From an uncultured Opitutia bacterium (GTDB taxonomy: Bacteria; Verrucomicrobiota; Verrucomicrobiia; Opitutales; Opitutaceae), in assembly GCA_903862955.1 (NCBI GenBank), contig CAIPAH010000003.1, positions 186,001 to 250,000 on the forward strand: a DNA stretch of 64,000 nucleotides, read 5' to 3'. The notes beneath the pieces are model-generated. The model did not search any database and was not told the origin of the DNA. It worked only from the letters and a program-made list of their open reading frames with translations. Below are positions 1-64,000 of this stretch, piece by piece. Position 1 is the stretch's first letter. Each line of letters begins with the position of its first letter. A program made the position numbers and the translations under genes.

Positions 1-1315
1 CTCCGAGGACGACCGAGCCGATCACGGATCCGAAGTTCCCATAGGCCTCCGGCAGGAGGCCCCAGGCGATGTAAGTTTGGAAGGTGGAGTCCAAGTCCTG
101 GCGGCCGAAATGCACGTTGAGCATGATCTGGCCCTCGTGGGTGCGGGGCTTGTCCGGCCATAAAATGCGGGGCAGCAGCAGCGGCGGGATGATGCCGTAA
201 GTGGCGCCGTGGAGCGGCGCGATGTGGCCCACCTCGACGGCATCGATCACAAACAGGAGATTTTGGAGATTGTTGACGCGTTCCAGCAGGCTTTGGCCCT
301 TCGCCGCTGACTCACGCGAAACCGTGGTGCGGTCGTCGTGCTCCGTGGGCACGAGGGCTTCAAAACTGGCATCGGCCCACTCGGCGTAGAACCGGGGCAG
401 TTGCGTGAGGGCGACGCTGTTTTCCGTTTCGCCGGTCACACCCCAATAGCGCTCCCGCATGGTGATCTTGCCGAGATTGAGGAAGCCGAGGAGGAGGATC
501 ACCACGGTCAGGTAGAGCCACGGCATCCGGCCCGATCCCCAGAAGAGGCCGATCAAGACCGCGGCGACGATCGCCGTGGTGGCGGAAAGGAGGAGCCCCG
601 ACGCGCTGATGACGCTGCAGCCGACGAGCAGGCCCCAGAACAAGGCGCGCCGGAACGTCGAGACCTTGCCGGAGCCGATGAACATCGCGACGAGGAAGAA
701 TCCGCAGGAAGCGGCCGCGGCCACGAGCGGCGCGATCAGGGAGACACTGCCCGCGGGCAGCGCGTTGATGATCGGATCCAGCCACCCCAGACTTTGGGCC
801 AGGAGGTAAATTGAAGATGCGGTGATCAGCGTCAGTCCCAGCCGTTGGAGCCGCTCGGTGCCTTCCTGCCGCACGTTCCGCACCGCAAACGAGACGGGGG
901 TCGCGGGGTGCATGAGTTCCATGCCGAGACGCCACGCCGCCGCCATCGCGATGCTGAAGATCAGCACCTCAAAGCCGGCCTTGGTCACAAAGGATTCGGG
1001 ATACGCCGTGACGACCTCGTGGCCGGAAACGATGGGGAGCCCGTAGACGATCAGGTTTTGCAGGGCGAGCAGCGGAATCACGGGCAGGCCGATTCCGCGC
1101 GACCGCCACGCGATGAGGATCACCAGGGTGCCCACGGCCATCTCGGCGAATGCCGTCGCGCCGGGATTGTGGCGCAAATACAAGGCCCCCGTAACCACCG
1201 TCAGCAGGATCAAGAGCGGCAGGAACGTCCGCCTCAACGCGCGGTGAACGCTATTCGCGAGGTCGCCGATCCGCGTGTAGCGATCCAACGCCAGGTTTCG
1301 GTTTGCGGCAATCAT
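1..1315 (-). CDS. Wzy-like O-antigen/oligosaccharide polymerase (3' end beyond window)
   Basis: Polytopic inner-membrane protein, at least 438 residues, still open at base 1. Its ATG overlaps the stop of the preceding GT4 gene (ATGA, bases 1312-1315), so it belongs to the polysaccharide operon. There are about eight hydrophobic segments, the first near residues 31-46. A long loop follows a charged stretch, and late in the visible part lies a 'LPRILWPDKP' segment, a pattern often seen in Wzy-type polymerases that join lipid-linked repeat units at the periplasmic face. Polymerase assignment rests on topology, that motif and context; these proteins are poorly conserved, so another membrane polysaccharide protein is possible. 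A polymerase alongside a Wzm/Wzt exporter is noteworthy, since ABC-exported chains are usually finished in the cytoplasm. Confidence 0.6.
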   Translation of the reverse strand, partial: MIAANRNLALDRYTRIGDLANSVHRALRRTFLPLLILLTVVTGALYLRHNPGATAFAEMAVGTLVILIAWRSRGIGLPVIPLLALQNLIVYGLPIVSGHEVVTAYPESFVTKAGFEVLIFSIAMAAAWRLGMELMHPATPVSFAVRNVRQEGTERLQRLGLTLITASSIYLLAQSLGWLDPIINALPAGSVSLIAPLVAAAASCGFFLVAMFIGSGKVSTFRRALFWGLLVGCSVISASGLLLSATTAIVAAVLIGLFWGSGRMPWLYLTVVILLLGFLNLGKITMRERYWGVTGETENSVALTQLPRFYAEWADASFEALVPTEHDDRTTVSRESAAKGQSLLERVNNLQNLLFVIDAVEVGHIAPLHGATYGIIPPLLLPRILWPDKPRTHEGQIMLNVHFGRQDLDSTFQTYIAWGLLPEAYGNFGSVIGSVVLG

Positions 1316-2616
1316 GTCAGCGGGGGACCGGCCAGCGCCTGGTCAAACAGGGCGCACTGCTGCCGCGTCCGGGCGCGGGCCGTGTGGGTGGTCGCAAATA
1401 GCGCGTCCTGTCGCGGAGGCCGCGGGGCGGCGGTGTCCGGGTGGAGCTGCTGGCGGAGAAATTCCGTGACGCTGCTGACGCCGTCGGGCGCGGGCCAGGT
1501 GGCGAGGGTCGCGAAATCCAGTTCCCGGACCATGCGGTCCAACGCGGAGCCGGCTGGCGTGAGGGCGAGGGTGGGCTTGGCGGCGAGATAGCAGTTCGCG
1601 ATCTTCGAGGGGTTGTAGGCGGGGTCGTCGGATCCGAGGATGAGCACCGCGTCACTGGCGAGGAGGGTGGAGATCGCCGTGAAATAGCCGACGCGGCCCG
1701 TCTCCTCGTGAACACCCTCGACCCCGCACGCGCGGGCGATAGGCAGGACGGAAGGTTCGGCGCGGCCGGCCAGGGCGTAGCTGGTGCCGATGAAGTGCAG
1801 GCGCAGCCGCGAAGCCGCGGTCGGATCGAGGGTCTGCAGGTTGCGCACGCCGGCAAAGAGCAGTTCGAGCGCGGTACGCATGATCGGACCGACGACGCCG
1901 ACGCTGACGAGATGAACCGCGCCCGGCTCACGGACAAAAGCCGGGGCGAGCTCGGGATGCTGCCGCACGAGCGCAAAATCATCCTCGGGCGCGCCGAAGG
2001 GAATCACGGCCGCGGGCCGGGCGGGGAACCACGGATAGCGCAGGCGGAGTTGGGCCAGATAGTCTTCGCTCACACTCACAAAGCCCGCGGCGTCGCGCCA
2101 GGATCGTTCCTCGAGGCGGGTGGCCTGCCAGCGGGCGAAGCGATATTTCCAGCCACCCGGAGGCGGGGGCGCGCCCGGACGCTCGTAGTAATCCGTGCGC
2201 CACGGGTCCTGGATATCCACGACGAACGGCACGCCGAAACGCCGCAGCCAGCGGCGCCCCAGCGCGGTGGCGACAAATTGCGTGGTCGAAAAATAAACCA
2301 GGTCGAAGTGCTGCTCGCGGAGGAGGCGATCGCCGGCGGACTGCAACGAAAACCACGCCCGGTAGGAGAGGTTGCCCAAACCCACCAAGCGCGTCACGGA
2401 CGCCGGGAGCGCACCCACGCGCACGACGGTCACGTTCGAGGGAACGGTGCGGGCGAGCCAGGGATCCTGCGGGGACTCGACGTGACCGGCATTGACGGCC
2501 AGCACCACGGGCTCCCAGCCGTTTTCCGCAAAATACGGCAGGCTCATCCGCACGCGCTGCGCGTCCGGCGCGTTGGCGGGCGGAAAGTGGGGGCTGACGA
2601 TGAGGACTCGGCGCAT
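1312..2616 (-). CDS. Glycosyltransferase, GT4-like (GT-B fold)
   Basis: 434-residue cytoplasmic glycosyltransferase. The N-terminus (RVLIVSPHFPP, residues 3-13) is the usual opening of the GT4 acceptor domain. The C-terminal half carries a 'ILGSDDPAYNPSKI' segment and a conserved stretch on keeping or abandoning carriers typical of the nucleotide-sugar domain, though the classical E-x7-E is not obvious. It lies 22 bases after the PIG-L deacetylase stop and overlaps the Wzy-like gene by four bases. It probably adds one sugar to a lipid-linked repeat unit; donor and acceptor cannot be read from sequence. Confidence 0.8.
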   Translation of the reverse strand: MRRVLIVSPHFPPANAPDAQRVRMSLPYFAENGWEPVVLAVNAGHVESPQDPWLARTVPSNVTVVRVGALPASVTRLVGLGNLSYRAWFSLQSAGDRLLREQHFDLVYFSTTQFVATALGRRWLRRFGVPFVVDIQDPWRTDYYERPGAPPPPGGWKYRFARWQATRLEERSWRDAAGFVSVSEDYLAQLRLRYPWFPARPAAVIPFGAPEDDFALVRQHPELAPAFVREPGAVHLVSVGVVGPIMRTALELLFAGVRNLQTLDPTAASRLRLHFIGTSYALAGRAEPSVLPIARACGVEGVHEETGRVGYFTAISTLLASDAVLILGSDDPAYNPSKIANCYLAAKPTLALTPAGSALDRMVRELDFATLATWPAPDGVSSVTEFLRQQLHPDTAAPRPPRQDALFATTHTARARTRQQCALFDQALAGPPLT

Positions 2617-2638
2617 GGAGCGGTTACGCGGCGTCGAT

Positions 2639-3499
2639 TCAGATCACGGGCGGGCGGGCGGGATCGACCCCCGGCGGAGGAAGAAAGAAGCGGAAGAAAA
2701 ACTCCCGGGGGGAATTGCAATTCTGCACCAGCCGTGGCGGCAGCACGGGGGCGGACCAGGGCGGAGTGGGCTCCATTTGCGAGCGGTAGCGCGCCAGGGC
2801 CTGGGTCTTGATGACGGCGTAATCCTCGGTGGGCTGCGCGTAGCAGCCGTCGTTCGAGAGTACCCGCGTGAAGAGCAGGCCGGGATTCCACCAGGACCAT
2901 ACGGGGTATTGCCAGATCTCCGGTCGGACGGAAGCGCGCGCGAGGGCCGCGCAGATGAAGCTGAAGGCCGAATCGTGTTCGGTGCTGCCGTCCGGGCTGC
3001 ACGGGAGGAAGATTTCCGCCGGATGCACTTCGGCCAGCAACGCGGCGAGCCGGTCGATCAGCGCTGCTTGCCTCTCGGGCACAAGGTTGTCGAGCGTGCT
3101 GTCGGGTTCGTCGAGGAAATGAATGGCGCACGACTCGACGCCGAGAATCGCCAGGGCGCCCAGCGCTTCGCGCCGACGGCGGCTGGCGATTTCACCGGCG
3201 GAGATCGCGGGATGCCCCAGATGGGAAGCGCCGCCGTCGGTGATGAAGACCACCTGCACGGGCAGGCCCTCGTTGCGTTTACGCGCAATCAACCCGCCGC
3301 AGCCGAGCGATTCGTCGTCCTGATGGGGCGCGAAGATGATGCAGGCGCCCGAGCGCAGTTGAAAGGGGCGGCTGCGCGCCCGCAGGCCCAGCTGGCAGAA
3401 GCTCAGCGCGAGGGTTCGCGTGGCCGGCTTGGCGAGGCGCCACAGCGTCGGGCCGGCGATGACGGCAACGAGAACAATGAGGATGGCCGCGATCGTCAT
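2639..3499 (-). CDS. PIG-L/LmbE-family N-deacetylase
   Basis: 286-residue protein starting with one hydrophobic segment (about residues 2-18), likely a membrane anchor, followed by a PIG-L domain. The metal-binding signature reads PHQDDE where the family normally has AHPDDE, so His and both Asp are kept but Pro is replaced by Gln. A later EHDSAF probably supplies the third metal ligand. The family removes acetyl groups from N-acetylglucosamine-type sugars, so it may deacetylate an amino sugar of the surface polymer. The start is fixed by a one-base overlap (TGATG) with the upstream GT4 gene stop at 3499-3501; a longer in-frame extension is low-complexity Arg/Pro-rich and was rejected. Confidence 0.8.
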   Translation of the reverse strand: MTIAAILIVLVAVIAGPTLWRLAKPATRTLALSFCQLGLRARSRPFQLRSGACIIFAPHQDDESLGCGGLIARKRNEGLPVQVVFITDGGASHLGHPAISAGEIASRRRREALGALAILGVESCAIHFLDEPDSTLDNLVPERQAALIDRLAALLAEVHPAEIFLPCSPDGSTEHDSAFSFICAALARASVRPEIWQYPVWSWWNPGLLFTRVLSNDGCYAQPTEDYAVIKTQALARYRSQMEPTPPWSAPVLPPRLVQNCNSPREFFFRFFLPPPGVDPARPPVI

Positions 3500-4752
3500 C
3501 AGAAGTTGTGCTGTGTCCGCACCGGGGATTGGAGCGCGGTGTCGACGGCGGCCAGCAGCCGGGGGGCGGCGTGGGCCCAGTTGAACTGGGCGACCGCGGC
3601 GGCTCGGGCTGCGATCTGGCACGCCCGGAGCCGCTCGGGGTTGCCGAGCAAGGCGTCGAGCTGGCCGGCGAGGCGCGTGGATTCGTGGGCTTGGACGAGC
3701 AGCCCGCAGTCGGGCACGGCGTGCATCACCTCGCTCTGGCCGGCGGTGTCGGTCGAAATCACCGCGAGACCGGCATTCAGATACTGGAAGATCTTGTTGC
3801 TGATCGTCACGTCCCGGTTGAGAGGCCAATGGGGTTCGAGGGCGAGGCCAATGTCGAACTCGGCCAGCTTGAACGGCAGGTCGTCCGGCGGGACTGGGCT
3901 GATGAACTTGAGCGCGGCCCGGCGCGCGGCGGGCAGTCGGCTGAGCAGACGTTGCCGGTAGTCGGGCCGGACGTCCCCCAGCAAGTAGACTTCGCTCCGC
4001 ACGCGCGTCTTGGCCCAGGCCGAGAGAAAAAGCTCCAACCCGCGCCCCGGGCCGACCGTCTGGGAAAACCAGATGAAGGTGGGGATTTCGTGGCGCACAG
4101 GGTTATCGAGGCGCGAGCGCGATTGCAGCGGAAAGGTGTTGCGCAGGACGAGCGGGCGGGGGCAACCGTACGCTTCCGCGAGCGCGGCGGCCATGTTTTC
4201 GGAGGTGGCGGAAGCATAGGCTGCATGGTGGAGGACGAAACGTTCCGCCTCGCGCAGGAGGCGGAGAGGACGGCTGCGGCGGTCCGCGAAGAGCAAATCC
4301 TGGGAATACCAGTCTTCGACGTCCACGGCGACGCGACGGCCGTCACGAATCAGGTATTGGGCGATCCAGATCGGGATCTCCGTGTGCACGATCGTCAGGT
4401 CCGCAGGATGGGAACGCGCGAAGCGGAGGAGGGCGCGAGCGGGTCCGAGCGACTGGGCCGTCTCAAATTTCAGCGTGCGACAAAGCACGCGCGCCGTCCA
4501 CGTGGCGCTGCGCTGGATGAAGCTGGCCGCCCGCGCCCGGGCGGACGGAGCGCTGTAGTCGATGACTTTGCGCTGGAAGGGCAGGCCCTGCATCAGGTCC
4601 AGGTCCATCTTCTCAAAGCGCTCCTGCATGGAGACGGACATCACCGTCACATCGTAGCGGGCCGCACCCAGCGTGGCCGCTTCCTTCACCACCCGGGGAT
4701 TCCGGCAGAGGTGCGAGGCGGTGAGGATGAGGATTTTTGCCGGCTGACTCAT
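3499..4752 (-). CDS. Glycosyltransferase, GT4-like
   Basis: 417-residue GT-B-fold glycosyltransferase. The N-terminus (KILILTASHLCRNPRV, residues 5-20) is the pattern of GT4 proteins of capsule and exopolysaccharide loci. The C-terminal domain has FDIGLALEP and an ISNKIFQYLNAGLAVI segment, matching the donor-binding region. Coupled to the upstream methyltransferase by an ATGA overlap and to the downstream PIG-L gene by one shared base. Likely transfers one residue of the repeat unit; sugar specificity unknown. Confidence 0.82.
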   Translation of the reverse strand: MSQPAKILILTASHLCRNPRVVKEAATLGAARYDVTVMSVSMQERFEKMDLDLMQGLPFQRKVIDYSAPSARARAASFIQRSATWTARVLCRTLKFETAQSLGPARALLRFARSHPADLTIVHTEIPIWIAQYLIRDGRRVAVDVEDWYSQDLLFADRRSRPLRLLREAERFVLHHAAYASATSENMAAALAEAYGCPRPLVLRNTFPLQSRSRLDNPVRHEIPTFIWFSQTVGPGRGLELFLSAWAKTRVRSEVYLLGDVRPDYRQRLLSRLPAARRAALKFISPVPPDDLPFKLAEFDIGLALEPHWPLNRDVTISNKIFQYLNAGLAVISTDTAGQSEVMHAVPDCGLLVQAHESTRLAGQLDALLGNPERLRACQIAARAAAVAQFNWAHAAPRLLAAVDTALQSPVRTQHNF

Positions 4753-5453
4753 GGCAGGTTGACCGGTGCTGGGGTGGCCTCGACGTAGAGGGATTCCACC
4801 CGCCGGCTGGGAGTGTCGATCAGCAGGCGCGAGTCGGTCCCCTGGCCGAATTCGCGTTGCACCACGGCGCTGAAACCCACGGCGACCAGCACCTGCCGCA
4901 GGAGTTGAAAATCATACATGGTCCGGTGGCCAAAGGGTGATTCGCGGTCCTGATAAAAGACCCGGTTGACGCTGACGACGGGCGACCAAAGCGGATCCTC
5001 GGCCTCTTCCGCCTGATACGGAAACGCGGTGGTGAGGTCGCCGGCGACCTGCCGGGCATAGGTGCGCAGGTAGATCCCCGCGTCCGGGACCACAATGCGA
5101 AGCGTGCCGGCCGGCGCGAGGACGCGGCGGAATTCCGCCAGGAGTCGCTGGCCCGCCGGAAGCGGGAAATGCTCGAGGCAGTGTTCGCTGAAAATCCCCT
5201 GCATGGACCCGTCGCGGAAGGGAAGTCCGCGAGCGATATCCCAGCAAACATCGATCTTGGGATGCCACAGATAGTCGAGGTTGATAAACCCCTCGTGGGT
5301 GTTGGGCCCGCAGCCGACGTCGAGATAGGCGCACTGGCGCACGCGGGGGCGACGCAGCTGGTAAGATCGGTTGCGGATCACATGTCCGAGCGCGGCCTGG
5401 ACCTTCGCATAGGAGGTCGGGGAGCGTTGGAAGGAAAAAGTGCGAAGGGGCAC
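4749..5453 (-). CDS. Class I SAM-dependent methyltransferase
   Basis: 234-residue cytosolic methyltransferase. Motif I is YLDVGCGPN (about residues 43-51), followed by a Methyltransf_11-like core with the EHCLEHF and L-A-P-A-G-T-L-R-I-V-V-P post-motif segments. Such proteins in polysaccharide loci methylate a sugar hydroxyl or cap a chain; the acceptor is not predictable. It sits between a GT2 gene (75-base gap upstream) and a GT4 gene (four-base overlap downstream). The 75-base gap is one of the few interruptions in the operon, and I see no terminator or clear promoter in it. Confidence 0.82.
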   Translation of the reverse strand: MPLRTFSFQRSPTSYAKVQAALGHVIRNRSYQLRRPRVRQCAYLDVGCGPNTHEGFINLDYLWHPKIDVCWDIARGLPFRDGSMQGIFSEHCLEHFPLPAGQRLLAEFRRVLAPAGTLRIVVPDAGIYLRTYARQVAGDLTTAFPYQAEEAEDPLWSPVVSVNRVFYQDRESPFGHRTMYDFQLLRQVLVAVGFSAVVQREFGQGTDSRLLIDTPSRRVESLYVEATPAPVNLP

Positions 5454-5528
5454 GAGGGCGCTGGGGTGGAGTGGTGAGAATGGAAGTCAGCGGTGGGACG
5501 CCGACGGCGAAGGGCGTAAAATTTGCGG

Positions 5529-6476
5529 TCAGCGGATAATCTGCTTGAGGCGCCAGACGTTTTTCCAGCCGAGCACGCGGGCGAGGGCAGCGGTGCGGGG
5601 ACCCATGGCGGGGCGTCCCACGGATTCGCCGAGCCGCTCCACTTCCGCTTCGGCGCAGCGGATCAGGTCGGCCGGCGTGGGATAAAAGTCATGCACAAAA
5701 CGCCGCCAGTATCCGGCACAAGCGCGGCGTATGCGGGGCGAATCCTCGAGTTCGAGCAGGCACCGGGTGATGAGTTCCAGTGAATGAAACTGCGAGCGGC
5801 GGGCCCGGAGGCTGCGCTGCTGGCTCAGACTGCCGGGAAGGCCGGAACGATAAAAACTTCGCGCCGTTGCGTCGGTGCAGAACGCCATGCCGGAGCTGGC
5901 CAGCGCCACGCGGGAAAAATACTCACCGTCGTCATTGAGCGACAGGGATTCGTCCCACGGGCCGGCGCGGACGGCGACATCGCGGGGCACGAGCCACGCG
6001 GACGGGTGCATCATCGCGCCGGTCTCGCCGGCCAGCACGAGGAAGTCCACGGCAGAGAAATCCCGATAGACGGCCTTATCCACGAACCGCGCGGCAGCCG
6101 GGTCCGAGGTGAAACGGCCCCAGGCGCAGGATGCGACGGTGCCCGCGGGGCGGGTGTCGAGGAGTGCAAGTTGCGCTGAGATCTTGCCCGGCGAGAGCAG
6201 GTCGTCGGCGTCGAGGAATTGGAAGAATTCGCCGCGCGCCTCGCGGAGCGCGTGATTGCGGGCGGCGCTGGCTCCGGCGTTGGCCTGGGAGAAAACCTGC
6301 ACGCCGTGCGGTTTGAACCGCCCGGCGAGAACAAGGCTGCCGTCCGTCGAGCCGTCGTTCACGACGATGACTTCCGTGGCCGGCCACGTTTGCGTGAGGG
6401 CCGACTCCAGCGTCTCCCCCAGCCACGGCTCGGCATTGTGGCAGGGGATCAAAATGGAGACGAGGGGCGTGGACAT
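5529..6476 (-). CDS. Glycosyltransferase family 2
   Basis: 315-residue GT-A glycosyltransferase. The nucleotide-binding opening is VSILIPCHN (residues 6-14), then VVNDGSTDGS (38-47) and the metal-binding D-A-D-D at 89-92. No transmembrane helices, so probably a soluble transferase working on a membrane-bound acceptor. It starts three bases after the stop of the PMT-like gene. Role inferred: one glycosidic bond in the repeat unit. Donor sugar unknown. Confidence 0.87.
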   Translation of the reverse strand: MSTPLVSILIPCHNAEPWLGETLESALTQTWPATEVIVVNDGSTDGSLVLAGRFKPHGVQVFSQANAGASAARNHALREARGEFFQFLDADDLLSPGKISAQLALLDTRPAGTVASCAWGRFTSDPAAARFVDKAVYRDFSAVDFLVLAGETGAMMHPSAWLVPRDVAVRAGPWDESLSLNDDGEYFSRVALASSGMAFCTDATARSFYRSGLPGSLSQQRSLRARRSQFHSLELITRCLLELEDSPRIRRACAGYWRRFVHDFYPTPADLIRCAEAEVERLGESVGRPAMGPRTAALARVLGWKNVWRLKQIIR

Positions 6477-6479
6477 GGC

Positions 6480-8132
6480 TCAGGGGGATGCGCGCTGATG
6501 CAGTTTGATAAAGCCATACGCAGCCGTCCGCAGCTGCCAATGCATTCCATCGTTGAGTTCGACCAGCGGCCCGTGATTGCCCAAAGCCCCCAGGAAATAC
6601 GTGTCTGCCCCAGTCAGGTTGGATGGGACGCGTTGAGGATCGAAATACTCTGACTTGCCATACGGCAGGTAGCCGAGGTGAACGCGCTTGCCGGCTTTCT
6701 GCCAAGTGCCCGCGTAGGAATACGCCCGGTCGGGAAAATGCGGCGAGGTGAACTCGAAGCCCGCGAGGCGCAGTTCGCGGAGCGCAAGTTGGTATCCCAG
6801 CCAGTCACCGACGAAGACCGACGATTCACCGGACGGTTGCAGCGCGACGCTCGAAAACCTTCGCAGGGAGTGAATCAGGTCGGCTTTGTCTCTCGTCCAA
6901 GCCAGCGGGGCCAACAGCGTGCCGCCCCGCATGCGGTAGCCATCCGTGGTCGCGATGAGTTCACCCCCACCGAGCGTGAGTTCTAGGTCTCGTCGGCCGA
7001 TGGAAACCCTCGCCAGCGTCCCCAACGTGGGGCCGGGTTCGTAGAGTCGGTAGGTCGGGGTGGAAGTCAGGATGCCCAGGACGGTGTCAAACAGCAGCAG
7101 GCCCGCCAACATGCCGCCCACGGCATAACGCCAGCCGCGCGACCACGAAGACCAGCGGCTGAGGATTTCGCGTCCCGCAAAGACGGCGGCCAGGATGAAG
7201 AAGGGCGTGGCGAGATAGAGATATTTGTTGGAGGCAAGCGACCGGCCATAGACGGCGAAGGAAAGTCCCACGCCAGCGACCCAGACGAAAAGCAAAGTCC
7301 AATCTCTCCGCCACGCCATGAGCAGCACGCCGATGAGCGAGAGCGCGCCCACCAGCGCCGAGGTCACCACGCAATACATCGCCACCGTGTGCGCCCAGCC
7401 TTCGTATCCACCGCGCTCCTCGTAGGTCGCAAGGACCTCGCGGAGATGCACGTGGCTCGCCGCATACAACCCCGCCAGCAGGACGAGACTCAGCACGGCG
7501 ATGGGAATGACTTCCCGGGCAACGGGCAACCAGGCCCGGTGACGCCGCCAGGACAACGCCACGACGACCGGGCTGATCATCAGGCAGTCGATGCGAATCC
7601 AGCCCGCCACCGCGAGCAGCACTGCCACTCCCAACGCGCGAATGGCTTTCGCGGGCGGCAGGGCAACCAGCAGGGCGAGCATCGCCAACCAACCTCCCAC
7701 GGCAGTCGTGTTCAGGTAGTAGGCACTCGCCCAAATTTCCTGGCTCAGGAAGAACGCCACGGCGACCAGCGGCCAAGGCACACGCAACAGCCGCTGCACC
7801 CAGCAGCCGGCGATGGCGGCGAAGAGCACGGCGCCACCGACGCTCAGCCAGGCGAATGCCACCTCGGGGGAGGCATGGGTGAGGCGGGCCAACTGGCTGA
7901 TCAGCACGCAGGAGCCGGGCTGGATTTCGTAGAGGTAGCGCAGGTCCCAGTAGTGCATGTCGCCGCTTGCCAATGCCGTCGCACCGTGAATCACCCCGAC
8001 CTCGTCGCCTTCCAACGGCGTGACGGGCAGGGTCCCAGTCAGGAGCCATGCCAGCCAGCTGAGACAGATGCAGACCCAGATCAAATGCGCGCGCGGCGTC
8101 AGGGAGAGGGGCGGCGAAGCCGTGGTCGTCAT
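6480..8132 (-). CDS. Membrane glycosyltransferase, PMT/ArnT (GT39/GT83)-like
   Basis: 550-residue integral membrane protein with about ten hydrophobic segments in the first 400 residues and a soluble C-terminal domain. An acidic EGDEVG motif (residues 41-46) in the first periplasmic loop matches the catalytic acidic loop of PMT/ArnT-type transferases that use polyprenyl-phosphate sugars. Likely decorates lipid-linked glycan on the periplasmic side. The start is set by the ATGA overlap with the upstream gene (8129-8132); extension further upstream would be Arg/Pro-rich antisense-like sequence. Substrate unknown. Confidence 0.72.
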   Translation of the reverse strand: MTTTASPPLSLTPRAHLIWVCICLSWLAWLLTGTLPVTPLEGDEVGVIHGATALASGDMHYWDLRYLYEIQPGSCVLISQLARLTHASPEVAFAWLSVGGAVLFAAIAGCWVQRLLRVPWPLVAVAFFLSQEIWASAYYLNTTAVGGWLAMLALLVALPPAKAIRALGVAVLLAVAGWIRIDCLMISPVVVALSWRRHRAWLPVAREVIPIAVLSLVLLAGLYAASHVHLREVLATYEERGGYEGWAHTVAMYCVVTSALVGALSLIGVLLMAWRRDWTLLFVWVAGVGLSFAVYGRSLASNKYLYLATPFFILAAVFAGREILSRWSSWSRGWRYAVGGMLAGLLLFDTVLGILTSTPTYRLYEPGPTLGTLARVSIGRRDLELTLGGGELIATTDGYRMRGGTLLAPLAWTRDKADLIHSLRRFSSVALQPSGESSVFVGDWLGYQLALRELRLAGFEFTSPHFPDRAYSYAGTWQKAGKRVHLGYLPYGKSEYFDPQRVPSNLTGADTYFLGALGNHGPLVELNDGMHWQLRTAAYGFIKLHQRASP

Positions 8133-9103
8133 GGCCGCGATGCGGCGTTTTGGGCGATCCGCCAGCCCGAGCGGAAATACCAGCGCTTGGACTCGGCCAC
8201 GTAGTGATGCATCACGGCCGTCGGGGCGAGGCCTTCGTCGCGGCTGGGCTTGGTGACGTAGTCGGTCGCCGGGGCGACGGCGCGGGATTGCGCGCGCGCG
8301 ACCAGCATGGCGACGAGGGCCTGTTCGAGGTAGTAACTCGTTTTCTCGCGGGCGATGAGCTCCGCGCACCAAGCCTCGATCTCGGGCCAGTTGAGCGATT
8401 CGCTGCGCAGGCCGCACAGTCCGACATTGACGAGCGGGGGAATGGGAGCGCCGGCGAGGCGTTCCATCAGCGCGCGGGAGTAGCCGTAGCTTTCCTCGCA
8501 ATCGACGGCATGCAGCGGCCGGTCCGGCGCGGCCAGCCAGTCGAGCAGGAAAGCGGGGCGTCGGAAAAACAGGAGGTCGGAGTCGATGACGAGCTTCCAG
8601 CCCGTGGACCCGAGATGCGGGTCCGTGAGTTTGCGGATGTTCGGATAGTTGCGCCACCGCTCGCGCAGCACGGGAAACTTGGCCTCGGGCAGCAGGGCCT
8701 CGAGCCGCTCGCGAATGGCGGGAGCCGCCCGAAGGTTTATCCTCGGGCCGAAACGGGCGAGCTGCCGGCCGAGGGTGTCGTCGAGGGAACCGTCATCGTA
8801 AATTTCCGCGCGGACGCCGGCCTCGGCTTGCTGCGCAAACGAGTGCAGGCAGAACGCCGTCTGATACCAGAAGCGGCGGCCGGTCAGGAGATGGAGCGTG
8901 ACGCTCGGGGCGCCGGCGCGAGGGGGCAGCGGCGGCAAAGCGAACGCCGCGGCCTCCATTTCCTGCCTTCGCCGCTCGGTGCCTCGCGCCACGAGGGGGC
9001 CGCCGTCGCGCCACGAATCACGCAGGCGCGCGAGCGGCTGGTGCCAAAGCTTGAGTGCCAGCCGGCCGAGCCCGAGGCGCTGAGCGTCTTCCCGGATACT
9101 CAT
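8129..9103 (-). CDS. GT-A-fold glycosyltransferase-like protein
   Basis: 324-residue soluble protein. A central LVIDSDLLFF segment looks like a DxD metal/nucleotide-sugar site, preceded by a stretch (SLDDTLGRQL) typical of GT-A Rossmann cores. It does not match GT2 cleanly and is closer in feel to GT8-like or uncharacterised locus-specific transferases. The chosen ATG overlaps the upstream membrane-protein stop (9100-9103, ATGA); five extra upstream residues are possible but less likely. It probably adds a sugar in this operon. Confidence 0.55.
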   Translation of the reverse strand: MSIREDAQRLGLGRLALKLWHQPLARLRDSWRDGGPLVARGTERRRQEMEAAAFALPPLPPRAGAPSVTLHLLTGRRFWYQTAFCLHSFAQQAEAGVRAEIYDDGSLDDTLGRQLARFGPRINLRAAPAIRERLEALLPEAKFPVLRERWRNYPNIRKLTDPHLGSTGWKLVIDSDLLFFRRPAFLLDWLAAPDRPLHAVDCEESYGYSRALMERLAGAPIPPLVNVGLCGLRSESLNWPEIEAWCAELIAREKTSYYLEQALVAMLVARAQSRAVAPATDYVTKPSRDEGLAPTAVMHHYVAESKRWYFRSGWRIAQNAASRP

Positions 9104-10167
9104 GCGGGGCGCAGCCACCGGAAAAGCTCGATGGGCAAAGGGTTGATGGGGTCAATGTGCACGTAAGTCATGTGCGCCGCCGGGATGAGCAGGTTGGCGA
9201 GACCGAGGACCAGCAGGACTCGAGGTGCCGCGGCCGGAAATTGTCGGGCAAACCTGAAGCAGCCGAGCAAAACCACGGGCGTAATGATGGCGACCGAACG
9301 GCTCAGGTCCGAGGCCAAGGCGAGACTGGCCGCCAACGTGGCGAGCAGCGTCGCGGCGCCGAGCAGTCGTTGGCCGGATGGCGTAGTCCATGAGGCATAC
9401 GCGACCGTCGCCCAGGCCGCGCGGAGTCCCATCCACCAGCCCAGGGGTGCGAGCGGCACCAGCAGTATTGTCTGCTGGATGCGATCCGTCAGGTAATGTT
9501 GGGTCGCTTCGCTCGCGACGGCGTCATGGCGGCCCAGCCAGAGGCGCAGGCCCGCGTAGGGCAGCAGCCAGAGCGCTTCGCGCGTGGCGGGCCAACTCCA
9601 GCCGATGCCGCGGTCATGGCGGGCGACCAGCCAAGCCAGGGGAAAGCCGATCAGGAAGCGCTCATCGATCCACGGACAAAGCAGGCACGCCAGGGGCAGA
9701 GCCCAGCGGGCTTGGCCGAACGCCACCACGAGCAGGCCGAGCCAAACCCATGCGTCGTTCATCCCGAGCCAGCCGACCGGGACGAGCACCGCGGACGTCG
9801 TGGCGAAGAGCAGCGAGCCGCCGGCGACAAACTGCCAGTCATCCAGCCGACGTCGGAGGAGCACCGCGACGTAGCCCGTGACGGCGATTATACCGAGCCA
9901 TGGCAGCGCGAGCGGAACGTTGCCGGGCAGGTGCAGCGCATGGCACACGACCGGCGGGAGCAGGCGCCACTGCATCGCGGGCTCGATATCCCGGCGCAGC
10001 GGCTCCTCGCATTGCAGCAGGAACGTGTGGGCGCGGTCCCACTGGAATGAGCCCTTCACGTAGTGCCGCATCAACCAGAGTCGCGGCGCGAAGAACGTCA
10101 CGCTTAGGGCGAGGCACGCCGCCGTGATGAGGCAGAGCCGGCGAAAGTTGACCGTGCGGCCGGTCAT
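9100..10167 (-). CDS. Polytopic membrane protein of unknown function in polysaccharide operon
   Basis: 355 residues with about nine to ten hydrophobic segments spread along the whole length, opening with a helix near residues 12-30. I recognise no family motif. A PWIDERF loop is the most polar feature. Position between a GT2 and a GT-A-like gene, with ATGA overlaps on both sides, says it acts with them, perhaps as a membrane glycosyltransferase of the GT-C type or a second polymerase-like protein. No acidic catalytic loop like that of the PMT-like neighbour is evident. Confidence 0.65.
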   Translation of the reverse strand: MTGRTVNFRRLCLITAACLALSVTFFAPRLWLMRHYVKGSFQWDRAHTFLLQCEEPLRRDIEPAMQWRLLPPVVCHALHLPGNVPLALPWLGIIAVTGYVAVLLRRRLDDWQFVAGGSLLFATTSAVLVPVGWLGMNDAWVWLGLLVVAFGQARWALPLACLLCPWIDERFLIGFPLAWLVARHDRGIGWSWPATREALWLLPYAGLRLWLGRHDAVASEATQHYLTDRIQQTILLVPLAPLGWWMGLRAAWATVAYASWTTPSGQRLLGAATLLATLAASLALASDLSRSVAIITPVVLLGCFRFARQFPAAAPRVLLVLGLANLLIPAAHMTYVHIDPINPLPIELFRWLRPA

Positions 10168-11099
10168 GGTGCGACCCGGCCGTCGAAATGGCCGTAAGCT
10201 CCCTGACAGCGAATCCGCGCCGTGGGCGAGCTCCAGGGGCGATGCGTAAACCAGGCCTTGAACTTGCGCAACGCGGCGCCACTGCGGCTGAGCGGAGGCC
10301 AAGGGCTGGCTTCGTGGCGCGCGAGGACCTGATTCCACGACTGCTGAATCCCGCGGTTGAGCCGCGCGAGGTAGGCGGAGTCAAGACGCCCAGCTGGAAT
10401 CAAGTGGGTGAGCACCAACGAGGGAAAATAACCCACCTCCCAGCCGGCCTGCATGGCGCTGAGCACGATGTCGTTGTCGCCCGACGACGACAAATCGGAT
10501 CCCCTCCGGTCGCTCAGGACCGCGACGGAATTCTTCTGGGCATCGAGCCACGCGGTCCACGCCGTGCGGCGGAGGGCCATGCCTGCCCCGATCGGCGCGA
10601 AGACGGGATAAGCGTTGCGAGGACTCTCCGCGGGACGCAGGCCGGTGGAGATCAACTCGGTGGGGCCGAGATCGCGCAAAGCGAGGAGCGGCAAAAATTC
10701 CTGCTGCCAAGCGGCCGGGGCGCGCTCGAATTCCGGTACTGATTTTCCGCCCGCGACGCCGACGCGAGGCGACCGCGCGAAGATGCCGAGCACCTCGGTG
10801 AGATAATCCGGCGCGAGCACATTATCGTCATCCACCAGCACAGCGACGGTGCCGCGGGCCACGAGGAAACCATGGCGGCGGGCCGCGGACAGGCCCAGAC
10901 GGGGTTCGCTCACGATCGAGAGATTGCCTGGGGCATGTTGCGCAAAGAAATCCGTGGCGGGAAATTCAGTGGAGGCGTTGTTGACGAGGATAGTTTCCCA
11001 ACGGTCGGCGGGCAGGGACTGCGAACGCAGTCCGGCGAGGGTGCGCTTCAACCTCTCCGGATTCGGGTTGTGGGTGGGAATGATGACCGAAAGTTCCAT
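10164..11099 (-). CDS. Glycosyltransferase family 2
   Basis: 311-residue GT-A transferase. SVIIPTHNPNP (residues 4-14), ILVNNAST (37-44) and VLVDDDN (87-93, with the metal-binding acidic cluster at 90-92) are classical GT2 elements. It begins five bases after the FkbM methyltransferase stop and overlaps the next membrane-protein gene by four bases. Soluble, probably membrane-associated through its acceptor. Donor and linkage cannot be inferred. Confidence 0.87.
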   Translation of the reverse strand: MELSVIIPTHNPNPERLKRTLAGLRSQSLPADRWETILVNNASTEFPATDFFAQHAPGNLSIVSEPRLGLSAARRHGFLVARGTVAVLVDDDNVLAPDYLTEVLGIFARSPRVGVAGGKSVPEFERAPAAWQQEFLPLLALRDLGPTELISTGLRPAESPRNAYPVFAPIGAGMALRRTAWTAWLDAQKNSVAVLSDRRGSDLSSSGDNDIVLSAMQAGWEVGYFPSLVLTHLIPAGRLDSAYLARLNRGIQQSWNQVLARHEASPWPPLSRSGAALRKFKAWFTHRPWSSPTARIRCQGAYGHFDGRVAP

Positions 11100-11104
11100 C
11101 GCGA

Positions 11105-11920
11105 TCAGGCCGGGCGGGTGGCGAGATAGTTGTCGAGGGGATGGGCGCTGTGCTCGCGGCGTGCGAGCGGCGCAAACCGAAAGCCGGCGGCGCGCAGCGG
11201 CCCCGCGATGGGGTCGGTGTCCGGCGCCTGGGCGAGGCCGCTTACCGCCTCGAAGACGAGCGCGCGCAGTTCCGGCCGGCGCAGTAACGCGCCGAGTCCG
11301 GCGAGCACGCCCGGCTCGCCGCCCTCGACGTCGAGCTTGATGACGGTCGGCACGGGCACGCGGCTCGTCCGCACCAGCTCATCGCCGCGCGCGCACTCGA
11401 CGGTAATCTGCCGGTCGTAGTGGCCGCCGGACCAAGCGTGCAAGGTCGACATGCCGGCATTGCCCTGGTCGTTGACGTGAAACGTGCGGGGTCCGGCCGA
11501 TTCGGCGAGGGCGACGGGCTGGACTGCGACGTCCACGCCATTGAGCCGGGCATTGGCTTGGATCTCGGCGATCATGCTCGGGTTGGGCTCGAAGGCGAAA
11601 ACCTGGGTCTCCGGTGCGAGCAGCTTGGCCGTGACCGCATGAAGGCCGAAGTTGCCGCCGATGTCCCAGAACACCGAGCCAGCGCCGAGAAAAGGGCGGA
11701 GCGCCTCGAACACCTCGGATTCGTAATAACCCTCGCGCAGCACGATGCCGTCGATGTAAGCGACCGGGTCGAGCGAGAAGACGCTGCCATACGGCGTGCG
11801 CACTAGCAGCCGCGATGAGGAGCGAAGCCGCCGCAGGGTATGGAAGCCGCGCCAGCCCCGCCGCCACCACCAGGTGAGGAAACGATCGGACAGCGCGGGG
11901 GACGGGAGAGTTGAAATCAC
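11105..11920 (-). CDS. FkbM-family SAM-dependent methyltransferase
   Basis: 271-residue methyltransferase. The SAM motif is DIGGNFGLH, followed by FAFEPNPSM, the second hallmark of FkbM proteins, and a V-I-K-L-D-V-E-G-G-E segment near the middle. FkbM members in polysaccharide loci make sugar methyl ethers. It overlaps the hexapeptide acyltransferase gene by four bases (11917-11920) and is followed after five bases by a GT2 gene. With the other methyltransferase at 4749-5453 it suggests at least two methyl decorations on the glycan. Confidence 0.85.
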   Translation of the reverse strand: MISTLPSPALSDRFLTWWWRRGWRGFHTLRRLRSSSRLLVRTPYGSVFSLDPVAYIDGIVLREGYYESEVFEALRPFLGAGSVFWDIGGNFGLHAVTAKLLAPETQVFAFEPNPSMIAEIQANARLNGVDVAVQPVALAESAGPRTFHVNDQGNAGMSTLHAWSGGHYDRQITVECARGDELVRTSRVPVPTVIKLDVEGGEPGVLAGLGALLRRPELRALVFEAVSGLAQAPDTDPIAGPLRAAGFRFAPLARREHSAHPLDNYLATRPA

Positions 11921-12474
11921 TGCCGTTGGCGGAAGATGCGGGCGGGAACGCCCACGGCGACTGACCCGGGCGGAAGGTCCTTGGTCACGACGGAACCGGC
12001 GCCGACCACGCAGCCGTCGCCGATGGTCACGCCGCCCAGCACGGTCACGCGTGCGCCCAGCCAGACATCAGCCCCGAGCCGGGTGGGGAGCAGCACGTCC
12101 GGCTGGGAATTGATCGGGGTGCCGAGTGGGGCGACCGTGTGGTTGGAAGAGAGAATGCAGCAATGCATCGCGATCAACGCGTTGTCGCCAATGACGACGC
12201 CGCCGTGTCCGTAGACCACGGTGTAGGGCCCGAGGTAGACCTGCGAGCCGAGCGTGATGGAGCCGCCGTGGGCATTGAGGATGACGCCGCGACCGCACCT
12301 CAGGCGCGCGCCGGCGCTGATCTGTCCGCGGTGGTTGTGCGCCACGCCGCGGTGGACTCCCACGCACGGGTCGATGGTTGCATCCGGGCCGAATTGAACG
12401 CCCCGCAGCCGCAGCCAGGCCACGATCAAGCGATTGCGGGCGTGGCGAAGAAATTGGCCGAGAAACGTGAGCAT
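11917..12474 (-). CDS. Left-handed beta-helix (hexapeptide) O-acetyltransferase
   Basis: 185-residue protein dominated by hexapeptide repeats. The C-terminal coils (GADVWLGARVTVLGG then TIGDGCVVGAGSVVTKDLPP) match WcaF/CysE-like acetyltransferases, and an SSNH segment supplies the expected catalytic His. A short N-terminal helix precedes the helix. It likely O-acetylates a sugar of the polymer using acetyl-CoA. It starts six bases after the GT2 stop and shares four bases with the FkbM gene. Confidence 0.85.
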   Translation of the reverse strand: MLTFLGQFLRHARNRLIVAWLRLRGVQFGPDATIDPCVGVHRGVAHNHRGQISAGARLRCGRGVILNAHGGSITLGSQVYLGPYTVVYGHGGVVIGDNALIAMHCCILSSNHTVAPLGTPINSQPDVLLPTRLGADVWLGARVTVLGGVTIGDGCVVGAGSVVTKDLPPGSVAVGVPARIFRQRQ

Positions 12475-12480
12475 CGGGAA

Positions 12481-13386
12481 TCAGGAATGCCGGACTAACG
12501 ACTGTAGGCGGAGGGCGGTCATGGCGCCAAGCGTGCGTTTGCAGAGGCGCAACAGGGGATTGCCCGTCGTCGGGGGATCGCCGCCCAAAGATTGGCAAAG
12601 CGCCACCGCGTCCCGTGCGCCGGCTTTCTCGCCCAGCCACAGCAGCGCCAGGGCGGCGGTTTCGGACTCGGAGCGGAGGGCAGGATGGCAGTCCGCGGGC
12701 AGGGTTTTGGCGTAATTTTGAAGCGCGTGCAGGCGACTGAGCCAGTTGAGCCGGAGACCGGCGCTCAGGCTGTCGCCCCGCCGCAGGGCGATGACCAGAG
12801 GCTCCTCGACCACGGCAAAACGCGCCCCGTGCACCGCGAGGCGGACGTGCAGGTCGGCATCCTCCCAGACGCTGAGGCGTTCATCGAAGCCCTGGACCTG
12901 GGCCAACACGCTTCGGCGATAGTAGCCGTTGATGCCGCCAACCGGGTGGCTCAGCAGGTAGGGCGTGGGGGACGCGCGGAGTTCCGTTTCGGAGTAACGC
13001 CACTCCTGCTCGCGCTCGCGGGTGTCCTCGCGAAGCCAGAGCGCGTTGCAGAGCACGACGTCCGTCTCGGGGTTGGTGCGCGCCGCAACCTTGGCGTGAT
13101 AAGCCGGGTCGAGCAGGTCGTCGGCGTCGTGGAAATGCACCCACTCGCCCCGAGCCTCGTGCCAGAGCTGGTTGCGGGCGTGGGCCGGGCCGCCGTTGCG
13201 TTCGCCGCGCAGCACGCGGGCGCCGAGTGACCGGGCGACCTCCGCAGTGTGGTCGGTGCTGGCGTCGTCGTAGCAGATGATCTCGTCAAAGGGCCGCGTC
13301 TGCGCGCGAACGGTCTCCCACAAACGCGGCAGGTGTTCGGCGGCGTTGTGGCAGGGGACGAGCAGGCTGGAAGCGATCGCGGTCAT
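12481..13386 (-). CDS. Glycosyltransferase family 2
   Basis: 301-residue GT-A transferase. SLLVPCHNAAEHLP (residues 7-20), ICYDDASTDHT (37-47) and FHDADD (85-90) are the GT2 donor-binding and metal-binding elements. The start overlaps the GT61 stop (ATGA at 13383-13386); the 29-residue upstream extension is Arg/Pro-rich and rejected. A soluble transferase of the locus; sugar unknown. Confidence 0.87.
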   Translation of the reverse strand: MTAIASSLLVPCHNAAEHLPRLWETVRAQTRPFDEIICYDDASTDHTAEVARSLGARVLRGERNGGPAHARNQLWHEARGEWVHFHDADDLLDPAYHAKVAARTNPETDVVLCNALWLREDTREREQEWRYSETELRASPTPYLLSHPVGGINGYYRRSVLAQVQGFDERLSVWEDADLHVRLAVHGARFAVVEEPLVIALRRGDSLSAGLRLNWLSRLHALQNYAKTLPADCHPALRSESETAALALLWLGEKAGARDAVALCQSLGGDPPTTGNPLLRLCKRTLGAMTALRLQSLVRHS

Positions 13387-14486
13387 GCAGCGAAGGCGCG
13401 GATGGCGCCGGCGAGGGCAGGGAGATTTTCCGGCGGGCGGGCAAAGTCCACGGTGGTCCACGCATGACGGCAACCAGCCGCTGACGCGAGCCGGCCGAAC
13501 AATGGCCGATTGCAGTGGGCGGGTTGGAGTTCAACGATGGACGCGCCCGCGGGGCAAAAGACGAGGTTGGCCAGCCCGGCTCCATGCGGACCGGCCACGA
13601 CGGCGGCGCTGCCCAGAAGGGCGATTTGCCCGGCGGGTGGACGAGCGGCGAGCTCGACGTGCTCGAATTCCGGCAAGCGCGAGAGGAGTTCGCCTTCCCA
13701 AGCCACATGCCGGACACCGGCGTCGTTCCGGCTGATCCAGAGCTTGCGGGTGCCGCGTACGGGGGGCACGGCGGAGACGGTTTCCCGCACGGTGGAGACG
13801 AGCCATGGGGTCGGCTGTGAGTCCTGGCTGAGCGGTCCCGTGAAGAGAAGCTGGTCGCAGCGGAAGTGACTGTGACCTTCCAGCCAGATGATTTTTTCCC
13901 GCGGGACGCCGGCGAGCGAGAGCCAGTTCTCCTGGAATCGGCCTGCTTGGCCCGGGGCGAGCACGTGGTCCACGCGGTCCAACCACGGGCGGGCCAACGC
14001 AAGCCGTGGCAACGATTCGAGCAGAAAGTGATAGAAACCTTCCGCGCCGAGGGACGCCAAGCTTAGGGTCACACCGGGCAAAGGACAGGCAGCCGGGAAA
14101 CGCGGCGCGGCGAGCAAGGGATGTTCCGAAGGTGGCCGAAGCCAGGACCGCACGGTTTCCTCGACCGCGATTCTCCGCTTCGGGTCATACACGACGCCAT
14201 CACCTCCCGCGACACAGGCATCCGGGAGAGTGAAGAGTCGGCGGTCCGCCGACGTTCCGACGAACAAAGCATCGGACTCTGCCGGCCCGCCGAGCAAGGA
14301 TTGCAGCCGGGGATATGCGCATTGATCTCCGGGCACGGTGGCCAGAACACCCGTAAAGTTATCCAGGGCCTGCCCGCCGTCGTAAGCGCCCGAAGCGCGC
14401 GCGGGATAAAGCGCATCGAAGGGCTGGACCGCCACCGGTCCGGTGCCCATCAGCCGATTGGCGACGTTTTTCAGCCGAAAGATCAT
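13383..14486 (-). CDS. GT61-family (DUF563) glycosyltransferase
   Basis: 367-residue protein. The middle has a GAEGFYHFLLESLPRL segment and the C-terminal half an AVVAGPHGAGLANLVFCPAG segment, the H-G-x-G-L-x-N-x-x-F signature of the DUF563/GT61 family. In bacteria this family is common in capsule and O-antigen clusters. Starts at the ATG overlapping the acyltransferase stop (14483-14486). Soluble; specificity unknown. Confidence 0.82.
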   Translation of the reverse strand: MIFRLKNVANRLMGTGPVAVQPFDALYPARASGAYDGGQALDNFTGVLATVPGDQCAYPRLQSLLGGPAESDALFVGTSADRRLFTLPDACVAGGDGVVYDPKRRIAVEETVRSWLRPPSEHPLLAAPRFPAACPLPGVTLSLASLGAEGFYHFLLESLPRLALARPWLDRVDHVLAPGQAGRFQENWLSLAGVPREKIIWLEGHSHFRCDQLLFTGPLSQDSQPTPWLVSTVRETVSAVPPVRGTRKLWISRNDAGVRHVAWEGELLSRLPEFEHVELAARPPAGQIALLGSAAVVAGPHGAGLANLVFCPAGASIVELQPAHCNRPLFGRLASAAGCRHAWTTVDFARPPENLPALAGAIRAFAA

Positions 14487-15709
14487 GGCGACCGCCGCAC
14501 TCGGCTCACGATGAGCGGCTGCAATTTGGCCTCTGCCAGCCAGGCGCAAATGAACGCCACGATGATGGTCACAACCAGACGGAGCACGTAACTTTGGACC
14601 GTGCCGGAAGGGAGCCACTGCAGGTCGTGAATGCAGTATTGGAGCGGCGCGGCCAGCGCATACAGGGCGTAGGAGATCGCCCCGACCGGTGCGAGCAGGC
14701 GCCAGGCCGAACGGTCCGGTCGCCACGGCCAGAGGAGCACAGCGAGGAGCCAACCGGCCGCGTAAAGCTGCGAGTCGGGCAGGGGCCAGCCGTGTTGCGA
14801 ACACATCTGCCATCCGATGCGCAAAGCCGGGATCCCGATGGCGAGCGACGGGCAGAAACGGGGAAACGGAACCGAGCGTCCCGCGACGGATGCGACCAAC
14901 AGGATGGCGACCGGCAGCAAATCGAGATCCCAGAGATTTACCTGGGGAGCCCACACAAAATTCAACCCCAAGCGCTGGGCGAAAGTGACGGCGACATGCA
15001 GCTTGCAGGTGACCACAAACAGCAGCAGCGCGCTCGGCCAGGGGGCGGGCCGTCGCGTGGCGTCGTCGGGTTTCTCGCGCCACGCCAGCCACAGGCCCGC
15101 GAGCCAGAAGAGCGCGCCGGCCGCGAGATTGGACAGCACGGCGACGCCCGGCAGGCCGAGCCGCAACCCGGCGGCAACGAGCAACCCGCTCACGAGAACG
15201 GCACTGCGCGGCCGAAGACTCCAGACGATCGGGAAAAGGAGGTAGTAGATCATCTCGTAGTGGAGGCTCCAGAGATTGGGATTGGTCTCGAGGAGCGGCA
15301 CCTGCAGTCCCAGCAGCGGTTGGCTGTTCTGGAGGAACAGGAGATTGCCCCACAGCGCCTTGGCTGGCGTTCCCGGGAGGGCGAGCCAAGCGAGACCGAC
15401 TGCAAGGGCATTGATGGGGAAGAGGCGCCAGAAGCGACGCCACCAGAAGGCGCGCACCAAGGGCGCCGTTGCAGGATGCAAATTGGTCAGCCCAATGACA
15501 TAGCCGGAAAGCACGAAAAAGAGCAGCACGGCGCCCGCCGCGAACTCGAAACGCCACCATTGGGGACTGGGGGCATACACGGGGTCGACTTTGGGGAAGG
15601 GCGCCGTGAGGTGCGCGTAGAAGACGACCAGGGCCGCGAATCCCCGCAATCCTTCCAAGGCAACGTCGCGGCCGGCGTGCGGGTCGGGAAACTTCGGTTC
15701 AAGGCGCAA
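14483..15709 (-). CDS. Membrane O-acyltransferase, acyltransferase-3 (OafA-like)
   Basis: 408-residue integral membrane protein with about ten hydrophobic segments. The N-terminal LEGLRGFAALVVFYAH (residues 18-33) carries the R-G-x-A and His residues of the acyltransferase-3 family, which O-acetylates glycans such as O-antigen. The start codon chosen is TTG at 15709, twelve bases after the Wzt stop. Together with the hexapeptide enzyme it suggests acylation on both sides of the inner membrane. Confidence 0.85.
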   Translation of the reverse strand: MRLEPKFPDPHAGRDVALEGLRGFAALVVFYAHLTAPFPKVDPVYAPSPQWWRFEFAAGAVLLFFVLSGYVIGLTNLHPATAPLVRAFWWRRFWRLFPINALAVGLAWLALPGTPAKALWGNLLFLQNSQPLLGLQVPLLETNPNLWSLHYEMIYYLLFPIVWSLRPRSAVLVSGLLVAAGLRLGLPGVAVLSNLAAGALFWLAGLWLAWREKPDDATRRPAPWPSALLLFVVTCKLHVAVTFAQRLGLNFVWAPQVNLWDLDLLPVAILLVASVAGRSVPFPRFCPSLAIGIPALRIGWQMCSQHGWPLPDSQLYAAGWLLAVLLWPWRPDRSAWRLLAPVGAISYALYALAAPLQYCIHDLQWLPSGTVQSYVLRLVVTIIVAFICAWLAEAKLQPLIVSRVRRSP

Positions 15710-15721
15710 GACAGGTGGGAG

Positions 15722-16966
15722 TCATCCGCGCCACTGGTGAAGCAGGAACATCAGGCCCTCGGATTCATGGGGCACGATACCGGTGCCATAGAAGTCGCCG
15801 TCCACCGAGTCCACGAACAGCGCCTCCTCCCACTCGAGGATGTTTTGCATCCGGTAGCTGGCGTGCACGTCGACGCTTACCGGCCCCCCGCGGAAGGGCC
15901 AGCGCGGCACCTCGCACGCGATTTCGCCCTCTGCGCCCAGCTTGAAGGTGGATCCACGGCCCGCCTCGCTCCACAGGTTCAGGATCCGTTGGCCGCGGAC
16001 ATGAAAGATTACGCTGACACTAATGCCGTCGGCAAACGCGGCGGGTTTGGCGCAGCGATAGCGCAGCCGGAACGTCACAGACTCGCCGGCTCTCACGACC
16101 TTGCTGGTGGCGCCCGCCACGACGGCAGAGAATTCCGTGACGGTGAAATCGGGATTGTCGTTCCGGACGATGCCGCGCGACCCCGGCGCGGCTCCTGCCG
16201 CAAGGTCGGCGAGGAACTGCTGTTCCGCCTCGGACACCGTGCCCGCGATCTTCACTCGTCCGCCTTCCAAGTAGAGGGCGCGGGTGCAGAGCCGCTGCAC
16301 CGCGGCGAGGTTATGGCTGACGAACAGGATCGTGCGACCCTTCTTCGTGGCCACGGATTCCATTTTTCCCAGGCACTTCTTCTGGAAGGCGGCGTCGCCG
16401 ACGGCGAGGACTTCGTCGATGATCAGGATTTCGGGTTCGAGGTGGGCGGCGACGGCGAAGGCGAGGCGGACATACATGCCGCTCGAATAATGCTTCACGG
16501 GCGTGTCGAGGAAGCGCTCGACCTCGGCGAAGGCCACGATCTCGTCGAACTTGGAGCGGATCTCCGCGCGGCTCATGCCGAGGATCGCGCCGTTGAGGTG
16601 GATGTTTTCCCGGCCGGACAGTTCGGGGTGAAACCCGGTTCCGACCTCGAGCAGGCTCGCCACGCGTCCGCGAATCCCGACGCGGCCCGTCGTGGGTTCG
16701 GTGATGCGCGAGAGGATCTTCAACAAGGTGGACTTGCCGGCGCCGTTGCGGCCGATGATGCCCACAACCTCCCCGCGGTTGACGGAGAAATTCACATCCC
16801 GCAGCGCCCAGAATTCCTCCCGGGTGGGATCCGGGCCACCGCGCCAGTGCCGGAGCAGCCCGCGGGCGCCGTGCACAAGCGTGTCCCGCAGCGTGTCGTG
16901 GCGCTGCTCGTGCGTGAGCACGTAGCGCTTGCCGAGATTGGCGACGGTGATGATGGGTTCGGGCAT
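15722..16966 (-). CDS. wzt: Wzt: ABC transporter ATPase with C-terminal glycan-binding domain
   Basis: 414 residues. ATPase domain 1-255: Walker A GRNGAGKST (72-80), signature YSSGM (160-164), Walker B LIIDE (181-185), switch His in VSHN (216-219). Residues about 270-414 form an extra beta-rich domain as in Wzt of O9a-type systems, where it recognises the modified end of the chain before export. The ATG follows the Wzm stop by two bases (TGATCATG). Pairs with Wzm to flip undecaprenyl-diphosphate-linked polysaccharide across the inner membrane. The C-terminal domain sets cargo specificity and probably reads a terminal cap added by this operon. Confidence 0.92.
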   Translation of the reverse strand: MPEPIITVANLGKRYVLTHEQRHDTLRDTLVHGARGLLRHWRGGPDPTREEFWALRDVNFSVNRGEVVGIIGRNGAGKSTLLKILSRITEPTTGRVGIRGRVASLLEVGTGFHPELSGRENIHLNGAILGMSRAEIRSKFDEIVAFAEVERFLDTPVKHYSSGMYVRLAFAVAAHLEPEILIIDEVLAVGDAAFQKKCLGKMESVATKKGRTILFVSHNLAAVQRLCTRALYLEGGRVKIAGTVSEAEQQFLADLAAGAAPGSRGIVRNDNPDFTVTEFSAVVAGATSKVVRAGESVTFRLRYRCAKPAAFADGISVSVIFHVRGQRILNLWSEAGRGSTFKLGAEGEIACEVPRWPFRGGPVSVDVHASYRMQNILEWEEALFVDSVDGDFYGTGIVPHESEGLMFLLHQWRG

Positions 16967-16968
16967 GA

Positions 16969-17817
16969 TCAGATCATGTCGGCAAAGCCACGCTCGGTGC
17001 GGCGGAAATACCAGAGGCCGGTCACGAGCAGGAGAACGGTCACGGCGACGCCAAGGAACAGGCTGGGCAGGTAAAGCTCCTGGTGGCCCCGCAGGAGACA
17101 CCAGCGGAAGCCGTCGATCACGGCGACCATGGGATTGAGCGAGAACAGCAGCCGCCAGTTCGGCACCGTGCTGGTGCTGAAGCCGACGGGAGAGAGAAAC
17201 ACGCCGACTTGGAGCAGGAAGGGAACGATGAAGCGGAAATCCCGGAAGCGCACCGTGAGCGCAGTCAACCACAGGCCGGCGCCGAGGGCGGCGAGCAGGC
17301 CGAGCAGAGTGAACAGCGGCAGCAGCACGGCACGCCAGTCGGGCCAGAAATTGAACCAAGCGCCCAGGCCGAGGTAGAGCAGCGCCACGATCAGGAAGTC
17401 GATCAGCGCCACCGCGAGCGCCGAGAGCGGCACCACGAGACGGGGAAAATACACCTTGGAAATCAGGTGCGTGTTGCTGACGAGGCTGCCGCTGGCGTTC
17501 GAAAGCGCGTTGGCAAACAGCTGCCACGGCAGCAGGCCGGCCATCACCAGCAGCGGGTAGGGCACGTTGCCCGACGGCATGTGCGCGAGTCGGCCGAACA
17601 CGTAGGTGAAGACGACCAGCGTGATCGCCGGCTGCAGCAGCGCCCACGCCGCGCCGAGCACGGTTTGCTTGTAACGGACCTGGATGTCGCGCCACGCCAA
17701 AAAACCCAGCAGTTCCCGGTAACGCCAGAGATCCTGCCAGTAATGGGCGTCGGCGCGGCCGGCCTCCAGCACCAGCTCAGGGGTCGACGGGGCGGTGGTT
17801 TCAGCGGGCGAAGTCAC
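16969..17817 (-). CDS. wzm: Wzm: ABC-2 type polysaccharide exporter permease
   Basis: 282-residue inner-membrane permease with six predicted helices. An amphipathic N-terminal region (RYRELLGFLAWRDIQVRYKQ-like, about residues 34-54) and the SKVYFPR element after the second helix are typical of ABC-2 O-antigen and teichoic-acid permeases. GTG start at 17817 overlaps the stop of the AsnB-GT4 gene (GTGA); the in-frame extension upstream lies inside that gene. Partner ATPase follows two bases downstream. Confidence 0.92.
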   Translation of the reverse strand: MTSPAETTAPSTPELVLEAGRADAHYWQDLWRYRELLGFLAWRDIQVRYKQTVLGAAWALLQPAITLVVFTYVFGRLAHMPSGNVPYPLLVMAGLLPWQLFANALSNASGSLVSNTHLISKVYFPRLVVPLSALAVALIDFLIVALLYLGLGAWFNFWPDWRAVLLPLFTLLGLLAALGAGLWLTALTVRFRDFRFIVPFLLQVGVFLSPVGFSTSTVPNWRLLFSLNPMVAVIDGFRWCLLRGHQELYLPSLFLGVAVTVLLLVTGLWYFRRTERGFADMI

Positions 17818-20800
17818 GCGAAGAGAAGCGAGGCAAGGTGAGCCTGGAATTGCGAATAGGAAAAGTGACGGGCGCGGGCGAGGATCGCCTCCTGGTCCCA
17901 CGGCTGGCGCAACGCCGTGACCGCGGCCGCGGCGATCCCGGGGACATCGCCATAATCAGCGAGCACGCCGGTTTCGGGCGTGATCACCTCCGGAATCCCA
18001 CCCGCGCGGGCGCCGAGGCAGGGGCGGCCGCTGGCCATCGCCTCGAGGAAGACGAGGCCGAAGCCCTCGCGTTCGCTCGGCAGCGCGAAGAGGTTGCAGG
18101 CTTGGATCTCCGCGGCGAGCCGGCGGTCGTCCACGTAGCCGAGAAACTCGACGGCGGAGCGCAGGCCGAGCCGGTTGCGCAGGAGCTGCAGCCGCGGCAA
18201 ATCGTCGCCGCGCCCGATGATTCGCATGGTGGCCAGCGGAATCTCCGCGCGGATTTGCGGCAGCGCCTCGATCATGTGCTCCACGCCCTTGTAGCGATCG
18301 GCCTTCGTCAGCCGGCTAACCACGAGGATGACAGGCGGTCCGGGGCGGACGGGTGCCGCCTCGATGGGAAACGCGGGGTCCAAGCCATTCGGCAGCACGA
18401 CCGCGCGGCCTTCCGGCAGAGGGCAGTGCTGCAGCAGCTGGCGGCGGGTGTAGTCGCTCACGCAAAGGATTTTCTCCGCGCCCCGGAGAGCCAGTCGCTC
18501 GGCGAGGGTGAAAGGCCGCCACACCTCGATCCCGTGGGCGACGAGGTAATAGCGCAGTCGCGGATGCAGCATTTTGGCGGCCAGCGCCACGGGCAGTTGG
18601 GCCACGTGCCCGCAGACGATACGATCGCAGCCGCGGCTGAGCCGCAGGGCGGCGCGGATGAAACGGGTCTTGCGGCCGCGGCAGACCTCCCAATCGCCGA
18701 TGTTGTCGCCGCCGCATCGCCGCAGGTCGCGCGAGTCGATCATCGTGTCGTTCAGCGCGACGAGCCGGACGCGGCCGTCGGGCTGCGTGAGTTCGCCCAG
18801 GGCCCGCAGGTAAAGCTGGAGCATGCGGGGGATGCCGCCCTCCGAGGCGAAAATCTCCGGGGCCAGCAGGAGCGTGGCGGGTCCCTTGGCGCGGCGCGGC
18901 GCGCTGACGGGAAGCGCAACCGGCGTTTCAGCGATCGTAAGCGGAGCGGCCCTCGGTTCGGTGCGGCAGGCGGGCAGGCTGGTCCGGCGATTCGTGAAGG
19001 CGATGAGCATCGCGAGGCTCCAAACGCGGGACCATTCCCGCGAGTCGTTACCCGAAAGGAAGCGACGCCAGGATTCCTGCACCGCCGCGCGCGCAAACAG
19101 GCCGCTGCGGTCCACGCTGGAGCTGCTGAAGGTGTCGTCGAGGAAGGGCCGGAGTTCGCGGCGCATCCAGACGGGGAAGGGCAGACTGAAGCCCTGCTTC
19201 CGGCGTTCCGCCAATCCGGGTGGCAGCAAATCAGCCACGGCGGTGGCGAGCGCTGATTTCGGGGCGCCGGTGCCCCGGCGGAATTTCTCGGGCTGGCGCC
19301 AAAGCCATTCGATCAGCGGGCGGTCGACAAACGGCACGCGCAACTCGAGGGAATGCCGCATGCTCATTACGTCACTGTCCCGGAGGAGCACGTCCGCCAT
19401 GTAGGTGCGCAGTTCCCACGCGCTGATGACACCGAAGTCCCCGACCCCCGCGAGCTCGGCCGTGAGCGCGCCCAACTCGGGGTGATACGGCGGCCGGCGC
19501 CCGATGGCTTCCAGCGCGTCGGGACTCAGCAGCGAGTGCTTGGCGGACTCGGAGAAGACGCGGCGCGAGAGACTGGCGAGTTCCTGGAGATTGTGGCCCG
19601 ATTGGAGATAATCGGCGAGTTTGCGCGAGCGGGTGCTGCCGCGGGCCAGGCGGCGGACGATGAGCGCGCGGATGCCGGAGGGGAGAGCGTTCCACCACGG
19701 CAGACTGGCGGCGAGACGCGGCACGTCGCGGAACGACGGATAGCCGCCGAAGAGTTCGTCGCCTCCCAAGCCCGAGAGCGCCACCGTCACGCCTCCTGCG
19801 CGGGCGGCTTGGCTCGCGTAATAGGTATTGATGCCGTCGCCGGTGGGCTGGTCGAAGGCCGCGAGCAGCGTCTCGATATCGGCGGCGACCCGGGTGCCCG
19901 TGAGCACGCTGGCGTGGTGTTCGGTGCCAAAATGCCGCGCGGTCGCTGCAGCCGCCTCGGCCTCGGAGTAACCCGCCTCGTCGAAGCCGATGGAAAAAGT
20001 GCGGAGCTTCGCGCCGGCCGCCTTGGTCATCAGCCCGACGACGACCGCGGAATCCAGGCCGCCGGAGAGAAACGCCCCGACGGGCACATCGGCGAGGAGG
20101 TGGGTGCGGATGCTGTCCTCGAGCCGGCCGCGCATTTCCCGCGTGAACTCCTCGGTTGTCGCGCAAACAGGGGTGTCGCTGGGAATGCCGGAGAACGTCC
20201 AATACGATCGCACGTCCAGCCGGCCGCCGTGGAACGTGGCGCATTCGCCCGGCCGCAGGCTCTGGATGTCGCGATACAGGGTGCGCGGTGCGGGAACCGC
20301 CAGCCAGCCGAGGTAGTCGCCGACGGCGACGGGATCGACCACGCCCGTGTTTCTTCCCGCGGCAAAGAGGGCGCTGATCTCCGAGGCAAACGTCAGCCGA
20401 CGGTCATCGTGGCGAAAATACAGCGGTTTGATGCCGAACGCGTCGCGGGCCAGAAAGAGCGATTGCTCCCGCTGGTCCCACACGGCGAAGGCAAACATGC
20501 CGCGGAGACGGTCCAAGGCGGCCTCGCCCCAGTGGGCATACGCGGCGAGCAGCACCTCGGTGTCACAGTCCGTCCGGAAGGAAAACCCCGCGACGCTGAG
20601 TTCCTGGCGCAGGGCGCGGTGGTTGTAGATCGCGCCGTTGAAGACCAGATGAAACCGCCCATCGGGCGTCGCCATCGGCTGGTGGCCGTGCGCCGGGTCG
20701 AAGATTGCCAGCCGCCGCATGCCCAGCGTGGCGTCGCCCAGTGTCACGAGGCCGCCGTCGTCCGGTCCGCGATGGAGCATGACCCGGCACATGCGCTCGA

Positions 20801-20861
20801 CGGCCGCGGTGCGCAGCTCGGGCGAGTCAAGCGGGCTGATAAATCCGGCTATGCCGCACAT
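17814..20861 (-). CDS. Fused asparagine synthase (glutamine-hydrolysing) and GT4 glycosyltransferase
   Basis: A single 1015-residue reading frame with two complete enzymes. Residues 1-625 are an AsnB-type amidotransferase: Cys2 nucleophile after the initiator Met, N-terminal glutaminase domain to about 215, and the ATP-pyrophosphatase P-loop SGGLDS at 266-271, with LSGLGGDELFGGY near 362-374. Residues 661-1015 are a full GT4 glycosyltransferase with VVSRLTK and LPSEREGFGLVFLEAMA, containing the E-x7-E donor site. A Pro/Ala-rich linker (626-660) joins them. AsnB-like proteins in polysaccharide loci may amidate a uronic acid or amino-sugar carboxylate rather than make asparagine. First gene of the operon, coupled to wzm by GTGA. 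ATG at 20861 is followed directly by the conserved Cys-Gly-Ile. Confidence 0.92.
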   Translation of the reverse strand: MCGIAGFISPLDSPELRTAAVERMCRVMLHRGPDDGGLVTLGDATLGMRRLAIFDPAHGHQPMATPDGRFHLVFNGAIYNHRALRQELSVAGFSFRTDCDTEVLLAAYAHWGEAALDRLRGMFAFAVWDQREQSLFLARDAFGIKPLYFRHDDRRLTFASEISALFAAGRNTGVVDPVAVGDYLGWLAVPAPRTLYRDIQSLRPGECATFHGGRLDVRSYWTFSGIPSDTPVCATTEEFTREMRGRLEDSIRTHLLADVPVGAFLSGGLDSAVVVGLMTKAAGAKLRTFSIGFDEAGYSEAEAAAATARHFGTEHHASVLTGTRVAADIETLLAAFDQPTGDGINTYYASQAARAGGVTVALSGLGGDELFGGYPSFRDVPRLAASLPWWNALPSGIRALIVRRLARGSTRSRKLADYLQSGHNLQELASLSRRVFSESAKHSLLSPDALEAIGRRPPYHPELGALTAELAGVGDFGVISAWELRTYMADVLLRDSDVMSMRHSLELRVPFVDRPLIEWLWRQPEKFRRGTGAPKSALATAVADLLPPGLAERRKQGFSLPFPVWMRRELRPFLDDTFSSSSVDRSGLFARAAVQESWRRFLSGNDSREWSRVWSLAMLIAFTNRRTSLPACRTEPRAAPLTIAETPVALPVSAPRRAKGPATLLLAPEIFASEGGIPRMLQLYLRALGELTQPDGRVRLVALNDTMIDSRDLRRCGGDNIGDWEVCRGRKTRFIRAALRLSRGCDRIVCGHVAQLPVALAAKMLHPRLRYYLVAHGIEVWRPFTLAERLALRGAEKILCVSDYTRRQLLQHCPLPEGRAVVLPNGLDPAFPIEAAPVRPGPPVILVVSRLTKADRYKGVEHMIEALPQIRAEIPLATMRIIGRGDDLPRLQLLRNRLGLRSAVEFLGYVDDRRLAAEIQACNLFALPSEREGFGLVFLEAMASGRPCLGARAGGIPEVITPETGVLADYGDVPGIAAAAVTALRQPWDQEAILARARHFSYSQFQAHLASLLFA

Positions 20862-21094
20862 GGGTGAATGGGGGATGGCTTCGCCCCGTCACTTCCCGGG
20901 GAAAATGACCGGTTTGCGGGCGGATGGAGGGTGGCCATTGCGGGGCGTGGCCGGGGCTAAACCCCTGATAGTAAAGACCAACCCCAACCCTAAAGATTGG
21001 CAATGCTGTTGATTCCACGTCGGGGTGCGTGGCAGTGCCCAAAACCTTGCGCGGGGATTGCGGGAACGAAGGTCATGGTATGAGTTGAACACCC
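20862..21094. promoter_or_regulatory. Divergent intergenic region, presumed promoters for polysaccharide operon and SDR gene
   Basis: 233 bases between two divergently transcribed genes, the longest gap on this side of the window. The start of an 18-gene coupled operon must lie here. The centre (about 20960-21012) is less GC-rich than its surroundings, as expected of a promoter, but I could not pick a convincing -35/-10 pair or operator. Confidence 0.35.
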
Positions 21095-21988
21095 ATGAAC
21101 CCTGAAGCCCACGGCAATTTTGCCGGAAAACACCTAGTGATCCTGGGCTGCGGCTTCGTGGGCGGGGAGATTGCCCGGCAGGCGCTGGAGCGCGGGCTGC
21201 GCGTGACCGCGCTGACGCGCAATGCCGAACGGGCGGCGAGCCTGAGGCAATTGGGCGTTACGGCAGTGGTCGCTGACCTGGCGGGCGAGGCCTGGCATGC
21301 CGCAGTGGGCCGGGCGGATTGGGCGCTCAACTGTGTGAGTTCGGGAGGAGGCGGTGTGGAAGCTTATCGGCGGAGTTATCTCGACGGCATGAAGTCGGTG
21401 CTGGGGTGGGCGAGCACCAGCGCGGGCCTCGACACGCTCGTCTACACGAGCAGCACGTCGGTTTATCCCCAAGGCGGCGGCGTGACGGTCGACGAAACGG
21501 CGGCGGTGGAAGGCCGGGATGAACGCACGTCGTTACTCGTGGAAACGGAGTCGCTGCTGCGCGCCGCTACGGGCTCGGCCCGCCTTCGCGTCGTGCTGCG
21601 GCTGGCGGGCATCTATGGACCCGGCCGCACTCATCTCATCGAACAGGTCCGACGTGGCGAGGTTTCCGGGTCGAGTTCGCAACACCTGAACTTGATCCAC
21701 CGCGATGACGCCTGCGGCGCGATTTGGGCGGCCTTGGGTGGCGGGGCAGCCGCGGGCGAGGTTGTTTTCAACGTCGCCGATGACGGCCGGGCGACCAAGG
21801 GCGAGATTGTTGAGTGGCTGGCCGGAAAGCTGGGGTGCCCACCGCCGCGGTTCACGGGTGAGCCGGCTGGAAGTCGCAGTCCGACCCCAGACCGCATCAT
21901 TGCCAACGATCGTCTCAAATCCGCCCTCGGCTGGAGTCCTCGCTGGGCCACCTTTCGCGAAGGCTACGCAAATTTGTTGTCGCGTTAG
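21095..21988 (+). CDS. NAD(P)-dependent epimerase/dehydratase (extended SDR, YeeZ-like)
   Basis: 297-residue Rossmann protein. The dinucleotide motif is ILGCGFVGGEI (about residues 15-25), a G-x-G-x-x-G variant in which the second position differs from the common G-x-x-G-x-x-G. A YTSSTSVYPQ segment holds the Ser and Tyr region, though the catalytic Y-x3-K is not intact (V-E-T-E-S in its place). This matches the atypical YeeZ-like group, which may not be a sugar epimerase. Transcribed away from the polysaccharide operon, followed 52 bases on by ybaB. Substrate unknown. Confidence 0.72.
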   Translation: MNPEAHGNFAGKHLVILGCGFVGGEIARQALERGLRVTALTRNAERAASLRQLGVTAVVADLAGEAWHAAVGRADWALNCVSSGGGGVEAYRRSYLDGMKSVLGWASTSAGLDTLVYTSSTSVYPQGGGVTVDETAAVEGRDERTSLLVETESLLRAATGSARLRVVLRLAGIYGPGRTHLIEQVRRGEVSGSSSQHLNLIHRDDACGAIWAALGGGAAAGEVVFNVADDGRATKGEIVEWLAGKLGCPPPRFTGEPAGSRSPTPDRIIANDRLKSALGWSPRWATFREGYANLLSR

Positions 21989-22040
21989 CTTCCCGGGCCT
22001 CACTCAACTTTCAGCTCTCAACCATCAACCCCTCATTCCC

Positions 22041-22349
22041 ATGGCCGGCGTAGGCAAACTTCTCAAACAGGCGCAAAAGATGCAGCGTTCCATCGAGGCG
22101 CTCCAAACCCAGCTGGAGGCCAAGGTGATTGACGTCACGAGTGGCGGCGGGGCGGTGAAACTCTCGATCAACGGCGCGGGCAAGTTCACCTCGCTCACGC
22201 TGGACCCGGAATTCCTCAAGGAGGACGCCAAGCTGGTGTCCGACACGCTGCTGGTGGCGATGCAGGACGCGGCCAAGCAGGCGAAGGAATACAACGACGC
22301 CGAGATGGCAAAAATCACCTCGGCCTTCCAGGTTCCCGGTGGCTTTTGA
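22041..22349 (+). CDS. ybaB: YbaB/EbfC nucleoid-associated protein
   Basis: 102-residue DNA-binding protein that acts as a dimer on the nucleoid. MAGVGKLLKQAQKMQ opens an N-terminal coiled-coil helix, and a central ISGGGAVKLSING-like strand pair with LTLDPEFL follows, the family hallmark. It lies 12 bases before recR, the usual ybaB-recR pair; the dnaX gene that often precedes it is absent here. The ATG at 22041 was chosen because the family begins there; the frame is open further upstream into the preceding gene. Confidence 0.93.
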   Translation: MAGVGKLLKQAQKMQRSIEALQTQLEAKVIDVTSGGGAVKLSINGAGKFTSLTLDPEFLKEDAKLVSDTLLVAMQDAAKQAKEYNDAEMAKITSAFQVPGGF

Positions 22350-22361
22350 GCGCGGCCCGCG

Positions 22362-22961
22362 ATGACGCCGGCATTTGAAAAACTTCAGAAACACCTGAAG
22401 CAGCTCCCTGGCGTCGGGTATCGCTCAGCTGAGCGGATCGCCCTGAACCTGCTCGTGGAAAAGCCCGCGCGCCTGCCCGCGCTGGTGGAAGCATTGGAGG
22501 AGGCCGCGCGCTCGGTGCGGCGGTGCTCCCGCTGTGGGAATCTCGCCGAGAGTGAATTATGCCCGATCTGCGCCGACGAGCGGCGGGACGCCTCGATTGT
22601 GTGCGTCGTCGAACATGTGCCGGACCTCGTGGCGCTCGAGCGCAGCGGCGCGTATCGCGGCACGTATCACGTGCTGCACGGCAAGCTGTCGCCGATCCAC
22701 GGCGTCGGGCCGGAGGATTTGAACTTCGCCTCGCTGTTCGCCCGCGTCGCTGGCGGGGGAGTCCAGGAGCTGATCCTGGCGCTATCCAACGACGTGGAGG
22801 GCGAGGCCACGTGCCATTATCTTACCGAGCAGCTGGCCGCGACGGGTCGGGTGGTGAGGATCACGCGCATCGGCTTCGGCCTGCCCAGTGGCGGCGGCGT
22901 GCTCTATGCCGACTCGGTCACGCTCAAGAGCGCGCTCGAGGGACGGCGGACTTATTCCTGA
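22362..22961 (+). CDS. recR: Recombination mediator RecR
   Basis: 199-residue ring-forming DNA-binding protein of the RecFOR pathway, which loads RecA at gaps. An N-terminal helix-hairpin-helix (LPGVGYRSAERIAL, residues 15-28), a four-cysteine zinc finger (Cys55, 58, 67, 70), a Toprim domain (VVEHVPDLVALE) and the C-terminal Walker-B-like region (LPSGGGVLYAD) are all present at the usual spacing. Length is typical. Follows ybaB by 12 bases. Confidence 0.97.
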   Translation: MTPAFEKLQKHLKQLPGVGYRSAERIALNLLVEKPARLPALVEALEEAARSVRRCSRCGNLAESELCPICADERRDASIVCVVEHVPDLVALERSGAYRGTYHVLHGKLSPIHGVGPEDLNFASLFARVAGGGVQELILALSNDVEGEATCHYLTEQLAATGRVVRITRIGFGLPSGGGVLYADSVTLKSALEGRRTYS

Positions 22962-23050
22962 GTAGGGTTTCACCGTATAGACGGGGACGGCGGGTGAGAA
23001 CATCCTGCCGTGTTCAGTTCACGCTCAACCCCAACACAACAGGAAAACAT

Positions 23051-23170
23051 ATGGCCAAGAAAAGCAGAGGCGGTCGGATGACCGCAGCCAAGAAGCGCGC
23101 CGCGAAGTCCAAAGGTGGCAAGGGACCGGTCAAGAACCGTAAAGCGGGTCGTCGGATCATGAGCACCTGA
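23051..23170 (+). CDS. Small, strongly basic protein of unknown function (39 aa)
   Basis: 39 residues, rich in Lys and Arg (about 17 of 39) with several Gly, no acidic residues and no hydrophobic core. ATG at 23051 has an A/G-rich purine tract (ACAGGAAAAC) just upstream and an intrinsic terminator 31 bases after its stop, so it looks like a real monocistronic or last-in-operon gene. Composition suggests nucleic-acid or ribosome association. It does not match the bTHX or bS21 patterns that I know, so no family is assigned. Confidence 0.7.
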   Translation: MAKKSRGGRMTAAKKRAAKSKGGKGPVKNRKAGRRIMST

Positions 23171-23201
23171 CAGCAGGCGTCTCACCGCAGACTATTTAGC
23201 C

Positions 23202-23227
23202 GGCCGTCTTACGACGGCCTTTTTTTT
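23202..23227 (+). terminator. Rho-independent terminator
   Basis: Perfect 7-bp stem GGCCGTC/GACGGCC with loop TTAC, followed by a run of eight T. It ends the recR/small-basic-protein transcript. The T-run touches the stop codon of the convergent DUF2235 gene; on the minus strand the T-run is on the wrong side, so it is not a good terminator for that gene. Confidence 0.9.
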
Positions 23228-24467
23228 AACTCCAGCTGGTCGAGTCGTAGAGCTCGACGCTGCCCGCGCCGGGATAGGCGGGGGGCTGGTAGACCGGCGA
23301 CGAGATCACGCAGTCGGGCGGGAAACCGTCGCCTTCGACGCAGAATTGCAGGCCGCCGTGTTGCACGAAGTTCTCCACGCTCGGGTGCACGCGGGGGCGT
23401 CCGCCGTTGCAGGGGGTCAGGGTGCGCGGTGAAACGCCGCCCAAATCGGAAGTCAGGCCGGTCGCCTGGTGACGCAGCCAGGGCCGCCCGTCGGTCGCGA
23501 CAAACTGAGCCGCGAGATCATCCCGCCAGGCGAGCGGAGCGAGATTCTGCACCGCGAGCGCGCTGTTCCAGTTTTTCCAGACGTAGTCGAGGGCGACACG
23601 GCTGAGCGCGTCGTGATAGTAACCGCCGCCGACATCGCTGTGGGCGCCGGGAAACCAGACTTCCTTCATCGCTGCGGCGCGTTCGGGCGGGTAGGAAAGC
23701 ACCGTCGGCACGAAGAGGTTCCGACGCTCGTCGAGCGCCATGCAATGCAAGGTGCGAGCCACGGTGGGTGGCACGATCCAATCGGCAGGCGTGGCGGGAA
23801 CGTTGGTAGGCACGGTGTCCCACACGCCAAGGAAGGCGATGGGGATTTGGTTGCCGGGGACGAGGACCTTGGCCCACCGCAGGTCGAGGTCCCACACATC
23901 GAAGCGCAGGTCGCCGCTATTCTGGACGGGGCGGTAGCGGTAATTGATGCTGGCCTGGTTCACGAAGCCGTTGCGGGCGAGATCGCGGGCAAACAAACGG
24001 GCACTGGCGGCGCCGCGGCTGAAGCCGAAAATGGAGACCTGGTCGCCCTGGCGGTAGTTTTCCAGGAATTCGCAGTAGGCCGAATTGCGGATGTGCTGCT
24101 CCATCGTGGCGAAGGCGCCCTCGGCGGTCTGATTGACGACGTCATTCTCGTCATCGTTGCCGACCCCGCGAAAATAGTGCGTGAGCTGGCCCGGCCCATC
24201 GGCGCCGAGGGCGAGATGAGTCTTCACCAAATTGGACACGATCGGCGGATAGGCCTTGGTCGGATCGTCGCGGCTAACCCACAAGAGCCGGGTGTTGTCC
24301 CACGTGAAGCCGGCGGGATTCACGCCCGTGTCGTCATTCCAGGTGCCGTCGAAGAGGAAGATGTGGTGGCGTCCGCCGGAGTCAGCCTGCCAGCCGGGGT
24401 TGCACGGCATGTTCCACGGCTTGAGGTCGGCGGGCCGGCCGCCGTTGCTAGGGTTGGGAGGAGGCAT
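23226..24467 (-). CDS. DUF2235-family alpha/beta hydrolase
   Basis: 413-residue protein of the DUF2235 family, which includes the Tle1 phospholipase effectors of type VI secretion but also many free-standing proteins. FDGTWND (39-45), the nucleophile elbow GFSRG (148-152, Ser150) and a later PGAHSDVGGGY segment with the catalytic Asp/His region are all present. No type VI genes, Rhs or immunity gene are nearby, so an effector role is not supported. It starts 51 bases downstream of a tRNA-Gly gene on the same strand. Confidence 0.83.
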   Translation of the reverse strand: MPPPNPSNGGRPADLKPWNMPCNPGWQADSGGRHHIFLFDGTWNDDTGVNPAGFTWDNTRLLWVSRDDPTKAYPPIVSNLVKTHLALGADGPGQLTHYFRGVGNDDENDVVNQTAEGAFATMEQHIRNSAYCEFLENYRQGDQVSIFGFSRGAASARLFARDLARNGFVNQASINYRYRPVQNSGDLRFDVWDLDLRWAKVLVPGNQIPIAFLGVWDTVPTNVPATPADWIVPPTVARTLHCMALDERRNLFVPTVLSYPPERAAAMKEVWFPGAHSDVGGGYYHDALSRVALDYVWKNWNSALAVQNLAPLAWRDDLAAQFVATDGRPWLRHQATGLTSDLGGVSPRTLTPCNGGRPRVHPSVENFVQHGGLQFCVEGDGFPPDCVISSPVYQPPAYPGAGSVELYDSTSWS

Positions 24468-24518
24468 CGGTCAGTCCTCGGGCAGCATCAGCGCGGCGGA
24501 TGCGGGAGGTTCCGAAAA

Positions 24519-24593
24519 TGGTGCGGGCGGAGGGAGTCGAACCCTCTTCTCATGCTTGGGAAGCACACATAATAGCCGGTATACTACGCCCGC
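24519..24593 (-). tRNA. tRNA-Gly (anticodon CCC)
   Basis: Seen as a complete cloverleaf on the minus strand: 7-bp acceptor stem GCGGGCG/CGCCCGC, D-arm with a GG pair in the loop, anticodon loop TTCCCAA giving anticodon CCC, T-arm with the TTCGA loop sequence, discriminator A and an encoded CCA end (24519-24521). Two wobble pairs occur in the anticodon stem. CCC decodes GGG glycine codons, as expected in a GC-rich genome. Confidence 0.95.
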
Positions 24594-24764
24594 GCGGCAG
24601 AAAACCGGCCCCCAGTGCTACGCACGGTCCCCCCACGGTCAAGCCCGCATGCCGCGCGGCGGTGTCGCGCGGATTTCCGCTCGGTTCGTCTCAGCGCAAA
24701 CACGTGGAAACGTCCTGATCGATGAGGTCCTGAACGCGAACTAGGTCGTCGTAAAGAGACCCCG

Positions 24765-25085
24765 TCACAGGGCCGCGGCGGCCCAGGACGGAAGTTCGAC
24801 GCGACGGCCCTGCACGTGATCGGTGAGCAGGTTCTGCAGCCAGGGGCGGGACGCACTGATGCGCGTCACCGTGAGAAATTTCTTGGTACCGGAGCTTTCC
24901 ACCTCGTAGTTCTCCACCTTCACGTGGAGTGGCGACGTTTCGCCGTGGAGGAGGCAGGAGATTTCGACCGTGCGGCTGCGGGAGTCGATTTTCAGGTCCT
25001 CGACTGAGCCGTAGCGGGCGATCTGTTTGTTCACAAAGGCTTGGGCAGCCCGACTCGTGACGGCATCCTTCATGGCGGAAATCAT
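24765..25085 (-). CDS. Conserved-looking hypothetical protein (106 aa)
   Basis: 106 residues beginning MISAMKDAVTSR; the second Met four codons later is an alternative start. No signal peptide or membrane segment. It reads as a helix followed by a beta-rich domain with alternating charged and hydrophobic residues (VEDLKIDSRSRTVEISCLL). Divergent from the ABC1-family gene. I do not recognise the family; the protein-like composition supports a real gene. Confidence 0.6.
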   Translation of the reverse strand: MISAMKDAVTSRAAQAFVNKQIARYGSVEDLKIDSRSRTVEISCLLHGETSPLHVKVENYEVESSGTKKFLTVTRISASRPWLQNLLTDHVQGRRVELPSWAAAAL

Positions 25086-25254
25086 GGCGGGTGAAAGTGT
25101 AGTCCGGACGCCGGAAGGAGGGTTCCCGGCAATCGGGCGCGGGCTTTGAAGAGGGTGAATTTTGGGGTCCAGCGCGATACCTGCGGGGACTTGGGATGTC
25201 CATGAAGAGGAACCAATTCCAATCCTCCAGATAGCCCATTTCACCAGACGTCCA

Positions 25255-26943
25255 ATGAAATTATCCGCCCTTCATCTCAAACGTTACCGGGAAATTGCCG
25301 CGTTGTTCTGGAAGTATGGGCGATCGGACCTGGCCAAGCAGATGAGCACCGAGGAGGGTTTCGGCATCGACAGCCTGCCCGAGGCGAAAGATGCGAAGGC
25401 GGACGGTGAGGCGGGGCTGCCGGAGCAGCTGGCGAATGACTTGGAAGCCATGGGCCCCACGTTCGTCAAACTGGGTCAGGTCCTGTCCAGCCGGCCGGAT
25501 CTGCTGCCCGAACCGTATCGGAAGGCCCTGGCCCGGCTGCAGGACCGCGTGAAGCCGTTTCCTTTCGCGGAAGTGGAGGAGATTGTGATGAGCGAGCTGG
25601 GCGTGAGGATTTCCAAGGCGTTTTCGCGGTTCGACCCGGAGCCGATCGGCGCCGCGTCGCTCGGCCAGGTGCACGCCGCGGCCTTGCGCGACGGCCGGCC
25701 GGTGGTGGTGAAAGTGCAGCGCCCCCACATCCGGCAGCAGATCGCGGAGGATTTTGAGGTGCTGGCCCAGATCGCTACGTTCCTCGACGAGCACACCGAG
25801 GTCGGGCGGCGGCACCGCTTCGTCGCCGTGCTGGACGAATTCCGGATCACGATCCAGCAGGAGCTCAACTACGAGCGCGAGGCGCACAACCTCGTCACCC
25901 TCGGCCGCAACCTGGCCGAGTTTAAACTCATCCAAGTCCCGCAACCCGTGCCGGATTATTTCACGCGGTCGGTGCTCGTCATGGACCAGGTGCAGGGCCG
26001 GAAGATCACCTCGCTGGGACCGCTCGACTTGCAGGACCTGAAAGGCGGGCCCTTGGCCGAGGAACTTTTCAAGTCCTACCTCAAGCAGGTGCTGGTGGAC
26101 GGCATGTTTCACGCCGATCCCCATCCCGGAAATGTCTTTGTGACCACGGATGGTCGCATCGCCCTGATTGACCTGGGCATGGTGGGCCACGCCGCGCCGT
26201 CGATGCAGGAGACGCTCTTGAAAGTCCTGCTGGCGATGAGCGAGGGCAACGGCGAGGCGGTCGCCGAGCTGGCGATCAAGGTGAGCGAGAGGTTGCGGGA
26301 CTTTGACATCGTGGAATTTCGCCGGCGGATTGCGCAGCTCGTCGCGCTGCAGCGCGACCAGGGATTGGAAGACCTGAACGTCGGCCAATCGCTGCTGGAG
26401 GTGAGCAGCATCGCGCAGGAAAATGGACTCATTGTGCCGAGCGTCCTCGTCCTGCTGGCCAAGACGCTGCTGCAGCTCGACGAGGTGGGGCGGATCCTTG
26501 ACCCGCAGTTCAACACCAGCGCCTCCATCCGGCGCAACGTCGAGGAACTGATGATGCGGCGCCTGGGGAAGGACCTCACCAAGGCCAGCGTCTACAGCTC
26601 GCTGCTGGAAATGAGGGAATTCACCGCCGGGCTGCCGGCGCGGCTGAATCGCATCATGGACGTCGTCAGCAACTCCGAGTTGGAGGTGAATGTCACCTCG
26701 ACGGACGCGAAGACCGTGCTCGATGGCATGGAGAAGATCGCCAACCGCATCACAACGGGCATTGTCTTGGCGGGGTTGGTAATTGGCGCCTCCCTGCTCA
26801 TGCGGATTCCGACCCGTTTCCAGCTGTTTGGCTTCCCCGGCCTCGCGATCCTTTGTTTTGTCGGAGCGGCCGCGATGGGATTCTGGCTGGTCATCAGCAT
26901 CTTCGTGCAGGACTACCGGAGCAGTCGGAAATTTCCCCGCTGA
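25255..26943 (+). CDS. ABC1/AarF/UbiB-family kinase-like protein
   Basis: 562-residue membrane-associated atypical kinase. The KLGQVLSSRPDLLP segment is the KxGQ region of the family, followed by an Ala-rich AASLGQVHAA loop, VVVKVQRP (the ATP-site Lys), HADPHPGN (catalytic loop) and LIDLGMVG (metal-binding). Two C-terminal transmembrane helices end the protein. UbiB homologues assist ubiquinone or other isoprenoid-lipid biosynthesis; whether this organism makes ubiquinone or menaquinone is not shown here. ATG at 25255 chosen because family proteins begin there. Confidence 0.9.
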   Translation: MKLSALHLKRYREIAALFWKYGRSDLAKQMSTEEGFGIDSLPEAKDAKADGEAGLPEQLANDLEAMGPTFVKLGQVLSSRPDLLPEPYRKALARLQDRVKPFPFAEVEEIVMSELGVRISKAFSRFDPEPIGAASLGQVHAAALRDGRPVVVKVQRPHIRQQIAEDFEVLAQIATFLDEHTEVGRRHRFVAVLDEFRITIQQELNYEREAHNLVTLGRNLAEFKLIQVPQPVPDYFTRSVLVMDQVQGRKITSLGPLDLQDLKGGPLAEELFKSYLKQVLVDGMFHADPHPGNVFVTTDGRIALIDLGMVGHAAPSMQETLLKVLLAMSEGNGEAVAELAIKVSERLRDFDIVEFRRRIAQLVALQRDQGLEDLNVGQSLLEVSSIAQENGLIVPSVLVLLAKTLLQLDEVGRILDPQFNTSASIRRNVEELMMRRLGKDLTKASVYSSLLEMREFTAGLPARLNRIMDVVSNSELEVNVTSTDAKTVLDGMEKIANRITTGIVLAGLVIGASLLMRIPTRFQLFGFPGLAILCFVGAAAMGFWLVISIFVQDYRSSRKFPR

Positions 26944-26982
26944 ACGCGGGCCCGCGACAGAAACCCAAGCCAGCTCAGCCGC

Positions 26983-27462
26983 TCACTCTTCGCCGTCGAA
27001 GTAGTCCAGCGGCTCGGAACGGATCAGCCGACGCTCGGGCGAGCGCACCGCCCACTTGTTGCTGTCGGGGTAATGGCAGGACTCGCCCAAGGGATTGTCG
27101 GCGATGACCATCACGACGAGGTCCTCGGTGCCGTCGTTGGTCATTTGGTGCGGCTCGCCGGGCTTGAAGACAAACGAGTCGCCGGCTTCGACGGGGGTGC
27201 GGCCTTCTTGGTGGCGCACCACGTCGCGTCCGGAAAGCACGTGATAGAATTCCCACTGGACGCTGTGGGAGTGATAGACGTAGGGCGTCTGTCCCGGCGC
27301 GATGCGGCAGATCTCGACGTCGAACGGGTGCCGTTTCAACAGGTCGGTCGAGAGCGGCTCGCGGCCCAGTGCGACGGAAACCTCCTTGCTCGATCCCTGG
27401 TATTTGCCCTTCGGTGAAGTCCACTTTTCGTCGGGAATATCCCGCAGGTTGATCTTCTTCAT
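26983..27462 (-). CDS. Cupin-domain protein
   Basis: 159-residue small beta-barrel protein. Cupin motif 1 includes YHSHSVQWEFYHVLSG with metal-binding His residues and Glu, and motif 2 is EAGDSFVFKPGEPHQM with the closing His. The C-terminal tail has DNPLGESCHYPDSNKW, often seen in single-domain cupins of unknown substrate. Convergent with the ABC1-family gene. Likely a metal-binding enzyme or sensor; reaction unknown. Confidence 0.85.
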   Translation of the reverse strand: MKKINLRDIPDEKWTSPKGKYQGSSKEVSVALGREPLSTDLLKRHPFDVEICRIAPGQTPYVYHSHSVQWEFYHVLSGRDVVRHQEGRTPVEAGDSFVFKPGEPHQMTNDGTEDLVVMVIADNPLGESCHYPDSNKWAVRSPERRLIRSEPLDYFDGEE

Positions 27463-27610
27463 GGCCCTGTGAAATGGGCGGCGGCCGGGAGGCGCTCAAG
27501 CGCCAAAACACCCGGTGCGCGCCGGCGGATAGCCGAGTGCAAATCTACTTAGCTGCACTGCGTAATTCCCCGCGTTGCCCGGCTTAATGCAGACGCTTTG
27601 AGATTAGCGC

Positions 27611-27874
27611 GTGAAGACGGTGTTCCAACCCTCGCAGTCCCGGCTGGCTGATTTGCTGGCTTCGCCGGTGATCTTCGGCCGCATGGTGCGGGGCGCGATC
27701 GCGGGTCCGGATGGTCGGAATTATTTCGGCACCCCCACCGCGGATTCGCCCCTGCGCGAGCTCTGGGAAGGCGGGGATTTGGTGATGCAGTTGACGACCA
27801 GCGACGGGCATCGCTGGGAGGCCCGGCCCAGCGATACGCACCCGCGCCCCCAGGACTGGATTCCCCTCGACTGA
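27611..27874 (+). CDS. Hypothetical protein (87 aa)
   Basis: 87 residues from a GTG start at 27611. Soluble, slightly basic, ending in a Pro/Asp-rich tail (HPRPQDWIPLD). No motif recognised. An intrinsic terminator begins 26 bases after its stop, supporting a real transcript, and composition is protein-like rather than antisense shadow. Confidence 0.5.
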   Translation: MKTVFQPSQSRLADLLASPVIFGRMVRGAIAGPDGRNYFGTPTADSPLRELWEGGDLVMQLTTSDGHRWEARPSDTHPRPQDWIPLD

Positions 27875-27899
27875 GTCGCCGGGTTCGGACCCGGCAGGT

Positions 27900-27937
27900 G
27901 AAGCGACCGACTGGAAAGCCGGTCGCTTCTTCGTTTT
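27900..27937 (+). terminator. Rho-independent terminator upstream of aryl-polyene locus
   Basis: 10-bp perfect stem GAAGCGACCG/CGGTCGCTTC (27900-27909 and 27920-27929) with a 10-base loop, followed by TTCGTTTT. It closes the small hypothetical gene and insulates the following operon, whose promoter must therefore lie between about 27938 and 28057. Confidence 0.75.
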
Positions 27938-28057
27938 CAGACTGGCCGCGAGGAGACGAACTGCGCTCCTGCGTGGACCGCGCTGATCCAGCAGGCCGCA
28001 AGAAGTCCGGCTTGCCCACGAGTCGGGGCGGCCCTTTATCACAGCTTCGATTCCACC

Positions 28058-29344
28058 ATGCCCGAGACTGACTACGACGTTCTCATCATTGGCGGCGGCC
28101 CGGGCGGGAGCACCGCGGCGGCCTATGCCCGCCAGCAAGGGCTGCGGACGCTGTTGGTCGAGAAGTGCGAGTTTCCCCGGTTCAGAATCGGCGAATCGAT
28201 GCTCCCAACGACCAACGCCATCCTCCGCGAAACCGGCGCATGGCCGAAAATCCAGGCCGCGGGATTCATCCCGAAGTATGGCGCAATGTTTTACCTGGCG
28301 AACGGTCCTGCGGAAAAGGAGGTCGATTTTCGGAACAGCCTCATCCCCGGGCTGGAGAGCACCTATCAGGTCGAGCGGGCAAAATTTGACGGCATCCTGC
28401 TGGACCACGCACGCGTGCTGGGCACGGAAGTCCGCATGTCCACGACGGTGCGGTCGCTGGTGTCCGATGGCGTAGGCAACCGGGTCGAACTTGAGGATAC
28501 CGGAGGACGGCGAATGGTGACGGCGCGCTGGGTGTTGGACGCAAGCGGCCGGGACAACGTCTTCACCACCGACCAGAAACGCGCGCTGGATCCGCCGACC
28601 TCGGCCAAGCGCATGGCGGTTTACAGTCATTTCTGCGGCGTGCCCCGGCCGGAGGGCCGGCGCGCGGGCCACACGATCGTGGTGCGGCTCGATGACGGCT
28701 GGTTCTGGATCATTCCCATCGACGAGGAACGCACGTCCGTCGGACTTGTGACGACGCTCGACGCGATGAAGCGGGCCAACGTGGAGCCGGCGGTGCTGTT
28801 TCAACAAGCAGTCGACCGCTCGGCTCGTCTCCGCGAACTGATGGGAGCGGCCACGCCCACGATGCCGTTTCACATCACGAGCGATTACACGTATTTTCGC
28901 CGCGAACTCGCCCGGGAGCGGCTGCTGCTGGTGGGCGACGCGGCGGGTTTCTTTGACCCGATCTTTTCGTCCGGCGTCTATGTCTCGGTCTGGTCGGCCC
29001 AGCAGGCGGTGAAGCTCATCGTCGGGGCGGACCGCGAACACCGCGGCCTGACAGCGGGCGAGCGCGCCCGCTACACGAGCGCGATCAAACGCCATGCAGG
29101 CGTGTTTCGACGGCTGATCACGATGTTCTACGACAACCAGAGCTTCGCCGTCTTCATGTGCGAGCAGGTGCCGTGGAACCTAATGCCGGGGTTGACGTCG
29201 ATCGTGGCCGGCCACGCGGAACTGACCTGGCCGCTCTGGTGGCGCTTCAAGGTCTTCCTCTGCGTCTGCCGCCTGCAACACCGGTTCCACATCGTGCCCC
29301 CGTTGGAGTTTGGCCCGCCGAAGGCCGTGGCGCCGGCTGGCTGA
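28058..29344 (+). CDS. Flavin-dependent halogenase-like oxidoreductase 1
   Basis: 428-residue FAD protein, first gene of the aryl-polyene locus. Dinucleotide site GGGPGGST (12-19), second FAD motif LLVGDAAGFFDP, GESMLP (45-50) and the halogenase signature W-x-W-x-I-P as WFWIIP (215-220). Lys73 in IPKYG sits where tryptophan halogenases keep their catalytic Lys. This combination points to halogenation of an aromatic ring or a related flavin hydroxylation or desaturation; xanthomonadins are brominated aryl polyenes, which would fit. A perfect 9-bp hairpin spans the stop codon. Function inferred from motifs and context. Confidence 0.8.
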   Translation: MPETDYDVLIIGGGPGGSTAAAYARQQGLRTLLVEKCEFPRFRIGESMLPTTNAILRETGAWPKIQAAGFIPKYGAMFYLANGPAEKEVDFRNSLIPGLESTYQVERAKFDGILLDHARVLGTEVRMSTTVRSLVSDGVGNRVELEDTGGRRMVTARWVLDASGRDNVFTTDQKRALDPPTSAKRMAVYSHFCGVPRPEGRRAGHTIVVRLDDGWFWIIPIDEERTSVGLVTTLDAMKRANVEPAVLFQQAVDRSARLRELMGAATPTMPFHITSDYTYFRRELARERLLLVGDAAGFFDPIFSSGVYVSVWSAQQAVKLIVGADREHRGLTAGERARYTSAIKRHAGVFRRLITMFYDNQSFAVFMCEQVPWNLMPGLTSIVAGHAELTWPLWWRFKVFLCVCRLQHRFHIVPPLEFGPPKAVAPAG

Positions 29345-29396
29345 CGCCGGCGCCGAACCCAAGCGACGGTCGCCCCGGCAAAGCGATCACGCATAT

Positions 29397-29425
29397 TTGC
29401 GATTGCGACCTCTGCGGGGTAAAAG
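29397..29425 (+). promoter_or_regulatory. Candidate internal sigma70-type promoter
   Basis: TTGCGA (29397-29402) and TAAAAG (29420-29425) are separated by exactly 17 bases in the 98-base gap between the two flavoprotein genes. Each hexamer matches four of six consensus bases, so this is weak evidence; the predicted start would leave only a short leader. Confidence 0.25.
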
Positions 29426-29442
29426 CTACATCAAGCTTCCTG

Positions 29443-31002
29443 ATGGATGAGAACCTGCGGACTGACTGGGATGTGATTGTGGTGGGCGGTGCACTCTCCG
29501 GCTCTGCCACGACCTGCCTGCTGCGGCGCCGCAACCCCAAGCTCCGGGTGTTGATCCTCGAACGCACCGACCAGCTCAAGCGCCGCGTGGGCGAGTCGAC
29601 GGTGGAAATCAGTGCCTTCTTTCTTGGCCGTGTGCTGGGACTGACCGAGCACTTGCTCGAAAAGCATCTCCCGAAGCAGGGCATGCGCTTTTGGTTTTCG
29701 AACTCCTCTGCTCGCGCGCTCAACGAGTGCAGCGAGACCGGCCCGCGCTACAATGTCCGGTTGCCCGGCTACCAGGTGGACCGCGCCGTCCTCGACGAGC
29801 ACCTGCTGGCCACGGCCGTGAAGGAAGGCGCGGTGCTGCGCCGTCTCGTCCGCGTGCGGAAGGTGGGGCTTGTCGCGGGTGGAGCGCAAACGGTGGAATG
29901 GGACGACGAGCAGGGCGTCCTGCAGAAAACCACCGCCCGCTGGGTCGTCGATGCCTCGGGTGTGGCGACGCTGCTCGCGCGGCAGGAAGGGTGGCTGCAG
30001 CCCAACACCGCGCATCCGACGGCCACGTGCTGGAGCCGCTGGTCCGGGGTGACGTCGCTGGATGACCGTTCGCTTTTCGAGAAATACCCGTCGTGGTCCA
30101 ACCGCGCCCAGGCGGTACGCTGGACGGCGACCAACCACCTGACCGGCTACGGCTGGTGGGCGTGGATCATTCCGTTGAAGGGCGGCGACGTCAGCATCGG
30201 CGTGGTTTATGACCAGCGCATCATGGAACTGCCCCCGGGGCCGAGTCTCGGCGAGCGGCTGAAGGCGTTCCTGATGACGCATCCCGTCGCGCGCGAAATC
30301 CTCGCGAATGCCACCTACCAGGAAGACGACATGCATTTCCGCCGCAATCTGGCGTATTCCGCGACCACCTTCGCCACCGACGGGGCCGTGCTGGTCGGCG
30401 ACGCCGCCGGTTTCATCGACCCGTTTTATTCGCCGGGCATGGACTGGATTTCGTTTTCCACGAGCGCGGCCGCAGCGCTGATTGGGGACAGTTTCAAGGG
30501 CAAGCCCGTGGCTCCGCGCGTCGAACGCCACAACGCGAATTTCCGCCTGAGCTACGAGCGGTGGTTCCTCGCGCTCTATCGCGACAAGTATTTCTACATG
30601 GGGGATTTCGAGCTCATGACCCTGGCGTTCCGGCTCGACCTCGGCCTGTATTACCTCGGCATCGTCACGCAGCCGTTCAAGCACGGCCCGCGCTACCTTG
30701 AGACTCCGCCATTCGCCCATGCCAAGTCCTACTGGCCCTTTCGCCTGATGGAGCTTTACAACCGGCGCTTGGTTTCGATGGCGCAGAACCGCCAGGAGCG
30801 CGGGGTGTTCGGCCGGCGCAACCACCGCGGCTACTTCGGTTTCATCAGCTACGAATTCAATTCGCGCCTGCCCTGGCGGGTGTTTGGGCTGCTGCTGCTC
30901 TGGCTCGGGCTTGAGCTGCGCGAGGGCTGGCGCACGTGGTTTAAGGCGGCACCCATGCCCGCCGCCATGCCCGCGCCGAAACCGGCTCCGGCGCCGCACT
31001 AA
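29443..31002 (+). CDS. Flavin-dependent halogenase-like oxidoreductase 2
   Basis: 519-residue FAD protein, a distant paralogue of its neighbour. VVGGALSGS (13-21), RVGEST (48-53), Lys78 in PKQG, WAWIIP (239-244) and LVGDAAGFIDPFYSPG. It is about 90 residues longer, with a Pro/Ala-rich C-terminal tail after a hydrophobic segment near 475-490 that could anchor it to the membrane. ATG at 29443 is used because a longer frame upstream overlaps the first flavoprotein. Likely modifies the pigment; halogenase versus oxidase cannot be settled from sequence. Confidence 0.78.
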   Translation: MDENLRTDWDVIVVGGALSGSATTCLLRRRNPKLRVLILERTDQLKRRVGESTVEISAFFLGRVLGLTEHLLEKHLPKQGMRFWFSNSSARALNECSETGPRYNVRLPGYQVDRAVLDEHLLATAVKEGAVLRRLVRVRKVGLVAGGAQTVEWDDEQGVLQKTTARWVVDASGVATLLARQEGWLQPNTAHPTATCWSRWSGVTSLDDRSLFEKYPSWSNRAQAVRWTATNHLTGYGWWAWIIPLKGGDVSIGVVYDQRIMELPPGPSLGERLKAFLMTHPVAREILANATYQEDDMHFRRNLAYSATTFATDGAVLVGDAAGFIDPFYSPGMDWISFSTSAAAALIGDSFKGKPVAPRVERHNANFRLSYERWFLALYRDKYFYMGDFELMTLAFRLDLGLYYLGIVTQPFKHGPRYLETPPFAHAKSYWPFRLMELYNRRLVSMAQNRQERGVFGRRNHRGYFGFISYEFNSRLPWRVFGLLLLWLGLELREGWRTWFKAAPMPAAMPAPKPAPAPH

Positions 31003-31010
31003 TTCCGGCC

Positions 31011-31406
31011 ATGACACCTCCTCATTCGCCCTCCGCCTCTTCCGGCCGCAACGACGCCGTGCAAACCCTGGACCGGCATTTTCCGCCCGAGATTCGCGCG
31101 GCCTACGAGCGTTTTATGCAAACGCGGGTGCCCGCCGATGCCGACACGGTCGTCCTCGCGATCATGCTCGACCACATGCCGGAAAAAGACCGGCGCCCGT
31201 CGACGCCGCCGGCGGACACGCTGACGCTGGTCGCCGACCTGGGCTTCGATTCGGTGGCGATCGCCGAGATGGTGTTTTTCCTCGAGGACCTGTTCGAGGT
31301 GCGCATCAGCAATGACGAGATCCTGCGCGTGCGCACCGTGGGCGACCTCCGGGCCTTTGTGCGGCAGAAACTGGACGCCTCGCCACCGGCGAACCCGCCC
31401 GCATGA
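31011..31406 (+). CDS. Acyl carrier protein with N-terminal extension
   Basis: 131 residues. The carrier domain occupies about residues 65-125 with the phosphopantetheine Ser81 in LGFDSV and a following acidic helix II (AIAEMVFFLEDLF). The first 60 residues are an unusual extension for an ACP. Eight bases after the second flavoprotein stop and overlapping the ketosynthase gene by four bases (ATGA). Carries the growing polyene as a thioester. Confidence 0.88.
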   Translation: MTPPHSPSASSGRNDAVQTLDRHFPPEIRAAYERFMQTRVPADADTVVLAIMLDHMPEKDRRPSTPPADTLTLVADLGFDSVAIAEMVFFLEDLFEVRISNDEILRVRTVGDLRAFVRQKLDASPPANPPA

Positions 31407-32671
31407 GCCGCCACGCGGTCGTCACCGGCCTCGGCTTCATCACGAGCATCGGCAACGACCGCGCTGCCGTGACGGAGAGCCTGCACACCTTGCGGCCGGG
31501 CTTGGAGCGGGTGGAGTTTCTGGGCAACCCGTCGCTCGCCGTGAAGGTGGCGGGCACGATCAAGGATTTCACCGTCGATTCGCCCAGCTGGCGCGATTGG
31601 CGTTACCCGGCGCGTTACACGCTGCCGCGCGAGGCGCTGCGCAGCCTGCCGCCGCACGGGTTGTATGCGATTTGCGCGGTGGAACAGGCGCTCGCGGACA
31701 GCGGGCTCGCCGCGGCGGACCTGACGGACGGCGGCACTGGGCTCTACTGCGCCTCGGCCGGTTCGGCTTTCCTGCTGCACCACCATCTCGCCCACATGCA
31801 TGCCGTGCGCGGCGAGCGCGGCAACCCGATGGGCGTCGTGGCCTCGATCGCCGGCACGCTCAATTTCAACCTCGCGGCGAACTACGGCATTCGTGGCGCC
31901 GTCGGCGGCTTTGCAGCGGCGTGCGCGTCGTCCAGCCACGCGCTCGGCTGTGCGCTCGATGACATCCGCCTCGGCCGCCAGACGCGCATGCTCGTCGTCG
32001 GCGCCGAGGAAGTGAATGCTGAGACGATCCTGCCCTTTGCCGCGATGCGCGCGCTGTCGACGAATCCTGATCCGGCCACGGCGTCGCGGCCCTTTGACCA
32101 GCAGCGGGACGGCTTTGTCGGCGCGGGTGGGGCGGTCTGCCTGATCCTCGAGGAAGCCGAGTCAGCCCGGAAGCGTGGCGTGCCGATCTACGCCGAGTTC
32201 GCTGGCTGGGGCCAGGCGGCGGATGGATTCAATGTGGCTGTCTCGCATCCGGACGGCGCCGGCCTGGCGGAAGCGATTCGGCGGGCCTTGGCGGACGCGG
32301 GCGTCAAACCCGCGGAGATTGGCTACGTCAACGCCCACGCCACGTCGACACCGGCGGGCGACCGCTCGGAGGCGCTGGCCCTGGGCGCGGTGTTCACGAA
32401 GACGGGCGCGCACCCGCAGGTGAGCAGCACGAAGGGCCTGACGGGTCATCCGCTCTCGATGTCTGGCGTGATGGAGGCGGCGTTCTGTGCTCTGGCGATC
32501 CGCGACGGCTTCATTCCCGGCAACGCCAACCTCGTTTCGCCGGATGAGGCCTGCGCGGGCTTGTCGCTGCCGCGAAGCACGGTGGCCGCGGCCCCTGGCA
32601 TCGTTTTGAACAACAGCAGTGGCTTCGGCGGCAGCAACGTGTGCCATGTGTTCAAGCCCACCAAGGCCTGA
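31403..32671 (+). CDS. Beta-ketoacyl-ACP synthase (FabF/KAS II-like), aryl-polyene type
   Basis: 422-residue condensing enzyme. Complete catalytic triad: Cys174 in AACASSS, His312 in NAHATSTPAGD and His349 in KGLTGHP, at FabF spacing. A C-terminal glycine-rich NNSSGFGGSN closes the thiolase fold. It performs decarboxylative condensation of malonyl-ACP with the aryl or polyene chain. Overlaps the ACP gene by four bases. A housekeeping FabF is less likely given its place inside this operon and the lack of other fatty-acid genes. Confidence 0.9.
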   Translation: MSRHAVVTGLGFITSIGNDRAAVTESLHTLRPGLERVEFLGNPSLAVKVAGTIKDFTVDSPSWRDWRYPARYTLPREALRSLPPHGLYAICAVEQALADSGLAAADLTDGGTGLYCASAGSAFLLHHHLAHMHAVRGERGNPMGVVASIAGTLNFNLAANYGIRGAVGGFAAACASSSHALGCALDDIRLGRQTRMLVVGAEEVNAETILPFAAMRALSTNPDPATASRPFDQQRDGFVGAGGAVCLILEEAESARKRGVPIYAEFAGWGQAADGFNVAVSHPDGAGLAEAIRRALADAGVKPAEIGYVNAHATSTPAGDRSEALALGAVFTKTGAHPQVSSTKGLTGHPLSMSGVMEAAFCALAIRDGFIPGNANLVSPDEACAGLSLPRSTVAAAPGIVLNNSSGFGGSNVCHVFKPTKA

Positions 32672-32746
32672 GTTCGAGCAACGGGCACGCAACATTCTCA
32701 GGGCTTGCCGAGCAGCGCATCTGGAACTCAGATGGGGGCTTACAGC

Positions 32747-33022
32747 ATGCCTGACCCTCTAAAGACTAAGCTGAAGCAGCTCATTGTCACCACGCTCAAG
32801 CTCGAGGATGTAAAACCGGAGGACCTGGCCGACGACGAGCCGCTCATTGGCTCAGGCTTGAACCTCGATTCCATCGATGCGCTGGAGCTCGTGGTGACGC
32901 TCGAGAAGGAATTCGGCCTCAAAATCAAGAGCAGCGAGGAATCCCGCGAGGCTCTGGCCAGCGTGGCCCACCTCGCGGAGTTCATTCGCGCCCGAGCCGA
33001 TCCCGCCCGATTGCCCGGCTGA
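32747..33022 (+). CDS. Second acyl carrier protein
   Basis: 91-residue stand-alone ACP with phosphopantetheine Ser42 in LNLDSIDALEL and an acidic helix II. Starts 75 bases after the first ketosynthase; ATG at 32747 preferred over an upstream in-frame start that would add 14 unrelated residues. Aryl-polyene loci commonly encode two ACPs, one for loading the aryl starter and one for chain extension; which is which cannot be told here. Confidence 0.9.
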   Translation: MPDPLKTKLKQLIVTTLKLEDVKPEDLADDEPLIGSGLNLDSIDALELVVTLEKEFGLKIKSSEESREALASVAHLAEFIRARADPARLPG

Positions 33023-33046
33023 TCCGTCGGACCACCCACCGCGCGT

Positions 33047-34153
33047 ATGTCGCCCGCTGCTGCCGTTTGCCTGGAAGCCGCTGGCTGCCTCACCGCCCTC
33101 GGTGATGCGGCGGCCACGCATGCCGCGCTCCTTCGCGGGGAATGCGCCCTGCGACCCGTGCCCGTGCTCGGAACCGATGGCGGAGAAGACGTGCCGCTGG
33201 CCTTGGCGGGCGGACGCGGCCTCGACGAAACGGCGCCGCCGAGCTGGCTGCCGCTGCTCCACACGCTGGCGAAGACCATTCCCGCCGACGCGTGGGGCTC
33301 GCCGGGACGTCCGGTGTTTGTGACCAGCAGTAATTTCGGCGTGGGCAGCCTGCATGCCTTCCGGCGCACCGGCGATCGCGCCCACCTCGCCTACGGCACC
33401 CCGTCGCTGTGCGTCGAGTGGCTCGCGGGCGAACTCGGCTGGGGAACCAACGTGACCACGCTCTCGCATGCCTGCGTGTCCGCTCATCTCGGGTTGCTGC
33501 TCGCGTCGCGGACCTTGCAGGCCGGGCTGGCGGACCGCGCGCTGGTGTTTTCCTTCGATTTCATCAGCCCGTTCGTGGCGGGCGGCTTTCACGCGCTAAA
33601 AATCCTGAACGCGGGATTCCCCGCGCCCTACGCTGATCGGCCTACGGGTTCGATTGGGCTCGGCGATGGCGCCGGATTCGCGGTGCTCAGCCGGGAACGT
33701 GGCGACTTCGCGATTTCCGCCCAGAGCCTGCACAACGAGATGCACCATTTCACCGCCAATCGCGCGGATGGTGCCGGCTTTGCCGCCTGCCTGGCTCCGG
33801 TCCGTGCGGCGGCCAGCGGACGCAAGCTCTGGCTCAAGGGCCACGGGACCGGTACGCTCGAGGCAGGTCGCCTTGAGAGCGCCGCGCTGGCCTCGGCGTT
33901 TCCCGTCGCTCCGCTCGTGTCGTGGAAAGGCAGCCTGGGTCACACGCTGGGCAGTTGCGGACTAGTCGAGCTCGCCCTGGCTACTGCAGCCGTGCGCGCC
34001 GGCCGCGCTCCCGGCACTGTCGGCGGCGCCGCGCCCAGCTTCACGCCTGAGGTGGCGCTCGAGCCCTTCTCCACGGCGGCCTATGACGGCGTCGTGTGTG
34101 CCAGCAATGCGTTTGGCGGTGCCCACGCCGCGTTTCTCCTGACCCATGATTGA
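33047..34153 (+). CDS. Beta-ketoacyl synthase, second (chain-length/KS2 type)
   Basis: 368-residue thiolase-fold protein, more divergent than the first KS. It keeps a full triad: Cys143 in SHACVSAH, His266 in LKGHGTGT and His299 in GSLGHTLGS. Glycine-rich SNAFGG is at the end. Shorter than FabF by about 50 residues. Aryl-polyene systems use KS heterodimers and separate KSs for starter and elongation. Overlaps the following KS-like gene by eight bases. Confidence 0.82.
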   Translation: MSPAAAVCLEAAGCLTALGDAAATHAALLRGECALRPVPVLGTDGGEDVPLALAGGRGLDETAPPSWLPLLHTLAKTIPADAWGSPGRPVFVTSSNFGVGSLHAFRRTGDRAHLAYGTPSLCVEWLAGELGWGTNVTTLSHACVSAHLGLLLASRTLQAGLADRALVFSFDFISPFVAGGFHALKILNAGFPAPYADRPTGSIGLGDGAGFAVLSRERGDFAISAQSLHNEMHHFTANRADGAGFAACLAPVRAAASGRKLWLKGHGTGTLEAGRLESAALASAFPVAPLVSWKGSLGHTLGSCGLVELALATAAVRAGRAPGTVGGAAPSFTPEVALEPFSTAAYDGVVCASNAFGGAHAAFLLTHD

Positions 34154-34799
34154 GCGCTATCTCCATGCCCTGAGTCTGGCGGATCCCGGTAACGAGGATC
34201 CGGCGGCGACGCGCGAGCGGCTGCGGGAGCAATTCCCGAAAGGCGCCACGCGGCGCATGACCCAGCTGGGTCTCCTAGTCGGGGCGTCGCTGAACGAACT
34301 CCAGCCGCGGGCCGAGGATGCGATTGTCTATGCCACGGCCTACGGCGAGAGCCGGACGCTCGAGGCTTACCTCGATAGTTTTCCGTCGGCGAGCCCGACG
34401 CTGTTTCAAACCTCGATTCACCCGAGTGCCGTGCAGCAGGCGATGATCACGCGGCAGAGCGCCGTCGGGGAATTTTTCCCGCTGACGGGCAGGGGACAGC
34501 TTGTCGCCACGGCGCTGCAGACGGCTGTGCTGGCGAATGCGCCGCGCGTGCTGGTGTGCGGCGGCGAAGAGCGGGGGACGTGGCTGCTGGAAAACGGCAT
34601 CGCCAGCGCGCGGGCGTTTGCGTTTGCCCTGGCATTGTCCGCGGAAAAGACGGGCGCTCTCGCGCGGTTGACACTGACGCAGGGCGCGGGCGCCGCGGGA
34701 GAATTGTCCCTGCCGGACTTTTTCGACGCGCTGGTGGCGCGCCGGGCCTTGGAGCAGAGCGTTGGCTGCGGGCTGCGTTTAACCCTCACGTGGACATGA
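34146..34799 (+). CDS. Beta-ketoacyl synthase-like N-terminal domain protein
   Basis: 217-residue protein matching the stand-alone ketoacyl-synthase-like N-terminal domain (Ketoacyl-synt_2) that accompanies aryl-polyene clusters. It has an AIVYATAYGESRTLEAYLDSF-type opening (quoted as pattern only), SIHPSAVQQAM and ALANAPRVLVCGGEE-like region but no Cys-His-His triad, so it is probably a chain-length-factor-like partner of one KS rather than an active enzyme. Overlaps the previous gene by eight bases and the next by four. Confidence 0.75.
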   Translation: MIERYLHALSLADPGNEDPAATRERLREQFPKGATRRMTQLGLLVGASLNELQPRAEDAIVYATAYGESRTLEAYLDSFPSASPTLFQTSIHPSAVQQAMITRQSAVGEFFPLTGRGQLVATALQTAVLANAPRVLVCGGEERGTWLLENGIASARAFAFALALSAEKTGALARLTLTQGAGAAGELSLPDFFDALVARRALEQSVGCGLRLTLTWT

Positions 34800-35679
34800 G
34801 CGGCCCCGCACGCAATCCCGGGCCAGCTGGGGCTTCCAGTTCCTCCGTCGCTGCGACGAATTTCTGCCCGAATTCATCTTCCGTCCGCTGCGAAAGCTGG
34901 GCACAGCCGTGGCAATCGTTGGCATGCCGGGCCAGCGCGCGCACTCGCGGGAGTATCTCACGGTCCTGCACGGCCGTGCACCTCGTTGGAGTGAGGTTTT
35001 CCGGCACTTCTGGGCGTTCGAGGAATTCCTCATGCTGCGCTTTCGCGTGGCGCGGGGAGTTCCGCACCGCGGTGAATTGGCGGCCGATGCCGGAGGCTTT
35101 CGGCAGCTGCTGGCGACGGGTGAGCCGGCTTTGCTGGGGACGTTTCACTTCGGTCACTCAGACCTGACTGGCTTCCTGCTGGGCCGGCAGGAGCACCGCC
35201 GCGTTTACATGATCCGGCAGCGGGTGGGGAATTCGCACGACACGGAAATTCTCGGCGCCGAATTTGCCGAGTGGGTGAGCTTCATCTGGGTCAACGAGGC
35301 GGAGAACCTGCTGTTCGCGCTGAAGGACGCGATCGACGCGGGTGGCTCGGTCGCGTTGAAGTGCGACCGGCTCGAATTCAGCGCGAAGACGGAAGCGTTT
35401 AATTTTCTCGGCGCCCGCCGGTTGTTTCCGTTCACGATCTATCACCTTGCGCTCATCTTCCGCCGGCCCGTGGTGCTGTGCGTCGGCCGGCCGGCCGGGC
35501 CCGGTCTGTCCACGGTGCACAGCTCCCCGTTATTCGTCCCGGACGCCGCGGGCAAGGCGGCCAACCTCGCGCGGGCCCGGGAGCACTTCCAGGAGTTCCT
35601 CACGCGGCTGGAAGCGATGCTGCGGGCCGAACCGGAGCTGTGGTTCAACTTCCTTCCGCTCAACCCCGTGGCGCCATGA
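34796..35679 (+). CDS. LpxL/HtrB-type acyltransferase, apparent 1-base frameshift near its start
   Basis: About 290 residues if intact. The expected ATG at 34796 overlaps the KS-like stop (ATGA), as at most junctions here. However, the conserved N-terminal part of this family (SWGFQFLRRCDEFLP, RPLRKLG) is encoded one phase away from 34825 onward, joining the body of the protein. That phase has an upstream stop at 34780-34782 and no ATG, GTG or TTG before GTG 34909. One missing base near 34817-34825, in a CCCGGGCC run, explains this. H-F-G-H-S-D gives the HX4D acyltransferase motif. In aryl-polyene loci such enzymes attach the polyene to a glycolipid. Translation from GTG 34909 would still give 256 residues. 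Confidence 0.72.
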
Positions 35680-36419
35680 ATCCACTGCCGCGCATTTACC
35701 GGGTGCCAGCCGCGTTGCTTTCGTGGCTCGTTTTTGGACTCGTCAGCCTCGCCCTGAACCTGGGGTGTGTGATCCTGCTGGTGCTCCCGGGGGCCCGGCG
35801 TCGGGGTCCGGCCGCGCGTGGGGCGATCCGCTGGCTGTTCAGCGCGTGGTGCAGCTGGCTGCACGCCACGCGATTGATCTACGTGCGATGGACCGGATTT
35901 ACGCCTGAGGCGCTGGAGGGGCCGGCGGTCTACATTGCCAACCATCCGGGGCTGCTGGATGCGACCTTCATCCTGGCGCGGCTGCCCGACACGATTTGTA
36001 TTTTCAAACCCTCGGTCATGCACAATCCCGCGCTCGGGCCGGCGGCGGTGCTGGCCGGATACGCGTCGGGTGACGCGGGCATCGATGTGATCCGCGCCGT
36101 GGCTGACCGACTTGCGGCCGGGCGGTCGCTGTTGATCTTTCCCGAAGGCACGCGCACCTACGCCGGCACGCAGCTCAATCCGCTCCGGCCGGGCTTTGCG
36201 CTCATCGCGGCCCGCGCGCGGGTGCCCGTGCGCCTGCTGGCGGTTCGCGCCCCGCGGGACCTTTTGCCCAAAGGCCAGCCGTGGTGGCGTGTGCCCCCGC
36301 TGCCGGCCAGCATCGAGGTGGAGTTCCTTGGCGAAGTCGAACCGGGCGCCGCCAGCAATGCCCGGGAATTGACGGCGCTGGCCGCACAGAGACTCTTGGC
36401 GGCGTTGTCCGCCACATGA
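35676..36419 (+). CDS. PlsC-type acyltransferase
   Basis: 247-residue membrane-bound acyltransferase. One or two hydrophobic N-terminal helices (about residues 10-45), then the HX4D motif in NHPGLLD and the substrate motif FPEGTR. The family uses acyl-CoA or acyl-ACP donors on glycerol-phosphate or similar hydroxyls; here it likely makes the lipid acceptor of the pigment. Starts in an ATGA overlap with the LpxL-type gene; shares four bases with the GT2 gene after it. Confidence 0.85.
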   Translation: MNPLPRIYRVPAALLSWLVFGLVSLALNLGCVILLVLPGARRRGPAARGAIRWLFSAWCSWLHATRLIYVRWTGFTPEALEGPAVYIANHPGLLDATFILARLPDTICIFKPSVMHNPALGPAAVLAGYASGDAGIDVIRAVADRLAAGRSLLIFPEGTRTYAGTQLNPLRPGFALIAARARVPVRLLAVRAPRDLLPKGQPWWRVPPLPASIEVEFLGEVEPGAASNARELTALAAQRLLAALSAT

Positions 36420-37177
36420 TGCTTCCGTCTGCCACGCACCTCGTCCTCATCCCGAGCTACAACGCCGGCCCGCGCCTGTTGGAGACGGTGCGCGGCGCGC
36501 TGGACCAGTGGCAACCGGTGTGGGTGGTGGTGGATGGCAGCACGGACGGAAGCGCCGCCGCTGCGCTGGAACTCGCTGAGCGAAATCCCCAAGTGCGGGT
36601 GATCGAGCGTTCCCATAATGGAGGCAAAGGCGCTGCGGTGGCGACCGGCGTGGCGGCCGCGCTTGATGCGGGATTCACGCACGTTTTGACGATGGATTCC
36701 GACGGCCAGCATCCGGCGGATCACATCCCGGAGTTCATGGCGGCGTCGCAGGCGCAGCCCGCGGCTTTGGTGGTGGGACGCCCGATCTTCGGGCCGGAGG
36801 CGCCGCTGGCGCGGCTGCAAGGGCGCAAGCTGAGCGTGTGGCTCGCCCGGGTGGAAATCCTCGGACGCGGCATCGATGACCCGCTGTTTGGCTTTCGCGT
36901 GTATCCGGCCGCCGAGTTGGCACGGGCCTTCGCCGCCACTCGTCGCGCGCGGGGCTTCGACTTTGACCCCGAGATGGCGGTGCGCCTCGTCTGGGCAGGA
37001 GTTCCGACGGTGAATTTGCCGGCGCCCTGCCGCTACCTGGCGAAGGATCAGGGGGGCGTTTCGCACTTCCATTACCTGCGGGACAACCTGAAGCTCATCT
37101 GGCTGCACACCCGCCTGTTGACGCAACTTTTGCTCTGGCGCTGGGTCGGTGTGCTGCGCCGCCGTCGCTCGTCATGA
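36416..37177 (+). CDS. Glycosyltransferase family 2 of aryl-polyene locus
   Basis: 253-residue GT2 enzyme. LVLIPSYNAG, VVDGSTDGS and TMDSDGQHP (metal-binding D-x-D) are present, and the sequence keeps the 'GGKGAAVATG' loop of dolichyl-phosphate-sugar synthase-like members. Probably glycosylates the lipid anchor or polyene head. Start is the first of two adjacent ATG codons in the ATGATG at 36416, overlapping the PlsC-type stop. Confidence 0.85.
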   Translation: MMLPSATHLVLIPSYNAGPRLLETVRGALDQWQPVWVVVDGSTDGSAAAALELAERNPQVRVIERSHNGGKGAAVATGVAAALDAGFTHVLTMDSDGQHPADHIPEFMAASQAQPAALVVGRPIFGPEAPLARLQGRKLSVWLARVEILGRGIDDPLFGFRVYPAAELARAFAATRRARGFDFDPEMAVRLVWAGVPTVNLPAPCRYLAKDQGGVSHFHYLRDNLKLIWLHTRLLTQLLLWRWVGVLRRRRSS

Positions 37178-37842
37178 ACCCTTTCGCGAAGACCCTTGGC
37201 CTCTGCTGCGGTCTGCTGCTGGCCGCACGCGGGGCATCAGCAGCCGACGCGAACCTTCCGGTGGGACCGGAGACGCTGCTGGCCGATCCGGCCCACGACC
37301 CGGCGTGGCGCGAGCTGTTTGTGCGGCTGGCAGTGAGCAAGACCCGGCAGTCGCAGTTCGAGGAGCGGCGTTATTTTTCATTCCGCAAGACGCCCGTCAT
37401 CCTCCAGGGCGAAATCCGCATCGTGCCGGACCGCGGCCTGAGCCTGCGGTATCTCAAACCCGAAGATCGCATCATGATCGTGGATGCACAGGGCCTGTTG
37501 ATGCGCGATGACGAGGGGCACGAACGCGTGGCGCCGGCCGACAGCCGGGCGCGGGCGGTGACCGACGCGCTCGTGAGCGTTCTGCGCTTCGACCTGCCGA
37601 GCCTGGAGAAATCCTTCAGCGTGCATGGGCGGAGCGACGGCGACGCCTGGACGCTCGCCTTCGTGCCCCGCTCGGCGGCGCTGGCCGACCTGGTCGGCGT
37701 GCTGGCAGTGAGCGGGCAGGGTTTTGTGCTCGAGAAGATCGAACTCGTGCGGACTCCCAGCCAGCGCATCGAGATCCTGATCAGCCACACGCAGGAGGAC
37801 GTCATCTTTTCCGGTGATGTCCTCGACCGGTTTTTCCGCTAA
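37174..37842 (+). CDS. LolA-like periplasmic carrier
   Basis: 222 residues with a clear Sec signal peptide (hydrophobic core about residues 8-17, cleavage after ASAA near 24). The rest is a single beta-rich domain of the outer-membrane lipoprotein-carrier type, with no lipobox. Aryl-polyene loci carry a LolA-like gene beside an MMPL exporter, presumably to move the lipid-linked pigment across the periplasm. Shares four bases with the GT2 gene. Confidence 0.8.
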   Translation: MNPFAKTLGLCCGLLLAARGASAADANLPVGPETLLADPAHDPAWRELFVRLAVSKTRQSQFEERRYFSFRKTPVILQGEIRIVPDRGLSLRYLKPEDRIMIVDAQGLLMRDDEGHERVAPADSRARAVTDALVSVLRFDLPSLEKSFSVHGRSDGDAWTLAFVPRSAALADLVGVLAVSGQGFVLEKIELVRTPSQRIEILISHTQEDVIFSGDVLDRFFR

Positions 37843-37851
37843 GCCACCGCC

Positions 37852-40188
37852 GTGGAACCCCGCCGCCAGAAAGCCACCGCCCGGCTGATCCTGATCGCGT
37901 TTGCCGCGCTTTGCATCGGCTGGCTGGCCTGTCTGGACTTTGCCGCCAAGATTTCGACCAACGTGCTGGACCTGATTCCCGCCGCGGAGCAGGCGCCGGA
38001 GCTGGCGCTGATCCGGGGATTTGCGAACGACGTGCAGGCGCGCGTGATGCTGTTTGTGGTGGAGGATCCGGCAACGCCCGGCGTTCCCCCGCGCGCGGCG
38101 GCGCAGCGGCTGGCGGAGGAATTGCGGCGACAGCCACTCTTTGCGGAGGCGGTGGTGATGGGGGACGAAGCGGCTCAGAACGCGCTGGGGCGGCAAATCT
38201 ACGAGCACCGTTTCGAACTGCTGCTGCCCGCCTGGCTGGGACGCCAACACCGCGCCTTCGCTGCGACCGGTCAGCCTGAGGCGAAATTCTCCAACTGGCT
38301 CGCGGAACGTGCGGCGACCGACCTCGAGGCATTTCTGAGCCGGCCCGAGGCGGCGGCGATGCAGGACCTGGCGCTGTCGGACCCGTTGCTGCTGGTGCCG
38401 GGCCTGGCGATGCGTTCGCAGGGGCTGACGTCGGGCGGAGCGGGTGCGGGCGGCCATGCCCTCGTGTGGGCCCGCATCACGGTGTCGCCGCTGGCGGAGG
38501 CAGGGCAGGGGCCGGTGTTTGCGGCGGTGGACTCGGCTTTCGCGCAGGTGAAGGCCACGCATCCGGGCGTCCGCCTGCGCTGGACCGGTATCAATCGTTT
38601 TGCCGCGGCCAGCCGGGCGCGGATCGAATCGGAACTCCGGCTGCTGAACGCCGCGTCGCTACTCGCGGTGCTCGCGGTCAGCTGCATTTTCGTGCGGCGC
38701 ATCTACAAGCTCCTGCACCTCATGCCCGTCATCGCGCTGTCGCTGCTGGGCGCGTGGACGATTGCGACGCTGACCTTCGAGCGGCTCCACATCCTCGTTT
38801 TTGTGATCGGGTCACTGCTGGCGGGCGTCGCCATCGATTACGGCTTCTACATTTTCATGCAGCCGTCGTTGACGCCCGACGAACCCTACCTGAGCAAGCT
38901 GCGACGCCTGCTCAAACCGCTGCTGGCGAGCTGCCTCACCACGGTGATCGGTTTTTCGCTGCTGCTTTTCTCGGAGCTGCCGTTGATCCGGCAGATCGGC
39001 CTTTTCGTCGGCGCTGGACTCCTGTGCGCGCTGGGCGCGGCGATGCTCTACTTTGCGCAGTTGGAACGGCCGCAACTGGAAGGCCGCGAGTGGGGCGCGC
39101 TGGGCCCGGGACGGGCGACACCGTGGCTGCAGCGGAGCCTGCGTTTTCTTTTCGGCGGGGCGATGGCGGTCGCACTGGTCGGTCCCTGGTTGTTGCACTG
39201 GCGCGACGACATCCGCGAGCTCGACATTCCCTCGCCCGAACTCCACGCCAACGAAGCCGAGCTGCGTTCGCTCTTTGGCGAGAATCCGGACAGCGGCGTG
39301 TATTTGACGCAGGGGAGTTCCGCGGCGGAGGCGCGGGAGCATCTCGAGGAATTCCTGGCGGACGAGGCGAAGCTCGCGCCCAAGTCGACGGCTGCGAGCC
39401 TGGGCCTGGTACTGCCGACGGCCGCCGACTGGCAGGCGCTGGGCCCGCGGCTGGGGGAACTGCGGGATTTCGCCCCGGAGTTTCACGAGGCGCTGGAGCG
39501 CCACGGCTTCCTGGCGGATTCCTTCCAGCCCTTTTTTGTGGCGTGGGAGCAAGTGCAACGCCACCCGCCCGACGGCGCGTATGAAGGGCTGGCGAAGTCC
39601 TTGGACGGAATGCTGTCAGGGCCACTCGCGTTGCTCAGCAACCTGCATGGGCCGAATTTCTGGTTCCTGACGATGACCTCGGAGCCCGAGCGCGTGGCGG
39701 TGCCGCCCGCGCTGCACACGGTGGGGACGAGCCAGCTGCAATCGCTCAACACGCTCTTCAGCCGCTACCGCTGGTCGGCGCTGCGGTTGAGCCTGATCGG
39801 ACTGGCGCTCGTGATTGGCAGTGTCTTTGCGATCTATCCGTTCCGCCGGGGAATCCGGATCGCGCTGATCCCAGCCGGCTCGTGCTTTTTTGTGTTCGGG
39901 CTGCTGGGCCTCGCGGGTTCCACGCTGAACCTGTTCAACCTGCTGGGCGCATTCCTCGGGGTCTGCCTTTCGCACAACTACGCGATCTTCTCCTCGGACA
40001 ATGCCAGCGCGGGGACGGCGCCGCCGGTGTCCATCCGTCTTTCGGCGCTCTGCACCGCGGCGTCGTTCGGTGTGCTGGGCTTGAGCCGCATCCCGGTGAT
40101 TCATGCGCTGGGCATGACGGTGGCGTTGATCGTCCTGACCGCGCTGATGGCGGTCGAACTGGAGTCCCTGGCGCGCCGCTCGCGCTGA
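37852..40188 (+). CDS. MMPL/RND-type lipid exporter
   Basis: 778-residue inner-membrane protein with the layout of an RND half-transporter duplicated: one N-terminal helix (about 10-32), a periplasmic domain, a cluster of five helices (near 265-400), a second periplasmic domain and a final cluster of five helices. GTG start at 37852, nine bases after the LolA-like stop. MMPL proteins move lipids and lipid-linked pigments, so it likely exports the finished aryl-polyene lipid with LolA help. Confidence 0.88.
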   Translation: MEPRRQKATARLILIAFAALCIGWLACLDFAAKISTNVLDLIPAAEQAPELALIRGFANDVQARVMLFVVEDPATPGVPPRAAAQRLAEELRRQPLFAEAVVMGDEAAQNALGRQIYEHRFELLLPAWLGRQHRAFAATGQPEAKFSNWLAERAATDLEAFLSRPEAAAMQDLALSDPLLLVPGLAMRSQGLTSGGAGAGGHALVWARITVSPLAEAGQGPVFAAVDSAFAQVKATHPGVRLRWTGINRFAAASRARIESELRLLNAASLLAVLAVSCIFVRRIYKLLHLMPVIALSLLGAWTIATLTFERLHILVFVIGSLLAGVAIDYGFYIFMQPSLTPDEPYLSKLRRLLKPLLASCLTTVIGFSLLLFSELPLIRQIGLFVGAGLLCALGAAMLYFAQLERPQLEGREWGALGPGRATPWLQRSLRFLFGGAMAVALVGPWLLHWRDDIRELDIPSPELHANEAELRSLFGENPDSGVYLTQGSSAAEAREHLEEFLADEAKLAPKSTAASLGLVLPTAADWQALGPRLGELRDFAPEFHEALERHGFLADSFQPFFVAWEQVQRHPPDGAYEGLAKSLDGMLSGPLALLSNLHGPNFWFLTMTSEPERVAVPPALHTVGTSQLQSLNTLFSRYRWSALRLSLIGLALVIGSVFAIYPFRRGIRIALIPAGSCFFVFGLLGLAGSTLNLFNLLGAFLGVCLSHNYAIFSSDNASAGTAPPVSIRLSALCTAASFGVLGLSRIPVIHALGMTVALIVLTALMAVELESLARRSR

Positions 40189-40191
40189 ACC

Positions 40192-41520
40192 ATGGCGACA
40201 ACCCTCCGCAGTGCCTGGGCACACACCCTCCGTGCCAATCCGCATGCCGTGGCGCTCTACGACGCGGCGACGTCCCGCAAGTGGACGAGGTCCGAGCTCG
40301 CCGCGCTGGGATTGGAGTGGGCGCGTGAGCACGGAAAGAGCATCGCCGGGCAGCGGGTGGTGTTTGCCGAGGCGAATGGGCCGGAGTGGTGGCGGGTCTT
40401 TCTTGGGTTGATTGCAAGCGACGCCGTGATCGTCGCGCTGGATCCGGGTGAGCCACCCGCGGCACAGCGCAGCACGGCGGAAGGGATTGGGGCGGCCTCT
40501 CTCTGGCAGGGCGGGCAGCTGCAGATGATGGGGCCCGCACGACGGCGACACGCGAGGGGAACGCGCCTGCTCAAGTTGACGTCCGGCACGACGGGGCGGC
40601 CGCGGGCGCTGCCTTTCACGGATGCGCAACTGCTCGCCGATGGGCGGCAGGTCTGTGCCTCGATGGGGATCCGCGGCGCTGACGTGAATTTTGGCTGCAT
40701 ACCGTTTGGGCACTCCTACGGCTTGGGAAATCTGGTGATTCCGCTTGTGCTGCAAGGCACGCCGATCGTCTCCGGTGCGGCGCTGCTGCCGCAGGGGCTG
40801 GCCGCGGCAATTTCCCAGTGGCGTCCGACGGTGTTTCCCGCGGTGCCCGCCTTGCTCCGGGCAATGGCGGAGGCGGACATTGCTCCGAAGCAGCTTCGCA
40901 GCCTGCGGACGATCATCTCCGCCGGATCGCCGCTCGCGTCCGAGGTGGCGAAGGCATTTTTCCAGAAATTCGACCGCAAGATCCATAATTTCTACGGCTC
41001 CAGCGAAACGGGCGGGATCGTCTATGACCGAACGGGCGACGCCGCGTTGGTGGGAAGCAGCGTCGGCCGGCCGATGCAGGGCGTGAAATTGCACTTCACG
41101 GCGGGTCGCCGCTTTTGGGTGGCGAGTGCGGCGGTGATGGGCCGGGGACGCTTTCGTCCGGCGGACCGGGGCGCGCTGAATGCGCGGGGTGAACTGGTGC
41201 TGCTTGGCCGCGCGGGCCGCATGCTGAAGATTGCGGGCCGGCGGCTCGATCCGGCGGAGATTGAGAGCGCGCTGCGCCAGCTGCCGGGGGTCCATGATGC
41301 TCATGTGGCGGCCCATGGCACGAGGGCTGATGCGCTGGCGGCCGTGGTGGCGGGCGGAGTCGAGGGGACGGAATTGCGCGAACTACTACGCCCGCGGCTG
41401 GCGCCGTGGAAAATTCCCAAGAAGATCGTCGTCGTGCGCCGCTTTCCCCTGACGGCGCGCGGCAAGCCGGACGTTGGGCGCCTGCGGGCCCTGCTGGCGG
41501 ACAGTGACGCGGGCGCGTGA
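40192..41520 (+). CDS. AMP-dependent aryl/acyl ligase (ANL family)
   Basis: 442-residue adenylating enzyme, short for the family. The P-loop is TSGTTGRPRA near residue 129, the YGSSETGG core at about 266-273, and the C-terminal catalytic Lys lies in ARGKPD near 422. The reduced N-terminal domain is typical of aryl-polyene ligases. It probably activates a hydroxybenzoate starter and passes it to an ACP. Begins three bases after the MMPL stop; converges with the chorismatase gene across a 10-base gap. Confidence 0.87.
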   Translation: MATTLRSAWAHTLRANPHAVALYDAATSRKWTRSELAALGLEWAREHGKSIAGQRVVFAEANGPEWWRVFLGLIASDAVIVALDPGEPPAAQRSTAEGIGAASLWQGGQLQMMGPARRRHARGTRLLKLTSGTTGRPRALPFTDAQLLADGRQVCASMGIRGADVNFGCIPFGHSYGLGNLVIPLVLQGTPIVSGAALLPQGLAAAISQWRPTVFPAVPALLRAMAEADIAPKQLRSLRTIISAGSPLASEVAKAFFQKFDRKIHNFYGSSETGGIVYDRTGDAALVGSSVGRPMQGVKLHFTAGRRFWVASAAVMGRGRFRPADRGALNARGELVLLGRAGRMLKIAGRRLDPAEIESALRQLPGVHDAHVAAHGTRADALAAVVAGGVEGTELRELLRPRLAPWKIPKKIVVVRRFPLTARGKPDVGRLRALLADSDAGA

Positions 41521-41530
41521 GTCGCGCCGC

Positions 41531-42472
41531 CTAGCCGATCAGCGTGGCCTCGATCTCGACAACGAGTTCGGCCCGACAGATGTCCGCCTGGAGGTATGTG
41601 ACGCGGTCGCCCGGCTGGAACAGGCTGCGCTGAAGCCGCTCTTGCACGGTCTTCAGGCCGTCGGCGTGTCGGAGGTAGACTTTGAAATGTCGCTGGAGAT
41701 TTCGCCGGGCTCCGAGAGCCTCGCCGAGGCCCGCGGCTTGGGAAATCAGCCGGAGATTGTCGAGAGTGCACTCGAGTTGGCCGGCGAGGTCGCCCGGCGC
41801 GACGGACTGGTGACCCTTGATGGCGGCAGTTCCGGAGATGAACGTCAGGGAGCGCTGGGGCAGGCTGACGACCGTGGCGCGGGAGAAACTCGGGGCGCGG
41901 GGGCCGTGTTCGAGCGGATAGAGATAGGCGGGAACCTGCGCGGGATTTTCACAGTGATGCGGCGTCACCGCGCCCGCGACGAAGACCAGCGACAGGCAGT
42001 GGTCCGCCGTGCCGACGCCCGACGCCGCCGGCAACACGCGCGGAAAACCCGCGCCGGCTTCGGCCTCAAAGGCCAGCGAACGGCCCTGGCAGAAGGCGCG
42101 GTAATTCTCGAAGCCGTCGACCAAGGCGTTGATCCGCGGCACGTAATTCCAAATGCGGTAAAGATGATGGCCGCGGACGGCGGTTAGCACGCGGCGATAA
42201 AGCTCGTGGGCCTGCTGGGCCAGGGTGCGGCCATCGATGACCGGCTCCGACGCACAACCGAGAAGCAATTCGCCGCTGATGAACAGCTGCAGACCTTCGA
42301 CCAACGGTCCCCGGGCTACCGGGGCGAAAAGCATTTCTCGCGCTTCGCCGGCGAGCAGCGGCATGGTCAGTTCCAGACCTGCCCCGCGGGCGAGTGGCAG
42401 GACAAGCGTGGCCGGACGGCCAAATTCCACGGCGAAGGGTTCTTGGGTAACAACGGCAGTGGCGGCAGGCAT
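41531..42472 (-). CDS. Chorismatase, FkbO/Hyg5/XanB2 family
   Basis: 313-residue cytosolic enzyme. Family signatures are all seen: YRIWNYVPRIN (105-115), ENYRAFCQGR (122-131), SGTAAIKGHQS (213-223), FKVYLRH (263-269) and ICRAELVVEIEA (298-309), the last in a Rid/YjgF-like C-terminal half carrying the catalytic Glu. Relatives convert chorismate to 3-hydroxybenzoate, 4-hydroxybenzoate or a dihydroxycyclohexadiene acid plus pyruvate. In Xanthomonas, XanB2 supplies the aromatic starter for xanthomonadin. Its convergent place beside the aryl ligase implies the same job here; which hydroxybenzoate cannot be decided from sequence. Confidence 0.88.
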   Translation of the reverse strand: MPAATAVVTQEPFAVEFGRPATLVLPLARGAGLELTMPLLAGEAREMLFAPVARGPLVEGLQLFISGELLLGCASEPVIDGRTLAQQAHELYRRVLTAVRGHHLYRIWNYVPRINALVDGFENYRAFCQGRSLAFEAEAGAGFPRVLPAASGVGTADHCLSLVFVAGAVTPHHCENPAQVPAYLYPLEHGPRAPSFSRATVVSLPQRSLTFISGTAAIKGHQSVAPGDLAGQLECTLDNLRLISQAAGLGEALGARRNLQRHFKVYLRHADGLKTVQERLQRSLFQPGDRVTYLQADICRAELVVEIEATLIG

Positions 42473-42676
42473 GCGGGAATTGTGCTGGGGTCAGGCGGAT
42501 CAGGCGGATGAGTCTGGACCGGGAAATCCCGGCGCGGTGCGCGGGAATTTCGCTGCCGGAAAACGCGCCGGAAGAACCATGCCTGAGGGAAGTCCCGCGG
42601 CGGAATCCAGCAAGCCCATTTTCCCGGTGATTTGCCTTGTCGGGGCGAAACGGGGCCGCCGGAATGCGGGCGCGGC

Positions 42677-43936
42677 ATGACGACCTTTGAGTTATCAGTG
42701 CGGTTCTTCCTGCAGTTGGCCGCCGTGCTGGTCGTCTGCCGGCTCGTTTGCTGGGCGGCCGTGCGCCTCGGCCAGCCCCCCGTCGTGGGCGAAATGATTG
42801 CGGGCGTGGTGCTGGGCCCGTCGCTGTTCGGCTATTTCCTGCCGCATCTGCAGCAGACACTGTTTCCGCCGGCGTCGCGCCCAATCCTCTTTGCCGGGGC
42901 GCAAATTGGTTTGGTGCTCTACATGTTCACCGTCGGGTTGGATTTCCGCTTCGAGCTCATGCGATCGCGGCTGCGCAGTGCCCTGGCCATCTCGGCCTCG
43001 GGGATTGTGGCACCGTTTGCGCTGGGCTGCGGACTCGCGTGGTATCTTTTCAGCGTGGGTGGATTCTTCCCGCCGGGCGTGACCGCGTTTCAGGCTGTGC
43101 CCTTCATGGGGGCGGCGATGGCGATCACGGCGTTTCCCATGCTGGCCCGCATCATTTTCGAACGGGGGCTGACGGGCACAACCGTGGGTGCGTTGGCGCT
43201 GGCGGCGGGTTCGATTGACGACGCCGCCGCGTGGGGCGTGCTGGCGCTCGTGCTGGCGAGCCTCGGACGCGATCCGTGGATTGCGGTGCTGGCGTTTGGC
43301 GGCAGCGCGGTCTTCCTCACCGTCGTTTTCACGGTGGGTCGGAAGGTGCTTGCGATGATCTCAGCCTATGCGGCGCGTGACGATGCGGCGGAACGGGTGG
43401 CGACGGCGTGGGTGATGGTGCTGCTGATGCTGGCCGCGTGGTTCACCGACACGATCCGGCTGTATGCGGTCTTCGGCGCGTTCTTCATGGGTGCGGCGAT
43501 GCCGCGTGGTCCGTTCGCGACGCGGCTGCAGACGCTGATCGAACCGCTCACGTCCAGCCTGCTGCTGCCGTTGTTCTTCATTTACTCCGGACTCAACACG
43601 CGCTTCGACCTGGTCAACGGCCCGACGCTGTGGCTGGTCGCATTCGCGGTCCTTGCGGCGGCGGTGCTGGGCAAGGCCGGGGCGTGTTATGCGGCGGCCC
43701 GCCTGTGCGGCGAGACGCACCGCGAGGCGATGGGGATTGGCTCGCTCATGAATGCCCGGGGCCTGATGGAACTCATCATCCTCAACATCGGGCTCGAGCG
43801 AGGTGTCATCACGCCGACGCTGTTCACGGTGCTGGTGTTCATGGCCATCGTGACGACGCTGATGGCCACGCCGATGTTCAACCGGTTTTACCGGCAGAGC
43901 GATGGCTCGCGTTTCGTGGCCGCCAAGGCCGCCTGA
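42677..43936 (+). CDS. CPA2-family cation:proton antiporter
   Basis: 419-residue membrane protein with about twelve transmembrane helices in the Na+/H+ exchanger fold. QPPVVGEMIAGVVLGPSL (near 33-50) is the CPA2 helix II pattern, and a SIDDAAAWG segment carries the paired acidic residues of the ion-binding site. No C-terminal TrkA domains, unlike KefB/KefC. ATG at 42677 preferred over an in-frame upstream start. Divergent from the chorismatase across 204 bases. Confidence 0.9.
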   Translation: MTTFELSVRFFLQLAAVLVVCRLVCWAAVRLGQPPVVGEMIAGVVLGPSLFGYFLPHLQQTLFPPASRPILFAGAQIGLVLYMFTVGLDFRFELMRSRLRSALAISASGIVAPFALGCGLAWYLFSVGGFFPPGVTAFQAVPFMGAAMAITAFPMLARIIFERGLTGTTVGALALAAGSIDDAAAWGVLALVLASLGRDPWIAVLAFGGSAVFLTVVFTVGRKVLAMISAYAARDDAAERVATAWVMVLLMLAAWFTDTIRLYAVFGAFFMGAAMPRGPFATRLQTLIEPLTSSLLLPLFFIYSGLNTRFDLVNGPTLWLVAFAVLAAAVLGKAGACYAAARLCGETHREAMGIGSLMNARGLMELIILNIGLERGVITPTLFTVLVFMAIVTTLMATPMFNRFYRQSDGSRFVAAKAA

Positions 43937-43951
43937 AGCTGAGTGGGACGC

Positions 43952-44713
43952 CTAGCGAAACTGGCTGGGGTCCGGCAGGACGCAGCGGTAGCCCAGGCCT
44001 GAGAGTGCCTCCAGCAACAGGGCGATGGCGCGGACGCGCACGGCGGGATGCAGGCTGGGACCTTCGTGCATGAGGATGATGGCCCCGGGGCGGAGTTTGC
44101 GCAGGACGTGGGCGACCACGCGTTCGTGACTCCGGACGAGGACGTCACCGCTGCGAATCGACCAGCCCACGCAGCGCAGCTGGCGCGCGGCGAGCGCCGC
44201 GGGCAGGAGCAGGTGCTTGATGCCGACCGGCGGACGGAACCAGCGCGGACGAATCCCAGACGGGCGCAGGGTGTCGATCGCGTCGTCGAGTTCGCGGCTC
44301 AGTCGAGCGGGCGAGGCGCACCAGAACGTACCGACGGGGTGGGTTTGCGTGTGGTGGGCGATTTCGTGGCCGCGCCGGGCGATGTCGGCGATCAGCTTGG
44401 GGCAGCGCTTGGCGCGTTCGCCGATGACAAAAAAGGTCGCCTTGGCCCCGAAGCGATCGAGGAGATCGAGGATTTGCGGCGTGTCGGTTTCATCCGGGCC
44501 GTCGTCGATGGTCAGCCAGACCTCGGCGCGGGGCGTGTTGAAGCGCGTCACCACGGGGCAGAGGCCTTGGCCGGAGGGCACGAACAGGTGGTAGAGCACC
44601 CACAGATCCGGCACGAAATACACGATGGCGGCCGCCCACCATTGGCCGAACACTGCCAGCGTCAGGGCGATGGCCTTGAGGGCGAGCAGGACGATGAGGG
44701 TGGAACGCGCCAT
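43952..44713 (-). CDS. Polysaccharide deacetylase (NodB homology domain)
   Basis: 253 residues. One or two N-terminal hydrophobic segments (about 5-40) anchor a NodB domain: LTIDDGPD (motif 1, catalytic base Asp), HEIAHHTQTH (motif 2, metal His), RWFRPPVG (motif 3) and a late LMHEG (motif 5). The family removes acetyl or other N-linked groups from glycans. Last gene of the XseB-Dxs-deacetylase run, 47 bases after dxs, and convergent with the antiporter. Aryl-polyene regions sometimes have such a gene, but here it belongs to a different operon. Confidence 0.85.
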   Translation of the reverse strand: MARSTLIVLLALKAIALTLAVFGQWWAAAIVYFVPDLWVLYHLFVPSGQGLCPVVTRFNTPRAEVWLTIDDGPDETDTPQILDLLDRFGAKATFFVIGERAKRCPKLIADIARRGHEIAHHTQTHPVGTFWCASPARLSRELDDAIDTLRPSGIRPRWFRPPVGIKHLLLPAALAARQLRCVGWSIRSGDVLVRSHERVVAHVLRKLRPGAIILMHEGPSLHPAVRVRAIALLLEALSGLGYRCVLPDPSQFR

Positions 44714-44760
44714 GACTGAATCCGAGCCGGCCGCGCCGGGACGACGGCCCGCCCAGAAAA

Positions 44761-46692
44761 CTACACGTCCGCCTCGACGCGTTCAGTGCTCAGGTTGCGC
44801 CAGCGGGCGAGCACCCGGCGATAGATGTCGTCCGGCGCGAGCCCGTGGGCGGCGCGCAGGATTTCAGCGTTGGAGCCGTGCTCGATGAATCGGTCCGGCC
44901 AGCCGATGCGCTCCACGGCCACGGGGCAGTCGGCCTCCTGGAGCACCTCGATCACGGCACTGCCAAAGCCGCCGGTGACGACGTGGTCCTCCAGCGTGAC
45001 CAGTAGCGGAATGCAGGCGGCGTGGCTAAGCAGGAGCGTGCGATCGAGGGGCTTGACGAAGCGGGCGTTCACCACGCCGACCGAGATGTTCTCCTCCTGC
45101 TCAAGCCGGGCGGCGAGCTTGAGGGCGTCCGCCACCATCGGGCCGAGGGCCCAGAGCATGATGTTCGAGCCTTCCTTCAGGACCTCGGCATGCCCGATCG
45201 GCAGCAAAGCGGGCTGGTCCTTGATCTTCACGCCGAGCGCGGCGCCGCGGGGATAACGGATGAAAGCCGGGCTGCCGAGTTGCAGGCTGGTGTGCAGCAT
45301 GTCGACGAGTTCGTCCTCGTGGCGTGGCTGCATCACGGTCGCGTTGGGCACGCAGCGCAGGTAGGAAAGGTCGAAGAGCCCGTGGTGCGTGGGACCGTCG
45401 TTGGGCGAGAGGCCGGCGCGGTCCATGCAGAAGGTGACGGGCAGGTTCTGCAGCGCGATGTCGTGAATGATGGCGTCGTAGCCGCGCTGGAGGAACGTGG
45501 AATAGATGGCGCACACCGGCTTGATGCCCTTGGTGGCGAGGCCGCCGGCGAAGAGCACGGCGTGCTCCTCGGCGATGCCGACGTCGAAGAACTGCCGCGG
45601 GAGTTCGTTGGCGAGATAGGAGAGGCCGGTGCCGCTGGGCATGGCGGCGGTGATGCCGACGATATTCGCGTCAGCCTTGGCGAAGCGCACCAGCGCCTGG
45701 CCGAAGACGTCCTGGTAATTCGGCGGCGCGCCGGGCGCGGACTTCCTGCTCTCGCCGGTTTCAGGGTCGTAGGGGCTGGCCCCGTGGAATTTCTCCGGGT
45801 GATTGACGGCGGGCTCCAGGCCCTTGCCCTTTTTCGTCAGGACGTGGATCAGGACCGGCACGTCACAGTGCTTGGCGAACTCAAGGTTCTTGATGAGGGC
45901 GTCGAGGTTGTGTCCATCGACTGGCCCGAGGTAGCGCAGGCCGAATTTTTCGAAGAGAGACGACTCGACGAAGAAGTCCTTCGTCTCGCGCTTCCACTTG
46001 TGGTAAACCCGGTTCATCTCCGCGCCGGCGGGGAAGCTCTTGAAGAACTCCTCTACGTTGTGGTGGAGCTTGTTATAGGTCGGGTTCGTGCTGAGGCGGT
46101 TGAGGTAGTGCGAGATCGCGCCGACGTTCTTGGCGATGGACCACTCGTTGTCGTTGAGGATGACGATGAGGCGCTTGGTGGACGTTACGATGTTGTTGAG
46201 CGCCTCGAGGGTGATGCCGCAGGTGAAGGCCGCGTCGCCGCAGAGGGCGACGACATGCTCGTCGGTCCCGCGGAGATCGCGGGCCGTGGCCATGCCGAGC
46301 GCGGCGGAAAGGGCGGTGCCGGCGTGGCCGGCGCCCCAGGAATCCTGCGGGCTTTCCGCGCGATAGAGGAAGCCGCTGGCGCCGTCGGTCTGGCGGAGTT
46401 TGCGGAAGAATTCGCCGCCGCGGCCGGTGAGCAGCTTGTGCACGTAGCCTTGGTGGGAGACGTCGAACACGAACTGGTCCGCCGGCGTGCTGAACACGCG
46501 ATGCAGGGCGATGGTGAGCTCGACGACGCCGAGATTGGGGCCGATGTGGCCGCCAGTGCGGGCGGTGACGGCGATGAGCTCGTCGCGGATTTCCTGGGCG
46601 AGCTGCGGAAGTTGCGCGGGGGCGAGGGCTTTGACGTCGGCCGGACCGTGGATGGAGTCGAGGAGCCGCGCGGCGGAAGGGGATTCGTTCAT
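44761..46692 (-). CDS. dxs: 1-deoxy-D-xylulose-5-phosphate synthase
   Basis: 643-residue thiamine-diphosphate enzyme condensing pyruvate and glyceraldehyde-3-phosphate, first step of the MEP isoprenoid pathway. An HxGPNLG-type opening (GGHIGPNLGVVE), SHQGYVHKLLTGR, the thiamine motif GDAAFTCGITLEALNN and DRAGLSPNDGPTHHG are in order, with a C-terminal transketolase domain. Length is typical. Transcribed with xseB, 14 bases upstream, and the NodB gene downstream. Confidence 0.97.
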   Translation of the reverse strand: MNESPSAARLLDSIHGPADVKALAPAQLPQLAQEIRDELIAVTARTGGHIGPNLGVVELTIALHRVFSTPADQFVFDVSHQGYVHKLLTGRGGEFFRKLRQTDGASGFLYRAESPQDSWGAGHAGTALSAALGMATARDLRGTDEHVVALCGDAAFTCGITLEALNNIVTSTKRLIVILNDNEWSIAKNVGAISHYLNRLSTNPTYNKLHHNVEEFFKSFPAGAEMNRVYHKWKRETKDFFVESSLFEKFGLRYLGPVDGHNLDALIKNLEFAKHCDVPVLIHVLTKKGKGLEPAVNHPEKFHGASPYDPETGESRKSAPGAPPNYQDVFGQALVRFAKADANIVGITAAMPSGTGLSYLANELPRQFFDVGIAEEHAVLFAGGLATKGIKPVCAIYSTFLQRGYDAIIHDIALQNLPVTFCMDRAGLSPNDGPTHHGLFDLSYLRCVPNATVMQPRHEDELVDMLHTSLQLGSPAFIRYPRGAALGVKIKDQPALLPIGHAEVLKEGSNIMLWALGPMVADALKLAARLEQEENISVGVVNARFVKPLDRTLLLSHAACIPLLVTLEDHVVTGGFGSAVIEVLQEADCPVAVERIGWPDRFIEHGSNAEILRAAHGLAPDDIYRRVLARWRNLSTERVEADV

Positions 46693-46706
46693 CAGGAATG
46701 CGGCGC

Positions 46707-46949
46707 TCAGCCTTCGCGGCCGGCCTCGAATTGGGCGAACGTGACCCCGTCCTTCGACTTTTTGAGCTGCTCGATCTTCAGCTCGGCTTCCTTGAGTCGG
46801 GCCTCACAGAGCTTCAGGAGCTTGTTACCGTCCTCGAACTTCGCGAGGAGCTCCGCGAGGGGGACCTCGCCTGATTCCATCGATTCGACGATGGTTTCCA
46901 GCTTGGTGAGGGCGGTCTCGAACGAAAGTTTGGGGTCTTTGGCTTCCAC
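46707..46949 (-). CDS. xseB: Exodeoxyribonuclease VII small subunit
   Basis: 80-residue helical protein. FETALTKLETIVESMESG (residues 10-27) and a helix with LLAKFEDGNKLLKLCEARL (36-54) are the XseB signature. It assembles with XseA, not seen here, to degrade single-stranded DNA. First gene of the xseB-dxs run, divergent from the M48 peptidase gene with 82 bases between them. Confidence 0.95.
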   Translation of the reverse strand: MEAKDPKLSFETALTKLETIVESMESGEVPLAELLAKFEDGNKLLKLCEARLKEAELKIEQLKKSKDGVTFAQFEAGREG

Positions 46950-47031
46950 TGGCTGAAAGATGCGGGGTCAGCGGGGCATTTCAAACAATCTTTGGGCTGG
47001 CGGTGGGAGGGGATTTGCATGGATTGAGGGC

Positions 47032-48282
47032 ATGAGCCTTGTGCTTTGGATCGTGGCGGTGCTGATGGCTTTGCGATTGGCCGGCGAACTGATCCTCGCG
47101 GCCCTGAACCGGGCGGAAGTGCGCCGCCACGCCTCGAGTCCGCCCGCGGCGGTCGCGGCGGTGATGGAGCCCGCGACCTATGCCAAGGCCGTGGCCTACA
47201 CGCTGGCCAAATCGGATTTCGGCGTGGTGAGCGGGATCTTCGATGCGCTGGTGCTCGCGCTGGTGGTTTTTGGCGGCGTGCTGCCGTGGGTTTATGCTCT
47301 CGTGACGGGTGGGCGTCCGCCGGATGCGACGTGGGCCCAAGTGCTCTTCATCCTGGCGGTGGGTGCCTTGCTGGCGGTGCCGAGCCTGCCGTTTGAATGG
47401 TGGGCGCAGTTCCGTCTCGAGCAGAAGTTTGGCTTCAACCAAAGCACGCCGCGTCTCTGGGTGACGGACAAGCTCAAGGGCGCCGCCCTGGCGGTGATCA
47501 TTGGGTATCCGCTGCTCTGGGTGCTGCTCTCGCTGGTGAAATGGGCGGGCGCGAGCTGGTGGGTCTGGGGTTTCGCCGTAGTTTTTGGCTTCCAGCTGCT
47601 GATGATGGTGCTGTATCCGAAGCTGATTCTGCCACTGTTCAACAAGCTCACGCCGCTGCCGGACGGCGACCTGCGCACGCGGCTGCTGGCGCTGGGCGAG
47701 CGCACGGGATTTCGCGCCAAGGCCATCCAGGTGATGGACGGCAGCAAGCGTTCGGGGCACTCGAACGCGTTTTTCACCGGCTTCGGCCGCTTCCGGCGCA
47801 TCGTGCTCTTCGACACGCTGGTCAGCCAGCTCGCGCCGGAGGAACTCGAGGCGGTGCTGGCGCATGAGATTGGGCATTACCGGCGGGGGCACATTCCCAA
47901 GATGATCGCGGTGTCGGCGCTTGCGACGCTGGCCGGATTCGGGGCGATCGCCTGGCTGGCGCGCAGCCCGTGGTTCAACCTGTCGTTTGGCTTTCCGGCG
48001 AACGAACTGGCGCCGACCTTCCTGCTGTTCGGGCTGCTCAGCGGACTCATCACGTTCTGGTTCTCGCCGCTGTTGCATTTCTTTTCCCGCAAGCACGAAT
48101 ACGAGGCGGATGCGTTTGCGCGGGACGCGATGGGCGGGACCGTCGCCATGGTCGGCGCACTGCGGAAGCTTACGCAGAAAAACCTCAGCAATCTCACGCC
48201 GCACCCGTGGTTCAGCGCGTTTTTCTACTCGCACCCGACGCTCGTGGAGCGCGAACGGGCGCTGGGGGCTGCAACGAACTGA
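47032..48282 (+). CDS. M48 (Ste24/CAAX) family zinc metallopeptidase
   Basis: 416-residue integral membrane protease. HEIGH (278-282) with a downstream E-Y-E-A-D-A-F segment near 356 supplies the zinc ligands. Seven to eight hydrophobic segments, with N-terminal helix at residues 3-22. Layout matches bacterial Ste24 homologues that trim membrane proteins. ATG at 47032 chosen over an in-frame upstream start in low-complexity sequence. A palindromic repeat begins directly after the stop. Confidence 0.92.
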   Translation: MSLVLWIVAVLMALRLAGELILAALNRAEVRRHASSPPAAVAAVMEPATYAKAVAYTLAKSDFGVVSGIFDALVLALVVFGGVLPWVYALVTGGRPPDATWAQVLFILAVGALLAVPSLPFEWWAQFRLEQKFGFNQSTPRLWVTDKLKGAALAVIIGYPLLWVLLSLVKWAGASWWVWGFAVVFGFQLLMMVLYPKLILPLFNKLTPLPDGDLRTRLLALGERTGFRAKAIQVMDGSKRSGHSNAFFTGFGRFRRIVLFDTLVSQLAPEELEAVLAHEIGHYRRGHIPKMIAVSALATLAGFGAIAWLARSPWFNLSFGFPANELAPTFLLFGLLSGLITFWFSPLLHFFSRKHEYEADAFARDAMGGTVAMVGALRKLTQKNLSNLTPHPWFSAFFYSHPTLVERERALGAATN

Positions 48283-48359
48283 CCGCGGATGGCGCGGATT
48301 AACGCGGATGTCGAGCGCCGGAAGAGGTCCCTATGCGCGTGAATCCGCGAAATCCGCGG
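48283..48359. repeat. Imperfect inverted repeat (REP-like palindromic element)
   Basis: Left arm 48283-48300 reads CCGCGGATGGCGCGGATT; the right arm 48342-48359 is its near-complement (16 of 18 positions), separated by 41 bases that contain a further GCGGAT unit. The 'atccgcg' core is repeated inside each arm. This resembles the ATCCGCG-type palindromes often seen scattered between genes in environmental genomes, but I see only this one copy in the window. Confidence 0.7.
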
Positions 48360-48361
48360 TG

Positions 48362-49267
48362 ATGATCGGTGTGCTGTGGTGCATCCTCCTTACGGCGGCC
48401 GCCGGGGAATCGATCACGATCGCGACCTACAACGTGGAAAATTACGGGCCGGCCAACCGCGTGACGGAGGCGGGCTACCGGCAGGGCTATCCCAAGCCCG
48501 AGTCGGAGAAGCGCGCGCTGCGCACGGTGATTCGGGCGATGAATGCTGATGTGCTTCTGCTGCAGGAAATGGGCGGGAAGGCGTATCTGGAGGAACTGCG
48601 TCGCGACCTGAAAGCCGAGGGGCTCGATTATCCGCAGTCGGTCCTGCTGGAGGGCAACGACGCGGACCGGCACGTCGCGCTGCTGTCGAAGCGACCACTC
48701 AAGTCAGTGGTGCCCCACGTGGACCTCGCGTTCACGTATTTCGGCGGCACGGAGCGCGTGAAGCGCGGGCTGTTGGAAGTGACCGTGGCGACGCCGGCGG
48801 GGGACCTGACGATCTTTGGCGTGCATCTGAAGAGCCGGTTCACGGACCGGCCCGATGACCCGATGTCGGCACAGCGACGTGTGGGCGAAGCGACGGCGGT
48901 GCGGGACTGCGTGTTGTCGCGGGTGGGCGATCCGGCGACCGCGCGCTACGTGATTCTGGGCGACTGCAACGACGTGAAGGCGAGCAAGCCGTTGCAGCGT
49001 TTGCTGCAGCGCGGCCGGACCGAGATCGCGCAGCTGCTGCCGGCGGCCGACTCACGCGGTGACTCCTGGACGCACGCTTATCGCAAGGAGGAATCGTATT
49101 CGCACGTCGATCACATCCTGGTTTCGTCGGCATTGCGCACGAGCGTGCAGGGCGGCGCGGCGCGAATTTACGACGGGGCGGGAGTGCGCGAAGCTAGCGA
49201 CCACCGTCCGGTGGTGGTGACGCTTGAGCTCCCAGCTGCTAGCGCAGTGCCGAAGCCAGGAGGATGA
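48362..49267 (+). CDS. Endonuclease/exonuclease/phosphatase-family protein, probably exported
   Basis: 301 residues. A short hydrophobic N-terminus (residues 2-13, cleavage near AAG) suggests export. TYNVENYG, LLQEMGG, FGVHLKS, GDCND, SYSHVDHIL and a final SDHRPV give every metal and catalytic motif of the EEP fold. Substrate could be nucleic acid, phosphoinositide-like or other phosphodiester. ATG at 48362 lies two bases after the palindromic repeat, so its ribosome-binding site must overlap the repeat. The last 29 bases overlap the convergent transglutaminase-like gene. Confidence 0.85.
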   Translation: MIGVLWCILLTAAAGESITIATYNVENYGPANRVTEAGYRQGYPKPESEKRALRTVIRAMNADVLLLQEMGGKAYLEELRRDLKAEGLDYPQSVLLEGNDADRHVALLSKRPLKSVVPHVDLAFTYFGGTERVKRGLLEVTVATPAGDLTIFGVHLKSRFTDRPDDPMSAQRRVGEATAVRDCVLSRVGDPATARYVILGDCNDVKASKPLQRLLQRGRTEIAQLLPAADSRGDSWTHAYRKEESYSHVDHILVSSALRTSVQGGAARIYDGAGVREASDHRPVVVTLELPAASAVPKPGG

Positions 49268-50636
49268 AGCTGACGATCAGGCCGAAGCAGAGGGCCTGCC
49301 GCACGAAGTAGGTGCGCACGCCGTCGGTGGGATATTTCGAGTAGGCGAGGGTCGGCTTGAAGAGGTAACGCTGGAAATTCACCCAGGTGAACGTGGGACT
49401 CTTGAAGAGCATGGAGTAGACATCGCGGGTGTCCTCCACGTTGGGTGGACGGCGATACTTGATGATCGACTGCCGGTTCAGGTGCGTGCGCGGCAGGATG
49501 TTGACCAGGGCGAACGGCACATTCACGGCGGTGCCGGGTGCCGCGCTCGCGGCGGCGGGGAGGTCTTTCCAATGCCAGTCCTTCATGATGCGCGCGGTGA
49601 AGCCATCGAAGGTGCCGTGTTCGCAGAGGTGCATGATATCGGCGGTGTTGAGGACCTGGCCCTGCTTGTCCTGGATCGCGATCAGCGTGTGCGAGGGATC
49701 GACGTGGGCCCAGCGGCCTTGCTCCTTCACCCAGCATTCGGCCCAGGAATGGCCATTGAACACGACGGTGTTTTCCTGCGTGTAGGCGCCGAAGACGAAG
49801 CGCGTGGGCACCCCGGCGCGGTTCGCGAAGAAAGTGTAGATCTGGGCGTTTTGCGTGCACCAACCCTTGCCCGTGCCGGCGGACATCTCCTGGAACATGC
49901 GCCAAGGATCCAGCCAGCGGAACGCGTTCTTCGGCACACCGCCGGCCGAGGCGAGCTTGGTCCGGATGTAGTGCATGACTTTGTCCAAGCGGGTGAACGT
50001 GTCGTCGGACGTTTGCACGCCCATCTCCTCGCGCACCACGCGGTCAGCTTCGGCCAAAGCCTCGGCGCCGACGTAGCGATAGTCGTCGACCCAGTAGCTG
50101 ACAGGGTGACGGGAGAAATTCCCGACCGGGATGTCCGTGTAGACCAGGATCAAGTCCCGCGGAAAATACATGCCCCGCTTCCGGTAAAAATCCGCGGCGA
50201 TGGCGACGATGCGGAAATCGAGGTCAGGCCCCGAACCCTCCGGCAGGGGGCGAAGGCGGTATTTGTGTTCAAACGCCTCGAGCGGTGCATCCGTCGAGCC
50301 GTCGAATTGCGAATCCACGAGAGCGAGCCGGGGCGTGTTTCCCGTCAGAAAACCAGCCGGCTGATCGTCCACGAAGAGCTGCCATCGGTCGGGTGTCCGG
50401 TTCCAGATGATCTCCAGGCGCAGGTGATTGCGGCCAACGAGCTTCCACTTGCGCAGGGTGGGCACGTCGAGCGGGTAGTGGAGGCGCGCGTAGCTCGTCG
50501 GATAAAGCGACTCCTCCCAATTGCGCGTCACGAAGACGTAGAGGTTGGCGCCGAACAGCAGTGCGAAGGCCAGGACGGACCAGATGACGGGCTGATGAAG
50601 CAGGTGACTCATCCGGAATAGCGGGCGTGCCCTCAT
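49239..50636 (-). CDS. Transglutaminase-like membrane-anchored protein
   Basis: 465 residues. An N-terminal hydrophobic helix (about 16-36) and a C-terminal one near the end bracket a periplasmic domain. The transglutaminase-core triad is complete: Cys260 in KGWCTQN, His296 in NGHSWAE and Asp313 in WAHVDP. Bacterial relatives act as cysteine peptidases or amidases on peptides or peptidoglycan. An alternative ATG lies at 50612. Convergent with the EEP gene (29-base overlap); no operon partner. Confidence 0.8.
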   Translation of the reverse strand: MRARPLFRMSHLLHQPVIWSVLAFALLFGANLYVFVTRNWEESLYPTSYARLHYPLDVPTLRKWKLVGRNHLRLEIIWNRTPDRWQLFVDDQPAGFLTGNTPRLALVDSQFDGSTDAPLEAFEHKYRLRPLPEGSGPDLDFRIVAIAADFYRKRGMYFPRDLILVYTDIPVGNFSRHPVSYWVDDYRYVGAEALAEADRVVREEMGVQTSDDTFTRLDKVMHYIRTKLASAGGVPKNAFRWLDPWRMFQEMSAGTGKGWCTQNAQIYTFFANRAGVPTRFVFGAYTQENTVVFNGHSWAECWVKEQGRWAHVDPSHTLIAIQDKQGQVLNTADIMHLCEHGTFDGFTARIMKDWHWKDLPAAASAAPGTAVNVPFALVNILPRTHLNRQSIIKYRRPPNVEDTRDVYSMLFKSPTFTWVNFQRYLFKPTLAYSKYPTDGVRTYFVRQALCFGLIVSFILLASALR

Positions 50637-50691
50637 CTCGGGCGGTGGCAGGGAAAAGGCAACCTCGCGCTGGAGAGGAACGGCCGGGCAC

Positions 50692-50717
50692 AAAAAAGCG
50701 GGGCTCGGGCCCCGCTT
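50692..50717 (-). terminator. Rho-independent terminator of the TIG-like lipoprotein gene
   Basis: On the minus strand, a 9-bp perfect stem AAGCGGGGC/GCCCCGCTT with a four-base loop is followed by a run of six T (50697-50692). It lies 22 bases after the lipoprotein stop and ahead of the transglutaminase-like gene on the same strand, separating the two units. Confidence 0.9.
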
Positions 50718-50739
50718 CGTAAGGTGAACTGCGAAGGGA

Positions 50740-51663
50740 TTACTTCGCGGTGACGGTGACCGGGATGGTCAACTCGCCGGCGCCGTAGCCCTTCAGGAAG
50801 AGGCTGCCGGTGCCGGGTTTGCCGCTCTCGACGGTGATCGTGACGCTGTTCTGGCCGGCGGGGACGACGACCTCGGGCATGATCACGCTCTCGGGCACGT
50901 CCGTGGTGACGTCGAGCAGGAGGCCGCCGGGAGGCGCGGCATTCGGCACGGTGAAGGTCAGGGTCTGTTTCTCGCCGGTGCGCAGCGTCAGGGCGGAGGG
51001 CGAAACGGAGAGGCTGCTTGTATCGATGCGGAACGTGCCGACCGGGGAGTTGCCGGCGGCGCTGCCCAGCATGACCGGGTAGTTGCGACTGGCATCGAGG
51101 GCCGGGACAAAGAAGCTCAGGGCGTTGGGCGACTCGTAAACGGTGCGGGTCGGGGTGTTGTCGAAGTAAATGATGTCCTGGGGCGTGAAGCCGCGGCCGA
51201 GCACGCTCACGCGGGCGCCGACGGGGCCGCGGTTGACCTCGAGGGCGAGGACGTAGCGATGCACGATCTTCGCATGCGTCAGCTCGGTGTACGCGTCATG
51301 CGGGTTGTGCATGTTGTTGTTCTCGGTCTCGTAGTTGACGAGGAAGTAGTAGGCCAGTTCGTCCCGGCCGGCCGGCAGCTGGTATTCGAACTCGTAAAGC
51401 CCCTCGGCGAGCGTACTCGCGGTCATGGGGTAGTTCTTGCCGTCGATGATGATGCTCGGCTTGATGCTGCCCGGAACGATCGTGTCGATCTTGGGCGTCA
51501 CGCGCAGGGTGATGGTGTAAATCTGGGAAGGATTCTCCGGGAGCGAGTTGGGCGTGAGATTCGTCAGGACGACGCTGTCGCAGCCGCTGAGGAGGGCGAG
51601 GCCGAGGGTGGCGCCCACTCCAAAGAGGATTTTTCTCGCGAGGGAAATTCGGTTGATATGCAT
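50740..51663 (-). CDS. Lipoprotein with IPT/TIG-like domain
   Basis: 307 residues. Lipoprotein signal peptide with lipobox LLSGC (Cys28), giving a surface or periplasmic lipoprotein. The mid part has an immunoglobulin-like segment with ALEVNRGPVGARVSVLGRGF and TPQDIIYFDNT, the style of IPT/TIG domains, and a C-terminal beta-sandwich. No enzymatic motif. ATG at 51663 chosen because it starts the signal peptide; an upstream in-frame extension was rejected. Divergent from hemW across 44 bases. Confidence 0.8.
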   Translation of the reverse strand: MHINRISLARKILFGVGATLGLALLSGCDSVVLTNLTPNSLPENPSQIYTITLRVTPKIDTIVPGSIKPSIIIDGKNYPMTASTLAEGLYEFEYQLPAGRDELAYYFLVNYETENNNMHNPHDAYTELTHAKIVHRYVLALEVNRGPVGARVSVLGRGFTPQDIIYFDNTPTRTVYESPNALSFFVPALDASRNYPVMLGSAAGNSPVGTFRIDTSSLSVSPSALTLRTGEKQTLTFTVPNAAPPGGLLLDVTTDVPESVIMPEVVVPAGQNSVTITVESGKPGTGSLFLKGYGAGELTIPVTVTAK

Positions 51664-51707
51664 TGGCGTGGAGGGAAAAAGACGGGGACAGTTAAAACGT
51701 GTTTGTA

Positions 51708-52898
51708 ATGAGCCACATCGCATCAGAGCAAGACAAAGCTGCGCCGGACCGCCCTCTGGGATTGTATGTGCATGTGCCGTTCTGTGCGTCGACTTGCGAT
51801 TTTTGCGCGTTCTACCAGACCAAGCCGACCGCAGATGGGGTGGAGAGGTTCCTTGCGGGTGTGGCGAATGAAGCCCGCCTGGTCAGTTGGGCGCGCCCGG
51901 TGACCACGGTTTTCTGGGGCGGAGGCACGCCGGGTCTGCTGGCGCCGCGCGACCTCGGCCGGCTGGCGGACATCGTGCGGAGTCATTGCGGCGGCGCGCC
52001 GGTCGAATGGTCGGTGGAGATGGCGCCGGCCTCGGTTACGCCGCAGCGTCTCGCGGCGTTGAAAGCGGCGGGCGTGACGCGGATTTCGATGGGCGTGCAG
52101 AGTTTCCAGCCGGCGCTGCTCGAGGGTCTGGGCCGGCAGCACACGCGGGCGCAGATTTACCGCGCCTACGAGCACGTGCGGGCGGCGGGGTTTGCGAGTG
52201 TGAACCTGGACCTGATGTTTGCGCTGCCGGGCCAGACAGAAACCGAGTGGGCGGACGACGTTCGTGAGGCGGTGCGCCTGGCGCCGGATCACATTTCGAC
52301 GTATTGCCTCACCTTCGAAGAGGACACCGCGCTCTGGGTGAAGCTCTCCCAAGGCCGCGTAAAACTCGATCCGGAGCACGAGGCGCGACTTTACGAGGCC
52401 ACGTGGGCGCAGCTGCGTGAAGCAGGCTATGCGCAGTATGAGGTGTCCAATTTTGCGCGGCCGGGCCACGCCTGCCTGCACAATCTCAACACCTGGCGCA
52501 TGCACGAGTGGGTCGGGCTGGGGCCGTCAGGGGCGTCGCAATACGCGGGCTGGCGCGGCGCAAATGTCGCCGACCTGGATAAATGGCTGGAGCTGCTGGG
52601 CCGCGGTGAACGCGCCACCGAGGACCGCGTGGCGGCGACGCCGGCCCAGCTCGCGGAGGACGCGTTGATCTTCGGGCTGCGGATGAATGAAGGCGTGAAC
52701 CTTGCCGACTGGCGCGCGCGTTGTGCCGAGGCACCTTGGGCGATGGTCGACGCCTTGCTGGCGCGGTGCAATGCGGAGGGACTCACGCTCGTCGAGGGCG
52801 ATCGGGCCCGGTTGACGGATCGCGGCCGGCTGCTGGCCGATTCGGTCGGGGCGGAAGTGATGGAGGCATTTTCGGTGCAACCCGTTGTTCCGGCATGA
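51708..52898 (+). CDS. hemW: HemW, haem chaperone / radical SAM coproporphyrinogen oxidase-like
   Basis: 396-residue radical SAM protein. The cluster motif C-x3-C-x2-C is Cys26, Cys30, Cys33 in FCASTCDFC. GGGTPGLL and GVQSFQ follow at the expected spacing, with a C-terminal HemN-type domain. The first motif Cys context (C-A-x-x-C-x-F-C-x-F) matches HemW rather than oxygen-independent HemN. Likely a haem chaperone. ATG at 51708 preferred over an in-frame GTG three codons earlier. Stop overlaps the next gene (ATGA). Confidence 0.9.
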   Translation: MSHIASEQDKAAPDRPLGLYVHVPFCASTCDFCAFYQTKPTADGVERFLAGVANEARLVSWARPVTTVFWGGGTPGLLAPRDLGRLADIVRSHCGGAPVEWSVEMAPASVTPQRLAALKAAGVTRISMGVQSFQPALLEGLGRQHTRAQIYRAYEHVRAAGFASVNLDLMFALPGQTETEWADDVREAVRLAPDHISTYCLTFEEDTALWVKLSQGRVKLDPEHEARLYEATWAQLREAGYAQYEVSNFARPGHACLHNLNTWRMHEWVGLGPSGASQYAGWRGANVADLDKWLELLGRGERATEDRVAATPAQLAEDALIFGLRMNEGVNLADWRARCAEAPWAMVDALLARCNAEGLTLVEGDRARLTDRGRLLADSVGAEVMEAFSVQPVVPA

Positions 52899-53788
52899 GG
52901 CACTGGCTGCTATTTTTTCTCGGCTTCACGGTTGTCGCCGCGGCGGCGGAGCACCCGCTGGTCATCCAAACCGATTTTGGCCAGAAGGATGGCGCCGTGG
53001 CGGCCATGAAGGGCGTGGCAGTGGGCGTCAGCCCGCGGCTGGCGATCTACGATCTCAGCCACGAAAACACACCCTACGACATCTGGGAAGGGGCCTATCG
53101 GCTGAAGCAAACCGCGGGGTTTTGGCCGGCGGGGACGGTGTTTGTCTCCGTGATCGATCCCGGCGTGGGCACGGAACGCAAGGCGGTCGTGCTGCTGACC
53201 AAGAGCGGCCATCTATTTGTCGGCCCCGACAACGGCACCTGGACGCTCATCGCCGAGGATCTCGGAATTGCGGCGGTGCGGCAGATTGATGAAACCAAGC
53301 ACCGGCGTCCGGGCTCCGAGAAGTCATTCACATTCCACGGCCGAGACGTGTTTGTCTACGTGGGCGCCAAACTGGCTGCGGGCATCATTGGCTTCGAGGA
53401 CGTCGGTCCGCTGCTCGAGCCGCGGGTGGTAATGCTGCCTTACGAGTGGCCGCGGCTGGAGAACGGCGCGCTGGTTGGAACGATTCCGGCGCTGGATTTT
53501 CAATACGGCAACGTGTGGACGAATCTCGATGAAACGCTGTTCGCCCGGCTGGACCCCAGGGTGGGGCAGCGCTTCCGCGTGACGATTGCACGCGCCGGGA
53601 AAGTGGTTTACGTAGGCGACATGCCGTATGCCCGCACCTTTGGCGATGTGGCCGAGGGAACGCCGCTGCTCTACCTGAACAGCCTGATGAATGTTTCGTT
53701 CGCCTTGAACATGGGGAACCTGGCCCGGCAACAGCACATCGCGAGTGGCCCCGACTGGAGTGTGCGAGTGGAAAGGATTCGGCCATGA
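52895..53788 (+). CDS. SAM hydroxide adenosyltransferase (DUF62/fluorinase-like) with signal peptide
   Basis: 297 residues. A hydrophobic N-terminal segment (residues 4-18) precedes an intact DUF62 domain: IQTDFGQKDG, DLSHE, SVIDPGVGTERK and GPDNGTW. The family cleaves S-adenosylmethionine with water to adenosine and methionine. The leader suggests export or membrane anchoring, odd for an enzyme whose substrate is cytosolic. Overlaps hemW and the next lipoprotein gene by four bases each. Confidence 0.87.
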   Translation: MRHWLLFFLGFTVVAAAAEHPLVIQTDFGQKDGAVAAMKGVAVGVSPRLAIYDLSHENTPYDIWEGAYRLKQTAGFWPAGTVFVSVIDPGVGTERKAVVLLTKSGHLFVGPDNGTWTLIAEDLGIAAVRQIDETKHRRPGSEKSFTFHGRDVFVYVGAKLAAGIIGFEDVGPLLEPRVVMLPYEWPRLENGALVGTIPALDFQYGNVWTNLDETLFARLDPRVGQRFRVTIARAGKVVYVGDMPYARTFGDVAEGTPLLYLNSLMNVSFALNMGNLARQQHIASGPDWSVRVERIRP

Positions 53789-54267
53789 AAGCTCCCGCAA
53801 TTTACCTCTGCGCGCTGATTCTCGCAGGCTGCCAGACTCAGCCGGCGCCGACGAAGTCGGGGACTTCGGAGCGGGCGCGGTTTTACCTCGAGTCAGCGGA
53901 TGAGTCGGCCGTGGTTGTGGTGCTGCCGCGCAGCGGGACGCAGTTTACGATCAGCCCCAAGCCGGTCTTCACCGAATCCGACATCGCCGACGTCGCGATC
54001 ACTCAAATCGAACAGGGCAAGTGCCTGGTTTTTCAGTTCACCCCGGCCGCCGCGCGGGACCTGAAGCGGCTGACGACCGAGAATCCGGGCCGGTATTTGG
54101 TGTTGAAGCTGGGCGACGTGGCCTTCGGGGCCCGCCGGATTGGGCAGCCGTTGGTGAAAGGGAACCTGCTGATGTTCGTGGAGACGCCGGACGATGCGCT
54201 GCCGGCGTTGGTGGACAACCTGAATGAGACCTGTGCCGCGGTGCGGGGAGCATCGGCCCAGCGATGA
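53785..54267 (+). CDS. Small lipoprotein, SecD P1-like
   Basis: 160 residues with a lipobox LAGC (Cys16). The remainder is a single alpha/beta domain with a FTESDIADVAITQ segment reminiscent of the periplasmic P1-type domain of SecD ('F/L-T-x-x-D-I'); this similarity is modest. No catalytic motif. Placed between the DUF62 and M23 genes with four-base overlaps on both sides. Confidence 0.7.
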   Translation: MKAPAIYLCALILAGCQTQPAPTKSGTSERARFYLESADESAVVVVLPRSGTQFTISPKPVFTESDIADVAITQIEQGKCLVFQFTPAAARDLKRLTTENPGRYLVLKLGDVAFGARRIGQPLVKGNLLMFVETPDDALPALVDNLNETCAAVRGASAQR

Positions 54268-55280
54268 TTGCGGCGCGAACTTTTGCGATCTTGTCGCTCC
54301 TCGTGGCCGGGCGCCTGGCGGCCGCCGAGCGGGTCGACATTGTTTGGCCGACGCCGAACACCGCATGGGCGGAAGGGCGCCCGCTGGGAGACATCCTCCA
54401 GCACGCGGGGTCGGGCGATCCGGAATCGGGCGGCTACGGCGGCGTGCGCAGCGGGGGTGCGCAGTTTCACGAGGGGCTCGACATCAAGTGCGTCTCGCGG
54501 GACCGGCGGGGCGAACCGGCGGACAGTATCTTTGCGGCCATGGCGGGCGTGGTGCGGCATGTGAGTTCGAGCGCCGGTGACAGCAACTACGGGCGGTATA
54601 TCGTGCTGGAGCACCCGGAGATGACGCCGGCGGTTTACACGCTCTACGCCCATCTCTCGCACATCGCGCCCGGGCTCAAGGCCGGCGACCGCGTCACGCG
54701 CGGCCAGGTCATCGGCACAATGGGCCACAGCTCGGGCGGCTACGTGATCCCGCGCGACCGGGCGCACCTGCATTTTGAGATGGGACTGATGATGACGCAG
54801 GAGTTCCAATCCTGGTATGCCATGCGGAAGTTTGGCAGCCCCAACGACCACGGGCTGTGGAACGGGATGAACCTGATGGGCTTCGACCCGATGGATTTCC
54901 TGAACCAATGGCGCGAGCGGAGGGTGAACACGTTCCAGGATTACATTTCGCGGATGGCACCGGCGGTGCGCCTGCGGGTGGCAACGCGACGCGTGCCGGA
55001 CTTCGTGCTGCGTTATCCCTCGCTGATGACCAAGCCGTTGCCCGCCGCGGTGGCGGGGTGGGAGATCAAGTGCGACTGGACCGGCATCCCATTCTCGTGG
55101 ACGCCGCTCAGCGAGATGGAGGTTGTGGGCCTCACGCCGAACCAGCCGCGGATTCTCGAAGTCGACGCCGGCATCGTGCGACACAACCGCAGCAAGACGC
55201 TCGTGATTTCCCGCCGCTCCGGCTGGGTGGTGGGCAAGGATCTGGAGACCGTGCTGCAGCAGCTCTTTGGGCTGCGCTAG
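54264..55280 (+). CDS. M23 family metallopeptidase (LytM-like)
   Basis: 338-residue periplasmic protein with a signal peptide (residues 4-20). Zinc ligands: His69 and Asp73 in FHEGLD and the H-x-H of HLHFE (168-170), with His130 in YAHLS. Cleaves peptidoglycan cross-links, or serves as a divisome activator if degenerate; here the site is intact. C-terminal 150 residues lack a known motif. Last gene of the hemW run; eight bases from a convergent TPR gene. Confidence 0.88.
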   Translation: MIAARTFAILSLLVAGRLAAAERVDIVWPTPNTAWAEGRPLGDILQHAGSGDPESGGYGGVRSGGAQFHEGLDIKCVSRDRRGEPADSIFAAMAGVVRHVSSSAGDSNYGRYIVLEHPEMTPAVYTLYAHLSHIAPGLKAGDRVTRGQVIGTMGHSSGGYVIPRDRAHLHFEMGLMMTQEFQSWYAMRKFGSPNDHGLWNGMNLMGFDPMDFLNQWRERRVNTFQDYISRMAPAVRLRVATRRVPDFVLRYPSLMTKPLPAAVAGWEIKCDWTGIPFSWTPLSEMEVVGLTPNQPRILEVDAGIVRHNRSKTLVISRRSGWVVGKDLETVLQQLFGLR

Positions 55281-55288
55281 CGGCCGTC

Positions 55289-55657
55289 TCAACTCTGGGG
55301 CTTAAGCTGCTGGAGCAACGCGTTGAACGCGGGGTCTTTCTTGAGCCCGTCCAAGTCCGGGTCCTGCTCCATCCAGTCAAAATCGATGTAGCCGAGCGTC
55401 ACGGCCTGGCGGAGGGAGCGGAGTGCGGCGGACTTGCGCTTCAGCAGGGCGAGGCTGCAGGCGAGGTTGTAGTGCGCGGTCGCATTCTCGGGGCGCAGCC
55501 GCACCAGTCGGCGGTCCATTTTGAGGCCATCGGCGATCCGGCCATGGCGCGTGTAGAGCCCGCCCAGCAATTCGAGCACTTCGGCGTAAGCGGCGTCCCG
55601 CTTCAGCACCGACTCGAAAAACCGCATTTCAAACTCAGGGTCGTCCGCTTTCGCCAT
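55289..55657 (-). CDS. Tetratricopeptide-repeat protein
   Basis: 122 residues, mostly TPR helices (ALLAEVLELLGGLYTRHGRIAD-type and YNLACSLALLKRKSAALRSL-type pairs; quoted as patterns). No signal peptide. Begins three bases after the fur-like stop, so co-transcribed. The mid-part NATAHYNLAC is a clear TPR. Likely a scaffold; partner unknown. Confidence 0.8.
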   Translation of the reverse strand: MAKADDPEFEMRFFESVLKRDAAYAEVLELLGGLYTRHGRIADGLKMDRRLVRLRPENATAHYNLACSLALLKRKSAALRSLRQAVTLGYIDFDWMEQDPDLDGLKKDPAFNALLQQLKPQS

Positions 55658-55660
55658 GGT

Positions 55661-56128
55661 TCAGGAGGCGCGTCGCGGACACGTGCCGGTGAGCCGAAGT
55701 GTCTCGCAGCGGGCGCTGACTTGGAGACGCTGCGAAACGGGGGTGAGGCCGAGCTTGGTGGAGACGGTGCTACCATACCACTCCATGAACGGGGCGCTGA
55801 TCTCAAAAATCCGGTCGCAATCCAGGCAAACGACCTGGGCGACCTGAGTGGTGCCCCCGTCGCGGTTGGGGTGGTAGAATTTTTCGCCGGTGCCGATGTC
55901 CACCTCCCGCAACAGCGCGCTCTCGGTCATGATCGGCAGGGTGCGGTAGACAGTCGCGCGGGACACCGAGTCATCGATGGCGCGGGCATAGTCGAGCAGC
56001 TGTTCGGCAGTGAAATGCTCCTTCTGCGCAAAGGCCGCGTCAAAGATGGCGAGGCGCTGGTTCGTGACGCGCAGGTTTTTTTGGCTCAGAAAACGCCGAA
56101 ACTTGTCGCGGGCCGCGGAGATGCTCAC
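55661..56128 (-). CDS. Fur-family transcriptional regulator, divergent metal sites
   Basis: 155 residues from a GTG at 56128; another in-frame GTG at 56188 would add 20. The winged-helix part is typical ([34 protein letters not shown]). The CxxC of the structural zinc site is kept in VVCLDCDR, but the usual HHxHxxC metal-sensing motif reads QVAQVVC and the second C-terminal CxxC has only one Cys (GTCPRR). It may therefore not respond to iron or zinc in the usual way. Divergent from priA. Confidence 0.83.
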
Positions 56129-56323
56129 GGGGCGAATGTTTGAATGCCCACGGGGAGAGTCAATGCGTTCGTGGGCGCCAGACTCCACGCAGGCGCGGGG
56201 CTAATGACAATTCCTGCGGCATCGGTGCTGCCACCGGAGCGTCTTGCGGCGTTGCCCGCGAAATGTCCTCCGGCCGGGGACGCGGCTTGCGCGCGGCGGG
56301 CGGGTCCGGCATGAGCAGGGAAC

Positions 56324-58561
56324 ATGATCGTTGGCGTCCATCCTTTGGCGGGCTTTGACAAGCTCCTGCACTACCGCGTGCCGGAGTCGCTGCAGGGCAC
56401 CGTCATGGCGGGTTCGCTGGTGCGCGTGCCAGTGCTGAACACCCTGCGGCTGGGAATCGTCGGCGAAATTGGTGCGCCGAAGGATTTTCCCGTCGATCGG
56501 CTGAAATCCGTGGCGCAGGTCCTGCACCCGTTTCCCGCGCTGCCGCCCGACCTGCTGGAGCTGGCGCGCTGGATGGCGGTTTATTACGCGTGCGGTCTCG
56601 ACAGCATCATCGAGGCGATCCTGCCCGCCGCGGTGCGTCACGGGGCGGGTTTGAAGCAGGAAAAGCAGCTCGCCGTCGTCCGGAAGCTGACGGCTGAGGA
56701 GCTGGCCGTGTTGGAAAAACGCGCGCCGCAGCAAGGCCGACTCTATCGTTTCCTCGCGCAGCAATTTCGGCCGCAGAAGAAGAGCCTCGTGCTGTCCCGG
56801 CTGGGGCTGACCGCGGCGGTGGCGACGGGGTTGGTGAAGCGCGGCGTGATCCGCGAGGAGACGCAGCGGATCGAGCGCGTGGTGTATGAGGATGACTTTG
56901 CCAAAGGTGAGCTCGTCGCGGCGCAGCCCCACGCGCCCAACGCCGGACAGGCGGCGGCGATTGCGGCGCTGGAGGCGGAGCTCGCGACCGGGAAATTCGG
57001 CGTGTCGTTGCTGCACGGCATCACGGGCTCCGGGAAAACCGAGGTTTACCTCCGGGCGATCGCGCGGGCGCTGCAGGACGGCGGGGGTGTCATTTTCCTC
57101 GTGCCGGAGGTGGCGTTGACGCCGCAGACGGTCGCGAGGTTGCGCTCCCGGCTGGAGGCCATCGCACCCGACCACCGGTGCGTGGTGTGGCACAGCCACC
57201 TGTCGGAGGGTGAGCGACTGGATGGCTGGCTCGCGCTTGCGACAGGCGAGGCGCGCATTGTGGTGGGGGCCCGTTCCGCGGTGTTCGCACCGGTGCAGAA
57301 TCTCCGGTTGATCGTCGTCGATGAGGAGCATGAGCCGGCCTACAAGCAGGACGAGACGCCGCGCTACCATGGGCGCGACGTGGCCGTCATGCGCGCCAAG
57401 CTCAATCGCGCGGTCTGTCTGCTCGGCTCGGCGACGCCGTCGTTGGAAAGCTATGCCAATGCGCAGGCGGGCAAATACCGGCTGCTCGAGCTGCGCGAGC
57501 GCGTGGATGCGCGGAAGCTGCCGCACATCGACATCGTGGATCTCCGCATCGAGGCGCTCAAGCAGCGGACGATGCCGGCGCTGTCCGGCAAGCTGGTGGA
57601 CGCGATGCAGGCGCGCCTCGAGCGGCGGGAGCAAACGATCCTCTTCATCAACCGGCGCGGCTATTCGTCGGCGATGTTGTGCATGAAGTGCGGCCACGTG
57701 GAGGAGTGCCCGCATTGCAGCATCGCGCTGACCTATCACCGCGCCGACGAGACGCTGCGCTGCCACCTGTGCGGCGAACAGCGAAATGCGCCCTTGCGCT
57801 GCCCGGCGTGTGGCGCGCCCGAAATCCGCTGGCGCGGCCTCGGCACGCAGCGCGTGGAGGAGGCGGTCCGCCGGATGCTCCCGCGCGCCCGGATCGAGCG
57901 GATGGACAGTGATACGATGGGAAAGAAGAACCGTTTCCGCGAAGTGCTGGCGCAGTTTCGCGCGGGGAAGATCGATATCCTCATCGGCACGCAGATGATC
58001 GGCAAGGGGCTCGATTTTCCGAATGTCACGCTGGTGGGGCTGGTCGACGCGGACATCTCGATGCACATCCCGGATTTCCGCGCGAACGAGCGAACCTTTC
58101 AACTCCTCGTGCAGGTGGCGGGGCGGGCAGGGCGGGGCGACCGGGCGGGCGAGGTGGTCGTACAGACCTTCACGCCGCAGGCGGGGGCGATCCAGTTCTC
58201 GCGTCACGCGGATTACGCCGGGTTTGCGGAGACGGAACTGAAGCTGCGCAAGGACTTTCACTATCCGCCCTACCGACACCTGATTCATCACCTCTTCCGC
58301 GGGCCCAATCCCGAGAAACTGAAATTCTTCGCCGAGCAATGGGCGAAACTGGTCGAACTGGTGCTCGGCACACGCGTGGAACTCCGCGGGCCGTCACCGT
58401 CGCCGATTGAGAAGATCAAGGACGAGTATCGCTGGCAGCTCTGGTATTTCACGAACTCCGTCATGAAGGTCGTGCCGGAGCTGGCCAAGTTGCGCGCGGG
58501 GTTTGCCTGGCCGGATGACATCACGCAGGTGCTGGACGTCGACCCGGTGAATCTCAGCTGA
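56324..58561 (+). CDS. priA: Primosomal protein N' (replication restart helicase)
   Basis: 745-residue superfamily 2 helicase. N-terminal DNA-binding domain, Walker A GITGSGKTEV (near 230), DEEH box (VVDEEHEPAYKQ), the zinc-binding Cys cluster CMKCGHVEECPHC ... CHLCGE ... CPACG, and motifs V and VI (GTQMIGKGLDFPNV, QVAGRAGRG) are all present. Restarts stalled forks with PriB/DnaT-like partners or alone. Start ATG at 56324 aligns with family N-termini. Confidence 0.96.
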   Translation: MIVGVHPLAGFDKLLHYRVPESLQGTVMAGSLVRVPVLNTLRLGIVGEIGAPKDFPVDRLKSVAQVLHPFPALPPDLLELARWMAVYYACGLDSIIEAILPAAVRHGAGLKQEKQLAVVRKLTAEELAVLEKRAPQQGRLYRFLAQQFRPQKKSLVLSRLGLTAAVATGLVKRGVIREETQRIERVVYEDDFAKGELVAAQPHAPNAGQAAAIAALEAELATGKFGVSLLHGITGSGKTEVYLRAIARALQDGGGVIFLVPEVALTPQTVARLRSRLEAIAPDHRCVVWHSHLSEGERLDGWLALATGEARIVVGARSAVFAPVQNLRLIVVDEEHEPAYKQDETPRYHGRDVAVMRAKLNRAVCLLGSATPSLESYANAQAGKYRLLELRERVDARKLPHIDIVDLRIEALKQRTMPALSGKLVDAMQARLERREQTILFINRRGYSSAMLCMKCGHVEECPHCSIALTYHRADETLRCHLCGEQRNAPLRCPACGAPEIRWRGLGTQRVEEAVRRMLPRARIERMDSDTMGKKNRFREVLAQFRAGKIDILIGTQMIGKGLDFPNVTLVGLVDADISMHIPDFRANERTFQLLVQVAGRAGRGDRAGEVVVQTFTPQAGAIQFSRHADYAGFAETELKLRKDFHYPPYRHLIHHLFRGPNPEKLKFFAEQWAKLVELVLGTRVELRGPSPSPIEKIKDEYRWQLWYFTNSVMKVVPELAKLRAGFAWPDDITQVLDVDPVNLS

Positions 58562-58653
58562 GGCCGGATTCCGCGACGCGGGTCGGCCGTGGTTAGCAAT
58601 GCTACGTAGGTTTTTTGGGTAGCGACGCCGGGAGCGGGCGGCATGATTTTCCC

Positions 58654-58992
58654 ATGGCTCTCATTGGTCCAACTTTCCCTCCGTTCAAGATGCCTCCGCT
58701 GGAAGCCCAGCTGGACCCGGCGTCGCGTTCCGTGGTCGCGCGCATGCGCGTCCTTTCCATCGTGGTTTGGATCATGTGGACCGCGGCCGGCGTGGTTTGC
58801 GGCGCCGCCTACGCGCTCAGCCTGCTCGCCGCGCCCCACGAGCCGCCGGTCGGCGGCTGGTATCGGCTGGCGCTGTTGGTTGTGGTTATTTGCAGCGGCG
58901 TGGTCGGCTGCTTCATCGGCTACGTCGCGAAGATCGGCATCGACTGGGCGCGCCAGGTGCTGGTGGTGCTGGGCCAGATCGCGAGCAAGTGA
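58654..58992 (+). CDS. Small membrane protein (112 aa)
   Basis: 112 residues with two transmembrane helices (about residues 34-54 and 72-92) around a short loop, and an N-terminal cytoplasmic part rich in Pro. No family recognised. ATG at 58654 is preferred over an in-frame upstream start. Follows priA by 92 bases; possibly cotranscribed with the next small gene 66 bases on. Confidence 0.6.
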   Translation: MALIGPTFPPFKMPPLEAQLDPASRSVVARMRVLSIVVWIMWTAAGVVCGAAYALSLLAAPHEPPVGGWYRLALLVVVICSGVVGCFIGYVAKIGIDWARQVLVVLGQIASK

Positions 58993-59058
58993 CGGCGGCG
59001 GCAGCCGTGGCCGCGAAATTCAGCTGGCTCCGGCCCGCGCGCGCGGTCTAATCCGCCC

Positions 59059-59358
59059 ATGCGCACGTATCGCGACAAGCCGGAGCAAGCTCCGGTGAAG
59101 AGACAGCCCGAGCGGCGGAAGGATCTTTTCACCCGCGCGATCGTGTCGGGACTCGAGGAAATGACCGCGGAGATCGAAAAGCTGCCCGAATCCGCGGCCA
59201 AGACGGCGGCGCTCGCGGCGGTCGCCCGCTACGCCCAGGGCATTGCGGTCGCCATCGAGCGGAAAAAGCGGGAAGATTCCGACCGGGCGAAGGCCAAACC
59301 CTCCGCCTTCGCCGGCGCCACGCTCGTCCGCGAATCCGGCAAGGTCCTGCATTCTTAA
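59059..59358 (+). CDS. Hypothetical helical protein (99 aa)
   Basis: 99 residues, strongly helical and charged, with a central amphipathic stretch and a Lys/Arg-rich turn (AIERKKREDSDRAK). No signal or membrane segment, no known domain. ATG at 59059 lies after an AT-rich-poor gap and the composition is protein-like. Function unknown. Confidence 0.55.
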   Translation: MRTYRDKPEQAPVKRQPERRKDLFTRAIVSGLEEMTAEIEKLPESAAKTAALAAVARYAQGIAVAIERKKREDSDRAKAKPSAFAGATLVRESGKVLHS

Positions 59359-59529
59359 AACCTCCGCCGCAGGGCGTCACAGTCCGGCGCAAAGCCGCAG
59401 TGCGAGCTGACGGACCCGGCCTTCCGGAATTGGGAGAGTGGGGCGAGAGCCCTTCAGACAGGCTTTCCATTAAACTGATTGAGTGAAACTCAGCTTGCTG
59501 TCTCGTGGCAGCTGACGTCGATTCCAGCG

Positions 59530-59892
59530 GTGGCACCCCAACCCCGCGCCGAACCCGACCCGGTTGCTCCGACTGCGACGAAATCCTGGAAAGTGGGCAC
59601 CCTGACGTACACCGCCGCCGGACTGGTGGCGGTGTTTTGCTGGCTGCTGTGGGGCGACTTCGCGTGGATGCTGAAGGAGCGTTCCGCCCAGCCGATCGTC
59701 CAGGTCATGATGCGGAAGTTCGACGCGTCCGACCTGCTGACCGGGCTATTTCTCCTTTCGTTGCCGGCGATGGTGCATTTCAATAAGTTGAAGCAGCGGG
59801 CGTTTTCGCGCCGGGTCGCGATGGCGCGGATGCGGCGAAGTCGCGCGCGGCTTGGCGTCGGCGGGGTTTTTTGGTCGCGGCGTCCGGGGTGA
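59530..59892 (+). pseudogene. Truncated MFS transporter remnant
   Basis: About 70 residues (GTG 59530; SWKVGTLTYTAAGLVAVF, then LLWGDFAWMLKER) match the N-terminus of a family of large MFS sugar-type transporters common in this group, with the first helix and half of the second. After SLPAMVHF the sequence turns into Arg-rich, transmembrane-free residues and stops at 59892, so the remaining ten or so helices are missing. Best read as a 3'-deleted remnant directly upstream of mpl. A short real protein is possible but less likely. Confidence 0.6.
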
Positions 59893-59909
59893 CGCCCCAG
59901 AAACAGGCG

Positions 59910-61331
59910 ATGAAGCTCTACTTCATGGGTCTTTGTGGAACGGCCATGGGCAATGCGGCGCTGTTGGCGCGCGCGGCCGGCCACGAGGTGCTGGGGGCGG
60001 ATGCGGGCGTCTATCCGCCCATGAGCACCGTGCTGGCCGACGCGGGCATTGCGCTACACGAGGGCTACGACGCGGCGCGGCTGGAAAAACTCGCGCCCGA
60101 CCTCGTCGTCATCGGCAACGCCATGTCGCGGGGCAATCCCGAGATCGAGTGGCTGCTCGACTCCCGTGCAGTGGCCTACACGTCGCTGCCCGCGCTGTTG
60201 CATGACTTTGTGCTGAACGGCCGGCAGAACCTCGTGATCGCGGGCACGCACGGCAAGACGACCACCACGGCGCTGACGGCCTTCCTGCTGCGCGCGAACG
60301 GCAGCGATCCGGGCTACCTCATTGGCGGCGTGCCGGTGGATCCGCCGACTGGCAACCACCTCGGCGCAGCGGATGCGCCCTTTGTGATCGAAGGCGACGA
60401 ATACGACAGCGCGTTCTTCGACAAGCGCAGCAAGTTCATCCACTACGCGCCGCACATCGCGGTGCTGAACAATCTCGAATTCGACCACGCGGACATTTTC
60501 CGGGATCTCGCGGACGTCCAGCGCACATTCAGCCATTTCACGCGCATCGTCCCGCGCAATGGCTGGATCCTGCTCAATGGCGACGATGACAACCTCCGCG
60601 CGCTCGGTCCGCTGGGTTGGACGCAGGTGGCGCGCGTCGGCGTCGGGGAACGCAACGACCTGCGGATCGTCGAGTTTACCGAGCAGGAGACCACCGTGAC
60701 GTTCGGTTTGGTGTGGAAGGGGCGGCGGTGGGGCAACGTGAAATGGAGCCAGCCGGGCCAGTTCAACGCCCGCAATGCCGCGATGGCCGCGCTGGCGGCG
60801 GGTCTGGCGTTGTATCCGGACGATCCGACGAAGCTGAAGCTGGACGCGCTGGCCCAATTTCGGGGCGTGAAACGGCGGCAGGAACTGCTGCTGGACCTGC
60901 CGTTTCTGAAGGTGATCGAGGATTTTGGCCATCACCCGACGGCGCTGGCGGAAACATTGCGCTCGCTGCGAAACCGCTATCCCAACGCACTGCTGACGGC
61001 GGTGTTCGAGCCGCGGAGCAACACGGCGCGCACGAAGGTGATGCAGGCGGGGTTCACGCGCGCGCTTGGCACGGCGGACGAGGTGTTCATCGGCGCGGTG
61101 AGCCGGCCGGAGAAATTGAAGGAGAGTGAGCGCTTCGACGTCGAGGCCGTCACAGAGCACCTGCACACCCAGGGTGTCACCGCCCACACGGCGCCGACGC
61201 ACGCGGCTCTGCTGGAAAAGATTCGCGCGACGGTTCTCAAGCCGCAGGAGAAGCTGCAGGTGGTGGTGTTCTTCACCAACGGCTCGTTCGACGGGATCAT
61301 TCCCGCGTTCGTCAAGGCGGCGCAGACGTAG
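59910..61331 (+). CDS. mpl: UDP-N-acetylmuramate:L-alanyl-gamma-D-glutamyl-meso-diaminopimelate ligase
   Basis: 473-residue Mur-ligase-family enzyme that reattaches recycled tripeptide to UDP-MurNAc. MKLYFMGLCGTAMG opens the N-terminal Rossmann domain, ATP P-loop GTHGKTTTT sits near residue 110, and a DEYDSAFFDKR segment with the conserved acidic residues follows; a C-terminal Mur-ligase domain has EDFGHHPTA and FEPRSNT. Typical length. ATG at 59910, 18 bases after the MFS remnant. Confidence 0.92.
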   Translation: MKLYFMGLCGTAMGNAALLARAAGHEVLGADAGVYPPMSTVLADAGIALHEGYDAARLEKLAPDLVVIGNAMSRGNPEIEWLLDSRAVAYTSLPALLHDFVLNGRQNLVIAGTHGKTTTTALTAFLLRANGSDPGYLIGGVPVDPPTGNHLGAADAPFVIEGDEYDSAFFDKRSKFIHYAPHIAVLNNLEFDHADIFRDLADVQRTFSHFTRIVPRNGWILLNGDDDNLRALGPLGWTQVARVGVGERNDLRIVEFTEQETTVTFGLVWKGRRWGNVKWSQPGQFNARNAAMAALAAGLALYPDDPTKLKLDALAQFRGVKRRQELLLDLPFLKVIEDFGHHPTALAETLRSLRNRYPNALLTAVFEPRSNTARTKVMQAGFTRALGTADEVFIGAVSRPEKLKESERFDVEAVTEHLHTQGVTAHTAPTHAALLEKIRATVLKPQEKLQVVVFFTNGSFDGIIPAFVKAAQT

Positions 61332-61778
61332 TCAGCGCGTGACTTTGGACTCTTTGGATCTGACCAGCTGCCAAAGAATCACGCCGATTGGCAGGCCAAG
61401 CGCGATAGAAGTGACTACGTGTAGGCGCCTTGTTCCCGGCGTTTTCGCCAACAACGCCACGGTGAGCGCTCCTGCGTTGGCGAGAAGGTAGGAGATAAAC
61501 ATAGATTTCCACGCCAGTTTGCGGGTTCCCAATGAAAACGGCCGTTTCGACTCCTTACGCCAAAGATATACGAACAAGATCGCCGGCGCGAAAACCAATA
61601 AACCTGACGGCAATCCGTGCCTGCCTAGCTCATATGTGGTATCGCTGAAGACGCAGGTGTACGTAATCGAAGCGGCCGCACTAAAGGCCAACAACAAGGT
61701 TGATAACAGCGTGAATGGCTGGAGCCGCAGTTCTTGTTCGGACCTTTGAAAATTATCCTTCTTCGGGAAAATATCCAT
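61332..61778 (-). CDS. Four-helix membrane protein of unknown function (lower GC)
   Basis: 148 residues with about four hydrophobic segments and charged loops; starts with a soluble MDIFPKKDN. No family recognised. The coding sequence is visibly less GC-rich than its neighbours (many AT-ending codons), suggesting recent acquisition or relaxed selection. Stop codon abuts the mpl stop exactly (convergent), and its ATG is 18 bases after the rimO stop, so it is probably read with rimO. Confidence 0.65.
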   Translation of the reverse strand: MDIFPKKDNFQRSEQELRLQPFTLLSTLLLAFSAAASITYTCVFSDTTYELGRHGLPSGLLVFAPAILFVYLWRKESKRPFSLGTRKLAWKSMFISYLLANAGALTVALLAKTPGTRRLHVVTSIALGLPIGVILWQLVRSKESKVTR

Positions 61779-61796
61779 CGAAGAGCCATCCTGAGT

Positions 61797-63212
61797 CTAT
61801 TGTGCCTGCTTGGCGACCTTGTAGCTGGCGGGCTTCTGGCCCTTCGGCAGCGCGAGCAGGTCGTAGTCGTGGAAGCCAGTGATGGCGACGTCGGCGAAAT
61901 CGCCGACGGGGAGGTTTTTTGTGACGTAGACGCGGCCGTCGATGTCGGGGGCATCGGTTTCGCCGCGGGCGACGCCGGGTTCCTCGACGAGGACGCGCAG
62001 GGTCTGGCCCACGTGCGTCTGGCCGACGGCGGCGGCGATCTGCTGCTGCAGCGCCATGAGGCGGTGCCAGCGGGCTTCCTTGACCTTCGCGGGAACCTGG
62101 TGGTCCATCTTGGCGCCGCGGGTGCCTTCCTCCTGTGAGTAGCGGAAAACGCCGAGACGCTCGAACTTGGTTTCCTTGATGAAGGCGCAAAGCTCGTCCA
62201 CATCCGCCTCGGTCTCGCCGGGGAAGCCGACGATGAAGGTCGTGCGCACCGCGATACCGGGAATGCCGGCGCGGATGCGGCGGATCAGGTCACGGATGTA
62301 GTCGCCGCTCGTCTCGCGCTGCATGCGATCGAGCATGGCGTCGCTGATGTGCTGCAGCGGGATGTCGATGTAGCGGGCGACCTTGGGGCACTCGGCGATG
62401 GTTTGGATGAGCTCGTCGCTCCAGTGCGCCGGGTGCGTGTAGAGCAGGCGGATCCAGAAATCGCCCTCGATGGCGTTGAGCTGGCGGAGGAGGGTGGTGA
62501 GGGCGGTGCCGCGGGAGGAATCGACGGGCGTGCGGGGATTCGGGCGCTGTTCCCAGGTGTCCATCCCGAAGAACGTCGTGTCCTGGGAGATGAGGTTAAG
62601 CTCCTTCACGCCCTCCTTCACGAGCTGGCGGGCCTCGGCGACGACGCTCTCGACGGTGCGGCTGCGATGGCGGCCGCGGATCTGCGGGATGATGCAGAAC
62701 GTGCACGGGTGGTTGCAGCCCTCGGCGATCTTGATGTAGGCGAAATGTTTCGGCGTAAGACGGAAGCGCGGGGTGTCGTAATCCGGGATATACGTGGACC
62801 GCGGCGTGACGAAATTCTCGGGCGTGGCCTGGGCGCCGCGCTCCTTGGCGTAGAGACCCTCGATGATCGGCGCGACCTTCGTGACCTGGTCCAAGCCGAT
62901 GAAGGCGTCGACCTCGTGGGCGAGCTCGCCGGACAGGTCCTTGGAAAAGCGCTGGGACATGCAGCCGGCGACGATGAGCTTCTGCTCCTTGCGGCGTTTC
63001 CGCAGTCCGCGGTTCTGGTGTACCTCGAGGATGTGGCCGATGGACTCCTCCTTCGATGAGTCGATGAACGAGCAGGTGTTGACGATGACGACGTCGGCGT
63101 TCTCGGCATCCGGGATGATTGACATGCCGGCCTGGTGCAGGTGGCCGACCATGATCTCGCTATCGACGAGATTCTTGGCGCATCCGAGGGAAATAAGGCT
63201 GACCTTGATCAT
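61797..63212 (-). CDS. rimO: Ribosomal protein S12 methylthiotransferase RimO
   Basis: 471-residue MiaB-type radical SAM enzyme that methylthiolates Asp of ribosomal protein S12. N-terminal cluster cysteines Cys11 (LGCAKN), Cys47 (NTCSF), Cys84 (AGCMSQ); radical SAM motif Cys166, Cys170, Cys173 in GCNHPCTFC; C-terminal TRAM-type beta-domain. LGCAKNLVDSE is the RimO rather than MiaB form. A terminator hairpin lies only 29 bases upstream of its ATG. Confidence 0.95.
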   Translation of the reverse strand: MIKVSLISLGCAKNLVDSEIMVGHLHQAGMSIIPDAENADVVIVNTCSFIDSSKEESIGHILEVHQNRGLRKRRKEQKLIVAGCMSQRFSKDLSGELAHEVDAFIGLDQVTKVAPIIEGLYAKERGAQATPENFVTPRSTYIPDYDTPRFRLTPKHFAYIKIAEGCNHPCTFCIIPQIRGRHRSRTVESVVAEARQLVKEGVKELNLISQDTTFFGMDTWEQRPNPRTPVDSSRGTALTTLLRQLNAIEGDFWIRLLYTHPAHWSDELIQTIAECPKVARYIDIPLQHISDAMLDRMQRETSGDYIRDLIRRIRAGIPGIAVRTTFIVGFPGETEADVDELCAFIKETKFERLGVFRYSQEEGTRGAKMDHQVPAKVKEARWHRLMALQQQIAAAVGQTHVGQTLRVLVEEPGVARGETDAPDIDGRVYVTKNLPVGDFADVAITGFHDYDLLALPKGQKPASYKVAKQAQ

Positions 63213-63241
63213 GGGCAGAACGCGACCGGGCGTCCGTGAAC

Positions 63242-63267
63242 AAAAAACCGCGGCGCAAGGCCGCGGT
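63242..63267 (-). terminator. Rho-independent terminator/attenuator between small basic gene and rimO
   Basis: On the minus strand, an 8-bp perfect stem ACCGCGGC/GCCGCGGT with a 5-base loop and a T-run of about six. It ends the transcript of the small basic protein, yet rimO starts only 29 bases later, leaving little room for a separate promoter. It may act as a partial terminator (read-through control). Confidence 0.85.
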
Positions 63268-63296
63268 CTCGAATTACGGAAGTAGGTCGCAGCCGG

Positions 63297-63398
63297 TTAC
63301 TTCTTCTTGGAAAGGGCGGCCTTGTCGCGAGCCCGGCGACGCTTCATGTAGGCGGCGCGGCGTTTACGTTTGATGATCTTGTTGAGTTGTTGGCCCAT
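63297..63398 (-). CDS. Tiny basic protein (33 aa), possibly ribosome-associated
   Basis: 33 residues: over half Lys/Arg, pattern KRKRRxxYMKRRRARDKAALSKKK (length about 26, shown with gaps). In size and charge it resembles the COX24/AURKAIP1-like small ribosomal proteins such as actinobacterial bS22, but this similarity is only compositional. It starts 47 bases after the Rsm22-family gene stop, has a strong terminator 30 bases after its own stop, and so looks real. Confidence 0.65.
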   Translation of the reverse strand: MGQQLNKIIKRKRRAAYMKRRRARDKAALSKKK

Positions 63399-63445
63399 GG
63401 GTGTGGTGAAGTGAAAGGGGCAGCATCCGGGTCGGGGCGGGCGAG

Positions 63446-64000
63446 TCAAGTTTCCACTCCAAGAATCGAGTCGCCCTCCCGCCGCCAGCGATAGACCAGC
63501 GGCGCCTTGGTCCGCTCCAATTCCTTGAAAAGCGCGGGGTCGGCGCGCTTGGGCAGGGTGAGCTCGGCGAGCCCGGTGGCGTCGCAGTTGAGGACGCGCG
63601 CGTAAGGCTTGAAGTGCTCCACCCGTCCGATGACGTGAGACAGCCCGGGAGGTTCCTCCAGCGTCCGGCGATCGAGGACGAGGAAGGAATAGGGCAGGCT
63701 GCGGAGGTCGATGCCGGCGCGCTGGCCGAATTTCACCCAATTCGAGTCGGCGAAGATCAGCGATGGCGGCGGGGCGAAATGATGGCACCAGTCGCGCTCG
63801 TTGCCGGGCGAGAGGATCGGGCAGGCCCGCTGGTGGGTGCAGGGTGCGACCACTTGGAAGTGCGGCCGGAACTCCTCGCGCCAGGTGCCCAAGGCGCGGC
63901 TGACGGCGGAGGTGCCGGGCTCGACCCAGATCACCGCTTCTGCACGTGCGAGCAGGGCGCGCAGCGCGGCGAGTCCGTCAGGGGAAAGCTCATTCAGGAC
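63446..64000 (-). CDS. Rsm22-family methyltransferase (5' end beyond window)
   Basis: 185 residues visible, open at base 64000. The SAM-binding tail VIWVEPGTSAVSRAL and the cysteine-rich CTHQRACPILSPGNERDWCHHF segment (22 residues, quoted by its Cys pattern) match small-ribosomal-subunit Rsm22 methyltransferases, whose cysteines bind an iron-sulfur cluster. They act on the 16S rRNA or its assembly. Followed by the 33-residue basic gene, consistent with a ribosome-related pair. Confidence 0.82.
   Translation of the reverse strand, partial: VLNELSPDGLAALRALLARAEAVIWVEPGTSAVSRALGTWREEFRPHFQVVAPCTHQRACPILSPGNERDWCHHFAPPPSLIFADSNWVKFGQRAGIDLRSLPYSFLVLDRRTLEEPPGLSHVIGRVEHFKPYARVLNCDATGLAELTLPKRADPALFKELERTKAPLVYRWRREGDSILGVET

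Follow-up and report, generated by a model that had tools for sequence, protein, structure and literature searches.

The window analysed here, a stretch of 64,000 nucleotides from an uncultured Opitutia bacterium, carries a predicted chorismatase gene beside a gene series of aryl polyene type, and we consider it probable that together they encode a pathway from chorismate through a hydroxybenzoate starter to a yellow aryl-polyene-type pigment. From the observed identity, order, conservation and co-occurrence of the genes, and from the missing matches to UbiC in the genome and to ketoreductase and dehydratase in the cluster, we infer each catalytic step and the product. The chorismatase would convert chorismate to hydroxybenzoate and pyruvate, most likely giving 3-hydroxybenzoate (3-HBA) and perhaps some 4-hydroxybenzoate (4-HBA). 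The convergent ligase would adenylate the hydroxybenzoate and load it onto an acyl carrier protein (ACP) of the cluster; KS2 would then initiate, and KS1 and its short ketosynthase-like partner would elongate the chain by malonyl units, giving an acid of aryl polyene type. Because no ketoreductase or dehydratase is recognisable within the cluster, these activities would be supplied in trans. The FAD enzymes, or one of them, may halogenate the product, while the LolA, MMPL, acyltransferase and glycosyltransferase proteins would serve its anchoring and its transport towards the outer membrane. Xanthomonas and Azoarcus already exemplify this principle; the version seen here is conserved within a different phylum and lacks some of the genes. 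The genes are as follows.

28058..29344, plus strand: FAD-dependent halogenase-like protein with a WxWxIP motif (WFWIIP)
29437..31002, plus strand: second FAD-dependent halogenase-like protein, WxWxIP (WAWIIP); start putative, the ORF opening at 29158
31011..31406, plus strand: acyl carrier protein 1, GFDS
31403..32671, plus strand: FabF-like ketosynthase KS1, ACASS and NAHAT motifs; ApeO-like elongating role by analogy
32705..33022, plus strand: acyl carrier protein 2, NLDS
33047..34153, plus strand: ketosynthase KS2; ApeR-like initiating role by analogy
34146..34799, plus strand: short ketosynthase-like protein, Ketoacyl-synt_2 at 23.2 bits, slightly below the Pfam cut-off of 25; ApeC/ArcJ-like role by analogy
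34909..35679, plus strand: conserved cluster protein without a Pfam match; lysophospholipid-acyltransferase-like by reading of the sequence alone
35673..36419, plus strand: PlsC-type acyltransferase (PF01553)
36419..37177, plus strand: family 2 glycosyltransferase (Pfam)
37174..37842, plus strand: LolA-like carrier, PF19574 above cut-off, flexirubin LolA2 model far below cut-off
37852..40188, plus strand: MMPL/RND exporter (Pfam)
40192..41520, plus strand: AMP-dependent ligase, 442 aa, final gene of the plus-strand series; ApeH/ArcT/XanA2 role by analogy
41531..42472, minus strand: predicted chorismatase, 313 aa; Glu306 corresponds to Hyg5 E334, and Gly152, Gly214 and Cys299 to Hyg5 G173, G240 and C327
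42632..43936, plus strand: Na+/H+ exchanger, possible arcG counterpart, with a homologue in 11 of 80 named loci
43952..44713, minus strand: polysaccharide deacetylase, possible arcN counterpart, with a homologue in 35 of 80 named loci

The chorismatase and its convergent ligase

By its modelled fold and its catalytic glutamate, the product of the ORF at 41531-42472 is predicted to be a chorismatase. The first-pass annotation had named it so from its family signatures, and motifs, Pfam, phmmer and fold matches all agree. The translated ORF contains SGTAAIKGHQS and CRAELVVEIEA, it matches PF21168 with E 1.9e-20 (73.5 bits against a cut-off of 27), and phmmer matches it to Hyg5 (5ag3, E 4.8e-38) and FkbO (4bps, E 5.4e-35). 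The match to TIGR04444, the NCBIfam model of FkbO/Hyg5 chorismatases (E 1e-53, 182.7 bits), lies below the cut-off of 325 bits, which was exceeded in none of the 194 Verrucomicrobiota genomes searched. Structural matches of the AlphaFold2 model (mean pLDDT of 82.9) to 5ag3, 5a3k and 4bps chains have E values of 2e-20 to 6e-19 and TM scores of 0.74-0.78, and the best match beyond these entries has E 1.6e-4 and TM 0.23. Residues 303-306 of the model, which include the catalytic Glu306, have pLDDT below 50, and the active-site geometry lies outside the model's reach; in the alignment the corresponding site (Hyg5 E334) is Glu in all 124 rows.

The ligase is an AMP-binding enzyme by Pfam, with an SGTTG motif and a C-terminal GK motif. 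Its best PDB matches are benzoate-CoA ligases, with acyl-CoA synthases close behind, and its best NCBIfam match is a long-chain fatty-acid-CoA ligase model. The convergence with the chorismatase described in the first pass is borne out, the two stop codons lying 10 bp apart here and a convergent pair at most 3.5 kb apart being present in 56 of 68 Verrucomicrobiota loci. Among the other 12, three are arranged otherwise, four are cut off less than 1.5 kb from the chorismatase and five have no ligase, three of these with 10 kb of room and two with less than 1.8 kb. In four order-level relatives the pair is convergent in two, on the same strand in one, and in the fourth the chorismatase lies at the opposite end. 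This limited convergence and the ligase's fatty-acid best match in NCBIfam slightly lower our confidence in the proposed pathway. That the starter route is independent of UbiC, also claimed at first pass, is upheld by the whole genome, which has no match to PF04345, the E. coli control being positive.

Missing reductive enzymes and their possible supply

The aryl-polyene-type series spans 13 kb (28058-41520), is closed by the ligase, and includes three ketosynthase-type proteins and two ACPs. Of the aryl polyene/xanthomonadin set, ligase, ketosynthase, ACP, acyltransferase, LolA and exporter were found, and the ketosynthase partner at a score slightly below cut-off. The first-pass annotation overlooked that neither a ketoreductase nor a dehydratase can be recognised in the cluster: the stretch from 28058 to 44713 holds 16 genes, one of them without any match, and none matches a ketoreductase, dehydratase or thioesterase. 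Either these enzymes are therefore supplied from outside the cluster, or its product is a different one. If it differs, the cluster may make an aryl polyketide rather than a fully reduced and dehydrated polyene, an alternative raised by the lack of a ketoreductase and dehydratase of its own, which we consider quite improbable. It is favoured by the absence of SDR or FabA-like matches from the window's cluster and from 10 further genes flanking the G015 cluster (one without any match), and by probe counts in Verrucomicrobiota loci, where an Opitutaceae SDR probe found a match in 2 of 90 (9 of 36 in Proteobacteria) and a thioesterase probe in none of 90 (4 of 36). However, the remaining gene set is of aryl polyene type, no cyclase or aromatase match was seen in the cluster, and supply in trans is possible, as the window's genome has three FabA-like genes, one of them inside an ACP-dehydratase/KS/SDR locus whose ketosynthase is 57% identical to KS1. 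The window offers a naturally occurring cluster of aryl polyene type in which no reductive enzymes are recognisable.

No ApeI-like dehydratase was found in the window's genome. We also considered whether, as in Azoarcus, the ketoreductase and dehydratase might be encoded at a second, unlinked pigment locus, the candidate being an ACP-dehydratase fusion (G000:C23, L201). In 43 of 57 genomes this fusion has nearly its full length (two of them with one internal stop codon), among them 16 of the 18 with the chorismatase and 27 of the 39 without it, and we therefore regard it as core rather than pigment-specific. The search for resorcinol genes in the window's genome with a DarB query gave one partial match (E 4e-8), in a FabH-like gene, and these were likewise set aside.

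The starter unit and the chorismatase phylogeny

The Gly, Gly and Cys residues named as characteristic of the CH-II (Hyg5) enzymes that form 3-HBA (PMC7170507, accessible part) have counterparts in Gly152, Gly214 and Cys299 of the window's enzyme. FkbO (4bps) has Gly/Ala/Ala, its alanines standing at the G240 and C327 sites, where the window's enzyme, Hyg5 and the other rows of the FkbO/Hyg5 group have Gly and Cys. The active-site comparison proposed in the first pass thus separates the enzyme from FkbO, and the key residues match those of hydroxybenzoate formers. An FkbO-type enzyme, which would form dihydroxycyclohexadienoic acid, is highly improbable on these residues, despite the fold similarity to 4bps. 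The trees are mixed on this point. The phylogeny suggested in the first pass rejects the window's enzyme alone with the FkbO/Hyg5 rows (AU p 0.0104, a rejection that partly mirrors only its tie to its Opitutaceae relatives), but does not reject its whole branch as their sister (AU p 0.856). The latter tree scores 29 log units above the free quick tree, which is therefore not the optimum.

In the quick tree the window's enzyme falls in a branch of 83 rows from Verrucomicrobiota and cyanobacteria that contains no sampled characterised enzyme. The pigment-linked proteobacterial relatives lie outside it, XanB2 and ArcB not being among the named rows. Kinship does not settle between 3-HBA and a mixture of 3- and 4-HBA, since the nearest kin outside this branch are ambiguous; 3-HBA is the better guess. 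The site corresponding to Hyg5 Gly173 is Ala, which we take to be XanB2-like with no XanB2 sequence compared, in 65 of the 71 sequences that make up the Verrucomicrobiota set (the window's enzyme, which has Gly, included) and in 31 of 35 proteobacterial sequences. These counts favour an alternative in which a XanB2-like enzyme makes both 3- and 4-HBA and the pigment starts from 4-HBA, as in E. coli-type aryl polyenes. It is also favoured by the 4-HBA adenylation of ApeH from the APEXd cluster, by the predicted 4-HBA start of the E. coli pathway (both from the accessible part of PMC8253772), and by ArcT of Azoarcus sp. BH72, which adenylates several 4-substituted benzoates besides 3-HBA (PMC3949708). 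Still, we consider this alternative unlikely. The window has the CH-II Gly at this site (PMC7170507, accessible part), though the site is a weak predictor of product, having switched 12 times or more on the quick tree, and differs among the window's nearest relatives. In Azoarcus, where ArcB makes 3-HBA, a fluorinated 3-HBA was incorporated while the 4-HBA analogue was not (PMC3949708), and a cultured relative has menaquinone (MK-7; PMC12193912, accessible part) and is not known to require 4-HBA for quinone synthesis. The variation itself has a use, as it provides a set of enzymes that differ at a residue used to separate 3-HBA-forming chorismatases from others.

It is conceivable, if doubtful, that Verrucomicrobiota and cyanobacteria have a chorismatase lineage of their own, which in Opitutales would feed a reduced aryl polyene machinery sharing the ketoreductase and dehydratase of a core lipid locus, so that the pigments may be chemically distinct from xanthomonadins and flexirubins.

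Known systems and co-inheritance

Fold, catalytic Glu and the Gly/Gly/Cys residues are common to the window's enzyme and Hyg5/Nat-Hyg5 (CH-II), although the window's enzyme groups among Verrucomicrobiota and cyanobacteria. Hyg5-type enzymes serve other polyketides and depsipeptides. The arcuflavin system of Azoarcus sp. BH72 shares with the window a chorismatase and an AMP-ligase for an aryl polyene, and its gene table lists likely counterparts, by annotation, of the halogenase, glycosyltransferase, acyltransferases, LolA, exporter, ACP, ketosynthase, KS-N protein, Na+/H+ antiporter and polysaccharide deacetylase (PMC3949708). In Azoarcus, however, the genes occupy two loci that keep ligase and chorismatase separate, and there are a ketoreductase (arcH), dehydratases (arcI and arcS) and a resorcinol cluster (PMC3949708), whereas in the window ligase and chorismatase converge and ketoreductase and dehydratase are not recognisable. 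In Xanthomonas, compared here by description, XanB2 supplies chorismatase-derived 3-HBA to a type II polyketide system, as we propose for the window; xanthomonadin is brominated (PMC3949708), and the window carries halogenase-like genes. XanB2, from another phylum, also supplies 4-HBA for ubiquinone (PMC3949708), while the window's genome has no UbiC match and the cultured relative uses MK-7. The E. coli cluster APEEc resembles the window in its three ketosynthase-type proteins, two ACPs, acyl-ACP synthetase, LolA, RND exporter, acyltransferase and glycosyltransferase, but has a predicted 4-HBA starter from UbiC and an in-cluster ketoreductase, two dehydratases and a thioesterase (PMC8253772, accessible part).

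The first-pass statement that such a chorismatase is known to feed an aryl polyene only in Xanthomonas-type pigment systems was too narrow, given the characterised ArcB and ArcT of Azoarcus and the similar, xanthomonadin-like clusters reported in Dechloromonas, Variovorax and Sideroxydans (PMC3949708). Moreover, the chorismatase lies beside at least two other cluster gene types in 24 of the 36 proteobacterial regions examined. XanB2 homologues have been found outside Proteobacteria (Schoner et al. 2014), the accessible main text naming neither Verrucomicrobia nor Opitutus. Predicted aryl polyene clusters in Verrucomicrobiota are already known; in the open-access literature we found no link of a chorismatase to such clusters, and those mentions connecting xanthomonadin with Verrucomicrobiota that we examined were incidental (PMC11968836, accessible part, being one source). 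Our results would carry chorismatase-fed aryl pigments beyond Proteobacteria into Verrucomicrobiota, where a cultured strain is available. This strain, Congregicoccus parvus ASA1, has the cluster (L179), and the accessible part of its description reports that its main quinone is MK-7, that antiSMASH finds an 'arylpolyene' cluster and that the colonies are whitish-yellow (PMC12193912).

The coupling of the chorismatase to an aryl-polyene-type cluster, put forward at first pass, is reinforced by the conserved gene pair and by joint occurrence, as co-inheritance of the enzyme and the pathway is near-perfect. Among 57 genomes (thresholds E < 1e-40 for the chorismatase and E < 1e-20 for KS2), 18 have both, one has KS2 alone, none has the chorismatase alone and 38 have neither (Fisher p 6e-14, shared ancestry ignored). 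In one of the 18 (G018) the two genes are on separate contigs, and in the genome with KS2 and no close chorismatase (G013) the contig ends inside the MMPL gene. Clustering of ORFs used a GC3-based caller. To our knowledge no pigment is known for the window's organism. Over 38 loci the distance matrices of chorismatase, ligase, KS2 and the family 2 glycosyltransferase correlate with r of 0.76-0.90, as high a value being reached in none of 999 permutations (species kinship ignored).

The chorismatase-ligase pair and its gene series

The chorismatase and ligase genes form a real, conserved and intact-looking starter-unit module. Both lie where the first-pass annotation placed them and the motifs it quoted are present. 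The two genes are convergent, with 10 bp separating their stop codons, and the ligase is the final gene of a tightly packed plus-strand series.

Genes of the series and the chorismatase
From 28058, plus strand: two FAD enzymes with WxWxIP motifs, two ACPs, KS1 (31403-32671) and KS2 (33047-34153)
Continuing, plus strand: short KS-N-type protein (34146-34799), conserved protein without a Pfam match, PlsC acyltransferase, family 2 glycosyltransferase (GT2), LolA, MMPL exporter
40192-41520, plus strand: ligase, 442 aa
41531-42472, minus strand: chorismatase, 313 aa

On the strength of their WxWxIP motifs, we take the two FAD enzymes to be halogenase-like. Roles like those of ApeO (KS1), ApeR (KS2) and ApeC (the KS-N-type protein) are assigned by analogy with PMC8253772. 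The next genes after the chorismatase encode a Na+/H+ exchanger and a polysaccharide deacetylase, which have namesakes (arcG and arcN) in the arcuflavin loci described for Azoarcus (PMC3949708). The remaining scanned genes of the window are housekeeping or exopolysaccharide-like; the exopolysaccharide-like stretch at 1312-20861 holds glycosyltransferases, methyltransferases, a hexapeptide transferase, an ABC-2 permease and a large asparagine synthase/glycosyltransferase protein.

The ligase is an AMP-binding enzyme by Pfam. Benzoate-CoA ligases top its PDB matches with 82 bits, just ahead of acyl-CoA synthases (81.7 bits), and among NCBIfam models the long-chain fatty-acid ligase (137 bits) scores above the benzoate-CoA ligase (108 bits), all below their cut-offs. 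Because the benzoate-CoA and acyl or fatty-acid matches score closely or in reverse order, the putative aryl specificity of the ligase is based on gene context. The proposal that this route from chorismate is independent of UbiC agrees with a profile search of the 3.6 Mb host genome, in which no PF04345 chorismate lyase was found while the E. coli control was detected. The chorismatase is single-copy in this genome at E 0.001.

Placement and product of the chorismatase

The chorismatase scores above the cut-off of the chorismatase N-terminal model PF21168 (Pfam) and matches TIGR04444 (NCBIfam) at E 1e-53, yet with a score below that model's curated cut-off. Its convincing solved relatives, by sequence search and predicted fold, are Hyg5 and FkbO. 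In a quick, arbitrarily rooted tree of 123 rows, which includes Hyg5 as a 223-residue and FkbO as a 225-residue segment, the window sequence groups with other Opitutaceae inside an 83-row branch (SH-aLRT 100). Besides the window sequence, this branch is made up of 70 sequences from Verrucomicrobiota, 11 from cyanobacteria and one from a gammaproteobacterium. Outside it fall FkbO and Hyg5, two actinobacterial enzymes encoded on plasmids, one from a Caballeronia plasmid and the remaining 35 proteobacterial rows. Since a constraint tree with the window sequence alone beside the FkbO/Hyg5 rows was rejected (p 0.0104) but one with the whole branch as their sister was not (p 0.856; 29 log units above the free tree), the Verrucomicrobiota-cyanobacteria branch is distinct, its sister group being left ambiguous by the trees.

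At three sites described as characteristic of the Hyg5-type chorismatases, CH-II (PMC7170507), the window sequence has Gly/Gly/Cys, as in Hyg5, while FkbO has Gly/Ala/Ala and Ala/Gly/Cys is the pattern in 104 of the 124 rows. Of the three sites, the first is labile across the chorismatase tree. Judged from sequence, the favoured product is 3-hydroxybenzoate (3-HBA), and a mixture of 3-HBA and 4-hydroxybenzoate, instead of 3-HBA alone, is possible; according to PMC3949708, reaction type is not accurately predicted by sequence alignment alone. Five of the 11 cyanobacterial loci (L088, L090, L095, L096 and L097) may have a different product, because their same-strand AMP-ligase match is weak (23-28% identity) and the cluster ketosynthases have no match there.

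Conservation and co-occurrence

A search with the chorismatase gave 80 named loci, the best 80 of 510, among which its close relatives are mostly Opitutaceae/Opitutia and the two nearest are titled 'Verrucomicrobia bacterium'. We counted 68 as Verrucomicrobiota, including one titled just 'bacterium' (L069) on its tree position among them. A ligase convergent with the chorismatase at no more than 3.5 kb is present at 56 of these 68; the other 12 comprise three differently arranged loci, four that end within 1.5 kb and five without a ligase, three of these with 10 kb of room. The available flanks of the same 68 loci contain MMPL in 48, GT2 in 41 and KS2 in 40. All four order-level relatives from other families keep the gene order from ACP2 to ligase (LolA is undetected in one), and two have the convergence; one of the other two has both genes on one strand, and the last has the chorismatase at the far end beside a halogenase-like gene.

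Among 57 whole genomes, 18 have a close chorismatase together with KS2, one has KS2 alone, none the chorismatase alone and 38 neither (Fisher p = 6e-14, which ignores kinship); two more genomes with distant homologues only (E 2e-6 and 3e-5) were left out of the chorismatase carriers. In the window's genus alone, four genomes have both and eight have neither. Where both are present, chorismatase and KS2 lie on one contig in all genomes (17) but G018, in which they are on separate contigs. In the sole KS2-only genome, G013, the contig stops inside MMPL and a distant chorismatase homologue lies elsewhere. A distant second chorismatase-like family (TIGR04444 E ~1e-7 to 1e-20; for example G013:C2:175563-176147) is widespread in Verrucomicrobiota.

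One genome of the window's family, G024, is taken as Opitutales strain ASA1; it carries chorismatase, ligase and polyene genes (L179; MMPL in L193). Strain ASA1 (PMC10927696) later received the name Congregicoccus parvus, for which PMC12193912 describes MK-7 as the dominant quinone, an 'arylpolyene' cluster called by antiSMASH, and whitish-yellow colonies shifting slightly toward yellow.

Precedents and missing reductive genes

The first-pass annotation held that such a chorismatase is known to feed an aryl polyene only in Xanthomonas-type pigment systems, a restriction that is too narrow. As described for Azoarcus, ArcB converts chorismate to 3-HBA, ArcT adenylates 3-HBA among other substrates, and 4-fluoro-3-HBA is built into arcuflavin (PMC3949708). 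Furthermore, 24 of 36 proteobacterial chorismatase regions have at least two other cluster gene types, with one having a halogenase-like gene only and 11 the chorismatase only; these regions, which include UBA7803, were chosen from matches in 73 of 369 genomes and are mostly top-scoring, with some skipped and some lower-ranked. Aryl polyene clusters had also been predicted earlier in Verrucomicrobiota (e.g. PMC12193912). Taken together, these precedents make the principle of a chorismatase-fed aryl pigment an established and widespread one; the novelty lies in the Verrucomicrobiota chorismatase-fed version, its usual convergent layout and the absence of reductive genes.

No ketoreductase, dehydratase or thioesterase was matched in the 16 genes assigned at 28058-44713, all scanned (one matches nothing), or in 10 more genes next to the cluster of genome G015 (one without any match). 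An Opitutaceae SDR (ketoreductase-type) probe matched two of 90 partly overlapping Verrucomicrobiota loci, in L036 immediately beside its chorismatase, versus nine of 36 proteobacterial regions, and a thioesterase probe none of the 90 versus four of the 36; the dehydratase probe had no match in either set and is therefore uninformative. The best in-genome candidate source of the missing steps would be an ACP-dehydratase fusion with a KS and an SDR on contig C23, the KS being 57% identical to KS1. We rejected the idea that this locus is specific to the pigment, since it is common across the group and present independently of the chorismatase. It lies at L201:7624-13820 with a glycosyltransferase and an adjoining thioesterase; members of the genus share 86-95% identity in the fusion, 43 of 57 genomes carry it at nearly full length, and the locus looks like core lipid metabolism. 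Another locus of this genome, L200:1872-11138 on contig C27, has KS, ACP, FAD enzyme, FabA-like, FabI-like, OleA-like and OleB-like genes, names that except for FabA were assigned by reading the sequence, and might serve to make a hydrocarbon or a polyunsaturated lipid.

An Opitutales chorismatase cluster at L189:3054-9702 (G026:C77, the contig of L070) additionally has DarB-like, DarA-like, BtrH-like, ABC permease and B12-radical SAM genes, which suggests a polyene-dialkylresorcinol hybrid within Verrucomicrobiota; DarA and DarB had no match in the other Verrucomicrobiota stretches compared. On a Streptomyces goshikiensis plasmid (L181:9611-12123), the gene immediately after a chorismatase encodes an AMP-binding protein, and a gene for an enediyne chromoprotein is nearby, an apparent recurrence of the chorismatase/AMP-enzyme pairing in another pathway.
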